Shown: positions 1-64,000 of the stretch, one piece after another | Numbering within the stretch: position 1 is the stretch's first letter | Layout: each line of letters begins with the position of its first letter | Assembly: GCA_001657385.1 (NCBI GenBank) | Contig: LYSZ01000003.1 | Location: 423,341-487,340, forward strand | Length of the DNA: 64,000 nt | Source: Parvularcula sp. BBD 1991-13 | Lineage (GTDB): Bacteria > Pseudomonadota > Alphaproteobacteria > Caulobacterales > Parvularculaceae | Direction of reading: 5' to 3' | The notes under the pieces: generated by a model | The model's input: only the letters and a program-made list of their open reading frames with translations | Told to the model about the DNA's origin: nothing | Databases searched by the model: none | Program-made: the position numbers and the translations under genes

Positions 1-478
1 AGAGTCTTCGGCTTGCAGGCTTCGCCCGCGGGGGGAGCGCCTGGCGCCAGAAGCTCCCGCTTTCATTTCCGCACCCGGCGCTCCCAAGAGTTTTCGGCTT
101 GCAGGCTTCGCCTGCGGGGGAGCGCCTGGCAACAGAAGCTCCCGCTTTCATTTCCGTATCCGGCGCTCCCAAGAGTCTTCGGCTTGCAGGCTTCGCCCGC
201 GGGGGGAGTGGCGCCAGAAGCTCCCGCTTTCATTTCCGCACCCGGCGCTCCCAAGAGTCTTCGGCTTGCAGGCTTCGCCTGCGGGGGGAGCGCCTGGCGC
301 CAGAAGCTCCCGCTTTCATTTCCGTATCCGGCGCTCCCAAGAGTCTTCGGCTTGCAGGCTTCGCCCGCGGGGGAGCGCCTGGCGCCAGAAGCTTCCGCTT
401 TCATTTACGTACCCGGCGCTCCCAAGAGTCTTCGGCTTGCAGGCTTCGCCTGCGGGGGAGCGCCTGGCGCCGGAAGCC
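1..478. repeat. Tandem array of six ~85 bp hairpin-rich repeats
   Basis: The unit marker GCTTGCAGGCTTCGCC recurs at about 11, 97, 182, 264, 350 and 435, giving periods of 86, 85, 82, 86 and 85 bp. Each unit holds GCAGGC-TTC-GCCTGC (or a one-base CCCGC variant that breaks the hairpin) and usually the perfect palindrome CTGGCGCCAG. The rest is CCCGCTTTCATTTCCG followed by CCGGCGCTCCCAAGAGT. Units with CCCGC and CCTGC roughly alternate. The array runs off the left edge and stops just before a small minus-strand gene. Open frames on both strands across it come from repeat composition and are not treated as genes. It may be a REP/BIME-like intergenic array; function unknown. Confidence 0.85.
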
Positions 479-503
479 GGGATTTTCTCCGATCGCGAAG
501 CGC

Positions 504-698
504 TCAGATCCAGCACCACAGCCCGTAGCACCAGCCGAAGGCGGCCTTCAGAATAAAGTACAAGACCACGTCGACGGCGACGAGGACGGCCATGATCGGC
601 GCAGCGACATAGCCGAGCATCATGGCGAAGCCTCCGCGCGTGAGGCGCGGTCGCGGCAATCGCCGCCCCATGACGGTTTGCGTTTTCGGACGAACCAT
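504..698 (-). CDS. Small conserved-looking membrane protein
   Basis: Reads as a 64-residue protein from the ATG at 698; an ATG nine codons further in is also possible. A short basic N-terminus with PRPRLTRGGFAMMLGY leads into one clear hydrophobic segment, about residues 28-52 (AAPIMAVLVAVDVVLYFI), and a tail rich in Cys, Trp and Gly ending GLWCWI. The layout suggests a single-span inner-membrane protein. I do not recognise a characterised family, though similar tiny proteins seem familiar from alphaproteobacteria. It is divergent from the acyltransferase gene and its stop lies about 25 bp from the repeat array. No strong ribosome-binding site is visible, so the start is uncertain. Confidence 0.5.
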   Translation of the reverse strand: MVRPKTQTVMGRRLPRPRLTRGGFAMMLGYVAAPIMAVLVAVDVVLYFILKAAFGWCYGLWCWI

Positions 699-790
699 AC
701 AACTGAAGATCCATGGGTTCGCTCCGGAAAACCAGCCCCGCCGCAGGCATGGCGTCCGCCGCGCCGGCCGGCGACCGGCCGGGGGCTGAA

Positions 791-1831
791 ATGCAGATCG
801 CTGAAACGCCAATCGCCGTAACGCAAGTTACAGGGCCGCCCTGCGCCGCAACTGGTGCATGCAACGCTGCATGGGACGGCGTGCGGGCCGAAGACTGGAA
901 CCGGTTCTGCGCCGGCGTGCCCGCCCTCGCCTACCAGCAGGATTTCGCCTATGGCGAGGTTCTCAAAACCATGGGCGTCGATCTGCGCCGGGCGCAACTG
1001 TTCAGCGGCGGGCGCTGGATCGGCGCCGCGCAGGTGCAGATGCGGAAATTCTTCGGCGTTTTCACGGTCGCCCTTGTCCTGCGCGGACCGGTCTGGGCGG
1101 ACGGCGGCGCAATCAACGACGCCATGAAAGCCGCCGCGATCGAGGCCATGCGCGCAAGCCTGCCGGCGGCGGGCCTCTGCGGCATGATCGTCGCGCCTGA
1201 CGTTCAGCAGGACGCGGGCCCGGGCGACGACGGCCTCGCCGCGGCGGGCTACACTCGCATCATGACCGGCTGGCACACGGTGATGCTGGACCTGACCCGC
1301 GACGAAGCGGCCCTGCGCGCGGCCCTGAACGGAAAATGGCGCAACCGCCTTGTCGCCGCTGAAAAGGCCGGCATGACCATCACGCCGTTCGGCAAGCGGC
1401 CGCAACAATACGAATGGCTGATCGCCAAGGACGAGGCGCAGCAGAAAACCGCCGGCTACCGGGCGATGCCCTCGATCATGGTGCGCCGCTACCGCGACAT
1501 CGCCGGCAAGGGCGCGGTGCTCGGCTACGCCGCGCGGCAAGGCGCCGAAAAGATCGGCGGCATGCTGTTTTTGCGCCACGCCGACCATGCGACCTATCAC
1601 ATCGGCTGGACCAGCGAGGCGGGCAAGGCGGCGAACGCGCATAACCTCCTTCTGTGGACAGCCATGCGCGGCCTGAAAAAGGCTGGCGTGCGCAGCCTCG
1701 ATCTCGGCGGCGTCGACACCGACGCCAATCCGGGCATCGCGCGGTTCAAGATCGGGACGGGCGGCCGGGTGGTCAGCCTGTCCGGCTCGTGGACAAAGGG
1801 TCCGAAATGGCGCCCGGGCGGGCGCGCCTGA
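791..1831 (+). CDS. FemAB-like / GNAT-fold acyltransferase
   Basis: The 346-residue product (an in-frame ATG at 713 would add 26 low-complexity residues) has the FemAB/lipid II glycyltransferase look. An N-terminal half with YQQDFAYGEVLKTMG and WIGAAQVQMRKFFG is followed by a GNAT-like C-terminal half with LNGKWRNRLVAAEKAG, IGGMLFLRHADHATYHIGW and LDLGGVD. The family transfers amino acids from aminoacyl-tRNA to peptidoglycan precursors or acylates other acceptors; the substrate here cannot be told. I prefer the 791 start because it follows a G-rich stretch and leaves room for a divergent promoter. No operon partner is evident; sspB starts 130 bp downstream. Confidence 0.7.
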   Translation: MQIAETPIAVTQVTGPPCAATGACNAAWDGVRAEDWNRFCAGVPALAYQQDFAYGEVLKTMGVDLRRAQLFSGGRWIGAAQVQMRKFFGVFTVALVLRGPVWADGGAINDAMKAAAIEAMRASLPAAGLCGMIVAPDVQQDAGPGDDGLAAAGYTRIMTGWHTVMLDLTRDEAALRAALNGKWRNRLVAAEKAGMTITPFGKRPQQYEWLIAKDEAQQKTAGYRAMPSIMVRRYRDIAGKGAVLGYAARQGAEKIGGMLFLRHADHATYHIGWTSEAGKAANAHNLLLWTAMRGLKKAGVRSLDLGGVDTDANPGIARFKIGTGGRVVSLSGSWTKGPKWRPGGRA

Positions 1832-1961
1832 GCCGCGCCGCCGGCGCGCCGCCGCATGCGCGCAACCGTCCGTCGCAATCGCCTTTCCTCGTGAAAACAA
1901 TCCGGGTGGCGCTTGGCCGGCGGAAGCGCTAGAAAGAGTAGCAAAGCAAAAAGGCCCTGTC

Positions 1962-2471
1962 GTGAGTGAAGATATCGAACTCGATTATGATTATCTGATG
2001 CACAAGGCGCTGCGCACCCTGATGCGCGACGTCCTTGAGATGGTGGCCCAGCTGCGCGACGCTCCCGGCGCGCATCACTTCTATATCGAGTTCATGACCC
2101 ACGGGGCCGGCGTCGACATTCCCGACGCCCTGAAGCAGGAATATCCCGAGCGTATGACCATCGTCCTGCAGCACCAGTTCGAGAATCTGGTGGTGGACGA
2201 GGACAAATTCGCCGTCACCCTGTGGTTCAAGGGCAAGGAATCGCGCCTCGTCATTCCGTTCCAGGCGGTCACCAGCTTCGCCGATCCGAGCGTTCAGTTC
2301 GGCCTGCGCTTCGAGCCGGCGGAAAGCGGCGCCGCGGGCGAAGGAACCGACGCCCCGGCGCCGAAAGCCGAACCGGCGCGCGGCGCCGCGCCGAAGGCCG
2401 ACGCCGCGGACAAGGAAAAATCCGGCGACGGCGCGGACGTCGTCAGCCTCGACGCTTTTCGTAAGAAATAA
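1962..2471 (+). CDS. sspB: ClpXP adaptor protein SspB (alphaproteobacterial type)
   Basis: The 169-residue protein begins with GTG. The N-terminal ~115 residues match SspB, the adaptor that tethers ssrA-tagged and some regulatory substrates to the ClpXP protease: DYDYLMHKALRTLMRDVL, FYIEFMTHGAGVDIPD, MTIVLQHQFENLVV and IPFQAVTSFADPSVQFGL. A disordered Ala/Pro/Glu-rich linker follows, and the protein ends in VVSLDAFRKK, the short ClpX-docking (XB) tail of alphaproteobacterial SspB. It precedes fumC by 90 bp, an arrangement I recall from other alphaproteobacteria. Start and length agree with the family. Confidence 0.92.
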   Translation: MSEDIELDYDYLMHKALRTLMRDVLEMVAQLRDAPGAHHFYIEFMTHGAGVDIPDALKQEYPERMTIVLQHQFENLVVDEDKFAVTLWFKGKESRLVIPFQAVTSFADPSVQFGLRFEPAESGAAGEGTDAPAPKAEPARGAAPKADAADKEKSGDGADVVSLDAFRKK

Positions 2472-2561
2472 ATCCGGCTAAGCAGTTGTCCGTAAACGTC
2501 GCTCCCGAGTGCGGGCGCGGCGGCTTTTGCTCACCTTCTCGCGCCGGAAAGATCCCCGCCA

Positions 2562-3953
2562 ATGACCAAGACCCGTACCGAATCAGACAGCTTCGGCGCC
2601 CTCGCCGTACCCGCCGACAAGTATTACGGCGCGCAATCGGCGCGCTCGCTGATCAATTTCCCGATCGGCGAGGAGACCATGCCGGCGCCGATGATCCGCG
2701 CCCTCGGCATCGTCAAGATGAGCGCGGCGCGCGCCAACCTCGAACAGGGCTCGATCCCTTCCAGGATCGGCAAGGCGGTCGAAAAGGCCGCCCGCGAAGT
2801 CGCCGAAGGCAAGCTCGACGACCACTTCCCCCTCTCCGTCTGGCAGACCGGGTCCGGCACCCAGTCGAACATGAATGCGAACGAAGTGATCGCCAACCGC
2901 GCAATCGAGATGCTGGGCGGCGAGATCGGCGCCAAGGACCCGGTGCACCCGAACGACCATGTGAACATGAGCCAGTCTTCCAACGACACTTTCCCGACCG
3001 CGATGCATATCGCCGCCGCGGAAGAGATCGTGCATCGCCTGATCCCGGCGCTGGAGCATCTTCACGAAGCGCTGGCCGAAAAGCAGAAAGCCTTCGCCAA
3101 GATCATCAAGATCGGCCGCACCCACCTTCAGGACGCGACGCCGGTCACGCTCGGACAGGAATTTTCCGGCTACGCCCACATGACGAAAAATGGGGTCAAG
3201 CGGGCCAAGGCGGTCCTGCCCGCCCTTTACGCCCTGGCGCAGGGCGGCACCGCGGTCGGCACCGGGGTCAATTCCAAAAAGGGCTTCGCGAAGCTGTTCG
3301 CCGCGGAAGTTGCTGCGTACACGAAGCTTCCCTTCGTCACCGCGCCGAACAAGTTCGAGGCGCTGGCGACCCATGACGCCATGGTCGAAGCCCACGGCGC
3401 GCTCAACGAAATCGCCGTCGGCCTGTTCAAGATCGCCAACGACATCCGCCTGCTTGGCTCCGGTCCGCGTTCCGGCCTCGGCGAGATAAGCCTGCCGGAA
3501 AACGAACCCGGCTCGTCGATCATGCCGGGCAAGGTGAACCCCACCCAGTGCGAAGCGATGACCATGGTCTGCGCGCAGGTGATGGGCAACAATGCGGCCG
3601 TCAGCTTCGCGGGCAGCCAGGGCCATTTCGAGCTTAACGTCTTCAAGCCCGTCATCGCCTACAACACGCTTCAGTCGATCCGGCTGTTGTCGGATGCGGC
3701 GCGCTCCTTCACTGACAAATGCGTCGTCGGCGTCAAGGCGAATGAGGACCGCATCCGCAATCTGATGGAACAGTCGCTGATGCTGGTGACGGCGCTGGCC
3801 CCGGTAATCGGTTACGACAACGCCACCGCCATCGCCAAGACGGCGCACAAGAACGGCACCACCCTGCGCGAGGAAGCGGTCAATCTGGGATTTGTCAGCG
3901 CCGAGGACTATGACCGCATCGTCAAGCCGGAAAAGATGATCGCGCCGAAATAA
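2562..3953 (+). CDS. fumC: Class II fumarate hydratase
   Basis: The 463-residue protein is typical in length for the oxygen-stable, iron-free fumarase that hydrates fumarate to L-malate in the TCA cycle. Visible signatures are [14 protein letters not shown] near residue 100, [33 protein letters not shown] and the superfamily signature [13 protein letters not shown] near residue 317, which carries the catalytic loop serine. The C-terminus ends in KPEKMIAPK as in other FumC. An overlapping plus-frame reading from 2486 is a composition shadow. Two small genes follow on the same strand. Confidence 0.96.
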
Positions 3954-4135
3954 GCGCTTTCCGCGACAGGCCCGAAACGGGACGACCGACCCTTCGGGCC
4001 GCCGCCACGGGCCGTCGTTCGTCATGGACCGAATTTTGCTAGGCTTCCCCTGAAGCGCGCGCAGCGCCGTCAGGATCGACCAGTTTTGGCCGGGACCCGC
4101 GCGACCCGGCCGGGAAAGGATGTGGGGACCTTACA

Positions 4136-4366
4136 ATGACGTCCATGACATCGGAAAAACCCTCCGAAAGCCAGCTTCGCCTCGCCCTGGCGCAGTTCCT
4201 GTTCGCGAAGGACATCGACATCGAGACCCTCTACCGGGCGCTCGGCGCGGATCTGTCGAGCGCCGACGCCGAGGCGGTCTCCCACATGGCGGGGATCATC
4301 GACGGGGTGCGCCTTGCGACCGCGAAAATCCGCGCTCACGGCCTCGACGACTGGGCCAAGAAATAA
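4136..4366 (+). CDS. Small hypothetical protein between fumC and an RHH gene
   Basis: Seventy-six residues, or 73 from the second ATG (MTSEKPSES). It is predicted all-helical with no membrane segment: QLRLALAQFLFAKDIDIETLYRAL, then DAEAVSHMAGIIDGVRLATAKI and LDDWAKK. The amphipathic helices and acidic loops look like a real small soluble protein. I do not recognise a named domain. It lies about 180 bp after fumC and 110 bp before the ribbon-helix-helix gene on the same strand, so it may be co-transcribed with either. No function is assigned. Confidence 0.55.
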   Translation: MTSMTSEKPSESQLRLALAQFLFAKDIDIETLYRALGADLSSADAEAVSHMAGIIDGVRLATAKIRAHGLDDWAKK

Positions 4367-4476
4367 GCTTTTGACGTTTACGCCGGCGCCGCGCCTTGAT
4401 GGCGCCGGCATTCGCGGCGCTTGCACTGGCGATGCGAACCGGCTCTTGTCCCCTGGCAAGACCTGGTTCGCTTTTT

Positions 4477-4695
4477 ATGCGCAAACGCTCCCTCAGCCTC
4501 AACGGCCACCGCACCTCCATCGCCCTGGAGCCCGAATTCTGGGCCGCCCTCGACGCCTTTGCGAAGGCGGACGGGCGCTCCCTGCCCGCGCTGATTTCGC
4601 GGATCGACCGCGCGCGCCTCGACGCCGACCCGCCGCCGGGACTCGCCTCGGCGCTCAGGACCTACGTGCTGAAACGCACACAAGAGGCTGATTGA
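4477..4695 (+). CDS. Ribbon-helix-helix domain protein
   Basis: I start this at the ATG at 4477, giving 72 residues beginning MRKRSLSLNGHRTSIALE. An upstream in-frame ATG at 4396 would add an unlikely Ala-rich leader. The pattern of a beta strand with basic residues, EPEFWAALDAFAKADGRS and LPALISRIDRAR matches the RHH_4-type domain of small alphaproteobacterial proteins often found next to fumC. RHH proteins usually bind DNA as dimers. No partner toxin is visible, so I do not call it an antitoxin. It converges on the glnE-like gene with 8 bp between stops. Confidence 0.7.
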   Translation: MRKRSLSLNGHRTSIALEPEFWAALDAFAKADGRSLPALISRIDRARLDADPPPGLASALRTYVLKRTQEAD

Positions 4696-4703
4696 ATTAG
4701 CTT

Positions 4704-7526
4704 TTACCCGGCAGCCTGCGCCGGCGCGTTAAGCGGCGGACGGCCAAGGACAATGGCCGCGTAGGACCGCGATACGTGGTCGCAATAGCCGCGCATGAGC
4801 GGGCGGACCTGGTCGTATTTCTCGACGCCCGCGGCCCGGGCGATCAGCTTGCCGAAGCGCGCGCGCACCGGCGCCTGCAACGGGTCGCTCCAGCCGGCGA
4901 GCGCGCGCACCAGCGCAAGGCGCGCCCAGAAGGCGCGGGCCGATTTCAGCCCCTGCGCGGCGTCCTCCGAGATCAGCTCCGAGCGCGCCATGGCGTCGAG
5001 GGCCTCGCCCGCGGGCGTCTCCTGCACGAAGGGGTGCGCCGAGGCGTGCTTGTAGATCAGGGTGCTGATGACCAGCTCGGTGTCGAGGCGCCCGCCCTCG
5101 ATGCGCTCGATGTCCCATTCGGACGTCGGCCGTTCGCGGCGCATGCGCTGGGCGCGGGCGCGGTCGAGATCGCGGAACAGGATGTCCGCGCGCCGGCCGC
5201 TGGAAACCGCGCTGCGCAAGGCGTCGCGCGCGGCGTCGGCAACCGGCGGCGCGCCGGCGATGACGCGGCCGCGGGCCAGCATGATGAGATCGTGGGCGAC
5301 CGCTTCGGACTGGACGTATTCCCGGAACCGCGCGGCGTCCGGGGCCAGCGGCCCGGCGAGGCCGAGCGGGCGGTGGGAGGTGTCCGGCGCGATCGCGAAC
5401 ACGCCTTCGCCGATCTCGCTGACAAGGTTCAGATAGCGCCGCGCGAACGCTTCGCCGGGCTCGCCGACCGGATCCTTGGCGATGAAGCCGAGATGCGACG
5501 CCGCGCCGGGCATGTGATCGCCGTCGCATTCGAAGACATGCAGGGCCATCTTGGCGCCGGCGGTTCTTTCCTCCTTGGGCGCGGTTATCAGCGTGAAGTC
5601 GAAAATATCCGTCAGGGTACGGATATGCGCCTGCGAGGCAGCGGCGACGGCGGCGTCGAACCCGGTCGCGCCGGCCGCGGCGCTGAGCGCGATGCGGGCG
5701 ATGATCTTGCGGCGCCATTCGGCGAAATCCTCGACGTCCGCGCCGTCGGCCACGGAAGGCGGCATGTGACGGTTCATCCATTCCTCGCCGGATTGCGGCG
5801 TCTGCGCGCCCGGCGTCTCGAAAAAGGCCTCGCAATCCTCCGCGCATTCGGCGAGGGGCGCGGTCGCCGCGCCGAAACAGCCCAGCGCGTCGACGAGGGC
5901 GTCCCGCGCCGCCGAGCCCTCAGGAATGCCCGCGAAGATGTCGTTCCCGCCATGCGCGTGTCCGACGACGAGATCGAACAGGCGCGCGGCCTGATTGGGG
6001 TTTTGCGTCTCGCCGAACGCGGTCAGCAATCCCGGCGCAAGGGCGGAAAAGCGCGTGCGGTCGCCGTCCCCGCCCGCCGCCCGGGTCCAGCGGTCGACGG
6101 CGGCCGATAGCCCGGCGCCGTCGGCGAAGCCGAGATCCTCCAGCCGCTCGGCGTCGGCGAGGCCAGCCTCTCCCGCTGCGTAAAGGGCCAACTCCTCCTG
6201 GGGACCGCGCATCAGCGTGCGCAGAATGTTGCGCCCATCCGCGGCGACGCCGTTCAGAGCCGCGGCGAGCGCGTCATATTCAGTGTACCCGCACAAAATG
6301 GCGAGGGCGCGCTTTTCGTCCTCGCGCTCCACCCGCGCGGCGGGCGAGCCCTTCATCATCTGCGTGCGCGACACGACGATATGGGCCAGCTCGTCGCCGG
6401 CGATGAGGCGGCGCGCCGCCTCGCGGGTCAAGGCGCGCGAGCGCGTCGCGATGTCGAAAATCTGCCCCGCCGACGCGGTTCGAAAGACCGGGCGCGCGCC
6501 GCCCACGGCCAGGCGGCAGAGATTGGCGATGCGGTGAAACACAGTGCGCGGATCGCCGGATTCCTCCTCGAACCTGTCGCGCAGATCGTCCGTCAGCAGC
6601 GCGGTATCGCCCCAGACGACGCCTTCGACGGCTTCCAGGAACGCCCCGCCCGCCGCACGGTCGCCGGCGACGATGCGCGCGGTGGCGAGCCACATTTTCA
6701 GAGCCTGCGCCTGCGGCGCCTCGGCGGCGGCGCGCACCCGCGCCGCGCTGTCGGCGAACCCGGCGCCGCCGACGCCGGAACCAAGCGGCGTCCTCATGGC
6801 GAACAGGGGGTATTCTCCGGGCTTGCCCTCGAACGCCTCGCGCAGCTCCGAACCGACACGGACGAAAACGCGGTCGGCGCCCCGCGCCGTCGGGCCGGAA
6901 AACGCCTGCTCGTCGTAAAGAACCATCAGATCGAGCGGCCCGTAGGGCGCCAGATCCTCATGGGCGAAATCCCCGCCCGCGACCACGAACACGCCGCGCG
7001 TGAGGCAATCGGCGTCCTCGACCGTCAGCTCGCCCCGTTTCACCGCGGCGCGCACCAGCCATTGCAGCCCGGTCTCCACCAGGCGCTCGGCGAAATCGAC
7101 CCGCGCCGACGTCGCTTCAGACACGCTCCATTGCCCGCCCAGCTCGGCGAGGCCGATCGCCATGTCGGCGCGGTTTTTCAAGGGCGCCAGCGCCGCGTGC
7201 AGCGCGTCCGGTCCGCCGACGCCGCGTTCGAGCGCGGAAAGATCGCGGGCCGCCTGGGCCAGCACCGCGGACGGCCCCTCGATCAGCGCCGAGGCCGCGG
7301 CCGCCGGATGGGTCATGCAGAGGTCGCCGAGGCGGCGCGCGGCGCCGAAAACGCGCAGCATCAAGAGCCGGCGGTCCGGCTGATCCAGCGGCGCGCCCGG
7401 ATCGCCGCCCATGGCTTCGGCGGCGGCGCGGCGCCAGCGGGCGGCGGCCGCGCCGGCGCGCGAGAAGTCGATCCTGTCGCCCGCCCCTTGCGTCCCCGCG
7501 CCCACGTTCGCCCCTTGCGTGCTCAT
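4704..7526 (-). CDS. GlnE-family protein with eroded nucleotidyltransferase motifs
   Basis: About 940 residues from the ATG at 7526 (a longer start at 7568 is possible). Overall length, two-fold architecture and several blocks match glutamine synthetase adenylyltransferase/adenylyl-removing enzyme: ALAPGLLTAFGETQNPNQA in the middle, and RPLGLAGPLAP, MLARGRVIAG and WDIERIEGGRLDTELV in the second half. The active-site motifs are poor. Around residue 200 the usual SDIDL reads PLDLMVLYD, keeping only one acidic residue. Around residue 660 the expected GSDLDL region reads ALHVFECDGDHM without a clear DxD. A later Asp before RPLG seems kept. The family adjusts glutamine synthetase activity to nitrogen status; here catalysis may be altered or lost. 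It is divergent from the ClC gene. Confidence 0.75.
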   Translation of the reverse strand: MSTQGANVGAGTQGAGDRIDFSRAGAAAARWRRAAAEAMGGDPGAPLDQPDRRLLMLRVFGAARRLGDLCMTHPAAAASALIEGPSAVLAQAARDLSALERGVGGPDALHAALAPLKNRADMAIGLAELGGQWSVSEATSARVDFAERLVETGLQWLVRAAVKRGELTVEDADCLTRGVFVVAGGDFAHEDLAPYGPLDLMVLYDEQAFSGPTARGADRVFVRVGSELREAFEGKPGEYPLFAMRTPLGSGVGGAGFADSAARVRAAAEAPQAQALKMWLATARIVAGDRAAGGAFLEAVEGVVWGDTALLTDDLRDRFEEESGDPRTVFHRIANLCRLAVGGARPVFRTASAGQIFDIATRSRALTREAARRLIAGDELAHIVVSRTQMMKGSPAARVEREDEKRALAILCGYTEYDALAAALNGVAADGRNILRTLMRGPQEELALYAAGEAGLADAERLEDLGFADGAGLSAAVDRWTRAAGGDGDRTRFSALAPGLLTAFGETQNPNQAARLFDLVVGHAHGGNDIFAGIPEGSAARDALVDALGCFGAATAPLAECAEDCEAFFETPGAQTPQSGEEWMNRHMPPSVADGADVEDFAEWRRKIIARIALSAAAGATGFDAAVAAASQAHIRTLTDIFDFTLITAPKEERTAGAKMALHVFECDGDHMPGAASHLGFIAKDPVGEPGEAFARRYLNLVSEIGEGVFAIAPDTSHRPLGLAGPLAPDAARFREYVQSEAVAHDLIMLARGRVIAGAPPVADAARDALRSAVSSGRRADILFRDLDRARAQRMRRERPTSEWDIERIEGGRLDTELVISTLIYKHASAHPFVQETPAGEALDAMARSELISEDAAQGLKSARAFWARLALVRALAGWSDPLQAPVRARFGKLIARAAGVEKYDQVRPLMRGYCDHVSRSYAAIVLGRPPLNAPAQAAG

Positions 7527-7664
7527 CACGTCCGCCTGTCCATGGTTGCTAAACCGCAACCGTCTCAAAGCATCATGAATGTGGCGTTAAACGTCTCGTG
7601 TTATTTAGATTTGCGGGCCGAAAGCTGCTATGAACAAAGCCTTTTCACGAAACGAAGAATTTTC

Positions 7665-9302
7665 ATGACCCGGAACGTCGCGCGCATTCTTATTCTGTTA
7701 AGAAAATGGCGCCGCGGGCTTTCCGGGTTCGACGTATTCAAGGTCTGGTTCTTCGCCGTCGTCATCGGCGTCGCGGCGGCCTACGGCGTTATCGGGTTTC
7801 GCTTCGTCATCAACCAGGTCTCCGGAATCGCCTTCGGCGAGAGCGAGACCATGGTCGTAAGCGGCGCGGCGTCATTGCGCGTCTGGCGCGCCTGGGCGGC
7901 GCCGGTAATCGGCGGCTTCGCGGTGTCGGGGCTTTTATACCTCGCCCATCGCTATGGCTGGCTCGCCAAGGGCCGCGCCGAAGGCGTGGCGGACGTGATC
8001 GAGGCGCGGGCGGTCGCCGGCGGGCGCGTCTCCACTCGCGCGGGGCTCGCCTCGGCGGCGGTCGCGGCAGTCTCCATCGGCGCCGGCGCGAGCGCGGGCC
8101 GCGAGGGGCCGGCGGCGCATCTCGGCGCGACCATCGCCTCGCTGCTCGACCGGCATATGGGCTTCGACGCCAAGCAGCGGCGCACGCTCCTGGGATGCGG
8201 CGCGGCGGCGGCGGTCTCGGCGAGTTTTAACGCGCCGGTGGCGGGCGTTCTGTTCGCGCTCGAAGTCGTGCTCGGCAATTACGCCCTCTCCGTCTTCGGC
8301 CCGATCGCGGCGGCGAGCGTCGCCGCGGCGGTGGTGGCGCGCATCCATCTCGGCGACTTTCCCGCCTTCAATCCCCCTGATTACGGCGCGGCGGCGGCCA
8401 TCGACGTGCCCCTGGCGGCGCTTCTCGGCGTCGTTTGCGGGCTGATGGCGTCGCTGTTCCTGCTGTCCACGGAACAGATGACCGTGCGCCTGCGCGAGTT
8501 CGCGCAGGAGCGTGGGTTTTCCTATCTCCTCCTGCCGCCGATCGGCGGCGTGCTGGTCGGGCTGATCGGCGCCTTCTACCCGGAGGTGTTCGGCGTCGGC
8601 TACGAGGCGGTGGCGAACGCCCTTAACGGCGAATATACGGTCGTTATGCTGATCGTCCTGGTCGCCGCGAAACTGGCCGCGACGGCGATCACCCTCTCCT
8701 GCCGGTTCGGCGGCGGCGTCTTCGCGCCGGGACTCGTCATGGGCGCTTTCGCCGGGGCCGCCTTCGGCGCCGGGCTCGGCGCGGTCCTGCCCGAAGCGAC
8801 CGCGAGCCCGGTCTATTACGCCATGATCGGCATGGGCGCGGCGGGCGGCGCGATCATGGGCGCGCCGATTTCCACCACGCTGATCGTTTTCGAGATGACC
8901 GGCGAATACGGCATCACGATTTCGCTGATGGTGGCCGCCGCCATCGCCACGCTGATCGTGCAGTGGCTGTGCGGACAGTCTTTTTTTCACTGGCAGTTGT
9001 CGCGGCGCGGCTATGACCTTTCCGAAGGCCCGCAAGGGGTGATCCTGCAGACGATCCGCGTGCGCGACGTCATGGACGCGATGCCCGCCGGCGCGCCCCT
9101 GTCCGAGGAAGCGCCGCGTCTCGACGCGGGCGCGTCTCTGGGCGCCGCGCTCGCCGCGCTGACCGAAACCAGCGAATCAGGCCTGCCGGTGGTGGACGAG
9201 AGCCAGGACCGCGCGGCGATTATCGGCTACCTCACAAGGATCAAGGCCCTCGCTTCCTACAACAAGGCGCTGATCGATCAGCATGTGGAGCATCACACAT
9301 AG
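7665..9302 (+). CDS. ClC-family chloride channel/antiporter with C-terminal CBS region
   Basis: The 545-residue product from the ATG at 7665 is a polytopic inner-membrane ClC protein. GAGASAGREGPAAHLGA carries the conserved GREGP segment whose Glu is the gating/proton glutamate. SASFNAPVAGVLFALE and SCRFGGGVFAPGLVMGA are the expected helix ends lining the anion path. After about ten hydrophobic helices, residues ~455-545 (RVRDVMDAMP to ALASYNKALID) look like a CBS regulatory region. The family moves Cl- or other halides, some with H+ exchange. The longer open frame upstream of 7665 is an antisense shadow of glnE. It converges on the squalene-synthase-like gene. Confidence 0.9.
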   Translation: MTRNVARILILLRKWRRGLSGFDVFKVWFFAVVIGVAAAYGVIGFRFVINQVSGIAFGESETMVVSGAASLRVWRAWAAPVIGGFAVSGLLYLAHRYGWLAKGRAEGVADVIEARAVAGGRVSTRAGLASAAVAAVSIGAGASAGREGPAAHLGATIASLLDRHMGFDAKQRRTLLGCGAAAAVSASFNAPVAGVLFALEVVLGNYALSVFGPIAAASVAAAVVARIHLGDFPAFNPPDYGAAAAIDVPLAALLGVVCGLMASLFLLSTEQMTVRLREFAQERGFSYLLLPPIGGVLVGLIGAFYPEVFGVGYEAVANALNGEYTVVMLIVLVAAKLAATAITLSCRFGGGVFAPGLVMGAFAGAAFGAGLGAVLPEATASPVYYAMIGMGAAGGAIMGAPISTTLIVFEMTGEYGITISLMVAAAIATLIVQWLCGQSFFHWQLSRRGYDLSEGPQGVILQTIRVRDVMDAMPAGAPLSEEAPRLDAGASLGAALAALTETSESGLPVVDESQDRAAIIGYLTRIKALASYNKALIDQHVEHHT

Positions 9303-9363
9303 AGCGCACCCGCCGGACGCGCGCGTTTCGCGAGGACGCGCCGCGCCCTGACGCGGCTCAAGG

Positions 9364-10095
9364 TCAAAACCACCCGAACGCCATCGCTCCGAACAGACGC
9401 AAGCGCTTGACCGCGGCGAAGGCCCGGCCCTGCCGTAGCGCATAGGCGCGGGTCAGCGCCAGGTGCAGAACCGCCGGCGCCTGCGCCGCCGGCAACCGCT
9501 TCAGCGCCGCTTTCGCCGCATTCGCCAGGCGAACCGCCCGGTCCGGGATCTCGCCCGCCAGCCCCGGCGCCAGGACCGCCCCCTCCCGCGCGAGGGCGAA
9601 GCCGGCGCCGGCCTCGACAGCCGCGCGCTCGCCGGCGGCGTTCCCCGCGGGCGCGCCGCCAAGGGCCGCAAGGGCAAGCGCGTCGACGGCGCCGTCTGTT
9701 TTCCCCAGCCATGTGGACAAGTCGTCGATATCCCCAAATTCTTCCCCATAGAGGGGCCGGGCGTGGGCGTCGATCACCGCGTCGATCCGCTGCGCAAAGG
9801 CCGGATCGCCGAAACCCGCCGCGCCGAGTTCCTCCACCACCGGATGCGCCCGCGGCGGCTTGCCGCCCCGCAGCTCGTCGAACGCCTCGCGCCACCATTG
9901 CAGCCGGATCTCTCCCAGCGCCGGCTCGCTGACCGCGGACGGAATGCGCCGCAACTCGCAATGCAGCGCGTATAGCGCCAGGAGACGGCGACAATCATTC
10001 TCATTTGCATATTGCGCCGACAGCCAACGATCTTCATCGCGTTGCCTGACGAGATCGGAACAATACTCGCGCGCATGCGTTAACGTGTCAGACAT
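9364..10095 (-). CDS. Squalene/phytoene synthase-family protein (NDUFAF6-like)
   Basis: The 243-residue protein carries the family's helical pattern: DRWLSAQYANENDCRRLLALYALHC, then SEPALGEIRLQWWREAFDEL and HPVVEEL, followed by DDLSTWLGKTDGA. The short length and the QWWREA block fit the NDUFAF6-like branch, linked to respiratory complex assembly, rather than true phytoene synthase. The first Asp-rich motif expected of an active prenyl synthase is not evident (ELRRIPSAVSEP is there instead). It stands alone, divergent from sodB, with 87 bp between starts. Confidence 0.75.
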   Translation of the reverse strand: MSDTLTHAREYCSDLVRQRDEDRWLSAQYANENDCRRLLALYALHCELRRIPSAVSEPALGEIRLQWWREAFDELRGGKPPRAHPVVEELGAAGFGDPAFAQRIDAVIDAHARPLYGEEFGDIDDLSTWLGKTDGAVDALALAALGGAPAGNAAGERAAVEAGAGFALAREGAVLAPGLAGEIPDRAVRLANAAKAALKRLPAAQAPAVLHLALTRAYALRQGRAFAAVKRLRLFGAMAFGWF

Positions 10096-10182
10096 TTATC
10101 TCGGCGGGCTTTGTTGCGAAGGCGAACGCTATTCCTTAAGTCACCGGGTATCTGATTGCGAACCATAGCGAAAGGGTTTCCC

Positions 10183-10785
10183 ATGGCGATTACGCTTCCC
10201 GATCTTCCTTACGGCAGGGGCGACCTCGCCCCGCACATCTCCGAACAGACGCTGGACTTCCACTACGGCAAACATCATCAGACCTATGTCGACAACCTCA
10301 ACAAGCTGATCGACGGCGGCCCGCACGCGGACGCCGCGCTGGAAGACATTATCCACGACGCGGCCGGCGATGCGGCCAAGGGCGGCGTCTTCAACAACGC
10401 CGCGCAGGTCTGGAACCACACCTTTTACTGGAATTCCATGAAGCCCAATGGCGGCGGCGCCCCGACCGGCGACGTCGCGGCGGCGATCAAGGAGGCTTTC
10501 GGCGGGCTTGACGGTTTCAAGGACGAGTTCTCGAAGGCCGGCGCGACTCAGTTCGGCTCCGGCTGGGCATGGCTGGTCGCCAAGGACGGCAAGGTCGAGA
10601 TCCGCAAGACGCCGAATGCGGAAACGCCGCTCACGGACAAATCCTGCACCCCGCTTCTGACCATGGACGTATGGGAGCACGCCTATTACCTTGATTACCA
10701 GAACAAGCGCCCGGCCTATATCGAAACCTTCATCGACAAGCTGGTGAACTGGGATTTCGCCAACGAGAATCTGAAAGCGGCGTAG
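10183..10785 (+). CDS. sodB: Superoxide dismutase, iron type
   Basis: The 200-residue enzyme dismutates superoxide to oxygen and peroxide. Metal ligands sit in their usual places: LDFHYGKHHQTYVDNLN, NHTFYWNSM and DVWEHAYYLDYQNKR. Gln in NNAAQVWNHTF, rather than the Gly-Gly of manganese enzymes, supports Fe preference. GSGWAWLV and YIETFIDKLVNWDF complete the family pattern. I use the ATG at 10183, nine codons inside the longest frame, because MAITLPDLPY is the canonical N-terminus. A rho-independent terminator lies about 170 bp downstream. Confidence 0.95.
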   Translation: MAITLPDLPYGRGDLAPHISEQTLDFHYGKHHQTYVDNLNKLIDGGPHADAALEDIIHDAAGDAAKGGVFNNAAQVWNHTFYWNSMKPNGGGAPTGDVAAAIKEAFGGLDGFKDEFSKAGATQFGSGWAWLVAKDGKVEIRKTPNAETPLTDKSCTPLLTMDVWEHAYYLDYQNKRPAYIETFIDKLVNWDFANENLKAA

Positions 10786-10954
10786 TCAACCAGGAGCCGG
10801 ACCGGCGCGGGCGCCCGGCGACAGGGTTTCGCGCCTGACGGCCCTCATCCACAAGGCGCGTCAGCTACTGGCGATGGATTAAAGTCGTCTGGAAGATCAG
10901 GGACCGCCGCCAACAGCGCTTAAATTGATCACTCTCACATGATGACCCTCAAGG

Positions 10955-10982
10955 AAAAAAGGCCGGTTCTCCGGCCTTTTTT
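10955..10982. terminator. Rho-independent terminator, probably bidirectional
   Basis: AAAAAAGGCCGG, loop TTCT, then CCGGCCTTTTTT. A 12-bp perfect stem with a T-run on the plus strand, and the complementary T-run on the minus strand, fits a terminator for sodB that could also serve minus-strand transcription from the TonB-receptor side. Confidence 0.85.
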
Positions 10983-11041
10983 CGTGAATCAATCGTACAG
11001 TCGAATCAACAAGACATGAACCGCAAGGCGTTGAATGAGCG

Positions 11042-11074
11042 TCGCGACGCCGGCCTTTTTTGCCGGCGTCGCGA
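11042..11074. repeat. Perfect 13-bp inverted repeat with T-rich loop
   Basis: TCGCGACGCCGGC (11042-11054) is mirrored by GCCGGCGTCGCGA (11062-11074) around the loop CTTTTTT. It lies about 90 bp past the stop of the minus-strand TonB receptor gene. The T-run is in the loop, not after the stem, so it is not a standard intrinsic terminator in either direction. It may stabilise a 3' end or be a protein-binding site. Confidence 0.6.
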
Positions 11075-11164
11075 GAATGGAGCGTATTACAGCAAAAACG
11101 GTTCGCGGCACGCTCCGCTTAAGAAACCAGAGTCAATTGTGGATCGCGTTGAACGCAATTGTCT

Positions 11165-14164
11165 CTAGAATCTGATGGCGACGCCGCCATAGTAGAAGCG
11201 GCCAATGTTATCAAAGATCGCAGAATCGATGCCAGCCCCGCTAAGCCCGGCGTCGGGATAATTCTGCGTGATGTTATTGATGCCCGCATAAACTTCGAAC
11301 ATGTCATTGATCTCATAACGCCCCTGAACGTCGTGATAAACCTCGATCGAAGTTTCGAACGGGAACTGAATATCAGGATCAATGGCGAATTCATCCTGTT
11401 CGATGAGAAGCTGATTGTCGAGAATCCTCAGCTCATAGTTGAATGTGAAAGCGTTGCGCCGCCACGTAATGTTGTTGACGATGTTCCAGACCGGATCGCC
11501 CAGTTCGCCGTCTTCGCGCTCCTCCACGTCAGGAAACTCCTGGAACGGAAAATCTGTGCGATTCAAGACATAAGTTGCAATCGTCCTGACGTCCAGTTCT
11601 CCCGTGTTGGCTATTCCGGCGAAAGACGGAACATCAAAGGAGTAACTCGACTCAAAGTCGATGCCCCGCGCCGTCAGCGCCGCCACGTTCTGCTGCGTCA
11701 GCGTGAAACCCGTAATCTGGAACGTTGTCGGGTCTCTTTCGATCAGCGGACAGAAAGAATTGTCGATGGTTTCCGCATCGACGCAGTTTGACAAGACGTC
11801 GTCAAGGGCGGGCGCGATGATGGCGTCATCGATGTCAATGTCGTAAAAGTCGACCGAAAGACGCCAACCGGGCGCAAACCTGGGCATGAAAACGGCGCCG
11901 ACGGTGAATGCCTCCGACGTTTCCTCGCCCAGATTCGGATTGCCGCCGCTCGTGCCGGGGATGTTGCCCGAGGTTTCATCCTGCTGGAAGCCCACCGGGA
12001 TGCCGAGCGCCCGGCAGTTGGCTTCGCGTTGCGGGCCGCCCGCATCGAGATTTTCCGCGTCGCACGGATCTTCCGGAAAGATGAAGGTCTGGTTCTGACC
12101 GTCGAAAAGCTCTCCGATGTTGGGCGCGCGCACCGAGCGGGAAAAGGTCGAGCGGAATCGGATGTCCTCAATCGGCGCCCAGGAGCCGCCGACGCGCCAT
12201 GTCGTCGTCTGCCCGACCGTGCTGTAATCAGAGAGCCGCACGGCGCCGTCCACGGACAGTTCTTTTGCGAAGGGCAGGTCTTTCAGGAGCGGCACCGAAG
12301 CCTCGAAAAAGCCCTCCCAGACGTCGAACTCTCCTTCCGTCGTTCCTATGGCGTTGCCGAAGGTGATGCCGAGTTGGTCGAGACCGGCGGGACGGGTGAA
12401 CGCTTCCTCCTTCCGATACTCGCCGCCAAAAGCAAAGCCGATCGGCCCGGCCGGAAGTTCAAGATAGCCGCTGGTGTCGCCGGAGAAAGCGAGCGTTATC
12501 ACCTGCTGCTGGATTTCCTCGTTCCGAACCGTGTCGTTATTGATAAAGGCGATCGCCTCGGGAGACGCCTGGCCCACGCCGAAAACATCGAGCGGCACGC
12601 AGTTTTCAAACGCAAATGAGGGCGCAGCCTCGCCGTTAGGCAGGACCGGATCGCCGCCGGTCGCCGCCGCGGCCGTCGAGCGACAGACCGGATCGCCGAC
12701 TTCGACGCCGTCTATGGCGTCCGCTACGTCCTGCGTCGCCGCAACTGCGTCATACGCCGCAAGAAAGCGGGGATTGATGCGGTTATTCAGCGCCGTCGTC
12801 ACGATGTTCGTCCGTCCGTAGACGTAGGACAACTCGTAGGACAGGTTTTCCCAGATGTCCCCTTCGATCCCCGCAACGCCGCGGAACGTTTCACGGGTGA
12901 TTTTATCCGAACGCTCTCCGAAATCGTTATTGATGCGGCGCACAGAAATTGAATCAAGCCCCTGATCAGCCAGCAATTGCCGACTTGCATCGGACAGGAA
13001 AAAATTATCATTCTGGATGATGATGCCGGTGTCGAAAGAACCGGTTCCGTTGAAGGACTGGGCGTTGTTCTGCGCGTATTTCCCCTCGACGAAAAAATTC
13101 ACCTTTTCGTGCACTTCGTAATTCAGCTTGCCGTTGAAGACGATCTGTTCCTGATCGGGCTGCAGCGAACCGCCAATATCCGACAGCAACACCCCGTCTC
13201 CGCCGATTGAACGCCGACCATTGTCGAAGATTTCACCCAAGTCGTACGGGACGAGTTCGCCGCCCGGGGCAAGGCCGAGAACGTCGTCCGTCGAGAGCGT
13301 TAGTCCGGCGAAATTGAACAGCGGCAGTCTTGCGTTCTCGATCAGGATCGTATCGGGAACATTGGGATCGTCGTTGGCGCCGATGCCGTCATTCGGGTTT
13401 TGCACGAAACTGAGATTTTCCCGCTCATAAGAGCGTTCGCTGGCTAGAAAACCGTTTGAACGGCGATAATCGAAGGCGATGACAGCGTTGCCGCGGCCGT
13501 CGGCGAAATTGCCCCCGCCGGTTCCGCGAATGGAATAGGTCAGATTGTTCCCTTCGTCCGCGTTGCCGAGTTGGGCGTTGACCCGGAAGCCTTCGAAATC
13601 GTCCCTGAGGACGAAGTTGACCACGCCGGATACAGCGTCCGCGCCGTAAACGGCGGATGCGCCGCCGGTGATAACCTCGACGCGCTCGACCATTTCTATG
13701 GGAATGCTGTTGATGTCGACGGCGGGCGACACGTCCAGCCCCCCGACATGGCGGCGTCCATCGACAAGGACCAGCGTGCGGTCAATCCCGAGGCGGCGCA
13801 GGTCGAGCAGGTTAAGGCCCGTCGTACCGATAAAACCCGTCGAACTGGAGGAAGAAAAGGTGGCGCCGAGAGCCGGAAGCTGATTGAGCAAATTGCCGAG
13901 ATTTGTTTCGCCCGTCAGGCCGATCGCTTCCGCGTCCAGCACAGTCACCGGCTGCGGCGTGTCGAAACCCGAACGGCGAATCCGGGAACCGGTCACGAGA
14001 ATCTGGTCTTCTTCCAGAATTTCCTCGTCGTCCACATCCGGTATGACGTCAGGCGCCTGGGCGAACGCCCCTGGTCCGACCAGCAAGGCGCAACATGATG
14101 CGCTCAAAGCCAGCAAACAACGCAACGAATTCGGCGCATTTTGCGCCCGTACAGATTTTTCCAT
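11165..14164 (-). CDS. TonB-dependent outer-membrane receptor
   Basis: About 999 residues from the second ATG (MEKSVRAQN); an ATG five codons upstream is possible. A signal peptide with hydrophobic core LLALSASCCALLVG and likely cleavage after AFA precedes an acidic stretch and EDQILVTGSRI, a TonB-box-like element. The plug domain follows (TVLDAEAIGLTG, GIDRTLVLVDGRR, VERVEVITGGASAVYGADA, VSGVVNFVL), then a large beta-barrel ending in the terminal Phe (YYGGVAIRF). Such receptors import siderophores, cobalamin, glycans or other large solutes; no neighbour fixes the ligand. A strongly AT-rich region lies upstream. Confidence 0.93.
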   Translation of the reverse strand: MEKSVRAQNAPNSLRCLLALSASCCALLVGPGAFAQAPDVIPDVDDEEILEEDQILVTGSRIRRSGFDTPQPVTVLDAEAIGLTGETNLGNLLNQLPALGATFSSSSSTGFIGTTGLNLLDLRRLGIDRTLVLVDGRRHVGGLDVSPAVDINSIPIEMVERVEVITGGASAVYGADAVSGVVNFVLRDDFEGFRVNAQLGNADEGNNLTYSIRGTGGGNFADGRGNAVIAFDYRRSNGFLASERSYERENLSFVQNPNDGIGANDDPNVPDTILIENARLPLFNFAGLTLSTDDVLGLAPGGELVPYDLGEIFDNGRRSIGGDGVLLSDIGGSLQPDQEQIVFNGKLNYEVHEKVNFFVEGKYAQNNAQSFNGTGSFDTGIIIQNDNFFLSDASRQLLADQGLDSISVRRINNDFGERSDKITRETFRGVAGIEGDIWENLSYELSYVYGRTNIVTTALNNRINPRFLAAYDAVAATQDVADAIDGVEVGDPVCRSTAAAATGGDPVLPNGEAAPSFAFENCVPLDVFGVGQASPEAIAFINNDTVRNEEIQQQVITLAFSGDTSGYLELPAGPIGFAFGGEYRKEEAFTRPAGLDQLGITFGNAIGTTEGEFDVWEGFFEASVPLLKDLPFAKELSVDGAVRLSDYSTVGQTTTWRVGGSWAPIEDIRFRSTFSRSVRAPNIGELFDGQNQTFIFPEDPCDAENLDAGGPQREANCRALGIPVGFQQDETSGNIPGTSGGNPNLGEETSEAFTVGAVFMPRFAPGWRLSVDFYDIDIDDAIIAPALDDVLSNCVDAETIDNSFCPLIERDPTTFQITGFTLTQQNVAALTARGIDFESSYSFDVPSFAGIANTGELDVRTIATYVLNRTDFPFQEFPDVEEREDGELGDPVWNIVNNITWRRNAFTFNYELRILDNQLLIEQDEFAIDPDIQFPFETSIEVYHDVQGRYEINDMFEVYAGINNITQNYPDAGLSGAGIDSAIFDNIGRFYYGGVAIRF

Positions 14165-14345
14165 CCGAGTCCCTCTCAATACCTAAAAATGCGCGACCGC
14201 GCGCGTCCGGTTACCGAGCGCGCGAACGACCCCCGCGCACGCGCCCGATGTATATTGTTCATTTATTGAACGCCGACTCGTCAATTACTATAAAAAATCA
14301 AGTATAGTATTTTATAAAAAAGTTGCATTTTTGTTACGTTTATAC

Positions 14346-14359
14346 TGTATAGTTATACA
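14346..14359. promoter_or_regulatory. Candidate operator dyad upstream of the TonB receptor
   Basis: TGTATA-GT-TATACA is a perfect 6-bp dyad in the AT-rich segment about 180 bp before the receptor start. In such AT-rich DNA a short dyad can occur by chance, so this is only a candidate. Confidence 0.25.
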
Positions 14360-14691
14360 ATATTTTAATTTAGATATCTTACTTAGTATATTATGCGATA
14401 AAAAAAGCATTATATTTCTTGATATCGTACTCAAGATTTTGCGATCCAATCAAGTAATGATTGTAATGCAGGTCAAGAAAAGCCGTTCCCGCCTCCGGGT
14501 CGGTCGGCCGCGCTTACGCTATGCGCAGCGCCTGACGGCGCCACGGGAAAAGCGGCTGTAACGCAAACGCCGGGAGGGGTGAGGCCGCCCATGGGCGGCC
14601 GAGGCGGAGACGAGGCAGTCTTGCGCTGCCGGACAGTCTGCCATTGCTGGGCTGTTGCTGGACGGCTGCCGAACCGGTCGACTCCCATGCC

Positions 14692-14730
14692 GCGCCCCGA
14701 AGCTGCGCCCCGAAGCTGCGCCCCGAAGCC
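14692..14730. repeat. Three 13-bp direct repeats
   Basis: GCGCCCCGAAGCT occurs twice back to back (14692-14704, 14705-14717) and a third time with one change, ending in CC (14718-14730). It is intergenic, between the TonB receptor and secF. No function is evident. Confidence 0.6.
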
Positions 14731-14917
14731 GCACCAGACAAGCCGCCCTCAAGGAGCCGCCCGATCCTATCGACCCACCGCCTGTCGAAACCTTTGACCG
14801 GTCAAGGCGAAAAGGCGTGCGGGGCGTGCAAAACGGGAACGCGCAAGCCGGGCGGAAGCGGCGGCATGGGGAAAGGCCGCCCCTGGAAGGCGCAAGGCGG
14901 GCGCGGTGAGCGGCGCC

Positions 14918-15982
14918 CTACGCAGGCGCGGGCGCGACTTGTTTCGACCAGTCGCGCTTGACGCCGGTGGCGAGCAGAAACGGCGAGGCGACAAAGATCG
15001 ACGAGTAGGTGCCGATAACGATCCCCCAGATCATCGCGAAGGTGAAGCCCCTGAGCACGTCCCCGCCGATAATGTACAGCGCCGCCAGCGCCAGCAGCGT
15101 CGTCACGGAGGTCATCACCGTGCGCGACAGGGTGTCGTTCACGGACAGGTCGAGCACCTCGCCGAGGGGTTTCTGCTTGAACTTGCGCAGGTTCTCGCGC
15201 ACCCGGTCGTAGACCACCACCGTATCGTTCATGGAGTAGCCGACAATGGTCAGGATGGCGGCGATGATCGCCAGGTTGAATTCAAGCCGCGTCACCGCGA
15301 ACATGCCGAGCGTGATGATCACATCGTGGATCAGCGCGACAATGGCGCCGAGAGAAAACTGCCACTCGAAGCGGAACCATATATAAAGCAGCATCGCGCC
15401 AATGGCGACGACCACCGCCATGGCCCCCTTCCGGATCAGCTCGCCGGAAACCGTCGGCCCGACCACATCCACCTTGCGGAAATCGATATCGTCGCCGAGC
15501 AGGTCGCGCAGCGCGCCCTGCACCAGGAGCGACGCCTGCTGCTGGGCGTTTTCCAGAACCGCGCCCTCGCCATCCCGCGTATCTTCCGTCGCCGCCACGG
15601 GATCGAGAGACGCCGCGCCCTCGGGAGCGGCGTCAGCGGGCGTCTCGTCGCCAGCCGCCTCGTCGCCGGGAGCCGGAGCGTCCTGCTGCTCGACGGTGAC
15701 GACCACCGCAGGCGCGGTGTCGGCGAAATCCTGGATCTCCTGCACCTGAACGTCGCCGAGATTGAGCGCGCGGACAGCGTCGCGCACGGCGCTGATGTCG
15801 ATGGGCTCGTCGTCGACCACCTCGATCGTCACCCCGCCGCGGAAATCGACGCCGAAATTGAGCCCGAGGGTCACAAGCGCCGCGATCGAGCCGGCGATCA
15901 GCAAGCCTGACGCGGTCAGCGCCGCAAACCGCATCCTGATGAACTGAAAGGCGGTCTCGTCGGGGACAAGCTTGAGATACAT
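14918..15982 (-). CDS. secF: Protein translocase subunit SecF
   Basis: The 354-residue inner-membrane protein works with SecD to drive proton-motive-force-dependent late steps of Sec export. FGVDFRGGVTIEV after the first membrane helix is the SecF signature. Hydrophobic helices two to six include AIIAAILTIVGYSMNDTVVVYDRVREN, with the conserved NDTVVVYDR motif, and NDTLSRTVMTSVTTLL. The periplasmic domain (about residues 40-150) has an unusual acidic Ala/Pro-rich insertion, PAPGDEAAGDETPADAAPE. secD ends 13 bp upstream, so the two are co-transcribed. Confidence 0.95.
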   Translation of the reverse strand: MYLKLVPDETAFQFIRMRFAALTASGLLIAGSIAALVTLGLNFGVDFRGGVTIEVVDDEPIDISAVRDAVRALNLGDVQVQEIQDFADTAPAVVVTVEQQDAPAPGDEAAGDETPADAAPEGAASLDPVAATEDTRDGEGAVLENAQQQASLLVQGALRDLLGDDIDFRKVDVVGPTVSGELIRKGAMAVVVAIGAMLLYIWFRFEWQFSLGAIVALIHDVIITLGMFAVTRLEFNLAIIAAILTIVGYSMNDTVVVYDRVRENLRKFKQKPLGEVLDLSVNDTLSRTVMTSVTTLLALAALYIIGGDVLRGFTFAMIWGIVIGTYSSIFVASPFLLATGVKRDWSKQVAPAPA

Positions 15983-15995
15983 GGAACGGGCCCCT

Positions 15996-17630
15996 TTAAA
16001 GCTTCAATTCTTTGAGACGGTTGGCGAGAAGGTGTCGGCCGGCCATAAGCCTGGTCAGCACATAGGCCGTAAAGACGGACGTGACGACGCCGATCATCAG
16101 CGTCACCGCAAAACCCCGCACCGGCCCCGCGCCCAACAGAAACATGATCATCGCGGCGAACAGCGTCGTGATGTTGGCGTCGATGATCGCCGAGCGCGCC
16201 TTCTCGTAGCCGACCTCCGCGGCGTTGATCGGCGACTTGCCGGCGCGCAGCTCCTCGCGGATGCGCTCGAAAATCAGGACGTTCGCGTCCACCGCCATGC
16301 CGATGGTCAGGACGATGCCCGCGATGCCCGGCAGCGTCAGGGTCGAGCCGAAGAGCGACAGGGCGCCGGCCATCAGCACCACATTGGCCACCAGCGCCGC
16401 GTCGGCGTAGACGCCGAACCGGCCGTAGCTCACCACCATGTAGACGATGACGGCGACAAAGCCGATGATCAGCGCGAGGGCGCCCGCGCGCACGGAATCG
16501 GCCCCTAGGGTCGCGGAAATCGAGCGTTGCTCCAGCGTCGTCAGTTCGGCCGGCAGCGCGCCAGAGCGGATCAGCAGCGCGACCTGGGAGGCTTCCTCGG
16601 CCGAGAAATCGCCGGTGATCCGTCCCGAGCCCTGGGTGATCGGCGTCTGGATCACCGGCGCGGAGATGATCTCGTCGTCGAGAACGATCGCGAACACCGA
16701 GCCGACATTGTCGGTGGTGAACTCCCTGAAACGCCGCGCGCCGCGGGTGTCGAAAGCAAAGTTGATCTGGAACCCGAACCCGTCGGGATTGGCCTGGGCC
16801 GACGCGGTCTGCACCATATCGCCCGTCACTTCCGGCTCCTCCAGGAGGACGAGGGGCGGCTGGCCGGCGCCGGCGAAGTCCGCATACGGCGCGAGAATGC
16901 GTCCGGGCGGCAACAGGCCGGCGGCGGCGTCCTGGAGGCTGACAGTGGGGTCCGCCGCGTGGAAGCTGAGCTGGCCAGTGCGGTTGATGACCGCCTTCAG
17001 GCTTTCGGGATCGTCGTCGCCCGGCACCTGCACCACGATGCGGTCCTCGCCCTGGGGCTGGATCGACACCTCGCGGTTGCCCGCCGGGTCGATCCGCCGG
17101 CGCACCACCTCGATGGAATCGCGCACCGCCTCGCGCGCATAATAGCGCTGCGCCTCGACCGTCATGGCGACGTCGATGCGATCGCCGCTGACCGACACGG
17201 CGTAGGGGCGCAGGCCGAGGCCAAGCGCGCCGCCGACGCCGCCGCGCGTCAGCTCGCGGATACGCGCCGCGGCCGCCTGCGCGTCCGCCTCGTCGGCGAG
17301 GGTCAGCGCGGCGGTCGCCGCATCGCCGTTGTAGACCATGTTGTCGATGCGGATGCGTTCGCGGCCGGCGCTGCGGCTGGGCCGCATCTCGCGGCGAATG
17401 TCCGACATCAGGCCGCGCATGCGGTCGTCGATGACCTTGTCGGTGTCGACGCCGAGCAGGAGATAAGACCCGCCCTGAAGGTCAAGACCCAGATTAATGG
17501 TCGAGCTCGGCACGAACCCCGGCAGGCCGTCGCGGGTCTCGTCGCTGAGGAAGTTCGGGACGGCGAACAGGGCCCCCAACAGGACGACGCCGAGAACGGC
17601 GAAGGTCTGGACTCTTGAAAACTGAAGCAT
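15996..17630 (-). CDS. secD: Protein translocase subunit SecD
   Basis: The 544-residue inner-membrane subunit has an N-terminal helix, then NLGLDLQGGSYLLLGVD, the SecD D1 signature. The large periplasmic P1 domain includes RRRIDPAGNREVSIQPQGEDR and IVVQVPGDDDPE. The C-terminal RND-like membrane part contains GADSVRAGALALIIGF, GIVLTIGMAVDANVLIFERI, EEL and IDANITTLFAA. Length is normal for alphaproteobacteria. It lies between yajC (59 bp upstream) and secF in the classic yajC-secD-secF order. Confidence 0.96.
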   Translation of the reverse strand: MLQFSRVQTFAVLGVVLLGALFAVPNFLSDETRDGLPGFVPSSTINLGLDLQGGSYLLLGVDTDKVIDDRMRGLMSDIRREMRPSRSAGRERIRIDNMVYNGDAATAALTLADEADAQAAAARIRELTRGGVGGALGLGLRPYAVSVSGDRIDVAMTVEAQRYYAREAVRDSIEVVRRRIDPAGNREVSIQPQGEDRIVVQVPGDDDPESLKAVINRTGQLSFHAADPTVSLQDAAAGLLPPGRILAPYADFAGAGQPPLVLLEEPEVTGDMVQTASAQANPDGFGFQINFAFDTRGARRFREFTTDNVGSVFAIVLDDEIISAPVIQTPITQGSGRITGDFSAEEASQVALLIRSGALPAELTTLEQRSISATLGADSVRAGALALIIGFVAVIVYMVVSYGRFGVYADAALVANVVLMAGALSLFGSTLTLPGIAGIVLTIGMAVDANVLIFERIREELRAGKSPINAAEVGYEKARSAIIDANITTLFAAMIMFLLGAGPVRGFAVTLMIGVVTSVFTAYVLTRLMAGRHLLANRLKELKL

Positions 17631-17689
17631 GGATAACGCCCCGGGTTGGCGGCCCCGCCGAGGCGGGCCTATCGGCCGGGCAGGCCCTG

Positions 17690-18022
17690 TTAGGAATCGT
17701 TGGCGGCGGGCTGCGGCTTGGTGCGCACGTCGCTCAAGGTGGCCTTGACGACCTTGACGGTGACGTTCTCGGCAAGCTCGACCATGATTTCATCGCCCTC
17801 CAGCACTTTCGCCACCTTGCCGACAAGACCGCCGGCGGTGACCACCACGTCGCCGCGGCGCACATTGCTGACCATTTCGGCGTGCTTCTTGCGCGCGTTC
17901 ATCTGCGGCCGGATCAACAGGAAATAGAAGATCACGAAGATGAAGATCAGCGGCGCGAGCTGGATGAAAGGGTTGGGCGCGGCGCTTTCTGCGGCTTGCG
18001 CGTAAGCTGGGGAAATCCACAT
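17690..18022 (-). CDS. yajC: Preprotein translocase subunit YajC
   Basis: I start at the internal ATG at 18022, giving 110 residues beginning MWISPAYAQAAES; the longer frame to 18130 adds an unlikely leader. A single membrane helix (LIFIFVIFYFLLIRPQ) is followed by the conserved RPQMNARKKHAEMVSNVRRG and VVTAGGLVGKVAKV. YajC is an accessory subunit of the SecDF complex. It heads the yajC-secD-secF operon. Confidence 0.93.
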   Translation of the reverse strand: MWISPAYAQAAESAAPNPFIQLAPLIFIFVIFYFLLIRPQMNARKKHAEMVSNVRRGDVVVTAGGLVGKVAKVLEGDEIMVELAENVTVKVVKATLSDVRTKPQPAANDS

Positions 18023-18462
18023 GGGTCCTGCGTCTCCTCTGGGAATGCTGTCGGCTCGATGCGTGACGGCGCGCGCCCCTCCCCGAGCTAGAGATGGGCG
18101 GATATATAATGAACGCCCCCCGCCATGCAATCCGGTTCTCCGGATCGGCGGAAAAGACCGCCGCGGCGATAAGCGTTTGTAAGGACGAATTCATTCCGTC
18201 CCGCCCGGGGCGCCGACGGTCAGGGACCGGAACGCCCCCGTAACGTCCCGCGCCGGAAACCGCAACCATCGCGGCCGGCAGGCCGGCCGGAGAAAATTTT
18301 CCAATGCAAGTGATCACTCACTTGCAATCCTCGCAGCCATCGTGATACGGTTGTGAGCGCTTACTCGCACAAGGCCGCAGGACCGAGCGGCGGCGACCGG
18401 ACCGGCTTTGTTAAAGGGCTTCATCAACGCCCGGCGCGCAACCGGACGTCGCAAGGACCCGA
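18023..18462. other. Divergent promoter region between yajC and the TetR gene
   Basis: No gene seen. This ~440 bp lies between the minus-strand Sec operon and the plus-strand TetR-plsC-MFS unit, so it should carry both promoters. It contains the operator palindrome at 18305-18326 and a second imperfect dyad, GTGAGC-GCTTAC, at 18353-18364. Confidence 0.55.
18305..18326. promoter_or_regulatory. Likely operator of the adjacent TetR regulator
   Basis: TGCAAGTGA-TCAC-TCACTTGCA is a perfect inverted repeat with 9-bp arms and a 4-bp spacer, about 140 bp before the TetR-family start. Its size and position suit autoregulation by a TetR dimer and control of the downstream acyltransferase and MFS genes. 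AAGTGA/TCACTT half-sites are plausible for this family; binding is inferred. Confidence 0.6.
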
Positions 18463-19119
18463 ATGACGGAGGACACGCCCATGGCGGCGACACGGGAACA
18501 TCGGGAACAAGGCGAAGCGCCGCAGACGCCCGAGGGCGTCACGCCCGGCGCCGGACCGACCAAGGCCCGGATCGAGCGCGCCGCCCTTTCCCTTTTCGCG
18601 GCGCGCGGCGTCGACGCGGTGACGACGCGGGAGATCGCGGCGGCGAGCGGCGTTTCCGAAGGGGCCATCTACCGGCACTATCCCGGCAAGGAAGCGCTCG
18701 CGGAAACCCTCTTTTTCACGATCCACAAGCGGCTCGCGGCCGAGATGCGCCGGGCGGGGACCGGCGCCGGCGATATCGAGGACCAGGCCCGCGCCATCGT
18801 CTCGGCCTATTGCCGCATCGCCGACGCGGACTGGGCGCTGTTTCGCTACCACCTGATGACGACGAATCGCTTTCTGCCCAGCGCGGACGACGCGCGCCGC
18901 GCCGATCCGGACAACCCGGTGGCGGCGGTCGAGGACATCGTCGCCGCCGCCATGGCGGCCGGCGCCGTCAGGCCCGGCGATCCGGTCCTCAAGGCGTCGA
19001 TGGCGCTGGGCGTCGTCCTCCAGACCGCGCTTCACAAAGTCTATGGAAGGATTTCAGCGCCATTGTGCGATTACGTCGACGCGCTGAGCGACGGCGTCGT
19101 CGCTGTCCTGAAAGCGTGA
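18463..19119 (+). CDS. TetR/AcrR-family transcriptional regulator
   Basis: The 218-residue regulator starts at the ATG at 18463, behind an AAGGA ribosome-binding site; a second ATG at 18481 is possible. After a disordered ~30-residue leader, the helix-turn-helix spans about residues 34-80: KARIERAALSLFAARGVDAV, TTREIAAASGVSEGAIYRH and YPGKEAL. The C-terminal helical domain would bind a ligand. A palindromic operator lies upstream, and the next genes are an acyltransferase and an LplT-like transporter, so I infer control of membrane lipid turnover or efflux. Confidence 0.9.
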   Translation: MTEDTPMAATREHREQGEAPQTPEGVTPGAGPTKARIERAALSLFAARGVDAVTTREIAAASGVSEGAIYRHYPGKEALAETLFFTIHKRLAAEMRRAGTGAGDIEDQARAIVSAYCRIADADWALFRYHLMTTNRFLPSADDARRADPDNPVAAVEDIVAAAMAAGAVRPGDPVLKASMALGVVLQTALHKVYGRISAPLCDYVDALSDGVVAVLKA

Positions 19120-19184
19120 TCCGCCGCCGCGCCGCCGCCTTGCCCCATTGCGCCGTCGACACGGTCAGAAAAGGAACGCCCGCC

Positions 19185-19966
19185 ATGCTCACCGCCTTTC
19201 GCAGCATCGTCTTCCAACTCGCATACTGGTTCACCTCGATCTTCTTCGTCCTGTGCGCCCTGCCCCTGCTGGCGGTTCCGGCGCGCCGCCCGCTGATGAT
19301 CTGGATACGTCTTTACACCCGCGTCATGCGGTTCTGGATGCGCTGGATCGCCGGGATCCGGCTCGCGGTGCGCGGGCGCGAAAAGCTGCCTGACGGCCCG
19401 TTCATCATCGCCGCCAAGCACCAGAGCTGGGGCGACGGGTTCGCCTTGTTCCCGGAGATTCCCGATCTCGCATTTGTGACCGGCGATCACATCGAAAAAT
19501 TTCCCCTTGTCGGCGGGCTCTTGCGCAAGATGGGGGCGATCGTCGTCAACAATTGCGGCGGCGCCCGCGCCCGCGCGCGGCTGATCGACAGCGCGCTTGA
19601 CGAAGCCCGGCGCGAAAAGCGGCCGATCCTGATCTACCCGGAGGGCCATCTTGCGCCGGTGGGCAGGCGTTACCGCTATAAAAAGGCGTTTATCACATCT
19701 ACCGCGCTTATGATTGCCCGGTCGTGCCGGCGGCGACCAATCTCGGCCTGCGCTGGCCGCAACGGCGCTGGCGCCTGACGCCGGGAGAGGCGGTGATCGA
19801 ATTTCTCGACCCCATCGTATCCAGTCTCAACAAGGATGATTTCATGAAGCGGCTGGAACACGCCATAGAGACGCGGTCCCTCGAACTTCTCGGCGACGAA
19901 CGCCCGGACATATGCAAGACGACTGACGGGCCCCTCGGCGCCGTCCTGCCAGACCCGCAGGGATAA
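19185..19966 (+). pseudogene. 1-acyl-glycerol-3-phosphate acyltransferase (PlsC family), frameshifted
   Basis: Frame one, from the ATG at 19185, gives a good PlsC-type protein: hydrophobic N-terminus, the HX4D motif in AKHQSWGDGFALFPE, and ILIYPEGHLAPVGRRYRYK. Right after that, at the A5 run 19680-19684, the frame is lost and ends in nonsense at 19778. The expected continuation (YHIYRAYDCPVVPAATNLGL) is intact one base back and runs to the stop at 19966. A sixth A would restore a normal ~260-residue protein. Either a homopolymer sequencing error, a real mutation or, less likely, recoding. The enzyme would acylate lysophospholipid or lysophosphatidate at the inner membrane; the neighbouring LplT-like gene supports the former. 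Confidence 0.8.
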
Positions 19967-20021
19967 GCCCGCACACCGAAACAGGATCGCCCCGATCATA
20001 AAGCCAGAGGATAACGCCCCC

Positions 20022-21512
20022 GTGACCGACCCGACCGCCGCCAACAGCGCCGCGCCACAACCCGATCCGTCCGCACAGGAAACACCCGCACAGGAAACGT
20101 CTGCACGGAACTCTTCCGTACAAGCCCCCGCGGCGCCCGGCGCGCCCCCGCGTTCCGAAAAGCCGCTCATGCTGCAACGGCGCTTCCTGCCCATGTGGAC
20201 GGCGCTCGCCCTCGGCGCGTTCACCGACAACATGCTGAAACAGGCGCTGTCCGTCGGCCTCGTCTTCGGCGTCATCAGCGCGCCTTTCATCAGCAATGAC
20301 GACGCCCTGCCGATCATCGGCTCGTTCTTTCCCATCGCCATGCTGATGTTTTCCACCATCGCCGGCCAGGTGGCGGACAAATACGAAACCTCGATGCTGT
20401 TCCGCCGCACCAAGTTCGTCGAGTTCCTGTTGATGATCCTCGCCGCGATCGGCTTGCTGACCGGGATCAGCGCCATCGCGATCCTCGCGCTGTTTCTGAT
20501 GGGAGCGCAGTCGGCGTTCTTCAGTCCCGTGCGGACCGGCGCTATGCCGAAATATCTTTATACGGACGAGCTTGTACGCGGCAACGCCCTGTGCAGCGGC
20601 GGACTGTTCGTGTCCGTCATGGTCGGGCTGATCATCGGCTCGACGCTGATCCCGCAGCCGAACGGACCGGCGACGGTCTCCGCCATTCTCGCCGTCGCCT
20701 CGCTGGTCGGCTGGCTCGCCATCCGGCAGGCGCCGCCCGCGGCGCCGGGCGATCCGGACCTGACGATCGACTGGAACGCCTTCGTACAGGCGAAACGGCT
20801 GATGGGCTACGCCGTCAGCGCGCGCGGCGTCCTGCGTCCGATCCTTGGCGTCGCCTGGTACTGGTCCGTCGGCGCCCTCGTCACGGTCGCCGTGCCGCTG
20901 TTCGTACGCGATGCGCTTTACAGCGACGAAACCGTGGTGGCGACGCTGATGGCCCTGTTCGCCGTCGGCGCGGCGCTCGGCGCGGGCATGGCGTCGCTCT
21001 TCGCCAAGGGCCGCAGCGGTCTCGGCTTTTCCGCCGCGGGCGCCGTCGTCGCCGGCGCAATGACGTTTTTCGTCTACCTCATCAGCGCCGGCTACCCGGC
21101 TCCGGCGGACGGCGCCCTGCGCGACGCCGGCGCGTTCTTCTCGGGCTGGCGGGCCTACGCCATCGCGTTCTGTTTCCTGATGTCGTCCATCTCCATGAGC
21201 GTCTTCGCGGTGCCGCTGCAGGCGGCGGTGCAGCGGCGCGCGCCGGCGAACAAGCGCTCGCGCATTCTCGCGGCCAACAACATGATCAACGCCGCCGGCG
21301 CCATAGTCGGATCGTGGCTCGTCCTGTCCGTCACCCGGACAGACCTCGGCGCTGTTGATCTCTTCCTCGGGATCTGCATCGCGCAGGGCGTTCTCGCGGC
21401 CTACATGGTGCGCCGCCGCTATGCGGTCGAGGACGGGCTTTACGACGAGGCGCTACGCGAGGACGGCGCCGGTTCCGCGCCCGCCCCGCCGGCGTCCCCG
21501 ACCGGCTCCTGA
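20022..21512 (+). CDS. MFS transporter, LplT-like (lysophospholipid flipping)
   Basis: The 496-residue protein has a Ser/Pro/Ala-rich N-terminal tail (~50 residues), then twelve predicted membrane helices. FLPMWTALALGAFTDNMLKQAL resembles the start of LplT and of the transporter half of acyltransferase fusions, as do DKYETSMLFRRTKFVEFLLM and GAQSAFFSPVRTGAMPKYL. In Escherichia coli LplT flips lysophospholipids to Aas for re-acylation. Here a PlsC-type acyltransferase gene ends 55 bp upstream, so the same job is likely. It probably belongs to the TetR-led transcription unit. Confidence 0.8.
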   Translation: MTDPTAANSAAPQPDPSAQETPAQETSARNSSVQAPAAPGAPPRSEKPLMLQRRFLPMWTALALGAFTDNMLKQALSVGLVFGVISAPFISNDDALPIIGSFFPIAMLMFSTIAGQVADKYETSMLFRRTKFVEFLLMILAAIGLLTGISAIAILALFLMGAQSAFFSPVRTGAMPKYLYTDELVRGNALCSGGLFVSVMVGLIIGSTLIPQPNGPATVSAILAVASLVGWLAIRQAPPAAPGDPDLTIDWNAFVQAKRLMGYAVSARGVLRPILGVAWYWSVGALVTVAVPLFVRDALYSDETVVATLMALFAVGAALGAGMASLFAKGRSGLGFSAAGAVVAGAMTFFVYLISAGYPAPADGALRDAGAFFSGWRAYAIAFCFLMSSISMSVFAVPLQAAVQRRAPANKRSRILAANNMINAAGAIVGSWLVLSVTRTDLGAVDLFLGICIAQGVLAAYMVRRRYAVEDGLYDEALREDGAGSAPAPPASPTGS

Positions 21513-21726
21513 CCGACCCCCAGTCCCCACCCGGTCCCTGCGACGAGGCGTTAACGTCCCGTTAACCTTTTTCTCCGCCGGCGCTTCCCGCCTCCGCGCT
21601 TTTCGGGCATGTTGGCGCGCAACTTGCTGGACCCGGCCATTGGGAAAACAAGGGCATGCCGGCCGCGTCGGCCCCACGGGGACCGATTTAACGGGCCGGC
21701 AAGGGAAAATCGGTTATTTTATCATT

Positions 21727-22236
21727 ATGGGACTGTCTTTTTTCATCATCGCAAGCTGTCTGATCGTGGGCGTCATCGCCGGCATCACGTCGCTGCGTCC
21801 CAATCTGCTTCCGGAACTTGGGGAAAACCTGCGCCAGGCTGATACGATCAGGAAATTTTCGCCCCAGAGCACGCTCTTCATCATCGGGCCGCACGCCAAT
21901 CATCCGGCCTGCCGCCTGCAGCGGCGGCTGCTGAAACCCGCAATCCCGGCGCTGATCCGCGAGGACGTGACGGTGATGGAAGTCTACGGCGCAGAGCGGC
22001 CGCGCCGGAACGGCGAGCCGGTCGACTGGCTCGATTCCTCTCTCCTGCGTCATGCGCTGGCTGCCGAGGACGGCTTCTTCGTCATTTACGTGGACGAGAA
22101 CGGCAAGACCCGGTTCCACAGCCCCGCGCCCATGGTGACCGCGGACATTCTGCGCTGCGGCCGGCTCGCCATCGCCGCGCCGGGACGCGCGCCCGCCCGG
22201 CGCTCCTCCGTGCTCGACAAGCTGAGCGCGGCCTAA
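21727..22236 (+). CDS. Exported/membrane-anchored DUF4174-like protein
   Basis: I use the ATG at 21727 (169 residues); the upstream open frame is a shadow. A strong N-terminal hydrophobic segment (FFIIASCLIVGVIAGI) is an anchor or signal peptide. The remaining ~140 residues fit the thioredoxin-like DUF4174 pattern: TLFIIGPHANHPACRLQ, PALIREDVTVMEVYG, then FFVIYVDENGKTRFHSPAP. A Cys appears at the position following the first strand, but no CXXC pair. Function unknown. Its stop overlaps the ugd stop by 4 bp in a convergent arrangement. Confidence 0.55.
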   Translation: MGLSFFIIASCLIVGVIAGITSLRPNLLPELGENLRQADTIRKFSPQSTLFIIGPHANHPACRLQRRLLKPAIPALIREDVTVMEVYGAERPRRNGEPVDWLDSSLLRHALAAEDGFFVIYVDENGKTRFHSPAPMVTADILRCGRLAIAAPGRAPARRSSVLDKLSAA

Positions 22237-23549
22237 GCCTTCGGATAGGGCCGTCCGACCGAAGAATACTCAAAGCCCTGTTCGGCCATCTGGTCGGGCC
22301 GGTAGATATTGCGCAGGTCGACCATCACCGGCGCCTTCAGCAGAGATTTCACCCGCTTGAGATCAAGGGCGCGAAACTCGTCCCATTCCGTCAGGATCAC
22401 CACCGCGTCGGCGCCGTCCAGCGTCTGATACGGCCCCTCCGCGTATTCGACATCCTCGAACAGGGAGCGCGCCTCGTTCATGCCCGCCGGATCGAACGCG
22501 CGCACGCGCCCGCCGAGCTTCTGGATCGCGGGCACGACGTCGAGCGAGGGCGCGTCGCGCATATCGTCCGTGTTCGGCTTGAAGGTCAGGCCGAGGACCG
22601 CGATGGTCTTGCCCTCAAGGGAGCCGCCGCAGGCCGCGACGACCCGGTCGACCATGCGCCGCTTGCGCTCGGCGTTGATCTCCACCACCGCCTCGACGAT
22701 GCGCGTCGGCGCCTCGGCGCTTTGCGCGGTGCGCACCAGCGCCAGAGTGTCCTTGGGAAAACACGAGCCGCCATAACCCGGCCCGGCATGGAGAAACTTC
22801 TTGCCGATGCGCCCGTCCAGGCCGATGCCGCGGGCCACTTCCTGCACATTGGCGCCGACTTTCTCGCACAGATCGGCCATTTCATTGATGAAGGTGATCT
22901 TGGTCGCGAGGAAGGCGTTGGCGGCGTATTTGATAAGCTCCGACGTCGCCCGATTGGTGAACACGATGGGCGTCTCGTTAAGATAGAGCGGGCGGTAAAG
23001 CTCGCGCATAACGTCCTGGGCGCGCTCGTCCTCGGCGCCGACGACGACCCGGTCCGGCCGCTTGAAGTCCTGGATCGCAGCGCCCTCGCGCAGGAACTCG
23101 GGATTGGAGACAACGGAAAAATCCGCGTCCGGCCGCACCCGGCGCAGGATCGCCTCGACCTCCGCGCCGGTGCCCACGGGCACCGTCGATTTCGTGACCA
23201 CCACGGTGTAGCCGTTCATCACCTCGGCGATTTCCTCGGCCGCCTTGTAGACATAGCTGAGATCGGCGAAGCCGTCGCCGCGCCGCGAGGGCGTGCCCAC
23301 GGCGATGAACACCGCGTCGGCGTCCGGCGTCGAGGCGGCGAGATCGAGGCTGAAGGACAAGCGCCCGGCCTTCACGTTCTCGGCCACCAGCGCCTCCAGA
23401 CCCGGCTCGTAAATCGGGATCTCGCCGGCTTCCAGCTTGTCGATCTTGGCGCGATCCTTGTCGACGCAGACGACGTCATGGCCGAAATCGGCGAAACAGG
23501 CGCCCGACACCAGGCCCACATAGCCCGTACCAATCATCGTAACGCGCAT
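22233..23549 (-). CDS. ugd: UDP-glucose 6-dehydrogenase
   Basis: The 438-residue NAD-dependent enzyme oxidises UDP-glucose to UDP-glucuronate for polysaccharide synthesis. The N-terminal Rossmann motif is MIGTGYVGLVSGACFADFGH. Family blocks are TKSTVPVGTG, NPEFLREGAAI and the catalytic-Cys segment GPGYGGSCFPKDTLAL. The C-terminal domain has LGLTFKPNTDDMRDAPSL. Length is normal. It lies 164 bp downstream of the initiating glycosyltransferase gene on the same strand, consistent with supplying uronic acid for the same exopolysaccharide. Confidence 0.95.
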   Translation of the reverse strand: MRVTMIGTGYVGLVSGACFADFGHDVVCVDKDRAKIDKLEAGEIPIYEPGLEALVAENVKAGRLSFSLDLAASTPDADAVFIAVGTPSRRGDGFADLSYVYKAAEEIAEVMNGYTVVVTKSTVPVGTGAEVEAILRRVRPDADFSVVSNPEFLREGAAIQDFKRPDRVVVGAEDERAQDVMRELYRPLYLNETPIVFTNRATSELIKYAANAFLATKITFINEMADLCEKVGANVQEVARGIGLDGRIGKKFLHAGPGYGGSCFPKDTLALVRTAQSAEAPTRIVEAVVEINAERKRRMVDRVVAACGGSLEGKTIAVLGLTFKPNTDDMRDAPSLDVVPAIQKLGGRVRAFDPAGMNEARSLFEDVEYAEGPYQTLDGADAVVILTEWDEFRALDLKRVKSLLKAPVMVDLRNIYRPDQMAEQGFEYSSVGRPYPKA

Positions 23550-23713
23550 GGCGGCTCCTTTCCATTCGCTCTTCGCATATGTTGTCGCTCTATGCGGGGA
23601 AGCCGCCCGGCTTCGGGAGCCGCTCTCTCCCCGCGGCGGCGCGCCGTTCCGCGCGCCCGCCGGTCAAGGCCGCCGGCGACCCCGCGGGGGGCCGCCGTCC
23701 GGACCATGGACCC

Positions 23714-25171
23714 TTAAACGGCGTTTTGGGGAAAGACCACCGCTTTTACGGTCAGGAGAAGAATTTTGATGTCGAACCAGAGCGACCAGTTGTCCACATA
23801 GGACAGATCGTACCGCACCCGCGCCTCCATCATCTCGTTTTCGGAGGTCTCGCCGCGATAGCCGTTGACCTGGGCCCAGCCGGTGATCCCCGGCTTGACC
23901 TTGTGGCGGCCGGAATAGTTCTCGATCAGGCGGGCGTACTGGTGGTTATGGGCGAGCGCGTGCGGGCGCGGGCCGACCAGGGACATCTCGCCCTTGACCA
24001 CGTTGATGAGCTGGGGCAGCTCGTCGAGGCTGTAGCGGCGCAGAAACCGTCCGAGCGGGGTGATGCGGTCGTCGTCCTTCTGCGCCTGGCGGACGACGTC
24101 CCCGTCCTCGGCGACCGTCATGGTGCGGAACTTGTAGATCCGGAAGACGGCGTTGTTGAAGCCGTGGCGCTGCTGCGCGAACAGGATCGGCCCCTTGCCC
24201 TGGATCTTGATCGCCGCGGCGATCGTCAGCAGGAGCGGGCTCAGCGCGAGCAACAGCGCGCCGCCCAGCACGAAGTCCTCGGCGGTCTTCAGAACGCCCC
24301 CCCATCCTTCCAGCGGACGGCGATAGAGCGAGAGCACCTTCACCCCGCCCATGCCGGTGACGGCGCCGCCGGTATGGTTGAGCCAGTGCACGTTCGGACA
24401 GATGGAAATCGACACCGGCAGGTTCGACAGCTTGCGCATGAGCCGCTGCATGTCCTCTTCCTTCGCGCGCGGCAGGGCGATGACGATATCGTCGATATGG
24501 CCCGCGCGGGCGGCCGCGATCAGGTCGGCGACATCGCCGGTCATCGCGTCCCTGCATGCGTCGCCGTCGGTCGGCACGCCGGCGTCGAAAACGCCGACAA
24601 TCGAGATGCCTTCGTTGTTGGAGCCGGCGCGTTCGGCGAACTTCACGCCCAGCGAGGTCGCCCCCACCACGGCGATCCGGCGCGCGAAGGCGCCGCCGGC
24701 CCGGCTCATTTTTTTCAGGCAATGGGCTTCCGCCGCGCGGGCCGCGCCGATGCCGATCGTCGTCAGCGTCATCCAGGAGACCAGCCACACGCGGGAAAAA
24801 TTGTCCGACACTTTCAGCGCGAAGCCGAAAGCGATCAGCCCAAGGACGACCAGCACCCAGCGCGAGATCACCGCCCGCAGGGCGCCGGTGGGCGAGAGCA
24901 GCCGGTCGAACTCGTAATAGCCGTCGCGCCGGAGCAGCGCGGTCAGGCCGGTCGCGCCGATAATGCCCGCCGCGGCGTAGTACTGAAAATCGAACTCCGT
25001 TCCCAGCGCATACTGATGGTAAACGAAGGCGACGCCGATTGACGCGGCGATGATGATCAGAAAGTCGACAAACTGGATGATGTCGCCGACCAGGGCGCGC
25101 TCAAGCGCGCCGCGGCGGGGAACGCCGTCCTTGGAAAAGTCGTCAATGCTGACGGTGCTCGATTCTGTCAT
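23714..25171 (-). CDS. Undecaprenyl-phosphate glycosylphosphotransferase (WcaJ/CpsE type)
   Basis: The 485-residue membrane enzyme would load the first sugar-1-phosphate onto undecaprenyl phosphate. About four N-terminal membrane helices and a CoA-binding-like domain (RIAVVGATSLGVKFAERA) are followed by a hydrophobic re-entrant segment. The catalytic bacterial sugar transferase domain follows: KGPILFAQQRHGFNN, FRIYKFRTM, RFLRRYSLDELPQLINV, MSLVGPRPHAL and VKPGITGWAQVNGYRGE. The DELPQL and KPG motifs are intact. It precedes ugd and is the probable initiating step for the exosortase-linked polysaccharide. Confidence 0.92.
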   Translation of the reverse strand: MTESSTVSIDDFSKDGVPRRGALERALVGDIIQFVDFLIIIAASIGVAFVYHQYALGTEFDFQYYAAAGIIGATGLTALLRRDGYYEFDRLLSPTGALRAVISRWVLVVLGLIAFGFALKVSDNFSRVWLVSWMTLTTIGIGAARAAEAHCLKKMSRAGGAFARRIAVVGATSLGVKFAERAGSNNEGISIVGVFDAGVPTDGDACRDAMTGDVADLIAAARAGHIDDIVIALPRAKEEDMQRLMRKLSNLPVSISICPNVHWLNHTGGAVTGMGGVKVLSLYRRPLEGWGGVLKTAEDFVLGGALLLALSPLLLTIAAAIKIQGKGPILFAQQRHGFNNAVFRIYKFRTMTVAEDGDVVRQAQKDDDRITPLGRFLRRYSLDELPQLINVVKGEMSLVGPRPHALAHNHQYARLIENYSGRHKVKPGITGWAQVNGYRGETSENEMMEARVRYDLSYVDNWSLWFDIKILLLTVKAVVFPQNAV

Positions 25172-25578
25172 TTTTACTCACACTGCAACACGCGGTTCAT
25201 CCCGGACCGCGTTCGCCCCGAACTTCTTTCAGGTTTCATGCCCGTTTCGGCCGCCGCCGGCCGGGCCGGCAAAAAATCCGCACCGCCCGGCCCCGCCGGG
25301 CGGGATGCCCGGCTCTGCGGCCGCATGCTGGTCAGGCGATGGTTTCAACACGTCTTGACGCCCCCCGTAACGGATGAAAAATGCTATGGCGATCAATACA
25401 TTAATATAGTCGCGCCCGGTAGCGGCGCCGGGCGTCACGCCAGCCGCGGCGGCGCTTTGTCCGCCGCCGGATGCCTGCTGACGCCGGCTGACGGCGGGGA
25501 AAGCGACAACAGCGAACTTACCGTTTCATACCGGGAGTGATAATAGCACATGTTTACGTCAAAAACATGAGTTGCGCC
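25172..25578. other. Intergenic region upstream of the initiating transferase
   Basis: No gene supported, apart from possible 5' extensions of the small gene at 25579. The segment has GC-rich dyads such as CCGCCCGG-CCCCG-CCGGGCGG at 25283-25303 and a locally AT-rich stretch around 25370-25410, which may be promoter DNA for the minus-strand glycosyltransferase or the plus-strand small gene. Confidence 0.4.
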
Positions 25579-25803
25579 ATGACGAAACAGTTTGCGTCCT
25601 TTCATGTGAGCTGGCGCGATGCGGAGGCTTTCCGCATCGGTCTGTTCGCCGATGAAAGCGTCTATGGGCGCGCCGCCGCCGCAGCGCTCCAGGCGCGCCT
25701 CAACCGGCTTGCGGATGAAGGGTGGATTATCCAGGACATCCTCCCGGCGCGCGGCCTGACGCCGAGGCAGAGCGCGGCGTTCACCATCGTCGCGTTTCGC
25801 TGA
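25579..25803 (+). CDS. Small DUF4177-like protein
   Basis: About 74 residues from MTKQFASFHVSW; other in-frame starts lie at 25567 (ATG) and 25537 (GTG), and none has a clear ribosome-binding site. The C-terminal half, LQARLNRLADEGWIIQDILP then FTIVAFR, resembles the DUF4177 pattern of an LNxLxxEGWE-type helix followed by a final strand. I infer a small cytosolic alpha/beta protein of unknown function. It precedes cysQ by about 60 bp on the same strand. Confidence 0.5.
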   Translation: MTKQFASFHVSWRDAEAFRIGLFADESVYGRAAAAALQARLNRLADEGWIIQDILPARGLTPRQSAAFTIVAFR

Positions 25804-25865
25804 GGGCGGGGCGCCCTTCGCCGGACCATTGCGTTCCGCGGCGACTTGGCTCATGTGTCCCGGCC

Positions 25866-26690
25866 ATGACCGAAGATCATCTGTGCGCGCCCATCGACTT
25901 TCAAAGCGAGGCTTTCGCCGAAACCCTGTGCGCGCTGGCGCTCGCCGCCGGCGCCAGGGCGCTGGAGATCTATGGCGGCGACATTGCGGCCGACCTCAAG
26001 GACGACGCCTCGCCGGTGACCGAGGCGGACCGGGCGGGCGAAGCGATCATCCTCGCGGGGCTGGAAAAGACCGCGCCGCATATCCCCGTGCTGGCGGAGG
26101 AGCGCGCCAGCGAGGAAGGCGCGCCGGCGGATCTGGGGGAGGCGTTCTTTCTCGTCGACCCCCTCGACGGCACGCGGGAGTTCATCAACAAAACCGGCGA
26201 GTTTACCGTCAACATCGCCCTGTCCCTGCAAGGACGCCCTGTGGCGGGGGTGGTCTACGCCCCGGCGCTGGGCAGAATCTATTACGGCGCGGAAGGGGCC
26301 GGCGCCTGGCGCGCCGAGGTCGGCCCGGAGGGCGCCATGGGCGCGCGCGCGCCGATCGCGGCGCGCGCCGTGCCGGAAAAAGGGCTGGTGGCGGTCGCCA
26401 GCCGCTCTCACCGCTCCGCGGAGACGGACGCCTATCTCGACGGCCTCGACGTGGCCGATTTCGCCGCGGCGGGGTCGTCCCTGAAATTCTGCCTGCTGGC
26501 GGAAGGGCGCGCCGACATCTATCCGCGCTTCGGCCGCACCATGGAATGGGACACCGCCGCCGGCCAGGCGGTGCTGGAGGCGGCGGGCGGCGTCGTCCTG
26601 ACCCATCCGGAAGGCGCCCGGCTCGCCTGCGGCAAGGCCGAGCGCGGTTACGACAATCCACACTTCATCGCCTGGGGCGTCAGGGACTGA
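25866..26690 (+). CDS. cysQ: 3'(2'),5'-bisphosphate nucleotidase CysQ
   Basis: The 274-residue inositol-monophosphatase-fold enzyme would hydrolyse 3'-phosphoadenosine 5'-phosphate to AMP, relieving inhibition in sulfate assimilation. Metal-site motifs are visible: DASPVTEADRAGE, the Glu pair in VLAEERASEE, DPLDGTREFINKTGEFTVN near residue 98 and MEWDTAAGQAVLEAAGG near residue 220. DPLDGTREF is typical of CysQ rather than of SuhB. Start from the ATG at 25866. It overlaps the convergent membrane protein gene by 11 bp at the stop. Confidence 0.92.
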   Translation: MTEDHLCAPIDFQSEAFAETLCALALAAGARALEIYGGDIAADLKDDASPVTEADRAGEAIILAGLEKTAPHIPVLAEERASEEGAPADLGEAFFLVDPLDGTREFINKTGEFTVNIALSLQGRPVAGVVYAPALGRIYYGAEGAGAWRAEVGPEGAMGARAPIAARAVPEKGLVAVASRSHRSAETDAYLDGLDVADFAAAGSSLKFCLLAEGRADIYPRFGRTMEWDTAAGQAVLEAAGGVVLTHPEGARLACGKAERGYDNPHFIAWGVRD

Positions 26691-28410
26691 CCGCGGGCGC
26701 CGCCGGCGCCGAGACGGCGCCGGTCTCGTCGGCGGCATCGCCCCCGTCCTTGTCGCCCCCGCCCTTATCGTCGTCGCCCTTGCCGCCGCCGTCCTCGCCC
26801 GTTCCGCGCCGCACCCAGACGTCCCAGAACGGCGTCTGCCGCAGCAGGCGAAACTCTGTATACAGAAGGGCCTCGGCGCGGCCCGCGGCCTCTCCCGCCG
26901 GATCGAGCGCGAGGCGCGGCGCCAGGACGACGCCCGCCCGCGCCGCGGCCGCCGGCCCGTCGGCGCGGCAGGCGCGCTGATCAGCGATGACGCAGCCGAT
27001 GTCGGCGCCGGTCAGGATCGCGATCTCAACCCCTTTCTGCGCCCCTTCCCTGGCCCAGTCCTCAGCCATCGCGCGGGCGAGCGCGGAGGCTTCGAGCAGC
27101 ATCGCCGACTGGTCGACCGGCGACAGGGCGAAGTATTTGCGCGCCTCGGGCGTGGAGAACCGCCCCTCCTCCAGCCATGTCGCCACGGTCGGCCCGCCAG
27201 GCTGCACCAGCGCCAGCTCGGCGCGGATGTCCGCCGGCGCGGCCCTCGCCGTGTGGTGCTGCAACGCGAACTGGCCGCTCGCATGGACGATCAGCGCCGC
27301 GCCCCAGAACAGGGTCAGGCCCGCGGCGGTCAGGCCCGCGCACACGCTGGCGCGGTCGTGGCGCTGGAATACCCCGTCGTAAAACGGCGACATGGCGGAA
27401 AACGCCGCGATCGCCGCGGCGAGGATGAACACGGGCGCGGCGTCCGCCCCGGCGATGCGCGCGGCCGCGAACGAGACAAGGGCGACGCCGCCGGCGGCGA
27501 TCCACGCCCGGCGATAGGTCCGCCCGCCGAATATCGCCGTAACCGCCAGAACGATCGCCATACTGAAGATTACCCCGCCAAGGCTGATCCCGCCGCCCTC
27601 CTCGGCGGAAACCGCGCCCTGAAGGCGCAGCATGTCCGACGTCGCCGCCGCGCGCGTGACGTTCAGCCCGGGCGCAAGCGCCTCGCCGAGACCGGCGAGG
27701 ACGGCGAAGACCACCAGCGTCGCCGCGTAGCGGGCGAGCCCGCAGGGGCCGGACAGGAACGGGCACGCGCTTAAAAACACGAACCCCGCAAGCGCAAACG
27801 CCGGATGCAGCAGCCACAGGCCAAACAGGAGGGCGCCGGCGAGAACGCCCTCGAACCGGGCGCGGCCGGGCGCGGTGTCCACGCACGGGGCGACGAACGC
27901 GACGGCGCAGACGAGCAGCATGGCCAGGCCCAGCTCCCCCGGCCCGGCGAAAGGCGCCGCCGCATAGGCGGCGAAGCCCGCGCACAGTCCGGCGCTGACG
28001 GCGACCGGGAAGCGGCTGGAGACGAAATACGCGAGGGGATAAGCGATGATGAACGCGCCGAACGCCTTGGCCAGGAGGTGCAGCCGGCCGGGCGCGTCGG
28101 CGAAAAGGTCAGCCGCGTTGATGAGAAGAAGATAGAACGGGGCGTCTTGCGCCGCGAATGCGATCTCGCCGGCCGCGGCGGCGCGCGCTTCGGCCGCCGG
28201 CGCGATCATGTCGACCGTCGGCGACAGGCTGAGCAGCGCCGGCGCCAGCGCGGCGGCGGCGAGAAACGGGAGCGCCCCCGCCATCCCCCACAGAAAGGTC
28301 CATCCCGGCTGCGCCCACGAGTAGAGCGCGATCACCCCCTCGCGGGCCAGCGGCGCCGGCCCGCGCCAGTCGAAAGCCTCTTCCCGTTCGTTACGCCCGG
28401 CGCTATTCAT
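26680..28410 (-). CDS. Polytopic membrane protein, possibly GT-C/GT39-like
   Basis: About 576 residues from the ATG at 28410; the longer frame is unsupported. Around ten membrane helices occupy residues ~30-400. An N-terminal loop, MIAPAAEARAAAAGEIAF followed by DAPFYLLLINAADLFA, faintly recalls the loop and PxYY region of GT39-type transferases, but key acidic residues are not clear. A soluble domain follows the last helix (residues ~400-535), and the protein ends in a Gly/Asp/Lys-rich tail. Function not recognised. Placement in the polysaccharide region suggests an envelope role, inferred only from context. Confidence 0.6.
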   Translation of the reverse strand: MNSAGRNEREEAFDWRGPAPLAREGVIALYSWAQPGWTFLWGMAGALPFLAAAALAPALLSLSPTVDMIAPAAEARAAAAGEIAFAAQDAPFYLLLINAADLFADAPGRLHLLAKAFGAFIIAYPLAYFVSSRFPVAVSAGLCAGFAAYAAAPFAGPGELGLAMLLVCAVAFVAPCVDTAPGRARFEGVLAGALLFGLWLLHPAFALAGFVFLSACPFLSGPCGLARYAATLVVFAVLAGLGEALAPGLNVTRAAATSDMLRLQGAVSAEEGGGISLGGVIFSMAIVLAVTAIFGGRTYRRAWIAAGGVALVSFAAARIAGADAAPVFILAAAIAAFSAMSPFYDGVFQRHDRASVCAGLTAAGLTLFWGAALIVHASGQFALQHHTARAAPADIRAELALVQPGGPTVATWLEEGRFSTPEARKYFALSPVDQSAMLLEASALARAMAEDWAREGAQKGVEIAILTGADIGCVIADQRACRADGPAAAARAGVVLAPRLALDPAGEAAGRAEALLYTEFRLLRQTPFWDVWVRRGTGEDGGGKGDDDKGGGDKDGGDAADETGAVSAPAAPAVSP

Positions 28411-28609
28411 GAAACAATCCTTCTGGGACGATCCCGTCTGGCGTTGCCTGTCGCAACATGGGACGGTTCCCGCGACGCAGCGTCGTGAGCGATGCAAGGG
28501 CTTTGCCGCGTGGCGAGCCCGCAACGCGCCGGCCGCAGGCCGCCGGCGCGGGACGTATGAAAACACTGGCTTGCCGCGGCCCGACCGGCCGCGGCGCGTA
28601 GGTCGCTTG

Positions 28610-29293
28610 ATGAGAACGCTTTTACACCTGCCGCTGGACCCGGCCTCGCGCACCGTGCGAATCATCCTCGCCGAGAAGGGGCTGACGGTCCGCCTTGTCG
28701 AAACCCCTCCGTGGCGGGACGAAGAAGGCGTCCTCGCCGCCGCCAACCCGGCCTCGACGACGCCGGTGCTGATCGACGCCGCGCCCACGGGCGGCGAAGC
28801 GGCGATTTCTCCCGTCTCGGCCATCGTTGAATATCTGGAGGAAGCCTATATGGGCGCGCCGATGCTGCCCGGCGCCTCGGCCGCACGGGCCGAAACCCGG
28901 CGACTGTGCGCCTGGTTTCACGACAAGTTCGACCGCGAGGTGAACGACTTCACCCTGCGCGAACACGTGGACAAGCGGCTGATGCGCGCGGGCCAGCCCG
29001 ATTACGAACGCTACCGCGAGGGGCGGCGCGCGCTCGCCTGGCATCTCGACTATCTCTCCTGGCTGGTCGACCGCCGGAGCTGGCTCGCCGGCGAACGCAT
29101 GAGCGCGGCCGACATCGCCGCCGCCGCGCACCTGTCCGCCCTCGACTATATCGGCGCCGTGCCGTGGAGCGATTTTCCGTCCGTACGCGACTGGTACGCG
29201 CGCATCAAGTCGCGTCCCTCCATGCGCCCGATCCTGAAAGACCGGATCGAGGGCCTGCCCCCGCCGTCGCATTATGACGACCTTGACTTTTGA
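28610..29293 (+). CDS. Glutathione S-transferase family protein
   Basis: The 227-residue protein from the ATG at 28610 has a thioredoxin-like N-terminal domain ([30 protein letters not shown], then SAIVEYLEE) and an all-helical C-terminal domain with [21 protein letters not shown], the GST N-capping box region, and [11 protein letters not shown]. Ser-13 after PLDPA may be the catalytic position of Ser-type GSTs. The substrate cannot be inferred. queG starts inside its last codons (20 bp overlap), so the two are translationally coupled. Confidence 0.85.
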
Positions 29294-30434
29294 CGCCGCC
29301 CGGCCGGAAGCGGCGATCCGCGAGGCCGCGCTGGCGCTGGGGTTCGACGCCGTGGGGATCGCGGCCGCCGCCGCGCCGCCGGAACTGCGCGCGAAACTGG
29401 CGCGGTTCGTCGAACTCGGCCGCCATGGCGAGATGACCTGGCTTGAGGAAAGGATGGACGAGCGCGCCTCCCCCCGAACCTTGTGGCCGGAAGCGCGGAG
29501 CATCGTCATGCTCGGCATGAATTACGGGCCGGACGCCGACCCCCTCGCCGCCCTGGAACGCAAGACGCGGGGCGTACTTTCCGTATACGCTCAGAACAGG
29601 GATTACCACGACGTCGTCAAAAAGCGTCTGAAGCGGCTCGCGCGCCTTATCGCGGCGGAGACGGGCGCCGGCGTGAAAGTGTTCGTCGACACCGCGCCGG
29701 TGATGGAAAAACCGCTCGCCGCGCGCGCCGGTATCGGCTGGCAGGGCAAGCACACCAACCTCGTCTCCCGCGACTTCGGCTCATGGCTTTTTCTCGGCGC
29801 GATCTACACCACCCTCGCCCTCGCCCCGGACGCGGCGGAGATCGACCATTGCGGCTCGTGCCGCGCCTGTCTCGACATCTGCCCCACCGACGCATTCCCC
29901 GCGCCCTATCAGCTCGACGCGCGCCGATGTATTTCCTATCTCACCATCGAGCACAAAGGACCGATTCCGGAGGAATTTCGCGAAGCCATTGGCAACCGCA
30001 TCTATGGCTGCGACGACTGCCTCGCCGCATGTCCGTGGAACAAGTTCGCACGGACCGCCCGCGAAAGCGCGTTCCATGCGCGCGAAGCGCTTGCGGCGCC
30101 GGCGCTCGCCGATCTCGCCGCGCTCGACGACGCGGGGTTTCGCGCACTCTTCGCCGGCTCTCCGGTCAAGCGCACCGGCCGCGCCCGGTTCGTCCGTAAC
30201 GTGATGATCGCGATCGGCAATTGCGGCGATCGCGCGCTTCTCGGCGCGGTGCTGGCGCGCCTCGCGGATGAAAGCGCGCTCGTGCGCGGGGCGGCGGTCT
30301 GGGCGCTCGCGCGGCTCGGCCCGGATGCGTTCGAACGGCAAAAGGCGCGGCTGGCGGCGTCGGAAACGGACGCGGACGTGCAGGCGGAGTGGCGGCGGCG
30401 CCCGCAAGCCCCCTCCTACTCCTCGTCTCCCTGA
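29274..30434 (+). CDS. queG: Epoxyqueuosine reductase QueG
   Basis: The 386-residue cobalamin- and iron-sulfur-dependent enzyme catalyses the last step of queuosine tRNA modification. Evidence is [51 protein letters not shown], and two 4Fe-4S cluster motifs: [18 protein letters not shown] and [20 protein letters not shown]-like tail follows ([22 protein letters not shown]). The start overlaps the GST gene end, and the 3' end overlaps the convergent GT2 gene by 19 bp. Confidence 0.95.
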
Positions 30435-31630
30435 CGTTTCGTGCGGGTCCATGTCTTCGACGAGGCGCGCCCGCCGCCGCCATAAATCCGGAATTTTTCC
30501 AGGATGAACGGGACGAGCGCGCCGAGCCGCGACGGCGGCAGGACGGCGCGCCCATGGGCCGCCCAGCCCGCGACGACGGATGCGGCGACAAGGCCCGCCG
30601 CCGCCAGCGCCGCCAGAAACGGCCCGACGCCGGCCGCAGGCAGCAGGAGGGCGGTCGTCAACAGGGATGCGCAGGCAAGCAGCGCCAGCATGATCAGCGG
30701 CGGGATCGTCAGGTCGAGCGCCAGCATGACGCGCCGGAAATCCCCAGCCGCGAGCCCGCGCGCCAGCGCCGGCAGCGCGATCCGAGACAACAGCGCCAGC
30801 GAGCCGTGCTCCCACCGCGCGCGCTGGGTGACGCTCGCCTCGTCGGCTTCGGGAAACGCGCTGGTGACGACGGCGCCGGGTTCCAGAAGCGGCGGCGCGC
30901 CCGCCTCCGTCAGCTTGAAGGTGAGGAGCAGATCTTCCGTGATCGCCCCGGTGGCGACGTCGAGGCCGGAAACGACCGCCCAGGGCGCGGCCATGCCGGA
31001 GCCCGTAAAGCGCGTGACGTCGGCGAGATTGTAAAGCCCGCTCATCCGCACCCGGTTGATCATCAGCCAGGCGAAGGCGGCGACGGCGAGGCGCGGCGCG
31101 GCGCCGTCCGGCGCCTCCATCACGTAAAGCGCCTGCGCGGGACGGCCTGCGGCCTGCGCCGCCGCGGCGAGCCTCGCGACGGCGTCCGGCGCGAAGCGGC
31201 AATCGGCATCGAGAAAGAGAACCACATCGGGAGGATCGGCGCGCAGATGGTCGATCCCGAACTGAAGGGCGTAGCCCTTTCCGCGCCGGTCCGGGTCGCG
31301 GCGCACCGCGACCTCCGCGCCGTGCGCCGCGGCGACGGCGGCGGTGTCGTCGGTGCAGTTGTCGGCGACGACGACCAGGCGGTCCCCGTCCCGCAGGGCC
31401 GCCCGGGCGTCCCTGAGGGTGGCGGCGATATGCGGCCCTTCATTATGGGCGGGAATAAGGATGGCGACCCGGCCCGCGGCGTCTACCCGCGGACCGGCGC
31501 GGGGCGGCAGGAACGAGCCCGCCGTCTGGACGAACAGCAAGGCGGAAGGCGCGAGCGCGATCAGGGCGACCGCCCAGGCGAGTACGGAGAGGCAAGCAGC
31601 AAGGAAAGCGAAAAAGTCCGGCGCGGCCAT
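30416..31630 (-). CDS. Family 2 glycosyltransferase, membrane-bound
   Basis: The 404-residue inverting transferase has an N-terminal membrane helix (residues ~8-33), then the GT2 fold: [47 protein letters not shown] with the metal-binding [18 protein letters not shown] with the ED pair, and [12 protein letters not shown] for Q/RXXRW. Two to three C-terminal helices close the protein. This layout is shared with processive and EPS-type synthases. It lies 77 bp downstream of the ATPase-GT2 fusion on the same strand, in the exosortase polysaccharide cluster. Confidence 0.9.
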
Positions 31631-31707
31631 GAAAACGGCTCCTCGTCAGCAAACCGGCAGGATCGCGGCAGGCGGCCTCGCAAGCAAACGGCGGCTCATC
31701 GGCGCGG

Positions 31708-33915
31708 CTACCGTTTCGCGCCCATCCAGCACCACGCCGCGCCCCAGAACTGGGGGAACCGTCCGAACACGGCGGAAAAACTCCGTCCCCATGCGGAAGG
31801 CCGCCAGAACCCCCGCCGGAGAAGCGCCGCCGCGAGCTTGATCACGTAGACGCCGGCGCCGGCGGCGATCACGCCGGCGGCGACCAGAACCGGGTCGAAC
31901 TGGCGCGACATGATGGTCGTCGCCGCCGCGCCGAGGCCCGCCGCCGCGAGAACGGCGAGCGGAAACAAAAAGCCCCAGAACGCCGCGGCGACGCTGTTCA
32001 TCACCCCGAGCCGCTCCGGCGGGCCGCCATGGACGGAGGCCAGGAACGCCGCCTCGTACCCCTTGCGGAAATGACGCCGCCACCAGCCGCCGCGCGTCGC
32101 GCGCCGCGGCTCGCGCATCAGCATGTCATGCTCCAGCCGCCAGATATGCGCTCCGCGCCGGCGCTGACGCACGCACAGATCCTCGGTTTCGCACACCGGC
32201 AGGTCGCCGCGAAATCCGCCCACCGCCTCGAAGGCTTCGACGCGCATCAGCGCGCAGCCGCCGCTGGCGGCGGCGATCTCGCCCAGGGCGCCGTTGCGGG
32301 CGCGGCCCGCCGACGGCTCCATGGAGAGCGCGCCCCTGGGCGTGCGCATGCGCCCCTCGACGACGGAAACCTCGGGGCGGCGGTTCATGAACTTTTCCGC
32401 ATGGGCGATCCAGCCCGGGTCGAGCGCCCCGTCGGCGTCGGCGAACTGCACGTAACGGATATGCGGCGCGATCTTCTTGAGCTGGCGATAGCCGGCGTTG
32501 CGCGCCCGCCCGCCCGTGGTCAGCGCGCGGTCATTGCCGTCGACCACCACCGCGCCGGCGCTGCGCGCGGCGGCGAGCGCCTCGGGCGCCTGGCCGACGG
32601 CGACGAACACCACCGCGCGGCCGTCGCCGGCGGCGCGGATCGCCGCCTCGGGGCGGGTCCTCGGATGGGTTCCGACGATCACGACGCCGGTGACGGCGGA
32701 TTCCTCGGTCAGGACGGCGCGGGAGGGCGCGGCGATCGCCGCCCCCAGGGCCGCGCTGGACACGCCTGAGGCCGCCTCGGCGGCCGCGGCAGGATCGGCG
32801 CCCGAAAAGGACGGCGCGCGGTGGGCGGCGACCGCTCTGGCCACCGGCGCCGTCGCCGGGCTGAGCGCCGCCGGCGCGCCGGCGTAATCGCGCCCGGACG
32901 GTCCCTCTCCGGCGCCGCGTTGACGGCCGAACTTGCCGGGCGCGGGCGCGTATCCGGCGTCGTCCGCGTCGGGATCCGCCGCGCGCGGATCATGTTCTCT
33001 CGGGCGCGCGCCGGCGGGCGACCGGGAGGAGTCCACGAAGGCGTCGGGGCCTCCTTCGTTGCGCGGCGCGAGGGGCGGCTCGGCCTGCTCGTCGGCGGCG
33101 ATGCCGAAAACGCCGTAATCGGTCTTGTCGCGGATAACGCCGCGCACGATCTCCACGCCGATAACCAGTTCCTGTGCGGAAAAAGCGTAGACCAGCGCGG
33201 TGTCGGCGATGACGTTGATGACGCGCGGAACGCCGCGGGACTGCTCCGCGATCAGGTCCATGGCGCGGTTGGTGAACAGCCGCCGGTCGCAGCCGGCGAT
33301 CGACAGGCGCGTTTCGATGTAGGAGCGCACTTCCTCGTTATTGAGGGGCGTCAGGTGAAAGTCGGAGCCGACGCGCTGGGCGAGCTGGAGCAGCTCGGGC
33401 CGGTTGAGCAGGCCCTTGAGCTGTGGCTGGCCGACCAGGATCAGTTGCAGCAACTGGTCCTTGCCCGCATTGATGTTGGACAGCAGCCGCAACTCCTCCA
33501 GCATGTCCATGGACAGGTTCTGCGCCTCGTCGATGATCAGGACGACGCGCTTGCCCTTGGCGTATTCGCTGATGAAAAATTCCTGAAGCTGAGCGAACAG
33601 CTCCACATGGCTCTTTCCCGCGAAGGGCTCGCCGAACGCCATCAGCACCCAGCTCAGGAGGTCGCCGCGCCCTTCCTGGACATTGGAAAGCAGCGCCACC
33701 GTGTGCGTGTCCGACAACTGGTCGAGCAGGCGATGGACCAGCGTGGTCTTGCCGCAGCCAACCTCGCCGGTGACGACGGAAATCCCCGCATGGTTAAGAA
33801 CGCCGTATTCCAGCATTGCATAGGCGAGCCGGTGGGTGCGCCCCCAGTACAGAAACGAGGGGTCGGGCTGGATGGAGAACGGTTTCTCCGTTAGACCGAA
33901 AAACTCTTCATACAT
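31708..33915 (-). CDS. Fusion of exosortase-associated ExeA-type ATPase with a GT2 glycosyltransferase
   Basis: The 735-residue protein has two parts. Residues 1-270 match the AAA ATPase of XrtA/PEP-CTERM clusters: MYEEFFGLTEKPFSIQPDP, Walker A GEVGCGKTTLV (50-60), Walker B VVLIIDEAQNL (124-134) and sensor LVGQPQL. An acidic, Pro/Ala-rich linker covers ~275-395. Residues ~400-660 are a GT2 domain: GVVIVGTHPRTRP, RARNAGYRQLK, YVQFADADGALDPGW and ETEDLCVRQRRRG. Three C-terminal membrane helices follow (WGFLFPLAVLAAAGL, VLVAAGVIAAGAGVYV and neighbours). ATPase and GT2 are normally separate genes in such clusters; fusion implies physical coupling of ATPase and sugar transfer at the membrane. The frame is continuous. 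Confidence 0.88.
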   Translation of the reverse strand: MYEEFFGLTEKPFSIQPDPSFLYWGRTHRLAYAMLEYGVLNHAGISVVTGEVGCGKTTLVHRLLDQLSDTHTVALLSNVQEGRGDLLSWVLMAFGEPFAGKSHVELFAQLQEFFISEYAKGKRVVLIIDEAQNLSMDMLEELRLLSNINAGKDQLLQLILVGQPQLKGLLNRPELLQLAQRVGSDFHLTPLNNEEVRSYIETRLSIAGCDRRLFTNRAMDLIAEQSRGVPRVINVIADTALVYAFSAQELVIGVEIVRGVIRDKTDYGVFGIAADEQAEPPLAPRNEGGPDAFVDSSRSPAGARPREHDPRAADPDADDAGYAPAPGKFGRQRGAGEGPSGRDYAGAPAALSPATAPVARAVAAHRAPSFSGADPAAAAEAASGVSSAALGAAIAAPSRAVLTEESAVTGVVIVGTHPRTRPEAAIRAAGDGRAVVFVAVGQAPEALAAARSAGAVVVDGNDRALTTGGRARNAGYRQLKKIAPHIRYVQFADADGALDPGWIAHAEKFMNRRPEVSVVEGRMRTPRGALSMEPSAGRARNGALGEIAAASGGCALMRVEAFEAVGGFRGDLPVCETEDLCVRQRRRGAHIWRLEHDMLMREPRRATRGGWWRRHFRKGYEAAFLASVHGGPPERLGVMNSVAAAFWGFLFPLAVLAAAGLGAAATTIMSRQFDPVLVAAGVIAAGAGVYVIKLAAALLRRGFWRPSAWGRSFSAVFGRFPQFWGAAWCWMGAKR

Positions 33916-34156
33916 TGCGTTCTTTTTCCGATCGACTTGTCCCGTGGACGCAAGATACGCGCCGCGCCGCCGGGAGCGCCCGTTAAATCGCCTTCCGCCT
34001 CATGTCGCATCCCCTCCCCATCGCTTCAGGCTCTTTCGCGTCAGGCCCTATCCTTATCAGGTCCATCGTTGACCGGGCCTTACCGCAGATCCGGTTCCAG
34101 CCGAATTCTCGCTCGCGCCGGCCCGTTCTGGCCGCTTCCGATACCGCCTTTCCCCC

Positions 34157-34195
34157 GGCTTTGCGAAACGGCTTTGCGAAACGGCTTCACGCAAC
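34157..34195. repeat. Three 13-bp direct repeats
   Basis: GGCTTTGCGAAAC occurs at 34157-34169 and 34170-34182 exactly, and as GGCTTCACGCAAC at 34183-34195. It lies immediately beside the palindrome at 34208, in the control region of the ATPase-GT2 gene. Confidence 0.65.
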
Positions 34196-34207
34196 GGGCC
34201 CGCCATC

Positions 34208-34225
34208 TGGATGATGCATCATCCA
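34208..34225. promoter_or_regulatory. Candidate operator: 18-bp perfect palindrome
   Basis: TGGATGATGCATCATCCA is fully self-complementary and is bracketed by direct repeats CCATCTGG at 34203-34210 and 34223-34230. It lies about 290 bp before the ATPase-GT2 start. A dimeric regulator site is plausible; no regulator gene is adjacent. Confidence 0.35.
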
Positions 34226-34339
34226 TCTGGTCGCTTTTGTGGCGAAGCCGCCCGGCCATGCAATCGCCGCCAGTTTTCGCCGTTTCGACCCGCGCCGCAA
34301 GCATTTGCGCCGCAAGCAGTTGTTAAGGCCGGATACGCG

Positions 34340-36823
34340 CTAGAGGCCCTGAAGGATCGTTTGCGTTTCCTCGCCGCGGGCGAAATCGTCGCCGCCGAGA
34401 TCAAGGGCTTTCTGAAGGCTGGCGCGCGCCGCCTCGGTGTCGCCGGCCGCCGCCTGCGCCGCGCCGAGGTGATAGAAAATCTCGGCGTTTTCCGGCGCCG
34501 CCTCGGCCGCTTCGGAGAGATGCTCGATCGCGGTTGCGTAATCGCCCGCGCGGTAATGCGCCCAGCCGACCGTGTCCTTGAACAGCGGGTTGTCGGCCCG
34601 TTCGACCACGCGGGACACCTCGAGCGCCTTGGCGATGCTGGCCTCGTCGAGGCGCAGGTCGCTGGACAGGCTGACGAAATTGTTGGCGATGATGAGATCG
34701 TCCGGACGCGCCTGCAAAAGCTCCTCGTAAAGATCGAGGGCCGCCTCCAGCTCGCCCGCGGCGATCAGCGTGTCGGCCTTGAATACCTTGAGCGCGGTGT
34801 TGTCCGGGGCCTTCTGCAATCCTTCGTCGATCAGCGCCGTCGCGCGCTCGCCCTGGCCGGTGCGGACATAGTAGCGATAGAGCAGCTCGTATGCCGGGGC
34901 GCGGCCGGGTTCTGCGGCGGTCGCCTCGACCAGGACCGCCTCGGCCTCGTCGTTCTTGAGCTGCGCGCCGTATACCTGGGCCAGGAGGACGCGCGCCGCA
35001 TACGGATTGTCGCCGGAGGCGATCACGCGCTGCAACAGGTTTTCCGCCTCGCCGGCGCGGTCGCTGCGCATATAGGCGTTGACCAGCGTGGCGAGCGGCT
35101 GGCTCGCGAGCGGGCCGGTCTTGCTGCGCGCCTCCAGGGTTTCGATGACGCGGTCGTAATCGCCGAGCCCGGAGAGCGCCGCGGCGCGGACGCTCTCGGC
35201 CAGCCCTTCGTCGAGGCTGTCGGCTTCCTGTTCCGTCGCCTCGATGATTTCGGCGACTTCCTCCGCGCCGCGCCAGTCCTGACGGTTGAGGCGAACGCCG
35301 GCGAGCAGCCGGAGATTGTCGAGATCGCCCTCATGCGCGGCGAGCGATTGCACGAGCACGTCTTCCGCGCGCCGGACGTTGCCGTTGCGGATGAGAAACT
35401 GGGCGAACTCGTTGGCGATGTCCGGGTCGCGGTCGCTGACGTCGAACGCCTTGGCGAGTTCGGCCTGGGCGAAGTTGACGTTGTTCTGGCGTTCGAAGGC
35501 CGACGCCATCATCCGCATGGCGGCGGTGGAGTCCGGATCGTTGTCCAGCGCCGTGCGCAGATCGATGATGGCGTTGTCGAAATCGCCCTTTTCGATCCGC
35601 AGGTCGGCGCGTTTGATGAGCGCGTCGGTGTTGCGTTCGTCCGCGGCCAGAATTTCGTCGACCAGCGTCTCGGCCGCCGCCCGGTCGTCTTCGCGCAGGA
35701 GCTTGGCGGCGATCCGGTTCTTGGCGCGCAGCGCAATCGCCTGCTCATCGTTCTCGGCCAGGCCGTCGAGCACCGCGTCGGCGTCCTCCGGACGGCCGAC
35801 ATTGTAGAAAAAGTCGACGAGGGCGAATTTCAGGTCCGCATTGTCCGGCTCGGCGTCGATATAGGCCCGCAGCTTGGCTTCGGCGGCGTCCGGCCCCATG
35901 CTGGCCCCAACGACGCGGATCACGTCGATCTTGGCGTTGAGGTTGTTCGGCTCCAGTTCGGCCGTCGTCTCAAGCTGGGCGCTGGCGCCGGCGTAATCCT
36001 CGGCCGCGATCAGCGCGCGCGCGTAGGCCCGTCGATAAGCGGGTTGATCCGGATGCAGATCGATCAGTTCGCGATAGGCGGAAATGACGTCCTCGTCGCG
36101 GTCCAGCGCGCTGAGAACGCGGATGCGCAGAAGTTGCAGGACGGCGATGTTTTCATTGGCGGCGAGGGCCTTGTCGAGTTCGGCGAGGGCGCTTTCCATA
36201 TCGCCCGCCGCGGCGCGTTCGGTGACGAGCACCGTCACGGCCTCGGCGTGGTCGGGCCGGCGTTCGACGACGCGGCGCGCCAGCTCCACCGCGCCGGCGG
36301 TGTCGCCGAGCCGGAGCTGGATCGCGGCTTTGAGCGCCAGCGCGTCGTCATGCTCGCCGTCGGCTTCCAGCACCGTCTCGGCCTGCTCCAGCGCGGCGGT
36401 TTCGTCATCGCCGAGAAGGTAGATCTTGCCGAGGTCGACGCGGGCGTCGAGCTGGGTCGGATCGAGCCGGATGACCCGCTGCAGGATCCCGAACATCGCC
36501 TTGAAGTCCTGGCGGTCCTCGGCGATGCGCGACAGCCCCTTGAGAGACGGCACGTGTTCCTCGTCGATTTGCAGCGCCTTCTGGAACTGGACGTTGGCCT
36601 TGCCGATTTCGCCCGCTTCGAGATATTCCATGCCCTCGGCGCTGAAGCGCTCGACCCGTTCCTCCGGCGAGGAACACGCCGCCGCGAAGGCGAACGCGGA
36701 CGCCGCCAGCAACAGCCTCAGCGCGCGCCCGGCGGAACGCCCGCCACGCTTCGCGCCGACGCCAATTGCGCCGGTCAGGGCCGGCCGTTCGTCGTTCCCC
36801 GGATGCTTCGAATATACGTTCAT
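34340..36823 (-). CDS. TPR-repeat lipoprotein of the exosortase system (PrsT-like)
   Basis: The 827-residue protein has a long basic N-region, a hydrophobic core and a lipobox (AFAFAAAC, Cys-50), so it is a predicted lipoprotein. The rest is a continuous helical TPR array: repeats with the A-x-x-x-L-x-x-A-L and P/D-x-N pattern from EYLEAGEIGKANVQFQKAL to FYHLGAAQAAAGDTEAARA, about 18-20 units. PrsT-type TPR lipoproteins accompany PEP-CTERM/exosortase loci and are thought to scaffold export or polymer assembly. It lies 82 bp downstream of the WecG-STAS gene on the same strand. The function is inferred from family and context. Confidence 0.85.
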   Translation of the reverse strand: MNVYSKHPGNDERPALTGAIGVGAKRGGRSAGRALRLLLAASAFAFAAACSSPEERVERFSAEGMEYLEAGEIGKANVQFQKALQIDEEHVPSLKGLSRIAEDRQDFKAMFGILQRVIRLDPTQLDARVDLGKIYLLGDDETAALEQAETVLEADGEHDDALALKAAIQLRLGDTAGAVELARRVVERRPDHAEAVTVLVTERAAAGDMESALAELDKALAANENIAVLQLLRIRVLSALDRDEDVISAYRELIDLHPDQPAYRRAYARALIAAEDYAGASAQLETTAELEPNNLNAKIDVIRVVGASMGPDAAEAKLRAYIDAEPDNADLKFALVDFFYNVGRPEDADAVLDGLAENDEQAIALRAKNRIAAKLLREDDRAAAETLVDEILAADERNTDALIKRADLRIEKGDFDNAIIDLRTALDNDPDSTAAMRMMASAFERQNNVNFAQAELAKAFDVSDRDPDIANEFAQFLIRNGNVRRAEDVLVQSLAAHEGDLDNLRLLAGVRLNRQDWRGAEEVAEIIEATEQEADSLDEGLAESVRAAALSGLGDYDRVIETLEARSKTGPLASQPLATLVNAYMRSDRAGEAENLLQRVIASGDNPYAARVLLAQVYGAQLKNDEAEAVLVEATAAEPGRAPAYELLYRYYVRTGQGERATALIDEGLQKAPDNTALKVFKADTLIAAGELEAALDLYEELLQARPDDLIIANNFVSLSSDLRLDEASIAKALEVSRVVERADNPLFKDTVGWAHYRAGDYATAIEHLSEAAEAAPENAEIFYHLGAAQAAAGDTEAARASLQKALDLGGDDFARGEETQTILQGL

Positions 36824-36905
36824 GGCTCTGCTCGCTCCAAAAAATCGCTGACCGGCGTCGGTTGTTCAGTCTCGATCTCGACCGCTTTTCCAGCCGATCC
36901 GTCCT

Positions 36906-38180
36906 TCATGCAACTCCGCCGCCATAGGTTCCCCCCGCCGCATGGACAGGCTCTTCTTGCGTATTTGCGCCGCTTTGTGAATAGCGCATGCCGTTCGCCC
37001 GGAAGAGCCGGCGCAGGGCCGCGTCGGCGCCGTCCGCGAAAAGGCGCGCGCCCTTCTCGCCGAGGGCGGCCTCCAGCATCAGGACCTGTCCCAAAAAGGC
37101 GCGGTCGACCGCCTTCAGCGCCGAACAGTCCAGCCTGACGTCGCCGCCCTGGGCCGCCGCCGCCCGGAACGCGGCGCGCACCGTCTTCAGATTGCCGTAA
37201 CCGAGGGCGCCGGCGAGCCGCACCGCGGCGGGCGCGCCACCGCGCGACGGCGCGAACGTCGCCTCGCCCGCGGCGCCGGGGCCGATCGGCCGCGCGGCGC
37301 CGAGCTGGGGCGCGAGGCGCGTCAGCGCCAGCCGCGCCAGGGCGATCGCGTCCTTGTAATACCGCCGCCACAGCGAAGGCTCTTCCTTGATCCGCCACAG
37401 CCATTCGAGACCGGCCCGGCCGACCCATTGCGGCGCGCGGGCGATGCCGCCGGCGGTGAAATCGACCACCGCGCCGAGATGCGCCGTCACCGGCGCGTTG
37501 AGGCGCGCCTTGTTGCGTTCGATCCAGGCCTGCCCCTTGGCCGCGCCCAGGGCCACCACCACGAAGTCAGGGCGGGCCGCGTTAATCGCGTCGATATGTT
37601 CCGGCGCGCTCATCGCCGCCACGTCGCCGAAGCCTGGATTGCGCCAGCCGGCGGCTTCCAGCGGCCCGTTCTCGGCGTCGAGCGCCCGCGCCGCCGCCGC
37701 CGCCGCGCCGTCCCGGCCGCCGAAAAAAAACACCCTGATCCTGCGGCCGTCGTAAGCGGCCCGGCGGCGCAGGGCCTCGAAGACGTCGGACCCGGCGGTC
37801 CGCGCCGGCGCCGGCGCGCCGAGCAGCCGCGCCATCGCCAGCAGCGGCGCGCCGTCGACCAGGCTTAAATCCGCGTTCAGAATTTCCCGCCGCGCCGCAG
37901 GCTCGCGCCAGGCGCGAACGAGCCAGTTGACGTTCGGCGTCACGAAGGAAAGCCGGCGTCCCTGGCGAATCGACCTGTCTATGAGAGAGACCGCGCCGTC
38001 GATCGCCGCGATGTCGATCGGCACGCCGAGCACGCACCATACATTGCGGTCGAATGCGTCGGCGTTGAGAAATGCAACGTCAGGGTTGCGAAACGCAACG
38101 CCGTTTCCCGCCCTGCGGTTCTCCGCGCCGGCGGCGGCGCCGCCGCCAGTGGAGTAATCTGTCTGCGCCGTATCGGACAT
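36906..38180 (-). CDS. WecG/TagA/CpsF glycosyltransferase fused to a STAS-like domain
   Basis: I choose the ATG at 38180 (424 residues) because AGGAG lies just upstream; the ATG 12 codons earlier lacks this. Residues ~45-290 are a GT26 transferase: WCVLGVPIDIAAIDGAV, FVTPNVNWLVRAWR, LVDGAPLLAMARLLG, GAVVDFTAGGIARAPQW and GLEWLWRIKEEP. The usual GAPKQE motif reads GAAKGQ, a notable change. Residues ~315-405 resemble a STAS domain: VRLDCSALKAVDRAFLGQV, MLEAALGEKGARLFADG, LRRLFRANGM. GT26 enzymes transfer N-acetylhexosaminuronate or similar sugars to lipid-linked intermediates. STAS domains bind partners, often under Ser/Thr phosphorylation control. Confidence 0.85.
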   Translation of the reverse strand: MSDTAQTDYSTGGGAAAGAENRRAGNGVAFRNPDVAFLNADAFDRNVWCVLGVPIDIAAIDGAVSLIDRSIRQGRRLSFVTPNVNWLVRAWREPAARREILNADLSLVDGAPLLAMARLLGAPAPARTAGSDVFEALRRRAAYDGRRIRVFFFGGRDGAAAAAARALDAENGPLEAAGWRNPGFGDVAAMSAPEHIDAINAARPDFVVVALGAAKGQAWIERNKARLNAPVTAHLGAVVDFTAGGIARAPQWVGRAGLEWLWRIKEEPSLWRRYYKDAIALARLALTRLAPQLGAARPIGPGAAGEATFAPSRGGAPAAVRLAGALGYGNLKTVRAAFRAAAAQGGDVRLDCSALKAVDRAFLGQVLMLEAALGEKGARLFADGADAALRRLFRANGMRYSQSGANTQEEPVHAAGGTYGGGVA

Positions 38181-38567
38181 ACGCTCCTTAGCCCCTGTTT
38201 TCAAAGGCTTTATCAACGCGTCCCGGTCTTACGAGAGAGACAGGGTTAATAAAGCCTTACAATACTGGTTCAATTTATTGGAGCAAGGGACGGGCCAGAT
38301 TAAACAGACGAGGGACGGGCGCGCGCGTTCTTCGCAGGGCGTTTTGTTAACCGTCGGCGGCAGCCCAGAATTGCATCGCCGCGCTTGCGTGCAACTGTAT
38401 GGCGCGCAGGTGTGCAAAAAAAGCGGCAATAGTTCGTAAAACACTGTTAACCGTAAATAATTTATTGACAAGCTGGGTAAACTTGGAAACAAAAGGTTAC
38501 GCGTACGCGACCTGCGTCCCAGGTGCGTTTCTTTTGGTACCGAGTAAATCAGTGGGGAACCCAATTT
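38181..38567. other. Divergent control region for WecG-STAS and the VPLPA-CTERM gene
   Basis: No gene supported; a minus frame at 38229-38564 has no protein-like features. The lower-GC segment 38440-38500 contains TTGACA at 38465-38470. A G-rich ribosome-binding site (GGGGAA, about 38555) precedes the plus-strand start. Confidence 0.45.
38465..38493 (+). promoter_or_regulatory. Possible sigma-70-type promoter of the VPLPA-CTERM gene
   Basis: A perfect -35 hexamer, TTGACA, is followed after 17 bp by a weak -10 (AACAAA), 75 bp upstream of the start codon in a locally AT-rich stretch. The -10 is poor, so this is tentative. Confidence 0.3.
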
Positions 38568-39290
38568 ATGACCAAACTTTTTGTATCAGCCATTGCCGCC
38601 GCCGGCCTGCTCATTGCTCCGGCCAACGCCGCGACCGTCGTGTTCAAGGGCGACGGCCAAAACGCGACGCCGGTCTCCGGCGCGACGACGACGAACTGCG
38701 GTTCTGGCGGCGTTAACGACTTCTGCTCGACGGCTCCGGGCGTCGGCATCGACTACAGCGTCGGCGGCGTCGACTTCACGGTCAGCGCTTTCGAAGATTT
38801 CTTCGGCACGAAAACCGGCGCGATCGTCATCCAGGACATCCAGCCGACCGATTCCGGCCTCGGCGTCATCTCCGCCGCCGAAACCCTGAACGGCGGCGAC
38901 GACCAGGTTCAGTCCAACTCCGGCGCGAACGAAAGCCTTCTGTTCGACTTCTCCGCTTCCGGCCCGAACCCGGTTCAACTGAGCAACATCGAGTTCAACT
39001 CCGGCGCCGACCGCAACTGCTCTTCCGTCGGCAGCGAAGGACCGTGCGGCCTGTTCGACCTTTACGTTGACGGCCTGCTGAAAGTCGCCGGCGTTCTCGC
39101 CGACGACCTCGTCCTCGGCGGCTGGATCGGCACCACCTTCGAATTCGTCGCGAACAACCCGGTCGATCCGTCGGGCTTCGTGATCGCTCAATTCGACGTT
39201 CAGGAAGTTCCGATCCCGGGCGCTCTGCCGCTCCTGCTTTCCGGCATCGCCGGCCTGGGCTTCGCGGCGCGTCGCAAAAAAGCGGCCTAA
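38568..39290 (+). CDS. VPLPA/PEP-CTERM sorting-domain protein (exosortase substrate)
   Basis: The 240-residue secreted protein has a signal peptide (KLFVSAIAAAGLLIAPANA, cleavage near residue 21-22). An acidic, Ser/Gly/Asn-rich beta-type domain follows with four cysteines. The C-terminal sorting tail, about residues 213-240, is a VP-P motif (EVPIPGALPLLL), one membrane helix (LSGIAGLGFAA) and basic RRKK. This is the VPLPA variant of PEP-CTERM, cut by XrtD-type exosortases. The exosortase gene begins 177 bp downstream, so this is the dedicated neighbour substrate. The long upstream region and strong downstream terminator suggest an independently expressed, abundant surface protein. Confidence 0.92.
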   Translation: MTKLFVSAIAAAGLLIAPANAATVVFKGDGQNATPVSGATTTNCGSGGVNDFCSTAPGVGIDYSVGGVDFTVSAFEDFFGTKTGAIVIQDIQPTDSGLGVISAAETLNGGDDQVQSNSGANESLLFDFSASGPNPVQLSNIEFNSGADRNCSSVGSEGPCGLFDLYVDGLLKVAGVLADDLVLGGWIGTTFEFVANNPVDPSGFVIAQFDVQEVPIPGALPLLLSGIAGLGFAARRKKAA

Positions 39291-39318
39291 CCGCAACAGA
39301 CCAGATCAAGACTGTTGA

Positions 39319-39345
39319 AACCCCGCGCTCCAGCGCGGGGTTTTC
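39319..39345 (+). terminator. Rho-independent terminator after the VPLPA-CTERM gene
   Basis: AACCCCGCGCT, loop CC, AGCGCGGGGTT, then TTCTTTAT: an 11-bp perfect stem and T-rich tail, 29 bp after the stop. It separates expression of the substrate gene from the exosortase gene. Confidence 0.9.
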
Positions 39346-39467
39346 TTTATCCTGAAAGGGTTGCGACATTGATCGGCGGCGCCGTTTTTGCTCAGTTACC
39401 GCGAATGCGTCCCGCCCGTCGGCAATCCGACCCAGCCGGGCGAATAGTGTAGGGAAATCAAAAGAGC

Positions 39468-41102
39468 ATGGCCGATCTGACCAATGTTGAAACGCCCGGC
39501 GCCGGAGACCGCTTTCGCCTGAACCGGGTGCATATCCTTCTCGGCGTCCTGGCGGCGGCCTTCGTGTTCGCGTTTTTCAACGGCATCGAGAACCTGTTTC
39601 AACGCTGGGGCGAACAGCAGGAGCTGAGCCACGGATACTTCCTGCCCCTGATCGCCGGGTGGATGCTGTGGGCGCGGCGCGACGCGCTGATGCAGAGCAC
39701 GGGACAGCCCGCCGCGCTCGGACTTGCGGGCGTCGCCGTTTCCGCCCTGGTGCTCGTCATGTCGGAGATCACGGTCACCTCCCTGATGATCTTCCAGCAC
39801 GGTGCGATGATCCTTCTCTTCGCGTCCCTGGCGCTGGCGCTCGGCGGCTGGGCGTTTTTCTGGCTCTCGCTGGTGCCGATCGCCTATCTCGTCTTCATGG
39901 TGCCGCCGCCTTACTGGGTGATCACCGTCCTGTCGCAGCAGTTCCAGTTCTGGTCCTCCCAGCTTGGCGTGTGGATGATCGAACGCATGGACATCCCGGT
40001 CCTGCTCTCGGGCAACATCATCGATCTCGGCGACTACCAGCTTCAGGTCGCCGAAGCCTGCAGCGGGCTGCGTTACCTGTTCCCGTTTCTGAGCCTCGGC
40101 TTTCTCGCCGCCTATCTGTTCAACGCCCCGCTATGGCAGCGCGCCGTCGTCTTCCTGTCGACGATCCCCATCACCATCCTGATGAACAGCTTCCGGATCG
40201 CGCTTACCGGCGTGATGGTGCAGCGGTTCGGCGCGTCCCATGCGGAGGGACTGACGCATTTCTTCGAGGGCTGGGTGGTGTTCCTGCTTTGCATGGCCCT
40301 TCTGTTCGCGGTCATCGCCGGCCTCGCGCGGCTGTCGGGACGCAAGGATCTCGGCGAGCTTCTCGCGCTGCCGGAGATCGCGCCGAAAAAACCCGCATCG
40401 CCCTGGAACGGCGCCGCCTTCACGCGCAACCTGGCCCTTTGCGTCGCCGCGCTCGCCGGCGCCGGCGCATTCGTGCATTTCGGCACGTCGAACATCCTGA
40501 AAGTGCCGGTGCGCGCCAATCTCGACACCCTTCCCTACGAGCTTGAAGGCTGGCGCAGCGAACGCCAGGAGCTTTCCACCGCGACGCTGGACGTTCTCGG
40601 GGCGGACGATCACATCGTCGCCAACCTGTTGAGTCCGGAAGGGGAGCACTTCAATCTTTACATCAACTATCTCGACATGCAGCGGCATGGCCATAGCTGG
40701 CACTCGCCGCGCCAGTGCATTCCCGGCGGCGGCTGGCAGATCATCCAGCACGACGTGACGCCGGCGACCACCGCCGACGGCAGGACGTTCCACTACAACC
40801 GCATCATCATCGAGAACCGCGGCAACCGGCAGCTTCTCTATTACTGGTACGACCAGCGGGGCCGAAAAATCGCCAATGAGTTCGTGATGAAGCTCCTGCT
40901 CATCTACGACGCCATGACCATGCGCCGCACGGACGGCGCGATGATCCGGATCATCACCCCGATCGCGCGGGCCGAAAGCGTGGAGGATGCCGATGCGCGC
41001 CTCGCCGCGTTCATGCGCACGCTGGAGCCGAAACTCCCGGCCTACATCCCGCCGGCGGACGCCGAGACCCAGGGCGAATTCGACCCCGACCAATATTACT
41101 GA
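39468..41102 (+). CDS. xrtD: Exosortase-EpsI fusion, VPLPA-CTERM-specific type
   Basis: The 544-residue inner-membrane transpeptidase-like protein has eight or so membrane helices in residues ~22-315. The exosortase catalytic triad is visible: Cys-198 in VAEACSGLRYLFPF, Arg-243 in ILMNSFRIALTG, and His-258 or His-264 in FGASHAEGLTHFFEGW. Residues ~325-525 are an EpsI-type periplasmic domain (DTLPYELEGWRSER, LYINYLDMQRHGHSWHSP, QCIPGGGWQ). This exosortase-EpsI fusion defines XrtD, and the tail of the upstream protein fits its VPLPA specificity. The enzyme would cleave and attach sorted proteins to a surface glycan. It ends in DPDQYY. Confidence 0.92.
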   Translation: MADLTNVETPGAGDRFRLNRVHILLGVLAAAFVFAFFNGIENLFQRWGEQQELSHGYFLPLIAGWMLWARRDALMQSTGQPAALGLAGVAVSALVLVMSEITVTSLMIFQHGAMILLFASLALALGGWAFFWLSLVPIAYLVFMVPPPYWVITVLSQQFQFWSSQLGVWMIERMDIPVLLSGNIIDLGDYQLQVAEACSGLRYLFPFLSLGFLAAYLFNAPLWQRAVVFLSTIPITILMNSFRIALTGVMVQRFGASHAEGLTHFFEGWVVFLLCMALLFAVIAGLARLSGRKDLGELLALPEIAPKKPASPWNGAAFTRNLALCVAALAGAGAFVHFGTSNILKVPVRANLDTLPYELEGWRSERQELSTATLDVLGADDHIVANLLSPEGEHFNLYINYLDMQRHGHSWHSPRQCIPGGGWQIIQHDVTPATTADGRTFHYNRIIIENRGNRQLLYYWYDQRGRKIANEFVMKLLLIYDAMTMRRTDGAMIRIITPIARAESVEDADARLAAFMRTLEPKLPAYIPPADAETQGEFDPDQYY

Positions 41103-41386
41103 CAGCCGGGCGGCGATGCTCGCAATCGCCTGAAGACAGGCGCGCAAAGCGCTGATGCGCCATACAAAAGCCATCAACGGATGCGACGCCGCCTGAGCGC
41201 GAGGCCGCGCCGGCGCGGCGCATGCGCGCGGCCTGGCGGGCCGGCTGGCGGTCTCATGGCGCGCAATGTGCGTAATGAAAGACTGGGAATTGTACAATTC
41301 GCGTAACTGGCGCAAAAAGGGACAGGCGCAGGCGGCGAGCCCGGCGGACCGGACGGCCGCCGCGGTTAATGTGATAGGGTAGAGGC

Positions 41387-42994
41387 ATGGGCGACGAGTT
41401 TTCGCTGGAAGACATTCTGATCATTCTGAAGCGCCGCTTCCTCTACTTCATCATCCCGGTGCTGGCGCTGGCCCCTGTCGGCGTGCTCGCGGTCATGCTG
41501 TTGCCGTCGAAATACACCGCCCAGGGCACCATCCTGGTGGAATCGCAGCAGATTCCGACCGAGTTCGTGCGCTCCACCATCAACGCCTACGCCCAGGAGC
41601 GGATCAGGACCATCCAGCAGCGGGTGATGACCCGCAACACCCTGCTGGAAGTGGCGGACGATCATAACGTTTTCCCGCGCAATCTCGGCCTGTCGGAAAG
41701 CCAGCGCGTCGAGCTCATGCGCCGGGCCCTGCGCATCAACCTGATCCGCGCCGACAGCGGGCGCGGCGGCGGCGACGGCACGATCGCCTTCACTGTGTCG
41801 TATACGGACCGCGATCCGAACAAGGCGTTTCTCGTCGCCAACAAGATCATGACGCTGTTTCTCGACGAGGACCTGCGGGTGCGCACGGCGGGGGCGTCCA
41901 ACACCACGGAGTTTTTCCAGCGCGAGGCCGAACGCCTGCGCCGGGAGCTGGCCATCGTGGAGGAGCGCATCTCCCGCTACAAGGCGGAGAACAGCGACGC
42001 CCTGCCCGAGCATCTCGACATCCATCTCAACATGCTGGAGCGCGCGCGCACCGATCTCAACGCGGCGAACGCGTCGATCATCCAGCTTGAGGAAGAAAAG
42101 CGGTTCCTCGAAAACCAGTTGATCTCCGGCGCCGGCGGCGACACGTCGCTGAACGCGGAACTGGCGCGGCTGGAGACCGAGCTGTCGCGCCTGCGCGCGA
42201 CCTATCGCGACAGCTACCCTGAAATCATCGCCAAGCGCGAGGAAATCGCCGCGCTGAAACGCCAGATGGCGCCGGGGGAGGAAATCCGGCGCCTGCGCGA
42301 CCGCCTGGCCGAAGCGGAAAGCCGGCTGAACGTCCTGGAGCGCGCGCCGGCGCCGGACGACGAGGCCGTCGCCGCCGCCGAAGACGCGGTCGAAGCCGCC
42401 AGGATCGCCCTCAGCGATCGCATTTCGGAGGAGACCCGGCGCGGCGCGTCCGATATGGGCGGGCTCCAGCTCGAAGGCCGCCTCGCCGTGATCAGCAACA
42501 GGGTCCGCATGCTGACCAAGCAGACGCAGGAAACCGAAACGCTGATCGACGACCTGGAACGGCGGGTCGCCCGCACGCCCGAGGTCGAGCGCGGGCTGAC
42601 CTCGCTGACCCGCGACAACGAAAACATGTTCCGCGAATACCAGGAAGTGCTCGCCAAGCAGCAGGACGCGCAACTGGCGGAAAGCCTCGAAGAAAATCAG
42701 CAGGCTGAGAAGTTTTCCATTCTCGAGCCCGCCCTGCGGCCCGAAGCGCCGTCGAGCCCGAACCGCCCGCAGCTCATCGTGCTGGCCCTGATGGTCGCGC
42801 TCGGCGCCGGCGGCGCGGCGGCGCTGGGCGTCGAGTTCATGTTCTCCACCGTCCGCGGGCGTCACCATCTCGGAAAGCTGATGGACGATCATCCGATCGC
42901 GGTTATTCCGTATATCCGCGAGGAATCGGAGGGGCGTTTCGGCGCGCCGTTTTTCAAACCGCGTAAACGCCGTCTTAAGCCGCGCCCCGTCTGA
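41387..42994 (+). CDS. Wzz/GNVR chain-length determinant of the exosortase system
   Basis: The 535-residue polysaccharide co-polymerase begins SLEDILIILKRRFLYF and crosses the membrane (FIIPVLALAPVGVLAVML), then PSKYTAQGTILVESQQIPTE, the Wzz entry. A long periplasmic coiled coil covers residues ~170-440 (heptad-rich, ELARLETELSRLRATY). A GNVR-like block (RTPEVERGLTSLTRDNENMF) precedes the proline-rich APSSPNRPQ and the second helix. It would set polymer length together with the BY-kinase whose gene starts 27 bp later; a separate kinase is typical of this subgroup. Confidence 0.92.
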   Translation: MGDEFSLEDILIILKRRFLYFIIPVLALAPVGVLAVMLLPSKYTAQGTILVESQQIPTEFVRSTINAYAQERIRTIQQRVMTRNTLLEVADDHNVFPRNLGLSESQRVELMRRALRINLIRADSGRGGGDGTIAFTVSYTDRDPNKAFLVANKIMTLFLDEDLRVRTAGASNTTEFFQREAERLRRELAIVEERISRYKAENSDALPEHLDIHLNMLERARTDLNAANASIIQLEEEKRFLENQLISGAGGDTSLNAELARLETELSRLRATYRDSYPEIIAKREEIAALKRQMAPGEEIRRLRDRLAEAESRLNVLERAPAPDDEAVAAAEDAVEAARIALSDRISEETRRGASDMGGLQLEGRLAVISNRVRMLTKQTQETETLIDDLERRVARTPEVERGLTSLTRDNENMFREYQEVLAKQQDAQLAESLEENQQAEKFSILEPALRPEAPSSPNRPQLIVLALMVALGAGGAAALGVEFMFSTVRGRHHLGKLMDDHPIAVIPYIREESEGRFGAPFFKPRKRRLKPRPV

Positions 42995-43021
42995 TTGACT
43001 TGAAAGGACAGGAACAGCGCC

Positions 43022-43852
43022 ATGGACAGAATAAGGGAAGCCATCACCCGCGCGCGCGACGCCAAGACGCAAGGCGCGTCCGCGCGCGGCGGGCTTGAGG
43101 ACGCGGCGCGGCGCCCGGGGCAATATGCGGCGCCGCCGCTCGAAGCGCCGGCCGGAGAGGACGGCTTTACGCCGGTGGCCTGCAACTTCGACGACTTCCG
43201 CAGGCACCGGATCATTTCCAACGAACAGGACCCGGTGCTTAACGCCTACCGCGTGCTGAGGACGCGCGTGATCCAGAAAATGTCGGAAAACGGCTGGCGC
43301 ACCCTCGCCGTCGTGTCGCCCTCCGCCGGCGCCGGCAAAACCGTCACCGCGCTCAATCTCGCCATCGCCATCGGCTCGAAGGAGGACACGCGCGTCACCC
43401 TGGTCGATCTCGATTTTTACCGCCCGAGCATGGCGCGCTATCTCGGTCTTCAGGAATTCCCGTCGATCCTCGATTATTTCGAGGGCAAACGTTCGCTTCA
43501 GGACGTGACGTTGCAGCCCGATCTCAACAACGTCCTCCTGATCGCCAACGAGCGGGTCACGCGCCGCGGCGCGGAGCACCTGACCTCCCGCCGCATGGAC
43601 GCCCTGATCGAGACGACCGTGGCGCAATACGCCTCGAACATCGTGATTTTCGACATGTCGCCCATTCTCGGCTGCGACGACACCATCGCCTTCCTGCCCA
43701 AGGTAGACTGCGCTCTCCTGGTCGCGGCGAGCGGACAGACCCGGGGACAGGAACTGAAGGAAGCAAAGCGCCTGATCACGAACGGCGCCAATCTTCTCGG
43801 CACGGTCCTGAACAAGGCGCCGGCGGCGTTCCTGCCCAACCAGTATTACTGA
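43022..43852 (+). CDS. BY-kinase / CpsD-type tyrosine kinase
   Basis: The 276-residue cytoplasmic P-loop kinase has a disordered N-terminus, then DPVLNAYRVLRTRVIQKM, Walker A SPSAGAGKTVTALNLA near residue 100, Walker A' VTLVDLDFYRPSMARYLG and Walker B IVIFDMSPILG. The C-terminus is short and ends PNQYY, only two tyrosines rather than a long Tyr cluster. With the Wzz-like protein just upstream it forms the usual phosphorylation-controlled polymerisation/export pair. The gene ends the exosortase-polysaccharide block. Confidence 0.9.
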   Translation: MDRIREAITRARDAKTQGASARGGLEDAARRPGQYAAPPLEAPAGEDGFTPVACNFDDFRRHRIISNEQDPVLNAYRVLRTRVIQKMSENGWRTLAVVSPSAGAGKTVTALNLAIAIGSKEDTRVTLVDLDFYRPSMARYLGLQEFPSILDYFEGKRSLQDVTLQPDLNNVLLIANERVTRRGAEHLTSRRMDALIETTVAQYASNIVIFDMSPILGCDDTIAFLPKVDCALLVAASGQTRGQELKEAKRLITNGANLLGTVLNKAPAAFLPNQYY

Positions 43853-44070
43853 GCCGCAGGATCATCGCGGGCCGGCATGACCGCGGACGAGAGCGCCGGC
43901 GGCGCGGCGCCGGAAAATCCCTTCTTTTTGTCGCATAATCGGCTCTTTCAGCCCCTGTGATTCTTGTAACGGATCGGTAAACCGCCCAGTATAATGAATC
44001 GCGAAGAGTATGTTCATCCAATAGACATGATTGTTGCGTATCAGGCGCGACATCCACAGGCCGGTGCGTC

Positions 44071-45159
44071 ATGAATGTTTCACAGTCCGTAAAACTCGCC
44101 GGCATCATCGTCGCCGTCGCCGTGCTCTGGTTCATGATCCGGGGGATGTTCTCCTCCGAGGAAGTGATGGCGGAGGCGGCCGCCGAACCGGCGCGCTTCA
44201 CCGTCATCGCCAAGACCATCAACCCGCAGGAGTGGCGCGACGTTATTGCCGTGCGCGGACGGACCGAAGCGGAGAAGAAAGTGATCGTCCGCGCGGAGAC
44301 CGCCGGCGCCGTCGCCGAAACGCCGACGCCCCTCGGCGCGGCGGTGAAGGCCGGCGACGTCCTGTGCCGCATCGGCGTCGACGCCAGGCGCGCGCAGCTC
44401 GCCGAGGCGGAAGCCGCCCTCGCCCGCGCCGAGCTTGATTTCAACGCCGCCAGGCGGCTCAACGAGGAAGGCTTCCGCGCCGAGACCGGCGTCGCCGCCG
44501 CCCGCGCCGCCCGCGACCAGGCGGCCGCCCAGGCCGAACGGGCGCGCCTCGAACTCGCCAAGACCGACATCGTCGCGCCCTTTGACGGCGTCTTCGACCA
44601 TCGCGCCGCGGAAGTCGGCGACTTTCTCAGCATCGGCGATCCGTGCGGCACGGTGATCCAGCCAACGCCGTTCCTGATCACCGGCGCGGTGTCGGAACGC
44701 GATGTCGGCAAGATCTCCAGGGGCGATCGCGGCGTGGCGACCCTCGCCACCGGCGAAACGGTGGAAGGCGTCGTCCGCTTCGTCGCCGCCGCCGCCGATC
44801 CCGCGACGCGGACTTTCAATGTGGAGCTTGAAACGCCCAACGAGGACGGCAAGCTGCGAGACGGCGTCACCGCCGAATTCCGGATCTTCGCCGAAAAGCG
44901 CAACGCCCACCAGGCGCCGCGCTCGGCCCTTGTCCTGAACGACGAGGGCGAAGTCGGCGTACGCACCCTGAACGATGACAACGTGGTCCGGTTCGACAAG
45001 GTGACGCTGATCGGCGAGGAGGAAACCGGCGTGTGGGTCGACGGCCTCGCCGGCGCCGTGCGGATCATCACCCAGGGCCAGTCCTTCGTCTCCGCCGGCC
45101 AAAAGGTCGATGTCAGCGACGGCGACGCCGCCGGGACCGCAACGGGAGACGGCGCGTGA
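44071..45159 (+). CDS. RND efflux periplasmic adaptor (membrane fusion protein)
   Basis: The 362-residue protein has an N-terminal membrane anchor (LAGIIVAVAVLWFMIRGMF), a lipoyl/barrel-sandwich region (VIVRAETAGAVAETPTPLGA, VKAGDVLCRIG), a helical hairpin rich in Ala/Glu/Arg, then AKTDIVAPFDGVFDHRAAEVGD and the beta-barrel and membrane-proximal domains. The family links an inner-membrane RND pump to an outer-membrane channel. The permease gene overlaps its stop. No TolC-like gene is in the window. Confidence 0.92.
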   Translation: MNVSQSVKLAGIIVAVAVLWFMIRGMFSSEEVMAEAAAEPARFTVIAKTINPQEWRDVIAVRGRTEAEKKVIVRAETAGAVAETPTPLGAAVKAGDVLCRIGVDARRAQLAEAEAALARAELDFNAARRLNEEGFRAETGVAAARAARDQAAAQAERARLELAKTDIVAPFDGVFDHRAAEVGDFLSIGDPCGTVIQPTPFLITGAVSERDVGKISRGDRGVATLATGETVEGVVRFVAAAADPATRTFNVELETPNEDGKLRDGVTAEFRIFAEKRNAHQAPRSALVLNDEGEVGVRTLNDDNVVRFDKVTLIGEEETGVWVDGLAGAVRIITQGQSFVSAGQKVDVSDGDAAGTATGDGA

Positions 45160-48100
45160 CCCGGATTATCGACGCCGCCTTCTCGCGCATGCGGGTGGTG
45201 ATGACGGCCTTCCTGCTGATCATCGTCTTCGGCTTCGGCGCTTACCAGAGCATTCCCCGCGAGGCGGAGCCGGACATCACCGCGCCCTTCGTTCTCGTCA
45301 CCCTGCCCCTGCCCGGCATTTCCCCCGAGGACGGCGAGCGGCTCCTGGTGCGGCCCACCGAGCTTGAGCTGCAAAGCATCGAGGGGCTGAAGCAGATGGA
45401 CGCCATCGCCTATGACGGCTCGGCGCAGATCGTGCTCGAATTTCTCACCACCATCGACCTCGACCAGGCGGTGCTCGACGTGCGCGAGGCGGTGGACCGC
45501 GCCAAGGCGGAGTATCCCGACAACGCCGAGGAACCCGTCGTCACCGAATTCAACCTCCAGAACCAGTTCCCGATCCTGACCGTCGTCCTGTTCGGCGACG
45601 CGCCCGAGCGGACGATCTATCAGACCGCGAAGCGTCTTGAGGACCGCCTCGACAGCATCTCCGGCGTGCTCGAAGCCAACCTCACCGGCGCGCGCGAGGA
45701 GCTTCTGGAAATCATCGTCGATCCGAGGGTGCTGGAATCCTACGGCCTGACCGAGACCGAGGTCATCAACGCCGTCAACGCCAACAACGAGCTTGTCACC
45801 GCCGGCTCGATCAACCAGGAAGACGGCCAGTTCGCGATCAAGGCGCCGGGTCTGATCAAGAGCGCCGACGACCTCGCCTCCATCCCCGTGCGCGCCAACG
45901 GCGACAACATCGTCACCATCGGCGACATCGCCGAGGCGCGGCGCACCTTCAAGGACCGTACCGGCCACGCCCTGTTCAACGGCCAGCCGGCCATCGGCGT
46001 GGAGATTTCCAAGCGCACCGGCTCCAACATCGTCGAAACCATCGAGGAAGCGCGCGCCGCCGTAGAGGACGAGGCGCGGTTCTGGCCCGCTTCGGTGCAA
46101 TACGAATTCATCGGCGACCAGGCGGTGATCGTGCAGGACAACCTCCAGGGGCTGACCTCCTCGGTGATGACCGCGATCCTCCTTGTGATGATCGTCGTCG
46201 TCGCCGCCCTCGGCATGCGCTCGGCCATCATGGTCGGGATCGCCATCCCCACCACCTTCCTGATGGGCTTCCTCCTGCTGACCGTCTTCGGCTACACTCT
46301 CAACATGATGGTGATGTTCGGCCTCATCCTCGCCGTGGGGATGCTTGTCGACGGGGCCATCGTCATCGTCGAATACGCCGACCGGCGCATGGGCGAAGGC
46401 GCGAGCCGCCGGACCGCCTATCTGGAAGCGTCGAAACGCATGTTCTGGCCGGTGATGACCTCCACCGCGACGACCCTCGCCGCCTTCGTCCCGTTCCTGT
46501 TCTGGCAGGACATTCCCGGCGAGTTCATGAAGTTCCTGCCGCTGACGCTGATTTTCGTGCTGACGTCCTCGCTGATCGTGGCGCTGGTCATCCTTCCGGT
46601 GATCGGCACGCTGTTCGGCCTGCCGAAATGGATGAAGACGAAACTCGGCGTCATCGGCAAGACCGAGGGCCCGGCGAAGCAGTATGAAGTGGACGAAGTC
46701 GATCCGACGACCGTCGGCGGGCCGGTGGCCGTCTATGCGCGCTTCATGACCAGCGTGGTGCGCCGTCCGCTGATGGTCATGGCCGGGGCGGGGGTCGTGA
46801 TCTTTATCTGCGTCAACTCCTTCAGCGCCGCGGCGCCGGACGTGGAGTTCTTCATCCGCGACGACAACGAACAGATCAACCTGCTGGTTCTCGGCCGGGG
46901 CAATCTGTCGGCGGATCAGAAAATCGAGGTCTCCAAGCGGGTCGCCCAGCGGGTCGAGAGCCATCCGGCGATCGAGCATATCTACATCCAGACCGGCCCG
47001 GCGCTGTCGCGCAACAACGAGCTGCCGGCGGAGACCATCGGCCAGGTGGGCGTCGATCTCGTCGATTACTCCGAGCGCCAACATTCGCGGGTGGTGCTGG
47101 AAGAGTTCCGCGACATGGTGAAGGACATTCCGGGCTTCCTGGTCGAGGTGCGCCAGCGCGAGGGCGGACCGCCGATCGGCAAGGACGTGCAGGTGGAGAT
47201 CACCTCGGCGAGCTTCGAGGCGATGTTCGACGCCGCCAAGAAGGCGCGCGCCTTTGTCGAAAGCGCCACGACGGAAGTGAACGGCATGGAAGTCCCGGTC
47301 TATATGGACCAGGAGGACAGCCTGCCCCTGCCTGGCATCGAATGGTCGATGGAGGTCGATCGCGAACTGGCCGGGCGCTACGGCCTGTCGGTGCAGCAGG
47401 CCGGCGCCGCGCTGCAATTCGTCACCGACGGGCTCCTGATCGACAAGTACCGTCCCGACGATTCGGACGACGAAATCGACATCCGCGTGCGCTATCCCGA
47501 GGACGACCGCAACATCTTCGCCCTCGACGCGGTGCGCATCCAGACCGCGTCCGGGTCGGTGCCCCTGTCCAATTTCGTCACGCGCGAGGCGAAGCCGCAG
47601 CTTGACCGGGTTGTGCGCCGCGACGGGCGGCGCATCGTCGAGGTCAAGGCGAACGGCAACACCCGCATCGCCGGTCACGAGGTCAGCCAGGACCAGGCGA
47701 TCAGCGAGATGAAGACGTGGCTCGAATCCGGCGCCCTGGGCGACGACGTGCAATGGGTGATGCGCGGCGCGGACGAGGAAACCGCCGCCGCGGCGAGCTT
47801 CTTCCAGGCGGCCATGGCCGCAGCGATGTTCATGATCGCGATCATCCTGCTGCTCGAATTCAACAGCTTTTACCACGCGGCGCTGACCCTGAGCGCGGTC
47901 ATTCTGTCCGTGCTCGGCGTATTGCTCGGCATCGCCCTGTCCGGCCAGTATATCAGCATCATCATGACCGGCACGGGCATCGTCGCCCTGGCGGGCATCG
48001 TGGTGAACAACAACATCGTCCTCATCGACACCTACCAGTATTTGCGCCGCAAGGGCCTGAAGGTCGAGGACGCGGTGGTGCGCACCGCGGCCCAGCGCAT

Positions 48101-48449
48101 CCGGCCGGTGCTCCTGACCACCGCGACGACCATTCTCGGCCTTCTGCCGATGGTCTTTGAGCTGAACGTCAATTTCGCCGCCGGCACGATCACTCACGGC
48201 TCGAAAACCTCCGACTGGTGGGTGCTGCTTTCCTCGGCGGTGGTGTACGGCCTTGCCTTCTCCACCATTCTGACGCTGGTGCTGACCCCGGTGATGCTGG
48301 CCGCGCCGACAATGCTGCGCCGGCGCGGCGCGGCCGCCGCCGTCAGGGTCAGGGCGTATCTGGAGCGGAAGTTCGCAAAAGGCGGCGGGCCGGCCCTGCC
48401 GCCGCCGCTGGCGCCCAAGAAAACCGATTATCCGCAGGCGGCTGAATAA
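45156..48449 (+). CDS. RND efflux transporter permease
   Basis: 1,097 residues from the GTG at 45156, which overlaps the adaptor stop (GTGA) and follows GGGAG, so the two are translationally coupled. Twelve predicted helices form two repeats: first helix VVMTAFLLIIVFGFG, two large periplasmic loops, the TM4 block GLILAVGMLVDGAIVIVEY with the proton-relay Asp, and the second-half block GIVALAGIVVNNNIVLIDT. PREAEPDITAPFVLVTLPLPG is the typical early motif. The drug or metabolite exported is unknown. A 1,473-codon open frame on the opposite strand is a shadow. Confidence 0.93.
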   Translation: MTRIIDAAFSRMRVVMTAFLLIIVFGFGAYQSIPREAEPDITAPFVLVTLPLPGISPEDGERLLVRPTELELQSIEGLKQMDAIAYDGSAQIVLEFLTTIDLDQAVLDVREAVDRAKAEYPDNAEEPVVTEFNLQNQFPILTVVLFGDAPERTIYQTAKRLEDRLDSISGVLEANLTGAREELLEIIVDPRVLESYGLTETEVINAVNANNELVTAGSINQEDGQFAIKAPGLIKSADDLASIPVRANGDNIVTIGDIAEARRTFKDRTGHALFNGQPAIGVEISKRTGSNIVETIEEARAAVEDEARFWPASVQYEFIGDQAVIVQDNLQGLTSSVMTAILLVMIVVVAALGMRSAIMVGIAIPTTFLMGFLLLTVFGYTLNMMVMFGLILAVGMLVDGAIVIVEYADRRMGEGASRRTAYLEASKRMFWPVMTSTATTLAAFVPFLFWQDIPGEFMKFLPLTLIFVLTSSLIVALVILPVIGTLFGLPKWMKTKLGVIGKTEGPAKQYEVDEVDPTTVGGPVAVYARFMTSVVRRPLMVMAGAGVVIFICVNSFSAAAPDVEFFIRDDNEQINLLVLGRGNLSADQKIEVSKRVAQRVESHPAIEHIYIQTGPALSRNNELPAETIGQVGVDLVDYSERQHSRVVLEEFRDMVKDIPGFLVEVRQREGGPPIGKDVQVEITSASFEAMFDAAKKARAFVESATTEVNGMEVPVYMDQEDSLPLPGIEWSMEVDRELAGRYGLSVQQAGAALQFVTDGLLIDKYRPDDSDDEIDIRVRYPEDDRNIFALDAVRIQTASGSVPLSNFVTREAKPQLDRVVRRDGRRIVEVKANGNTRIAGHEVSQDQAISEMKTWLESGALGDDVQWVMRGADEETAAAASFFQAAMAAAMFMIAIILLLEFNSFYHAALTLSAVILSVLGVLLGIALSGQYISIIMTGTGIVALAGIVVNNNIVLIDTYQYLRRKGLKVEDAVVRTAAQRIRPVLLTTATTILGLLPMVFELNVNFAAGTITHGSKTSDWWVLLSSAVVYGLAFSTILTLVLTPVMLAAPTMLRRRGAAAAVRVRAYLERKFAKGGGPALPPPLAPKKTDYPQAAE

Positions 48450-48456
48450 GCAAAAC

Positions 48457-48490
48457 GCCCGCCGTTCCGGTCAGGAAACGGCGGGCGCGC
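48457..48490 (-). terminator. Terminator between convergent RND and LysM genes
   Basis: GCCCGCCGTT (48457-48466) pairs with AACGGCGGGC (48477-48486) around a 10-nt loop. Read on the minus strand the stem is followed by GTTTTG, so it mainly ends the LysM-gene transcript. The plus strand has no adjacent T-run. Confidence 0.6.
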
Positions 48491-48519
48491 TGGTGTTATT
48501 CGTTGTCCGCCTTTTTTCT

Positions 48520-49509
48520 CTATTGCTCGCCTTCCCGCGGCGCGTCCGTCTCCGGCACGTTGAAAATCTGCCCCGGATAGATCAGGTCGGGATCGCGGAT
48601 CTGGCTGCTGTTGGCGGCGTAGATGATCGTGTACTGCGCCCCTTCGCCATAGGCGCGCCGCGCGATGCGCCACAGGCTGTTGCCCGGCTGGACAACAACG
48701 CGGCCGTCGCGGATCTCGATCTGGTCGGCGGAGGCGCGCTCGAAGGGCAGTTCGACAGCGTAGGCCGGACGGCCGTTTTCATCGAGTTGCACCACCAGGA
48801 GATTATAGACCCCGGGCGCGATTTGCGCTTCCGGCGCGATTGTCCAGCGCCCGCCGTCATCGGCGGCCATCTGTCCGATCAACTGACCGTTGATGAATAG
48901 CTGCACGATACGCCCCGGCTCGGCGCGGCCGGAGAAGATCACCGCGCCGGAATCGTCGTAATCGATCACGTCGAGGCTCAGCGGCCCCAGCCCGTCCTCC
49001 GCCGCGCGCGGCTCCTGCAGGACTTCCGTCGCGCCGCCCGGCACGGTGCGCAGGACCAGCGGCGCGTCGCCCTCGCGTTCCGGGACATAGATCAGGATCG
49101 TCTCCTCGGCGCGGATGACGGCGCCGTCCGCAGTTTCCATGGACAGGCTCAACTCCACCGGCCCCTGGTCGAGCGGCGTGTCGGTCGCCACCGCCCAGGC
49201 GCCGTCCGATTCCGTCAGGGTTGTCTCCAAAATTTCGCCGTTCGCCTCTATCGTAACGGTCGAGCCCGGCAGCGCGCGGCCGGCGATCACGGCGTAGCCG
49301 CTGCGGTCGACCCGGACGATGTCGAAACTGGGCAGCGCCGCCTCTTCCGGCGGGGGAGCCTCGTCCGCCGGCGCGGCGTCGTCCGGTTCGATCGCGGGCG
49401 CGTCGGTTTCGACCTCCTCGGGCGCGTCGATGAGACCGTACTCCTCGGCGACGCGCCAACCGACAAAGCCGAGAACAATCAGCAAAAGGAATATTATGAC
49501 AACGCGCAT
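48520..49509 (-). CDS. Membrane-anchored LysM-domain protein
   Basis: The 329-residue protein has an N-terminal helix (VVIIFLLLIVLGFVGW), a disordered acidic Pro/Ala/Glu stretch and two repeated Ig/Big-like blocks (GYAVIAGRALPGSTVTIEANG, later AVIFSGRAEPGRIVQLFING). The C-terminal LysM motif is VVQPGNSLWRIARRAYG, YTIIYAANSSQIRDPDLIY and PGQIFNVP. The architecture is common in alphaproteobacteria. Anchored in the inner membrane, it would reach peptidoglycan through LysM. No nearby partner gene indicates a specific role. Confidence 0.88.
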   Translation of the reverse strand: MRVVIIFLLLIVLGFVGWRVAEEYGLIDAPEEVETDAPAIEPDDAAPADEAPPPEEAALPSFDIVRVDRSGYAVIAGRALPGSTVTIEANGEILETTLTESDGAWAVATDTPLDQGPVELSLSMETADGAVIRAEETILIYVPEREGDAPLVLRTVPGGATEVLQEPRAAEDGLGPLSLDVIDYDDSGAVIFSGRAEPGRIVQLFINGQLIGQMAADDGGRWTIAPEAQIAPGVYNLLVVQLDENGRPAYAVELPFERASADQIEIRDGRVVVQPGNSLWRIARRAYGEGAQYTIIYAANSSQIRDPDLIYPGQIFNVPETDAPREGEQ

Positions 49510-49631
49510 GTTGCGTCTCCCTCCTCGCCCCCGCGGCGCCCCTTACGCTCTGCGAGCGTTCAGTGAATTTACTTTACCCTTAGAAAAATCGGCGTACAAT
49601 CTCCACCTATTATCCAGCAACGAATAAGCTC

Positions 49632-50186
49632 ATGAAATCATTATGTGTTTACTGCGGGTCCCGTCCCGGCAACGATCCGGTTTTCCTGAAAACGGCCTCT
49701 GACGTCGGCCAGGAGGCGGCGCGGCGCGGCTGTCGCATCGTCTATGGCGGCGGCAAGATGGGGCTGATGGGCGCGGCCGCCGGCGCGGCGCGCGACGCCG
49801 GCGGCGCGGTGTTCGGCGTGATTCCGGATTTCCTGGTGGAGATCGAGGGCATCCTCGAAGGGGTCGACCATACGGTCGTCTCGACCATGCATGAACGCAA
49901 GATGCTGATGTTCGAGGAATCGGACGCGATCCTGACCCTGCCCGGCGGCATCGGCACGCTGGAGGAGCTGATCGAGGTCATGTCCTGGGCGCGGCTCGAC
50001 CTGCACCGCAAGCCGATCATCATTCTGAACCTCAACGGCTTCTGGTCGCCCCTGGAGGATCTCTTCTCGCACATCGTGGAAACCGGCTTCGCCGCCAAGG
50101 AGTTGCAGTCCGACGTGACGTTCGTCGACAGCGTGGAGGAAGCCTTCACCGTCTTCGAACGCAGCCCGGTGCGAGAAAAGGCGTAA
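49632..50186 (+). CDS. LOG-family (TIGR00730) nucleoside 5'-monophosphate phosphoribohydrolase
   Basis: The 184-residue Rossmann-fold protein begins CVYCGSRPGNDPVFL and has VYGGGKMGLMGAAAG, MHERKMLMFEESDA and the diagnostic PGGIGTLEELIEVMSW. Family members release the base from cytokinin-riboside monophosphate or from other nucleotides, including inosine-type ones; bacterial roles are often uncharacterised. Length is normal. It is divergent from the LysM gene and converges with gltX. Confidence 0.88.
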   Translation: MKSLCVYCGSRPGNDPVFLKTASDVGQEAARRGCRIVYGGGKMGLMGAAAGAARDAGGAVFGVIPDFLVEIEGILEGVDHTVVSTMHERKMLMFEESDAILTLPGGIGTLEELIEVMSWARLDLHRKPIIILNLNGFWSPLEDLFSHIVETGFAAKELQSDVTFVDSVEEAFTVFERSPVREKA

Positions 50187-50238
50187 ACGGAGCGTTTCGG
50201 GACCCGGCGCGCCGCTGCAATCGTCTCCATGCGAACGG

Positions 50239-51567
50239 TCAGGCGCGCTCCCCGCGCAGGCGCGCCCTTGCCTTCTCCGCGCCGATCAGCGGAAACAGCG
50301 CCGCCATTTCCGGCCCCCGCGCCTCGCCGGTCAGCGCGAGCCGCAGCGGCATGAAGAGTTTCTTGCCCTTCGCCCCGGTCTTTTCCTTGAGCGCATCGGT
50401 GAAGGCGGACCAGCTTTCGCCGTCAAGCGCATCGGGCACCAGCCCGGCGGCCGCGTCGGCGAGCGCCTTGTCCTCGATCACCGGATCGATCTCCCCATGC
50501 ACGATCGCCGCCCAGCACCCGGCGTCGGAGAGCCTGGTCAGGTTGCCCCGCACCGCGTCCCACAAGGGCCGTTCGACCCCGAGGGTTTTCAGGCGCGCCG
50601 CGTAGGTTTCGTAGGAGGCGTCATGCAGCAGCTTGCCGTTCAGCGCCTCCAGTTCGGCCTCGTCGAAGCGCGCCGGCGCGCGGCCAAGGCGCGCAAAGTC
50701 AAAATCCTGCGCCAGCGCCGTTAGATCCGGCTCCGGCGTCACCGGATCGGCGGTGCCGAGGCGCGCAAGCAGACTGGTGATGGCGGCGGGCTCCAGCCCC
50801 GACTCGCGCATGCTCTCGATCGACAGCGAGCCGAGACGCTTCGACAGGCCCTGGCCGTCGGCGCCGACAAGCAGCGAGTGATGGGCGAATTGCGGAGGCT
50901 CGCCGCCGAGCGCCCGGATCAGCTCGATCTGCACGCCGGTATTGGTGACGTGGTCCTCGCCGCGCATGACATGGGTGATCGAACTGTCGATATCGTCAAC
51001 GCAACTCGGCAGCGTGTAGAGAAAAACCCCGTCCTCGCGGATCAGCACCGGGTCGGACACGCTGGCGGTGTCCACCGTGGTCTCGCCGCGGATGAGATCG
51101 GTCCAGCGCACCAGCGTTTGCGACAGCTTGAAGCGCCAGTGGGCCTTGCGCCCCTCCGCCTCCAGCGCGGCGATCTCGTCGGCCGTGAGGTCGAGCGCCG
51201 CCCGGTCGTATACCGGCGGCAGGCCGCGCGCGCGCTGAAGCTTGCGCTTGCGGTCAAGCTCCTCGGCGGTCTCGTAACAAGGATACAAAAGCCCCGCTTC
51301 TTTCAGCTTTTCAGCGGCGGCGTCATAGCGGTCGAAGCGGTCCGACTGGCTGAACGTTTCGTCATAGTTAAGGCCGAGCCAGTCGAGATCGGCGCGGATG
51401 CCGTCTTCAAAAGCCTTAGTAGAGCGCTCCTGGTCCGTGTCGTCGATGCGCAGGATGAACTTGCCCCCCGACTTGCGCGCGAACAGCCAGTTCCACAAGG
51501 CGGCGCGCACATTGCCCACATGCAGCTTGCCCGTCGGCGACGGTGCGAATCGAACGGTGACGGTCAT
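50239..51567 (-). CDS. gltX: Glutamate--tRNA ligase
   Basis: The 442-residue class I synthetase has the HIGH-type motif in RFAPSPTGKLHVGNVRAALW, then FILRIDDTDQERS, YLYP-equivalent GLLYPCYETAEELDRKRKLQ, HVMRGEDHVTNTGVQIEL and the KMSKS-equivalent GQGLSKRLGS. It is on the short side for GluRS, as in the second (GltX2-like) form of alphaproteobacteria, some of which charge tRNA-Gln for transamidation. Whether it is the only GluRS cannot be told from this window. Confidence 0.92.
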   Translation of the reverse strand: MTVTVRFAPSPTGKLHVGNVRAALWNWLFARKSGGKFILRIDDTDQERSTKAFEDGIRADLDWLGLNYDETFSQSDRFDRYDAAAEKLKEAGLLYPCYETAEELDRKRKLQRARGLPPVYDRAALDLTADEIAALEAEGRKAHWRFKLSQTLVRWTDLIRGETTVDTASVSDPVLIREDGVFLYTLPSCVDDIDSSITHVMRGEDHVTNTGVQIELIRALGGEPPQFAHHSLLVGADGQGLSKRLGSLSIESMRESGLEPAAITSLLARLGTADPVTPEPDLTALAQDFDFARLGRAPARFDEAELEALNGKLLHDASYETYAARLKTLGVERPLWDAVRGNLTRLSDAGCWAAIVHGEIDPVIEDKALADAAAGLVPDALDGESWSAFTDALKEKTGAKGKKLFMPLRLALTGEARGPEMAALFPLIGAEKARARLRGERA

Positions 51568-51606
51568 CGTGAAGCTTCCGGAACAGGGATCATGGAGCCG
51601 CAGGGC

Positions 51607-52371
51607 TTAGCCTTTTGCGGGGAGACGGTCAAACGCGGCGAGGATGGCGGCGGCGGTCGGCCCGGGCTGTTCGCAGGCCATCCAGTGGGAAACGCCCTCC
51701 AGCCTGTGCGCGTCGATCTCATGCGCCGCGATCCACGCCAGGGTCTGCGGCGGCGTGTTGGCCTCGTCGTACAGATAGACGACGCGCGCGCGCTCCAGCA
51801 GAACCGCGCCCGGCTCATGATCGCGGGAGAAGGCGCGCGCGTCGCAGCCGAGGAGCCAGAGGGCGCCCGCGTCGGCCCGCTCGACGGCCTTGCGAAATCT
51901 TGCAATCCCCGCATCCGTCAGCCGGGCCTCGTCGAGCCGTTTCAGGAAGGCGGCCTTGAAGGCGTCCGCGTCGTCGAAATCGGCGGCGGTCCCGGAATGA
52001 TAGGCGTCCGCGGGCGTCAGGTTGCCTTCGAGCGAAACGATGGTCTCGATGACGTCGGGCGCGCGGCGCGCCGCCAGAGACGCGGTGATCGACGCGACCG
52101 AATGGGCGATCAGGATGGTCGCGTTTTCACGCCTTGCGAGATCGGCGACATAGGCCGACAGGGCCTCAAGCGTCGTCGGCTCTCGCAGGGGCTCGGCGCC
52201 TCCGAACCCCGGCAGTTCCGTCAGGACAAGGCGAAAGCGCTCGACCAGCGCCGTGCGGACGAGCGGCTCATAAACGCCGCTGTCGTCCCCGAAGGCGGGA
52301 AGGCAGATAGCGGCGGGCAGCGACGCATCGCCGAAGGCGCGCACATTCAGGCCGGACCGGTTTTCAACCAT
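51607..52371 (-). CDS. Alpha/beta hydrolase-fold protein
   Basis: The 254-residue protein has the canonical fold: strand PAAICLPAFGDDSGVYEPL with the oxyanion turn, VLTELPGFGGAEPL, nucleophile elbow ILIAHSVASITASLAA, and the late His in EGVSHWMACEQPG. The elbow reads A-H-S-V-A rather than G-x-S-x-G, which still fits but is uncommon. YLYDEANTPPQT supplies the late acid region. The substrate is unknown. It lies downstream of glpD and upstream of gltX on the same strand. Confidence 0.8.
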   Translation of the reverse strand: MVENRSGLNVRAFGDASLPAAICLPAFGDDSGVYEPLVRTALVERFRLVLTELPGFGGAEPLREPTTLEALSAYVADLARRENATILIAHSVASITASLAARRAPDVIETIVSLEGNLTPADAYHSGTAADFDDADAFKAAFLKRLDEARLTDAGIARFRKAVERADAGALWLLGCDARAFSRDHEPGAVLLERARVVYLYDEANTPPQTLAWIAAHEIDAHRLEGVSHWMACEQPGPTAAAILAAFDRLPAKG

Positions 52372-52463
52372 GCTTCGCTCCCGATCGTTGCGGCGACGGC
52401 GTCCATAAGGTCACACCGACACTATTCATACAGGCGGATAAACGGCGCGGCTCTTTGCGCGCC

Positions 52464-54191
52464 CTACCCAGAGGCTTGCCCGGCGGCCTCGCCCGCGGCT
52501 TGCGCAGCGGCCCCGTCATCGCTCCCGTCATGGCCCTTGCCGGGGCGGCGCTCCGCATCCGGGACCTGTGCGGCGAGCCACGCCTCGACCGCCGCCGCCT
52601 CGTCCCCGGTGAGATGAAGCCCGAGCTTGGTCCGCCGCCAGAGGATGTCGTCGGCGGTCATGGCCCATTCGGCGTCGACGAGATATTCGGCCTCCGCCTC
52701 GGTGAAGGCCATGCCGCCGGACGGGCTGAAATCCCGGCCGAGATCGGCCATCGACGCGGCGTCGCCGAGAACGGCGCGAAGGCGCGTGCCGTACTGGCGC
52801 GCGAGACGGTACAGTCCCCGCTCGGGCAGCCAGGGATAAGCCGCGCGCGCTTCATCCAGGAACCCGTCGAAGTCCGCACCCGGAATGTCTCCCCCCGGCA
52901 GCGGCGCGTCGCGGGTCCAGGGGCGCCCGCTCGCGCCCAGCAGCGGCTCAAGTTTTTTCAGGGCCGCCTCGGCGAGGACGCGGTAGGTCGTGATCTTGCC
53001 GCCGAAGACGGACAGGATCGGCGCCGCCGCTCCGTCCTCCGCGCCGCCGCCGTCCAGTTCGAACACGTAATCGCGCGTCACCGCGGAGGCGGACTTGCTC
53101 TGCGCATCGTCGTAAAGCGGGCGCACGCCGGAATAAGTGTGAACGATATCGTCGGGCGACAGCTCCGCCCGGAAATAATCGCGCGCCATGGCGAGGGTGT
53201 ACGCGCACTCCTCGGCGCTGGCGACGACGCGGTCCTTGTCGCCGTCATAGGGAATGTCCGTGGTGCCGAGCAGCGTATAATCGCGCTCATAGGGAATCGC
53301 GAACTGGATGCGTCCGTCCGGGTTCTGAAAAATATAAGCGTGATCGCCGTCATAGAGCTTGCGGACGATCACGTGACTGCCCTTGACCAGCCGCAGGGTG
53401 GAAGACGACCGTCCTCCGGTGTTGCCCGCGTTCGCCAGCACGTCTGAGACCCACGGGCCCGCCGCGTTGACGATGGCGCGCGCCCGGACGATGCGCTCGC
53501 CCCCGCGCCGGTCTCTCAGCCGGACGCGCCAGCCGCCGGCGACGCGCGCCGCGCCGACGAACGCCGTGCGCGGCATGACGGCGGCGCCGCGCTCCTTCGC
53601 GTCGAGGAGATTGAGGATCACCAGCCGCGCATCGTCCACCCAGCAGTCGGAGTACTCAAAACCGAACGTATACGCATCTTTCAGCGGCGCCCCCTGCGGC
53701 GTCTTGCGCAGGTTGAGCGAGGTCGTCGGCGGCAGGATCTTGCGCCCGCCCAGATGGTCGTACAGAAACAATCCCGCACGCAGCATCCAGACCGGCCGCT
53801 GGCCCTTGTCATGGGGCAGGACGAAGCGCAGAGGCCAGATGATATGCGGGGCGGCGCGCAACAGGGTCTCGCGCTCGATCAGCGCCTTGCGGACCAGCGC
53901 GAACTCGTAATATTCGAGGTAGCGCAGGCCCCCATGGATCAGCTTGGTGCTCGCCGACGACGTCGCCGAGGCGAAATCGCCCTTGTCGCACAGGGCGACC
54001 TTCATCCCGCGGCCGGCCGCGTCCCGGGCGATCCCTGCGCCGTTGACGCCCCCGCCGATGATGAAAAGATCGTAAGCGGCGGTGTCGTCGCCAGCGCCGC
54101 CTTCTCCGGCGCCGCCTTCTTTGGGGCCGTCATTTCGGGGGCCGCCATCGCCGGAGGACGGCGCTTCGACGGGATCGCGCAATGCTGACAT
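52464..54191 (-). CDS. glpD: FAD-dependent glycerol-3-phosphate dehydrogenase
   Basis: 575 residues from the ATG at 54191; the longer frame reads through repeats and is unlikely. A ~38-residue Gly/Ala/Asp-rich leader precedes the FAD-binding motif DLFIIGGGVNGAGIARDAAG. Family blocks follow: ALCDKGDFASATSSASTKLI, HGGLRYLEYYEFALVRKAL, NAAGPWVSDVL, and RDYTLLGTTDIPYDGD. The enzyme oxidises glycerol-3-phosphate to dihydroxyacetone phosphate, passing electrons to quinone. It lies beside the sulfonate cluster on the same strand as slcC. A link through glycerol from sulfoquinovosyl glycerol is conceivable but unproven. Confidence 0.93.
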   Translation of the reverse strand: MSALRDPVEAPSSGDGGPRNDGPKEGGAGEGGAGDDTAAYDLFIIGGGVNGAGIARDAAGRGMKVALCDKGDFASATSSASTKLIHGGLRYLEYYEFALVRKALIERETLLRAAPHIIWPLRFVLPHDKGQRPVWMLRAGLFLYDHLGGRKILPPTTSLNLRKTPQGAPLKDAYTFGFEYSDCWVDDARLVILNLLDAKERGAAVMPRTAFVGAARVAGGWRVRLRDRRGGERIVRARAIVNAAGPWVSDVLANAGNTGGRSSSTLRLVKGSHVIVRKLYDGDHAYIFQNPDGRIQFAIPYERDYTLLGTTDIPYDGDKDRVVASAEECAYTLAMARDYFRAELSPDDIVHTYSGVRPLYDDAQSKSASAVTRDYVFELDGGGAEDGAAAPILSVFGGKITTYRVLAEAALKKLEPLLGASGRPWTRDAPLPGGDIPGADFDGFLDEARAAYPWLPERGLYRLARQYGTRLRAVLGDAASMADLGRDFSPSGGMAFTEAEAEYLVDAEWAMTADDILWRRTKLGLHLTGDEAAAVEAWLAAQVPDAERRPGKGHDGSDDGAAAQAAGEAAGQASG

Positions 54192-54238
54192 CGAGACTTC
54201 GCCTTTCCTGACCGCGCCCCCCGCCGCAAAACGCGTCC

Positions 54239-54277
54239 GCATGATGCGCCCGCATGATGCGCCCACATGATGCAACG
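54239..54277. repeat. Three 13-bp direct repeats upstream of glpD
   Basis: GCATGATGCGCCC occurs at 54239-54251 and 54252-54264, then ACATGATGCAACG at 54265-54277. All lie 48-86 bp before the glpD start on the minus strand, where a promoter or operator would be expected. Confidence 0.6.
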
Positions 54278-54443
54278 GGGCTGCGCTTCGTCACCCAAGC
54301 TATTGATCCGGTCCGACAATTCAAGCGCTTGCAAAAATATAAAAGATACAGGACTGCCCTGCCGGCCCGTATCCGTTGTCCCGCCTCCGCCTGTCCCGTA
54401 TCCGCCCATACCCGCCCCATGCGCGCAGCTGAAGCCGCGCCGG

Positions 54444-55370
54444 CTAGCGGGCGAGAACCTCCAGCACGTTGGCGACGGTGGCGCGGCTGACCCGAAGGTT
54501 CGATTCCGCCGTCACGCCGGCGATATGCGGCGTCAGCACGATATTCGGCAGGTCTTTGAACGTCTCTCCCGCGGCCGCCGTCAGCGGTTCGGTCTCGAAC
54601 ACGTCAAGGGCCGCGCCGGCGAGCCGGCCTTCCCGCAGCGCGCCGGCGAGCGCCGCCTCGTCGACGATCCCGCCGCGCGCCGCATTGATCAGCACCGCGT
54701 CGGCGCGCATGGCGCGAAGGGCGTCCGCGTCGATCAGATGGCGGGTTTCCTCCGTCAACGGCGCATGCAGGCTGAGCACGTCGGACTGGCGAAGCACGTC
54801 GTCGAGGGACAGCCGGCGCGCGCCGCGCCAGCGCGGATCGTCGGCAGGCAGATACGGATCGCAGGCGAGGACGGTCATGCCGAGCGCGGCCGCGCGACGC
54901 GCCGTCTCGCGCGCGATGGCGCCGAAACCGACAAGCCCCAGCCGCGCGCCGGAAAGCTCGCGCCCGATCAGTTGTCCCCGCGGCCAGTCGCCGCGCGCCA
55001 CGGCGCCGGTCGAAAACCATGCGCCGCGCCGCAGCGCCATCGCCGCGGTAATGACGTATTCGGCGACGGCGAGATCGTTGGCGCCGGCGGCGGGACGCAC
55101 CTCGATCCCCCGCGCCGCGCAGGCGCCGAGGTCGATATTGTCGAGCCCAACGCCGAGCCGGCCCACCACTTCAAGCCTCGACGCGGCGTCGAGAAGGGAG
55201 CCGCGCACCTGCGTGCGATTGCGCACGATCAGCGCGCGCGCGTCCGCCGCCGCGGCGGCGAGGCGGTCCGGATCGTCGACGAGCGACGGGTCGAACAGGA
55301 AGTCGCGGCCGCGAAACCCCTCGCGCGCGATCTCTTCGTCCATGAATTCGCACACAACGATCTCGGCCAT
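54444..55370 (-). CDS. slcC: (S)-sulfolactate dehydrogenase (D-2-hydroxyacid dehydrogenase family)
   Basis: The 308-residue NAD-dependent enzyme has the 2-hydroxyacid dehydrogenase layout: VVGRLGVGLDNIDLGACA, cofactor motif LGLVGFGAIARETARRA, catalytic Arg in INAARGGIVDE, Glu in DVFETEPL and His in VLTPHIAGVT. On its own it could be a phosphoglycerate-type dehydrogenase. Next to comC, suyAB and an exporter it is best read as SlcC, which oxidises (S)-sulfolactate to 3-sulfopyruvate. It is the last gene of the minus-strand sulfolactate operon, 54 bp after the exporter. Confidence 0.85.
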   Translation of the reverse strand: MAEIVVCEFMDEEIAREGFRGRDFLFDPSLVDDPDRLAAAAADARALIVRNRTQVRGSLLDAASRLEVVGRLGVGLDNIDLGACAARGIEVRPAAGANDLAVAEYVITAAMALRRGAWFSTGAVARGDWPRGQLIGRELSGARLGLVGFGAIARETARRAAALGMTVLACDPYLPADDPRWRGARRLSLDDVLRQSDVLSLHAPLTEETRHLIDADALRAMRADAVLINAARGGIVDEAALAGALREGRLAGAALDVFETEPLTAAAGETFKDLPNIVLTPHIAGVTAESNLRVSRATVANVLEVLAR

Positions 55371-55424
55371 GGCGTTTCCTTTCCGGTTGCCTTGCGCGTC
55401 TGCGCCTTCCCTCGCGCGGCCCCG

Positions 55425-56441
55425 TCAAAACAGCATCAGCGAGACGGTCGCGCCGGCGAACAGGACGACCGTCACCGCCACCGCCAGACCGATATGGGAA
55501 GCGCCGAGATCGGCCATCGATTTCAGCGAGGTCTTGACGCCCAGCGCAGCGATGGCGGCGATCAGGAACCAGCGCGACACCCAGTCCAGCCCCTGCGCCG
55601 CGACGGCGGGGATGAGCCCGGCGCTGTTGACGCAGAGGATGACGACGAACGCGACCGCGAACCAGGGCGGCGCGACGCGCGCGCGCCCGCCGGCGCCGTC
55701 CGCCCGGCCCCGCATCAGCAGGGCGTAGGCCAGCACCACGACCGGCAGGCAGGCGACGCGCAGAAGTTTCACATAGGTCGCGACTTCCCCGGTTTCATCC
55801 GAAACCGCGAACCCGGCGCCGACCACCTGCGCCACGTCGTGAATGGTCGCGCCGATGAGCACGCCGGTCTCGGTGTCGTCGAAGCCGATGGCGTTGAAAA
55901 AAATCGGATAGGCGATCATGGCGACGGTGGACAGCGCGGTCACCGCGACGACGGTGAACAGCGTGTCGCGGCGCATGCGATCGGAGGTCGGCAGCACCGA
56001 GGCCAGCGCCAGCGCCGCCGACGCGCCGCAGATCGCCACGGCTCCGCCCAGCAGGAGGCCGAATTCCACCGGCTTGGAAAACAGCCTCGCCAGCACGACG
56101 CTGGCGAAGATCGTCAGTATAATGAGGGAAATCACCAGCACGACCGGCCCGTAGCCGAGGCTTGCGATCTGCGCGAACGTCACCCGCGCGCCGAGCAGGG
56201 CGACGCCGAGTTTCAGGATCGTCGTCGAGGCGAAGTCAATCCCCGGCCCGCACTTCCTGTCCTCGTGCAGAAAGTGAAAGGCGATGCCGATCAACAGGGC
56301 GAACAGCATCGCCGGCGCGCCGTAATGCTCGGACATGAAGCGGGCGGCGGCGGCGACGGTGCCGGCGACAAGCAGTCCCGGCGCGATGCGCTGCAAGGCC
56401 GCGTTTAAAGCCGCAGTTCTGGTTTTGGCGATGGCGTTCAT
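55425..56441 (-). CDS. YeiH-family exporter, likely sulfite export
   Basis: About 338 residues from the ATG at 56441. A TTG at 56459 overlapping the comC stop would add six residues and couple translation. Ten to eleven membrane helices carry YeiH/UPF0324 blocks: APAMLFALLIGIAFHFL, TILKLGVALLGARVTFAQI, LGGAVAICGASAALAL, GATIHDVAQVVGAGFAVS and FLIAAIAALGVKTSLKSM. Such proteins recur beside C3-sulfonate lyases (the CuyZ type, from memory), where sulfite must leave the cell. Here it sits between comC and slcC in the sulfolactate operon, which makes sulfite the likely substrate. Confidence 0.85.
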   Translation of the reverse strand: MNAIAKTRTAALNAALQRIAPGLLVAGTVAAAARFMSEHYGAPAMLFALLIGIAFHFLHEDRKCGPGIDFASTTILKLGVALLGARVTFAQIASLGYGPVVLVISLIILTIFASVVLARLFSKPVEFGLLLGGAVAICGASAALALASVLPTSDRMRRDTLFTVVAVTALSTVAMIAYPIFFNAIGFDDTETGVLIGATIHDVAQVVGAGFAVSDETGEVATYVKLLRVACLPVVVLAYALLMRGRADGAGGRARVAPPWFAVAFVVILCVNSAGLIPAVAAQGLDWVSRWFLIAAIAALGVKTSLKSMADLGASHIGLAVAVTVVLFAGATVSLMLF

Positions 56442-56455
56442 TGGGGTCGGAATTG

Positions 56456-57517
56456 TCAATCAGATTGGCTAACAAGATTGTCAATCTCTCTAAACAAACT
56501 TTCCGGAATTGACAGCCCGTTCTTTTCCGCCGCGAGGCGTTTCGCGCGCCGGCCCGCCCCTGGCAGGCGCGCGCCCTCCGTCGCCTCGACCAAGCGCGCC
56601 AGAACCGCCATGCGCGCCGCGAACGCGCCGCCGGAAACCGCCTCCGGGTCGAGGGCGATCATGACATGGCCGAGATCGGGCGGCGGGCCTTCGGCCTCGA
56701 AAAGGGAACTGGCCTCGAATCCGAAATGACTGCCCGCAAGGGTCGCGACGATGATTTCCACCATCAGCGCCAGCACGGCGCCCTTGGCGCCGCCGGCGGG
56801 CGCCATGGAGCCTTTCAGGGCCGCATCCGGGTCCGTCGTCGGCGCGCCGTCCGCATCGAGCGCCCAGCCTTCGGGAATCGGCGTTCCGGCTTTCTGCGCG
56901 GCGACGATCTTGCCGCGCGCCGCGACGGAAAGCGCCAGGTCGATGACCAGCGGCGGTTCTTGCTGTGCTCTAGGCGGTGCTTCGGGCGGTGCTCCGGGCG
57001 GTGCTCCGGACGGCATGGGCGCGGCGAAGGCGATCGGATTGGTGCCGAGCGCGGGCGCCGCCGAGCCCCACAATGCGATGGCCTTGGGCGAGTTGCCGAA
57101 AACGAGAGCGACCAGTCCCCGCTCGGCGAGCTTTTCCGCATGGGCGCCCGCCTGGCCGAAATGGTGCGAACGGAAGATCGCGGCGACGGCGATCCCGTTT
57201 TCCCTGGCGCAGGGCGCAAGCGCGTCGATGGCGAGATCGATGGCGCGATAAGCGAGCCCGTGATCAGCGTCCACGCGGATGGCCGCCCTGCCCGCCCGCA
57301 CGAGCGAGGGTTCGGCCGCGGGATTGGCCTTGCCGCTCGCCAGTTGCGCCGCATAGGAAGGAACGCGGGTCAGCCCGTGGCCGCGCTGGCCGTCGATCTC
57401 CGCGGCGACGAGGGCCCGCGCCGCGGCGCGGGCGTTTTCCGGCGTCGCGCCGGCGGCCTCGAACGCCGCAACGGCGAGCCGGCGCGCCTCCGCGATGCTG
57501 ATCGTGATGGTTGACAT
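56456..57517 (-). CDS. comC: (R)-sulfolactate dehydrogenase ComC (Ldh_2 family)
   Basis: About 353 residues from MSTITISIAEARRLAV at 57517. The malate/L-sulfolactate dehydrogenase fold shows EIDGQRGHGLTRVPSYAAQL, RSHHFGQAGAHAEKLAERG with a catalytic His, and LGTNPIAFAAPMPSG. The enzyme reduces 3-sulfopyruvate to (R)-sulfolactate with NAD(P)H, the isomer SuyAB needs. A proline-rich insertion (GAPPGAPPEAPPRAQQ), encoded by 12-bp tandem repeats at 56972-57007, follows that strand and is unusual for the family. In this operon the ComC role is well supported; malate or lactate dehydrogenase is the alternative. Confidence 0.86.
   Translation of the reverse strand: MSTITISIAEARRLAVAAFEAAGATPENARAAARALVAAEIDGQRGHGLTRVPSYAAQLASGKANPAAEPSLVRAGRAAIRVDADHGLAYRAIDLAIDALAPCARENGIAVAAIFRSHHFGQAGAHAEKLAERGLVALVFGNSPKAIALWGSAAPALGTNPIAFAAPMPSGAPPGAPPEAPPRAQQEPPLVIDLALSVAARGKIVAAQKAGTPIPEGWALDADGAPTTDPDAALKGSMAPAGGAKGAVLALMVEIIVATLAGSHFGFEASSLFEAEGPPPDLGHVMIALDPEAVSGGAFAARMAVLARLVEATEGARLPGAGRRAKRLAAEKNGLSIPESLFREIDNLVSQSD
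56972..57007. repeat. In-frame 12-bp tandem repeat in comC
   Basis: GGCGGTGCTTCG, then GGCGGTGCTCCG twice (plus-strand reading), encode the Gly-Ala-Pro-Pro-type run in ComC. Multiples of three keep the frame. It looks like a microsatellite-style expansion in a surface loop. Confidence 0.6.
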
Positions 57518-57570
57518 ACGGACCTCGCCCCCGTCCCTCGCGGCTGTCGCCAACGCGGCGCGTAACGCCG

Positions 57571-58743
57571 CTATGCGCTGCGATAAAGCTTGGTCATGAC
57601 GAATTCGCGGTGGCCCAGCGCCTCCGCGGCGGTCGCGCGGCCGTTGGCGGTGCGCACGACCATCTCGATCAGGGCGTCGCCGGCCTGGTCCATGGTCAGT
57701 TCACGGCGCAACAGCCCGGAAACGTCGACGTCGATATGTTCGCTCATGGTCCGCACCGTGCGCGGATTGGCGGTGAGTTTCACCACCGGCACGACCGGAT
57801 GACCGATAATGTTGCCCTGGCCGGTCGGGAAGGTGTGCACGGTAAAGCCGGCCGCCGCCATCAGCGTCACGCATTCCGCCGCCGCCGAGGACGAGTCCAT
57901 GAAATACATGCCCGATCCCTTTGTAGGGGCGACGGCGGGGCCGACCGCATCGAGATACCGCGTTTCGCGACCGAGCTTTTCGAGATTGCCGAGGGCCTTT
58001 TCCTCGATGGTGGAAAGCCCGCCCTCGATATTGCCCTTGGTCGGCTGGCTGTCGGAAAGATCGGAGGTCTTGTGCGCCTCGATCACCTCGTCCTGGTAAG
58101 CCTGGAAGATCCGCATGAAGCGCTCGCCCGCTTCGGGCGTCGCCGCGCGCGCCTTGCACAGATGTTCCGCCCCCGTCAGTTCCGAGGTCTCGCCGAAAAC
58201 GCCGGTGATCCCCTTCGGGATCAGCTTGTCGTACATGTTGCCCACCGCCGGATTGGCGCCGCAGCCCGAAGTCGTGTCGCTCTCGCCGCATTTGGTGGAA
58301 ATCCACAGATCCGAGACCGGACACGCCTCGCGCTGCAACTCGCTCGCCCAGTGCACGTAATCCTTGGCCTGGCGCGAGGCGGCGGCGATGGTGGCGATGT
58401 CGCCGTTCTGCTCGATGGAAAATCCCGTCACGGGCTTGCCCGTCTCGGCGATCCCGTCCACGACCCGCCTGGTCCAGCCGGGCTCGATGCCGATCACGAC
58501 GCAGGCGGCGACATTCGGGTTGGCGCCGGTGCCGATGATGGTGCGGAAGAACAAATCCAGATCCTCGCCGAACTGCAATCGTCCGTAGGCGTGGGGCAGC
58601 GCCAGCGTTCCCTTGATGTTGCTGGCGACGGCTTCCGCAGCAGCGTTGGAAATGTCGTCGACCGGCAGGATAACCACATGGTTGCGCACGCCGACGCGCC
58701 CGTTCTCGCGGCGATAGCCGAGGAATGATTCCGTATTGACCAT
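57571..58743 (-). CDS. suyB: (R)-sulfolactate sulfo-lyase, large subunit SuyB
   Basis: The 390-residue UxaA-family lyase subunit has [20 protein letters not shown], the family opening, then [33 protein letters not shown] with clustered cysteines for a metal or iron-sulfur site, and [20 protein letters not shown]. With SuyA it eliminates sulfite from (R)-sulfolactate to give pyruvate. The closest alternatives are altronate or galactarate dehydratase subunits, but the separate SAF-domain subunit and comC/slcC neighbours favour SuyB. The gap from suyA is 9-10 bp. Confidence 0.9.
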
Positions 58744-58753
58744 GATGGATGCC

Positions 58754-59044
58754 CTACCAGCGTTTCGTTTTCAGGTTATGCACATGGACATGCGCCCCCT
58801 TGGCGACGTCGCTCGTCAGCCGGCCGATGTCCTCGCCGTATTTGATCGCCGCGCCGCCTTCGGACAGGTCCTTGAGCGCGACCTTGTGGCCGATGGGAAC
58901 GTCCTGCGTCGCGGTCAAGCGAAAATCGGAATCGTCCTCCGTCACCACGCAGAGCATGTCCGTGCCGGCGGTCAGTCCCTCGACGACGACAACGCCGACA
59001 TTGTCTTCCCGGCTGTGCACAAGCAGATGAGGCGTCGACACCAT
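58754..59044 (-). CDS. suyA: (R)-sulfolactate sulfo-lyase, small subunit SuyA
   Basis: The 96-residue SAF-domain protein starts with ATG at 59044 behind AAAGGAC. It shows [18 protein letters not shown], the early SAF block, then [13 protein letters not shown] and [15 protein letters not shown]. The tail [13 protein letters not shown] is the hallmark of SuyA and related UxaA N-subunits. It pairs with SuyB to cleave (R)-sulfolactate to pyruvate and sulfite. First gene of the minus-strand sulfolactate operon. Confidence 0.92.
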
Positions 59045-59407
59045 AAAGTCCTTTCTGTTCGGCCGTTTCGGCTTCGATTAGCGAGCCCCGGCGGTTACGG
59101 GGCCGGTTACAGAGCACCGGTCGTTGCACCCCTGTCTTCTGGGCAGCCCGGTCTTCGGGCGTCGGCCATGTCGCATCCGCCCCTTCGCGCCAACCACGTC
59201 GCGTCAGCCGCGTCGCATCGATCATGGAGACGGCGCTGATACAGCTTGCGTCAGTATGGCCGCTTCAACATGGCCGCGTCAGCATGGGGACGCGCCGCCG
59301 ACGAATGGCCGCGCCGCCCGGGTCGGCGCGCTGACGCGCCAACTCTTATATATGATACATTACAACAAACAATAGACAACCAGCAAGACGCGCTGTAATT
59401 TTTCGCC
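59045..59407. promoter_or_regulatory. Divergent control region of suyA operon and GntR regulator
   Basis: No gene seen. This 363-bp region must carry promoters for the minus-strand suyA operon and the plus-strand regulator. It contains the dyad GGCGCG-CTGA-CGCGCC at 59325-59340 and, next to it, the AT-rich TCTTATATATGATACATTAC stretch from 59344. The first eight bases of that stretch resemble the half-site TCTTATGT of the palindrome before the aldehyde dehydrogenase. It also holds a reiterated ATGGCCGC motif around 59257-59315. Confidence 0.5.
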
Positions 59408-60145
59408 ATGGAGCTTCAGGAACGCCACTCGGACCGGCCGGGCTTTCGGCCTTTGTATCAACAGGTTAGAGACTTGCTGGTGTCGCGCATCTCGACCGGG
59501 GCGTGGCGTCCGGCCGAGGCCCTGCCCAGCGAACAGGCGCTGGCGGTCGAACTCGGCGTCAGCCAGGGCACGGTGCGCAAGGCGATCGATTCCCTCGTCG
59601 CTGAGAACCTGATCGAACGCCGCCAGGGCAAGGGCACCTATGTCGCGCAGCATACGCGCGAAAGCGCCCAGTTCCGGTTTTTCAAGCTGACCCATGACGG
59701 CGGCGAGCGCGCCCTGCCCTCCTGCCGGCAATCGACGATCATCCGCCGCCCGGCGAGCGCGGAGGAATGCGCGAAACTCGACCTGCGCCGGCGCAGCGAC
59801 GTCTACCAGATCGCGCGCACGCGATACGCCCGGAACAAGCCGGTCCTGCGCGAGAGCATCGTCGTCCCCGCGGCCCTGTTCCCCGGTCTCGACACCCGCC
59901 AGCCGCTGCCGAATACGCTGTATACGTTCTATCAGTCGGAATTCGGCGTCTCCGTCAACGGCGCGCGCGAGCGGTTGAAGGCCGTCGCCGCCGACAAGGA
60001 GGCCGCGCGCGAACTGCTGGCGGCGCCGGGCGCGCCGCTGCTCAGCGTGGAGCGCGTCGCCCTGGACGTCGCCGGAAGGCCGATCGAGCTGCGGCGGACC
60101 GCGTTCCTGACCGAGAACACGCATTACGGGATCGAGTTGAGCTGA
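59408..60145 (+). CDS. GntR/HutC-family regulator of sulfolactate catabolism
   Basis: The 245-residue regulator has a GntR winged helix (FRPLYQQVRDLLVSRISTGA, PSEQALAVELGVSQGTVRKA, ERRQGKGTYVAQH) in residues ~12-80. A UTRA/HutC effector domain follows (YQIARTRYARNKPVLRESI, ERVALDVAGRPIELRRTA). HutC-type proteins are released from DNA by a pathway metabolite. Its divergent position next to suyA and upstream of the sulfolactaldehyde dehydrogenase/kinase genes points to a SuyR-like local regulator sensing a sulfonate intermediate. The effector is not known from sequence. Confidence 0.88.
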   Translation: MELQERHSDRPGFRPLYQQVRDLLVSRISTGAWRPAEALPSEQALAVELGVSQGTVRKAIDSLVAENLIERRQGKGTYVAQHTRESAQFRFFKLTHDGGERALPSCRQSTIIRRPASAEECAKLDLRRRSDVYQIARTRYARNKPVLRESIVVPAALFPGLDTRQPLPNTLYTFYQSEFGVSVNGARERLKAVAADKEAARELLAAPGAPLLSVERVALDVAGRPIELRRTAFLTENTHYGIELS

Positions 60146-60264
60146 GCGCAGGCCAGCCATGAAGCTTCGCCGCCGCGCACGAGGCGCGAACCGTAAGGCG
60201 TAACGGCGACGCGCGGCGCAACGAACGTCTTACGGCCGGGCCTCCTGCGTTTATCGAGCCGCCA

Positions 60265-60900
60265 TCACGATCCATCAAGCATCGGCGAAAAGGCTCTCTT
60301 GAATTTCTCTTCGGACGCCAGACCAAGGCTCAGCAAGGGCCCGTCAGCCTCGATAAGAACCTTCTCGTTGTTTCTTCCCGGCCCCTTCAATTCGGCAATC
60401 GGCTTATCGACGGAAGCAAGAGCCAAGGTTTCCGCATAGGTGTATAAAATACTGCCTGAATATTCGAGGGTCTTCCTTTCAAATACAGCGGCATACGCTC
60501 CCTTGTTGATTCTGGAGCCAACCATCCGCGAATCGAGGCCCTCGCTTTCGAGAAACAGAATCGCATCCTTTCTTTTGACAAGGGCCCTGCTTTCCAAAAG
60601 CTCTGCCTTCGACAAGAAAAAGTAATCCGATATTTGTTTTCCGCTTACAGGGTGTCCCGCATTATCATAAGGCGGGCCCGAAGAGTCGAAAGAACCGCAC
60701 CAGCTCGCCTCATAGGCGGCAAGCCAGCGTTCTCGCCACCAGGTTTCTTCGCGTCCCTCTTCGGAAATGATTTTTGATCCCTTGGTCACCTCTTCTCTTT
60801 TGTCGAGGTACCATTTCGGAGGGGTCGGCTTGCTTTTGTTGACAGCCACATCTTCGAGATATCCCGAAACATGTCTCAAATAAGAACGCTCGCTAAACAT
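60265..60900 (-). CDS. Hypothetical soluble protein, partner of the upstream membrane protein
   Basis: The 211-residue protein has no recognised domain. It is mixed alpha/beta with a charged N-terminus (KPTPPKWYLDKREEVTKG), WWRERWLAAYEASWC, LLESRALVKRKDAILFLES and GAYAAVFERKTLEYSG. No signal peptide or membrane helix is seen. Base composition is clearly lower in GC than the flanking genes. It starts 8 bp after the 185-residue membrane protein gene, so the two form an operon. Their placement, antisense inside the sulfonate locus, suggests acquired DNA. Function unknown. Confidence 0.65.
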   Translation of the reverse strand: MFSERSYLRHVSGYLEDVAVNKSKPTPPKWYLDKREEVTKGSKIISEEGREETWWRERWLAAYEASWCGSFDSSGPPYDNAGHPVSGKQISDYFFLSKAELLESRALVKRKDAILFLESEGLDSRMVGSRINKGAYAAVFERKTLEYSGSILYTYAETLALASVDKPIAELKGPGRNNEKVLIEADGPLLSLGLASEEKFKRAFSPMLDGS

Positions 60901-60908
60901 GTCGCCTC

Positions 60909-61466
60909 CTATGATGCTTCCTCGCTCCGGGCGGCGATTTGCACCGCATATTTGTTAAACGTGCCCAGGGCCGCCTGACCGACGAAGGCCAACGCCGCCG
61001 ATAAGACCAGAAGAATTAGCCTTTGCCCCCAGTGAACCAGACCGTAACCGGCGAAAAAGTCGACGCCGACCGCAAGAATAATAGCTATGCTTGAATTGGC
61101 ATAGACAAGATAGCTTGAATACCATCGATTACGTTGGATTTCATAGAGATTTCTCTTTTGTTCATCCACCAGCTGCAACAGATCCCAGCTGTCTGTGAGA
61201 TCGCTATGGTCGTTGCGCAGGCGATCAATCAGCGCGGGTATTTTCTGAAAGAGGATCAAGCGCAGAGCGTCGACGATTAAGCCAATCCAAATCACCAGAA
61301 CGAAGACAATGACGCCGACATAGGAAGCCGGCAGCGTCTCATCCAACGCCGAGCTGACTTTCCTGACCCAAGCCGGGTCTCCAATAGCAATCGTTGTGAT
61401 GACAAGCGCGCCGGGCACGGCGTAACTTAGCGTAATAGCTGAATATTTTTGAAGATCCAGATGCAT
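60909..61466 (-). CDS. Hypothetical four-helix membrane protein
   Basis: About 185 residues from MHLDLQKYSAIT at 61466; an ATG ten codons upstream is possible. Four predicted membrane helices: LSYAVPGALVITTIAI, VGVIVFVLVIWIGLIVDAL, SSIAIILAVGVDFF, and LILLVLSAALAFVGQAAL. Between helices two and three lies a cytosolic helical segment (residues ~75-115, rich in Asp, Arg, Leu). No known family recognised. Low GC relative to its surroundings, and it is the first gene of a two-gene unit with the soluble protein at 60265. Confidence 0.65.
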   Translation of the reverse strand: MHLDLQKYSAITLSYAVPGALVITTIAIGDPAWVRKVSSALDETLPASYVGVIVFVLVIWIGLIVDALRLILFQKIPALIDRLRNDHSDLTDSWDLLQLVDEQKRNLYEIQRNRWYSSYLVYANSSIAIILAVGVDFFAGYGLVHWGQRLILLVLSAALAFVGQAALGTFNKYAVQIAARSEEAS

Positions 61467-61797
61467 GCTGTATTCCTTGAACCACGCCCCTCGCACGCAT
61501 CATTTCTTGAAATATCTGTGAGTATTATTTAACGCCGCTGCTGCAGCTATTCAATGCAGCGCGATTGTCGCTCGCCGACACGAGGCGATAGCGACAGATC
61601 CAAGGCCCTTGAGCGCCGCGACTTGCGTTTCTTCAGCCGCTGCGGAAAGGCCGGGCGTGCATGCACACGCCTCCAGGGACAGCGTCGGGCATGGCGCTCA
61701 TGGCGCGGTCAGTTCAACTTCCGCACCCCCGCGGAAAGCCATTTTCCCGCGCCCTTTCCCGCGGCGCAGTTGACTTTACGTCGCGGATGGGCGTTAT

Positions 61798-61816
61798 TCT
61801 TATGTAAGACATAAGA
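61798..61816. promoter_or_regulatory. Candidate operator before the sulfolactaldehyde dehydrogenase gene
   Basis: TCTTATGT-AAG-ACATAAGA is a perfect palindrome with 8-bp arms and a 3-bp spacer, ending 17 bp before the start codon. This position would block transcription or translation initiation. A dimeric GntR/HutC protein such as the neighbouring regulator is the obvious candidate. Confidence 0.55.
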
Positions 61817-61833
61817 TAGAAAGTCGGGATTTT

Positions 61834-63282
61834 ATGGCCGCGCCCGTCAAACGAGACCGCCTGTTCATCGACAACGAATGGCGCCGCGCCGACAGCGGCG
61901 AGACCATCGCGGTCGCGAACCCGGCGACGGGCGAGGTCATCGGGACGGTCCCGAAAGGCGCCCGCGCGGAAACCGCGAGCGCGATCGAGGCGGCGGCTCG
62001 CGCCCTTCCCGAATGGCGCCGGCGCACGGCGCAGGACCGCGCCGCGCACATGCTCCGGCTGCATGACGCGCTCATGGACCATCGGGACGCGCTGGCGGCC
62101 ATCCTGACCGAAGAGATGGGCAAGCCGCTCGCCGAAGCCAGGGGCGAGATCGCCCACGGGGCGGGTTTTTTCAAATGGTTCGCCGAGGAAGGCCGGCGCA
62201 TTTACGGCGACATCATCCCATCGCCCTGGGCGGATACGCGGATCGTGGTCTCCAAGCACCCGGTCGGCGTGGTCGGCGCGATCACGCCGTGGAACTTTCC
62301 GAACTCGATGATCGCGCGCAAGCTTGCCGCCGCCCTCGGCGCGGGCTGTACGATGGTGATCAAACCGGCCTCGCAAACGCCCTATTCGGCCCTCGCCTTC
62401 GGCGACATGGCCATGGAGGCGGACCTGCCCGCCGGGGTCGTCAATATCGTCACCGGCGCCGCGTCGGAGATCGCCGCGGAGATGTGCGAGAACCCGGCCT
62501 TGCGCAAGATCACCTTCACCGGCTCCACGGCGACGGGCAAGAAACTCGCCGCGCAGGCGGGCGCGCATATGAAGCGCGTCTCCATGGAGCTTGGCGGCAA
62601 CGCGCCGTTTATCGTCTTCGACGACGCCGATCTCGACAAGGCGGTCGAAGGGGCCATGATCTCGAAATTCCGCAATAGCGGCCAGACATGCGTGTGCGCG
62701 AACCGGTTCCTGGTGCAGTCATCCGTATACGATGCGTTCAGCGAAAAATTCGCCGCCGCCATCGCCGAGCTGAAAGTGGGCGACGGCGCCGAGGACGGCG
62801 TGACGCAGGGACCGCTGATCGACGAGGACGCCGTCGCCAAGGTCGAGGAACATGTCGCCGACGCGGCGCGCAAGGGCGGCGAGGTCATCGCGGGGGGCGC
62901 CCGGCACGCGCTTGGCGGCGCCTTTTTCCAGCCGACGCTGATCGGCGGCGCTTCAAGCGACATGCAGATCTTCCGTGACGAAACCTTCGGCCCCGTCGCC
63001 GCCATGTTCCGGTTCGAGACCGAGGACGAAGCGATCCGGATGGCGAACGATACCGAATACGGCCTCGCCTGTTACGCCTATACGAACGATCTCGGCCGCG
63101 CCTGGCGCCTCAACGACGCGCTGGAATACGGCATGGTCGGGATCAACCAGGGCCTGATTTCCACCGAGGTCGCCCCGTTCGGCGGCGTGAAGGCGTCAGG
63201 GATCGGCAAGGAGGGCTCCAAATACGGCGTCGAGGATTACCTCGACGTCAGATACGCGTTGTTCGGGGGACTCGGCCGGTAG
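61834..63282 (+). CDS. Semialdehyde-type aldehyde dehydrogenase, likely sulfolactaldehyde dehydrogenase
   Basis: The 482-residue NAD(P)-dependent dehydrogenase belongs to the GabD/succinate-semialdehyde branch: VGVVGAITPWNFPNSMIARK, KITFTGSTATGKKLA, catalytic Glu in SMELGGNAPFIVF, catalytic Cys in FRNSGQTCVCANRF, and APFGGVKASGIGKEGSKYG. Sequence alone permits succinate semialdehyde. The neighbours (YihV-like kinase 76 bp downstream, sulfolactate enzymes upstream) make (S)-sulfolactaldehyde to (S)-sulfolactate the likely reaction, as in known sulfoglycolytic pathways that end in sulfolactate. A palindromic operator precedes it. Confidence 0.85.
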   Translation: MAAPVKRDRLFIDNEWRRADSGETIAVANPATGEVIGTVPKGARAETASAIEAAARALPEWRRRTAQDRAAHMLRLHDALMDHRDALAAILTEEMGKPLAEARGEIAHGAGFFKWFAEEGRRIYGDIIPSPWADTRIVVSKHPVGVVGAITPWNFPNSMIARKLAAALGAGCTMVIKPASQTPYSALAFGDMAMEADLPAGVVNIVTGAASEIAAEMCENPALRKITFTGSTATGKKLAAQAGAHMKRVSMELGGNAPFIVFDDADLDKAVEGAMISKFRNSGQTCVCANRFLVQSSVYDAFSEKFAAAIAELKVGDGAEDGVTQGPLIDEDAVAKVEEHVADAARKGGEVIAGGARHALGGAFFQPTLIGGASSDMQIFRDETFGPVAAMFRFETEDEAIRMANDTEYGLACYAYTNDLGRAWRLNDALEYGMVGINQGLISTEVAPFGGVKASGIGKEGSKYGVEDYLDVRYALFGGLGR

Positions 63283-63367
63283 CGCGACCATTGCCGTTCG
63301 GAAAGGACGGGCGCGCGCCCCGCATCCCCGCGCCCTGAAGGTTTCGCCGGAAGCGAGGATGACCGAA

Positions 63368-64000
63368 ATGGCGATGAATGAAATCCTGTGCGTCGGACAT
63401 GCGGTCGAGGATCATCTGTTTCGCGTCGCCGCCATGCCTGCGGCCGCCGCGAAGCATCAGGCCCGCGACGTGGAGATTGTCGGCGGCGGACCGGCGGCCA
63501 GCGCCGCGGTCGCCGTCTCGCGCCTCGGCGGCGCGGCGCGCCTGGCAGCGCGGGTCGGCGACGACGCCGTCGGCGCCTCGATCATCGCGGATCTGGAAGC
63601 CGAGGGCGTCGACTGCGCCTTGGTGCGGCGTTTTTCTGGCTGCAAATCTTCCCGGTCGGTCGTTCTGGTCGACGACAAGGGCGAACGGCTGATCGTCAAC
63701 TATCTTGATGCGGCCATGCCGGACGACCCGGCGTGGCTGGCGGCGGCAATCCCGGAAAGCCTGGGGGCGGTTCTCGCCGACATCCGCTGGCCGGCCGGCG
63801 CGCTGTGCGCCCTCGCCGCCGCGCGGCGGCTGGGCGCGCCCGGCGTTCTGGATGCGGATTATCCGGTTCCCGCGGACGGCGCGCTGGTGCGCGCGGCAAG
63901 CCATGTCGCCTTCTCGGCCCAGGGCCTGCGCGCCTATGCCGGCGATGACGACCTCGCCCGCGCCGTCACGCGCGTCGCCGAGGACGCCGGCGTCTGGTGC
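63368..64000 (+). CDS. yihV: Sulfofructose kinase (YihV-like, PfkB family), cut by window end
   Basis: The first 211 residues are present from the ATG at 63368, preceded by GAGG at good spacing; ATGs at 63359 and 63374 are also in frame. PfkB/ribokinase motifs are EIVGGGPAASAAVAVSRLG and ARVGDDAVGASIIADL. The match to E. coli YihV extends through CKSSRSVVLVDDKGER, VLADIRW and VAFSAQGL. Lys-29, Asn-111 and Arg-140 align, at a constant offset of two, with YihV Lys-27, Asn-109 and Arg-138, which contact the sulfonate (from memory). It would phosphorylate 6-deoxy-6-sulfofructose at C1. The C-terminal half, with the catalytic Asp, lies beyond the window. Confidence 0.85.
   Translation, partial: MAMNEILCVGHAVEDHLFRVAAMPAAAAKHQARDVEIVGGGPAASAAVAVSRLGGAARLAARVGDDAVGASIIADLEAEGVDCALVRRFSGCKSSRSVVLVDDKGERLIVNYLDAAMPDDPAWLAAAIPESLGAVLADIRWPAGALCALAAARRLGAPGVLDADYPVPADGALVRAASHVAFSAQGLRAYAGDDDLARAVTRVAEDAGVWC

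Follow-up and report, generated by a model that had tools for sequence, protein, structure and literature searches.

Our analysis of the window (the whole stretch of 64,000 nucleotides), together with the contig beyond its end, indicates that this marine bacterium appears to hold one co-regulated gene block by which sulfoquinovose would be turned, single-handedly, into pyruvate, a glycolytic triose and sulfite. Judging from the sequence, we consider it quite probable that a single regulon provides for the complete intracellular dismantling of a sulfosugar glycoside, most likely sulfoquinovosyl-glycerol. The first-pass annotation had proposed that a complete gene set from sulfoquinovose to pyruvate and sulfite lies in one locus, and this is supported by the isomerase, aldolase and transporter genes downstream, sulfoquinovose itself being the predicted substrate. 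Profile searches place all the genes predicted for sulfoglycolysis, together with SuyAB, in a single cluster, which groups it with tandem (extended) sulfoglycolysis. Gene content and order are as follows (L003 is a stretch of the same contig reaching past the window end; L003 position + 56659 gives the window position):

52464..54275, minus strand: GlpD, glycerol-3-phosphate dehydrogenase, next gene after slcC (PRK13369, 749 bits, cut-off 352)
54444..55370, minus strand: slcC, SlcC-type (S)-sulfolactate dehydrogenase (PF02826/PF00389)
55425..56459, minus strand: YeiH/PF03601 exporter, putatively for sulfite or sulfate (PF03601, 212 bits; TIGR00698, 131 bits, under its cut-off of 233)
56456..57514, minus strand: comC, ComC-type (R)-sulfolactate dehydrogenase (PF02615; best NCBIfam match NF040650, L-sulfolactate dehydrogenase, 176 bits, cut-off 500)
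57571..58743, minus strand: suyB, (R)-sulfolactate sulfo-lyase large subunit (PF04295+PF20629)
58754..59044, minus strand: suyA, (R)-sulfolactate sulfo-lyase small subunit, SAF domain (PF08666, 22.8 bits, cut-off 21)
59344..59355, no strand: predicted GntR operator TCTTATATATGA between suyA and gntR, a conserved site and one of two genome-wide pattern matches
59408..60145, plus strand: GntR/UTRA regulator (PF00392+PF07702)
60265-60900, minus strand: first orphan frame between regulator and dehydrogenase
60909-61496, minus strand: second orphan frame between regulator and dehydrogenase
61798..61809, no strand: predicted GntR operator TCTTATGTAAGA ahead of the sulfosugar arm, second of the two genome-wide matches, 24 bp before the dehydrogenase gene
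61834..63282, plus strand: SlaB/GabD-type sulfolactaldehyde dehydrogenase (PF00171)
63359..64000, plus strand, cut by the window end (whole gene L003 6700-7632, ending at 64291): YihV-type sulfofructose kinase, PfkB (E. coli YihV, 7ag6, E=5e-61)
L003 7650-8690, plus strand, downstream of the window: class I aldolase
L003 8693-10087, plus strand, downstream of the window: SftI/SqvD-related isomerase
L003 10087-12198, plus strand, downstream of the window: GH31 glycosidase
L003 12399-13886, minus strand, downstream of the window: GlpK
L003 13984-15693, minus strand, downstream of the window: SSS symporter (sodium symporter)

The genes reported earlier, namely suyA, suyB, comC, the YeiH exporter and slcC on the minus strand and the GntR regulator, dehydrogenase and kinase on the plus strand, are all open frames on those strands. 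It had been advised to look past position 64,000 for the remaining steps, and an isomerase, an aldolase, a GH31 enzyme and an SSS symporter are indeed found there, but the isomerase is SftI/SqvD-related rather than YihS-like and the GH31 enzyme lacks the sulfonate residues of YihQ. The two orphan frames, which like GlpD are not named in that annotation, match nothing in NCBIfam, Pfam or PADLOC, and the corresponding stretches from two sister genomes contain no counterpart.

From this gene set we infer the following route. The symporter would take up the glycoside, which GH31 would split into sulfoquinovose and glycerol; the isomerase would convert sulfoquinovose to sulfofructose, the kinase would yield sulfofructose-1-phosphate, and the aldolase would release DHAP and (S)-sulfolactaldehyde. 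GabD/SlaB would oxidize the latter to (S)-sulfolactate, SlcC and then ComC would invert it to (R)-sulfolactate by way of sulfopyruvate, and SuyAB would split this into pyruvate and sulfite. The YeiH exporter would carry sulfite or sulfate out, a SorAB-like enzyme encoded elsewhere in the genome would oxidize sulfite, and glycerol would enter through GlpK and GlpD. Both arms would be governed by the local GntR protein through sites of the form TCTTATATAAGA.

SuyA and SuyB are separate SAF and GD_AH subunits, and SuyB lies within its clade, with 77% identity to Paracoccus, 67.5% to Cupriavidus pinatubonensis and 62% to Rhodococcus, the next group falling below 39%. The genome holds a single SuyB at E <1e-50, and wherever suyA turns up among the loci it has suyB as its partner. 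A search for an alternative desulfonation route in the same genome gave distant relatives only, with nothing matching ComD and with Xsc staying below its cut-off. SlcC and ComC are recognized as families and by their co-location; the stereospecificity that would make them an inversion pair is predicted. The true start of GlpD probably lies further in, since the profile match begins at residue 65.

In the sulfosugar arm the kinase is, among solved structures, closest to the E. coli sulfofructose kinase, followed by 2rbc, an uncharacterised sugar kinase (5e-46), and by ribokinases from 4e-24, which counters the earlier reservation that it might be specific for an unsulfonated sugar; it is a PfkB kinase of the YihV type known from classical sulfo-EMP. 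The equivalents of K27/N109/R138, presumably the sulfonate-side residues of YihV (residue roles in YihT and YicI are assumed likewise), are kept in it. Among the 20 of 25 homologues retained for alignment (>35% identity and 250 aa required), the K27 column is K in 17/17 (3 more are gapped), the R138 column is R in 20/20, and the N109 column is N in 18/20 and substituted in the other two. The aldolase keeps the class I lysine (25/25), is nearer the LacD family (PRK12858, 353 bits; YihT entries, about 70 bits) and is closer to 8tnf than to YihT. For the isomerase, which has the L-arabinose/L-fucose isomerase fold and is not of the YihS type, the only match is to the SftI model (NF048012, 245 bits, E=1e-72), under the 700-bit cut-off, so that it is a relative and not a member by cut-off; it has no solved relative by sequence. 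By score the dehydrogenase is formally an SSADH (651 bits, cut-off 646), and the RlGabD Arg171/Arg289 equivalents that it carries (positions as given in the available part of PMC10599462) are both present in E. coli SSADH too. No active-site residues were found in the available part of PMC13219744.

At the columns of R301, W304 and Y508, which we take to be the sulfonate-binding residues of YihQ, the glycosidase reads Q, F and F, placing it outside the YihQ type. In an alignment of 11 GH31 enzymes the position of R301 holds Q, T, D or S, with R confined to L026; F occupies each of the other two positions in 10 enzymes, L036 being the exception, and the columns of D405 and D472, presumably the catalytic positions of YihQ, are D in 11/11. 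Because it does without the YihQ sulfonate residues, the GH31 enzyme may be a second sulfoquinovosidase type. It is closest to 5f7c and YicI and nearer YicI than YihQ, and this affinity, like the SSADH score of the dehydrogenase, would suit a sugar arm acting on an unsulfonated sugar, for example a xyloside or galactoside, with GH31 as an alpha-xylosidase. We regard this as highly improbable, given a YihV-like kinase with its sulfonate-side residues, desulfonation genes under the same operator, and the loop DCFW of YicI, whose counterpart here, DGRAW, has an extra Arg; the AlphaFold model of GH31 is poor (mean pLDDT 69), and the placement of the two arginines in the pocket is predicted from sequence. 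The genome has no GH31 paralogue at E <1e-10, and neither the downstream stretch nor any of the GH31 loci contains an epimerase (mutarotase) homologue.

What, then, is the sugar? We compared 33 distinct loci carrying an isomerase of this family, L008 and L029 being the same place (counted once here, both in residue counts) and the distant isomerase matches L028 and L052 being retained. A GH188 homologue with R-x3-L-x-K occurs in 16/33 loci, in many directly behind the isomerase, GH31 in 11 and both in none (Fisher 6e-5; L034/L035, L031/L033, L038/L041 and L042/L044/L045 are related but counted singly, so Fisher values are guides only). The motif scan gave 15 of these loci and L040 was added by eye; a homology search confirmed those 16 and brought up no GH31 locus. 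Since these sister modules hold GH188 sulfoquinovosidases with sulfonate-binding residues, sulfoquinovose is the likely substrate, and GlpD and GlpK nearby suggest the use of sulfoquinovosyl-glycerol. Another sulfosugar, such as sulfofucose via sulfotagatose, would leave the C3 half unchanged and would agree with an isomerase of the fucose-isomerase kind, an aldolase of the tagatose-bisphosphate kind and a GH31 without YihQ residues; moreover, the sulfofucose degrader Paracoccus wurundjeri has a kinase/aldolase pair clustered with SuyAB, though the pair is not induced, according to the available part of PMC12421959. However, the same source reports no growth of P. wurundjeri on sulfofucosides, the known sulfoquinovose isomerases, SqvD, are themselves relatives of fucose isomerase (PMC9594981, in the part available), and the GH188 enzymes accompany the same isomerase. 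We thus think sulfofucose an unlikely substrate and keep to sulfoquinovose.

What is new here is the palindrome TCTTATATAAGA ahead of both arms. In the 4.24-Mb genome the pattern has two matches, both at the cluster (59344 and 61798). It stands beside both arms in 8/33 loci, and the operator is present in 10/11 loci with a GntR homologue; in L030 the pattern is absent, as is the dehydrogenase. The pattern was derived from the window sites and their relatives, so hits at those places are no independent evidence for it, unlike the lack of other hits in the genome and the SorA match. That match is a one-mismatch copy just upstream of the SorAB-like sulfite dehydrogenase gene (the control of this search is given for two mismatches), a gene found before the motif was known. 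In the sister genome G011 the SorA-like gene directly follows GH31; this is not so in the other sister, G013, whose SorA has no operator within two mismatches.

Since the order of 11 genes is kept in two same-genus genomes, G011 and G013 (Marinicaulis/Hyphococcus, Parvularculaceae), and suyAB shares its stretch with the isomerase in 10/33 distinct loci, the linkage of the two arms is above chance. The remaining 23/33 lack suyB in the stretch examined, and 7/30 genomes have neither SuyB nor Xsc (the 30-genome SuyB, Xsc and ComD searches exclude the L028 and L052 genomes, and L041 shares its isolate with L038). Could the arms be two unrelated adjoining operons, one turning a sulfosugar into excreted sulfolactate and the other degrading imported sulfolactate or cysteate? 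In the class sample SuyB (34/385 genomes) often occurs without the sulfosugar module (isomerase at E <1e-80, 7/385), and in three other genomes that have both, the two lie on different contigs. Yet the operator is common to both arms and nearly private, the linkage recurs in different families, SuyB is found in 4/7 isomerase genomes and 30/378 others (Fisher 0.0015), and none of the listed frames stood out as a sulfolactate importer, which makes two separate operons quite improbable.

A more far-reaching version of the single-regulon reading seems to us about evenly balanced: that a private regulon, GntR with TCTTATATAAGA, mineralises sulfoquinovosyl-glycerol totally, with sulfite oxidation in the same regulon; that GH31 is a separately evolved second sulfoquinovosidase type binding the sulfonate via the DGRAW/TRF arginines and not the YihQ residues; and that the operator accompanies both arms in groups of bacteria far removed from one another.

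The first-pass annotation could not tell whether the combination had been described, and the route itself is already foreseen in other bacteria in the available parts of PMC11465081 and PMC9594981, while the enzyme mix here is unusual. The GH188 Y160-type cluster of the Actinobacteria bacterium IMCC26103 (Backlund & Higgins 2024, PMC11465081, in the part available) is nearly identical in gene content, with SLA dehydrogenase, the two subunits of SuyAB, SFP aldolase, SF kinase, a fucose isomerase and a regulator; its D-3-phosphoglycerate dehydrogenase we take as SlcC. It has GH188 and ABC transporters, and that part names no ComC, whereas our marine alphaproteobacterium has GH31, ComC, an SSS symporter, GlpD/GlpK and a shared operator. 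In the extended sulfoglycolysis of Thermotogae and Chloroflexi, sulfo-TAL clusters with SuyAB are likewise predicted to let one organism use all the carbon of sulfoquinovose, but with a transaldolase where our cluster has a kinase plus an aldolase, and our cluster differs also in its predicted SlcC/ComC inversion pair (PMC9594981, as far as available). The sulfo-EMP and hybrid sulfo-EMP/EMP2 pathways of E. coli, Arthrobacter and Vibrio share the intermediates, the YihV-type kinase and the SqvD-related isomerase but end in excreted DHPS or SL, and the aldolase here is LacD-like class I (PMC12890257, PMC10599462 and PMC13372026, in the parts available). In P. wurundjeri, complete breakdown to sulfite by a sulfofucolytic-sulfolactate sulfolyase pathway was demonstrated by growth, and SlcC, ComC and SuyAB again follow a sulfosugar pathway, here a predicted one; its upper route for sulfofucose is of the ED type, no SLA dehydrogenase is assigned to it and it has no glycosidase (PMC12421959, in the part available).

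GlpD homologues lie near slcC also in G013/L029, L030 and L033. SlcC is 60-65% identical to genes on eight plasmids, and a SuyB homologue is present on all eight.

Our analysis supports, as a prediction, the interpretation given in the first-pass annotation, namely that one locus holds a complete route from sulfoquinovose (SQ) to pyruvate and sulfite. All eight genes named there (suyA, suyB, comC, the YeiH exporter, slcC, the GntR regulator, the dehydrogenase and the kinase) are present on the expected strands of the window, which is C4:423341-487340 of a 4.24 Mb genome. SuyB shares 67.5% identity with a counterpart from Cupriavidus pinatubonensis and 77% with those of Paracoccus, whereas the next group of the family stays below 39%; this gap places it inside the SuyB clade and rules out an altronate or galactarate dehydratase. 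Past 64,000, where the contig continues as stretch L003 (56659 added to an L003 coordinate gives the window numbering), the anticipated isomerase, aldolase, GH31 glycosidase and transporter are all present, although at two steps the enzyme types differ from those expected.

Features of the locus (window numbering, extended past 64,000)
58754-59044, minus strand: suyA, a 96-residue frame with a SAF domain
59344: palindrome copy 1, between suyA and gntR, exact match to TCTTATRTAWGA
61798: palindrome copy 2, 24 bp before the dehydrogenase gene, exact match to TCTTATRTAWGA
End at 64291, plus strand: kinase
64309-65349, plus strand: class I aldolase of the LacD family, directly after the kinase
65352-66746, plus strand: isomerase; sole NCBIfam match is sulfoquinovose isomerase SftI (1e-72, 245 bits against 700 required)
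66746-68857, plus strand: GH31 glycosidase, after the isomerase
69058-70545, minus strand: glycerol kinase (GlpK), on the strand opposite to GH31
70643-72352, minus strand: sodium:solute symporter, beyond the glycerol kinase

The kinase matches E. coli sulfofructose kinase best (5e-61), followed by the uncharacterised sugar kinase 2rbc (5e-46) and by ribokinases from 4e-24. In an alignment that took in 20 of 25 homologues, the columns of K27, N109 and R138, which we take to be functional positions from structure work on YihV, hold K in 17 of 17 (three more are gapped), N in 18 of 20 and R in all 20. For G013, a sister genome, a confident model of the isomerase (pLDDT 93) shows an L-arabinose/L-fucose isomerase fold. 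Of the loci with this isomerase, 16 of the 33 distinct isomerase loci that we assembled, from searches of relatives and of the class plus 24 named loci, encode a Gfo/Idh-type protein with the sulfonate-binding residues R-x3-L-x-K described for GH188 in PMC10755693 and PMC11465081. The one of these proteins that was tested hits the structurally solved GH188 enzyme at 8e-107; the remaining 15 are homologous to that protein.

A GH31 of the window's type occurs in 11 of the 33 loci and never together with a GH188 homologue (Fisher 6e-5, treating related sequences as independent). Kaur et al. report GH188 and YihQ-type GH31 as likewise complementary (PMC10755693). We infer that GH31 takes the sulfoquinovosidase role here. 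It has Q, F and F at the positions of YihQ R301, W304 and Y508, but ten of 11 aligned members carry DGRAW and TRF, each with an arginine, where YicI has DCFW and QWCDF. Cys307 and Phe308 of YicI, within DCFW, sit at the sugar C6 position; this is suggestive but no more, the structure model of the GH31 being too poor for use. If the glycosidase acted on sulfoquinovosyl-glycerol, the glycerol half would also be fed into glycolysis via GlpK and GlpD. Such use is suggested by gene position: GlpD lies directly after slcC, with homologues near slcC in G013 and in two other isomerase stretches (L030, L033), and GlpK is nearby in the window genome and L030.

How widespread is this arrangement? The isomerase was found in three of 60 genomes in the search of relatives (its own and the sisters G013 and G011); at class level it turned up in 11 of 385, seven of these at E <1e-80. 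The three, all from one genus, share the divergent order slcC-yeiH-comC-suyB-suyA and gntR-aldh-kinase-aldolase-isomerase-GH31. Between gntR and the dehydrogenase gene lie two orphan frames (60265-60900 and 60909-61496, both minus strand) that have no counterpart in the G013 and G011 stretches and no Pfam, NCBIfam or PADLOC match. Ten of the 33 loci have suyAB in the same stretch as the isomerase: these three, a Steroidobacteraceae MAG, two Exilibacterium, two Nitratireductor, a Rhizobiaceae MAG and a SAR324 MAG. In the other 23 suyAB is absent from the stretch examined, several stretches being short. Whole-genome search of 30 genomes found SuyB (at least 62% identity) in 16 and Xsc over the cut-off in 11, with both in four and neither in seven. 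In place of suyAB, the stretches of three loci (L022, L027, L039) encode both subunits of sulfopyruvate decarboxylase, which points to a second way of finishing the C3 half, possibly a second tandem type through sulfoacetaldehyde. SlcC-like genes accompany the isomerase and these subunits (L022:14155-16150, L027, L039). Aldolase, isomerase, SlcC-like and GH188 genes also occur at L042-L045, in genomes titled as uncultured Alphaproteobacteria (1.5-2 Mb available), together with TRAP-type transporter genes in L043, the one with neighbours listed.

A repeat search of control regions detected a palindrome whose pattern, TCTTATRTAWGA, has two exact matches genome-wide, both in the locus; its reversed control has none in the whole genome. 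It lies beside both arms in eight of the 33 loci (own genome, G013, G011, two Exilibacterium, two Nitratireductor, Rhizobiaceae), and of the 11 loci that have a GntR homologue 10 contain it, versus 2 of the 22 that lack one (Fisher 7e-6). We predict that both arms form one regulon, governed by an operator that they share and that is nearly private to the locus.

Allowing one mismatch to TCTTATATAAGA gives five genome sites, the two in the locus and three elsewhere, which should be read with some caution; weaker sites carry no meaning, since the reversed control outnumbers the motif (40 matches against 16) once up to two mismatches are allowed. One of the three lies 18 bp upstream of a SorA-like gene, the sole PF00174 gene of the genome, which also has PF03404 and adjoins a CxxCH protein. 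This gene had been singled out before the one-mismatch search, and by simple arithmetic three stray sites would have a chance of ~1e-4 of coming as close as 100 bp to any one given gene start. In G011 a SorA homologue lies directly behind GH31 on the same contig (L010 17816-19045, G011:C159); in G013 it is located elsewhere, with no operator-like site upstream at up to two mismatches.

The concept of SuyAB-completed sulfosugar degradation in one bacterium is already in print, so the locus is a variant rather than a new concept. Thermotogae and Chloroflexi sulfo-TAL clusters have been proposed to run extended sulfoglycolysis with SuyAB (PMC9594981), Ensifer sp. HO-A22 is named as a predicted complete degrader with sulfo-ED and DHPS genes (PMC10599462), and growth of Paracoccus wurundjeri proves the principle for its sulfofucose pathway, the authors terming such coexistence in one bacterium unusual (PMC12421959). 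Backlund & Higgins 2024 describe for Actinobacteria bacterium IMCC26103 an almost identical gene set, with SLA dehydrogenase, phosphoglycerate dehydrogenase, SuyAB, SFP aldolase, SF kinase, fucose isomerase and GH188 adjacent (PMC11465081). A literature search, mostly outside subscription journals and for most papers at the level of list entries, found no report of the locus, the operator, the SorA link or the window-type GH31. The variant is marked by the hybrid enzyme set, the ComC/SlcC pair, the non-YihQ GH31, the glycerol genes, the shared, nearly private predicted operator and the host, a marine alphaproteobacterium. Finally, plasmid pZZM402 of Zymomonas mobilis ZM4 (L057, NC_013785.1) carries at 128-11361 a class II aldolase, an epimerase, a related isomerase (~37%), MFS transporters, a TonB receptor, SSADH and a Gfo/Idh protein whose motif EHRFPFLKK resembles that of GH188; this region looks like a sulfoquinovose cluster.
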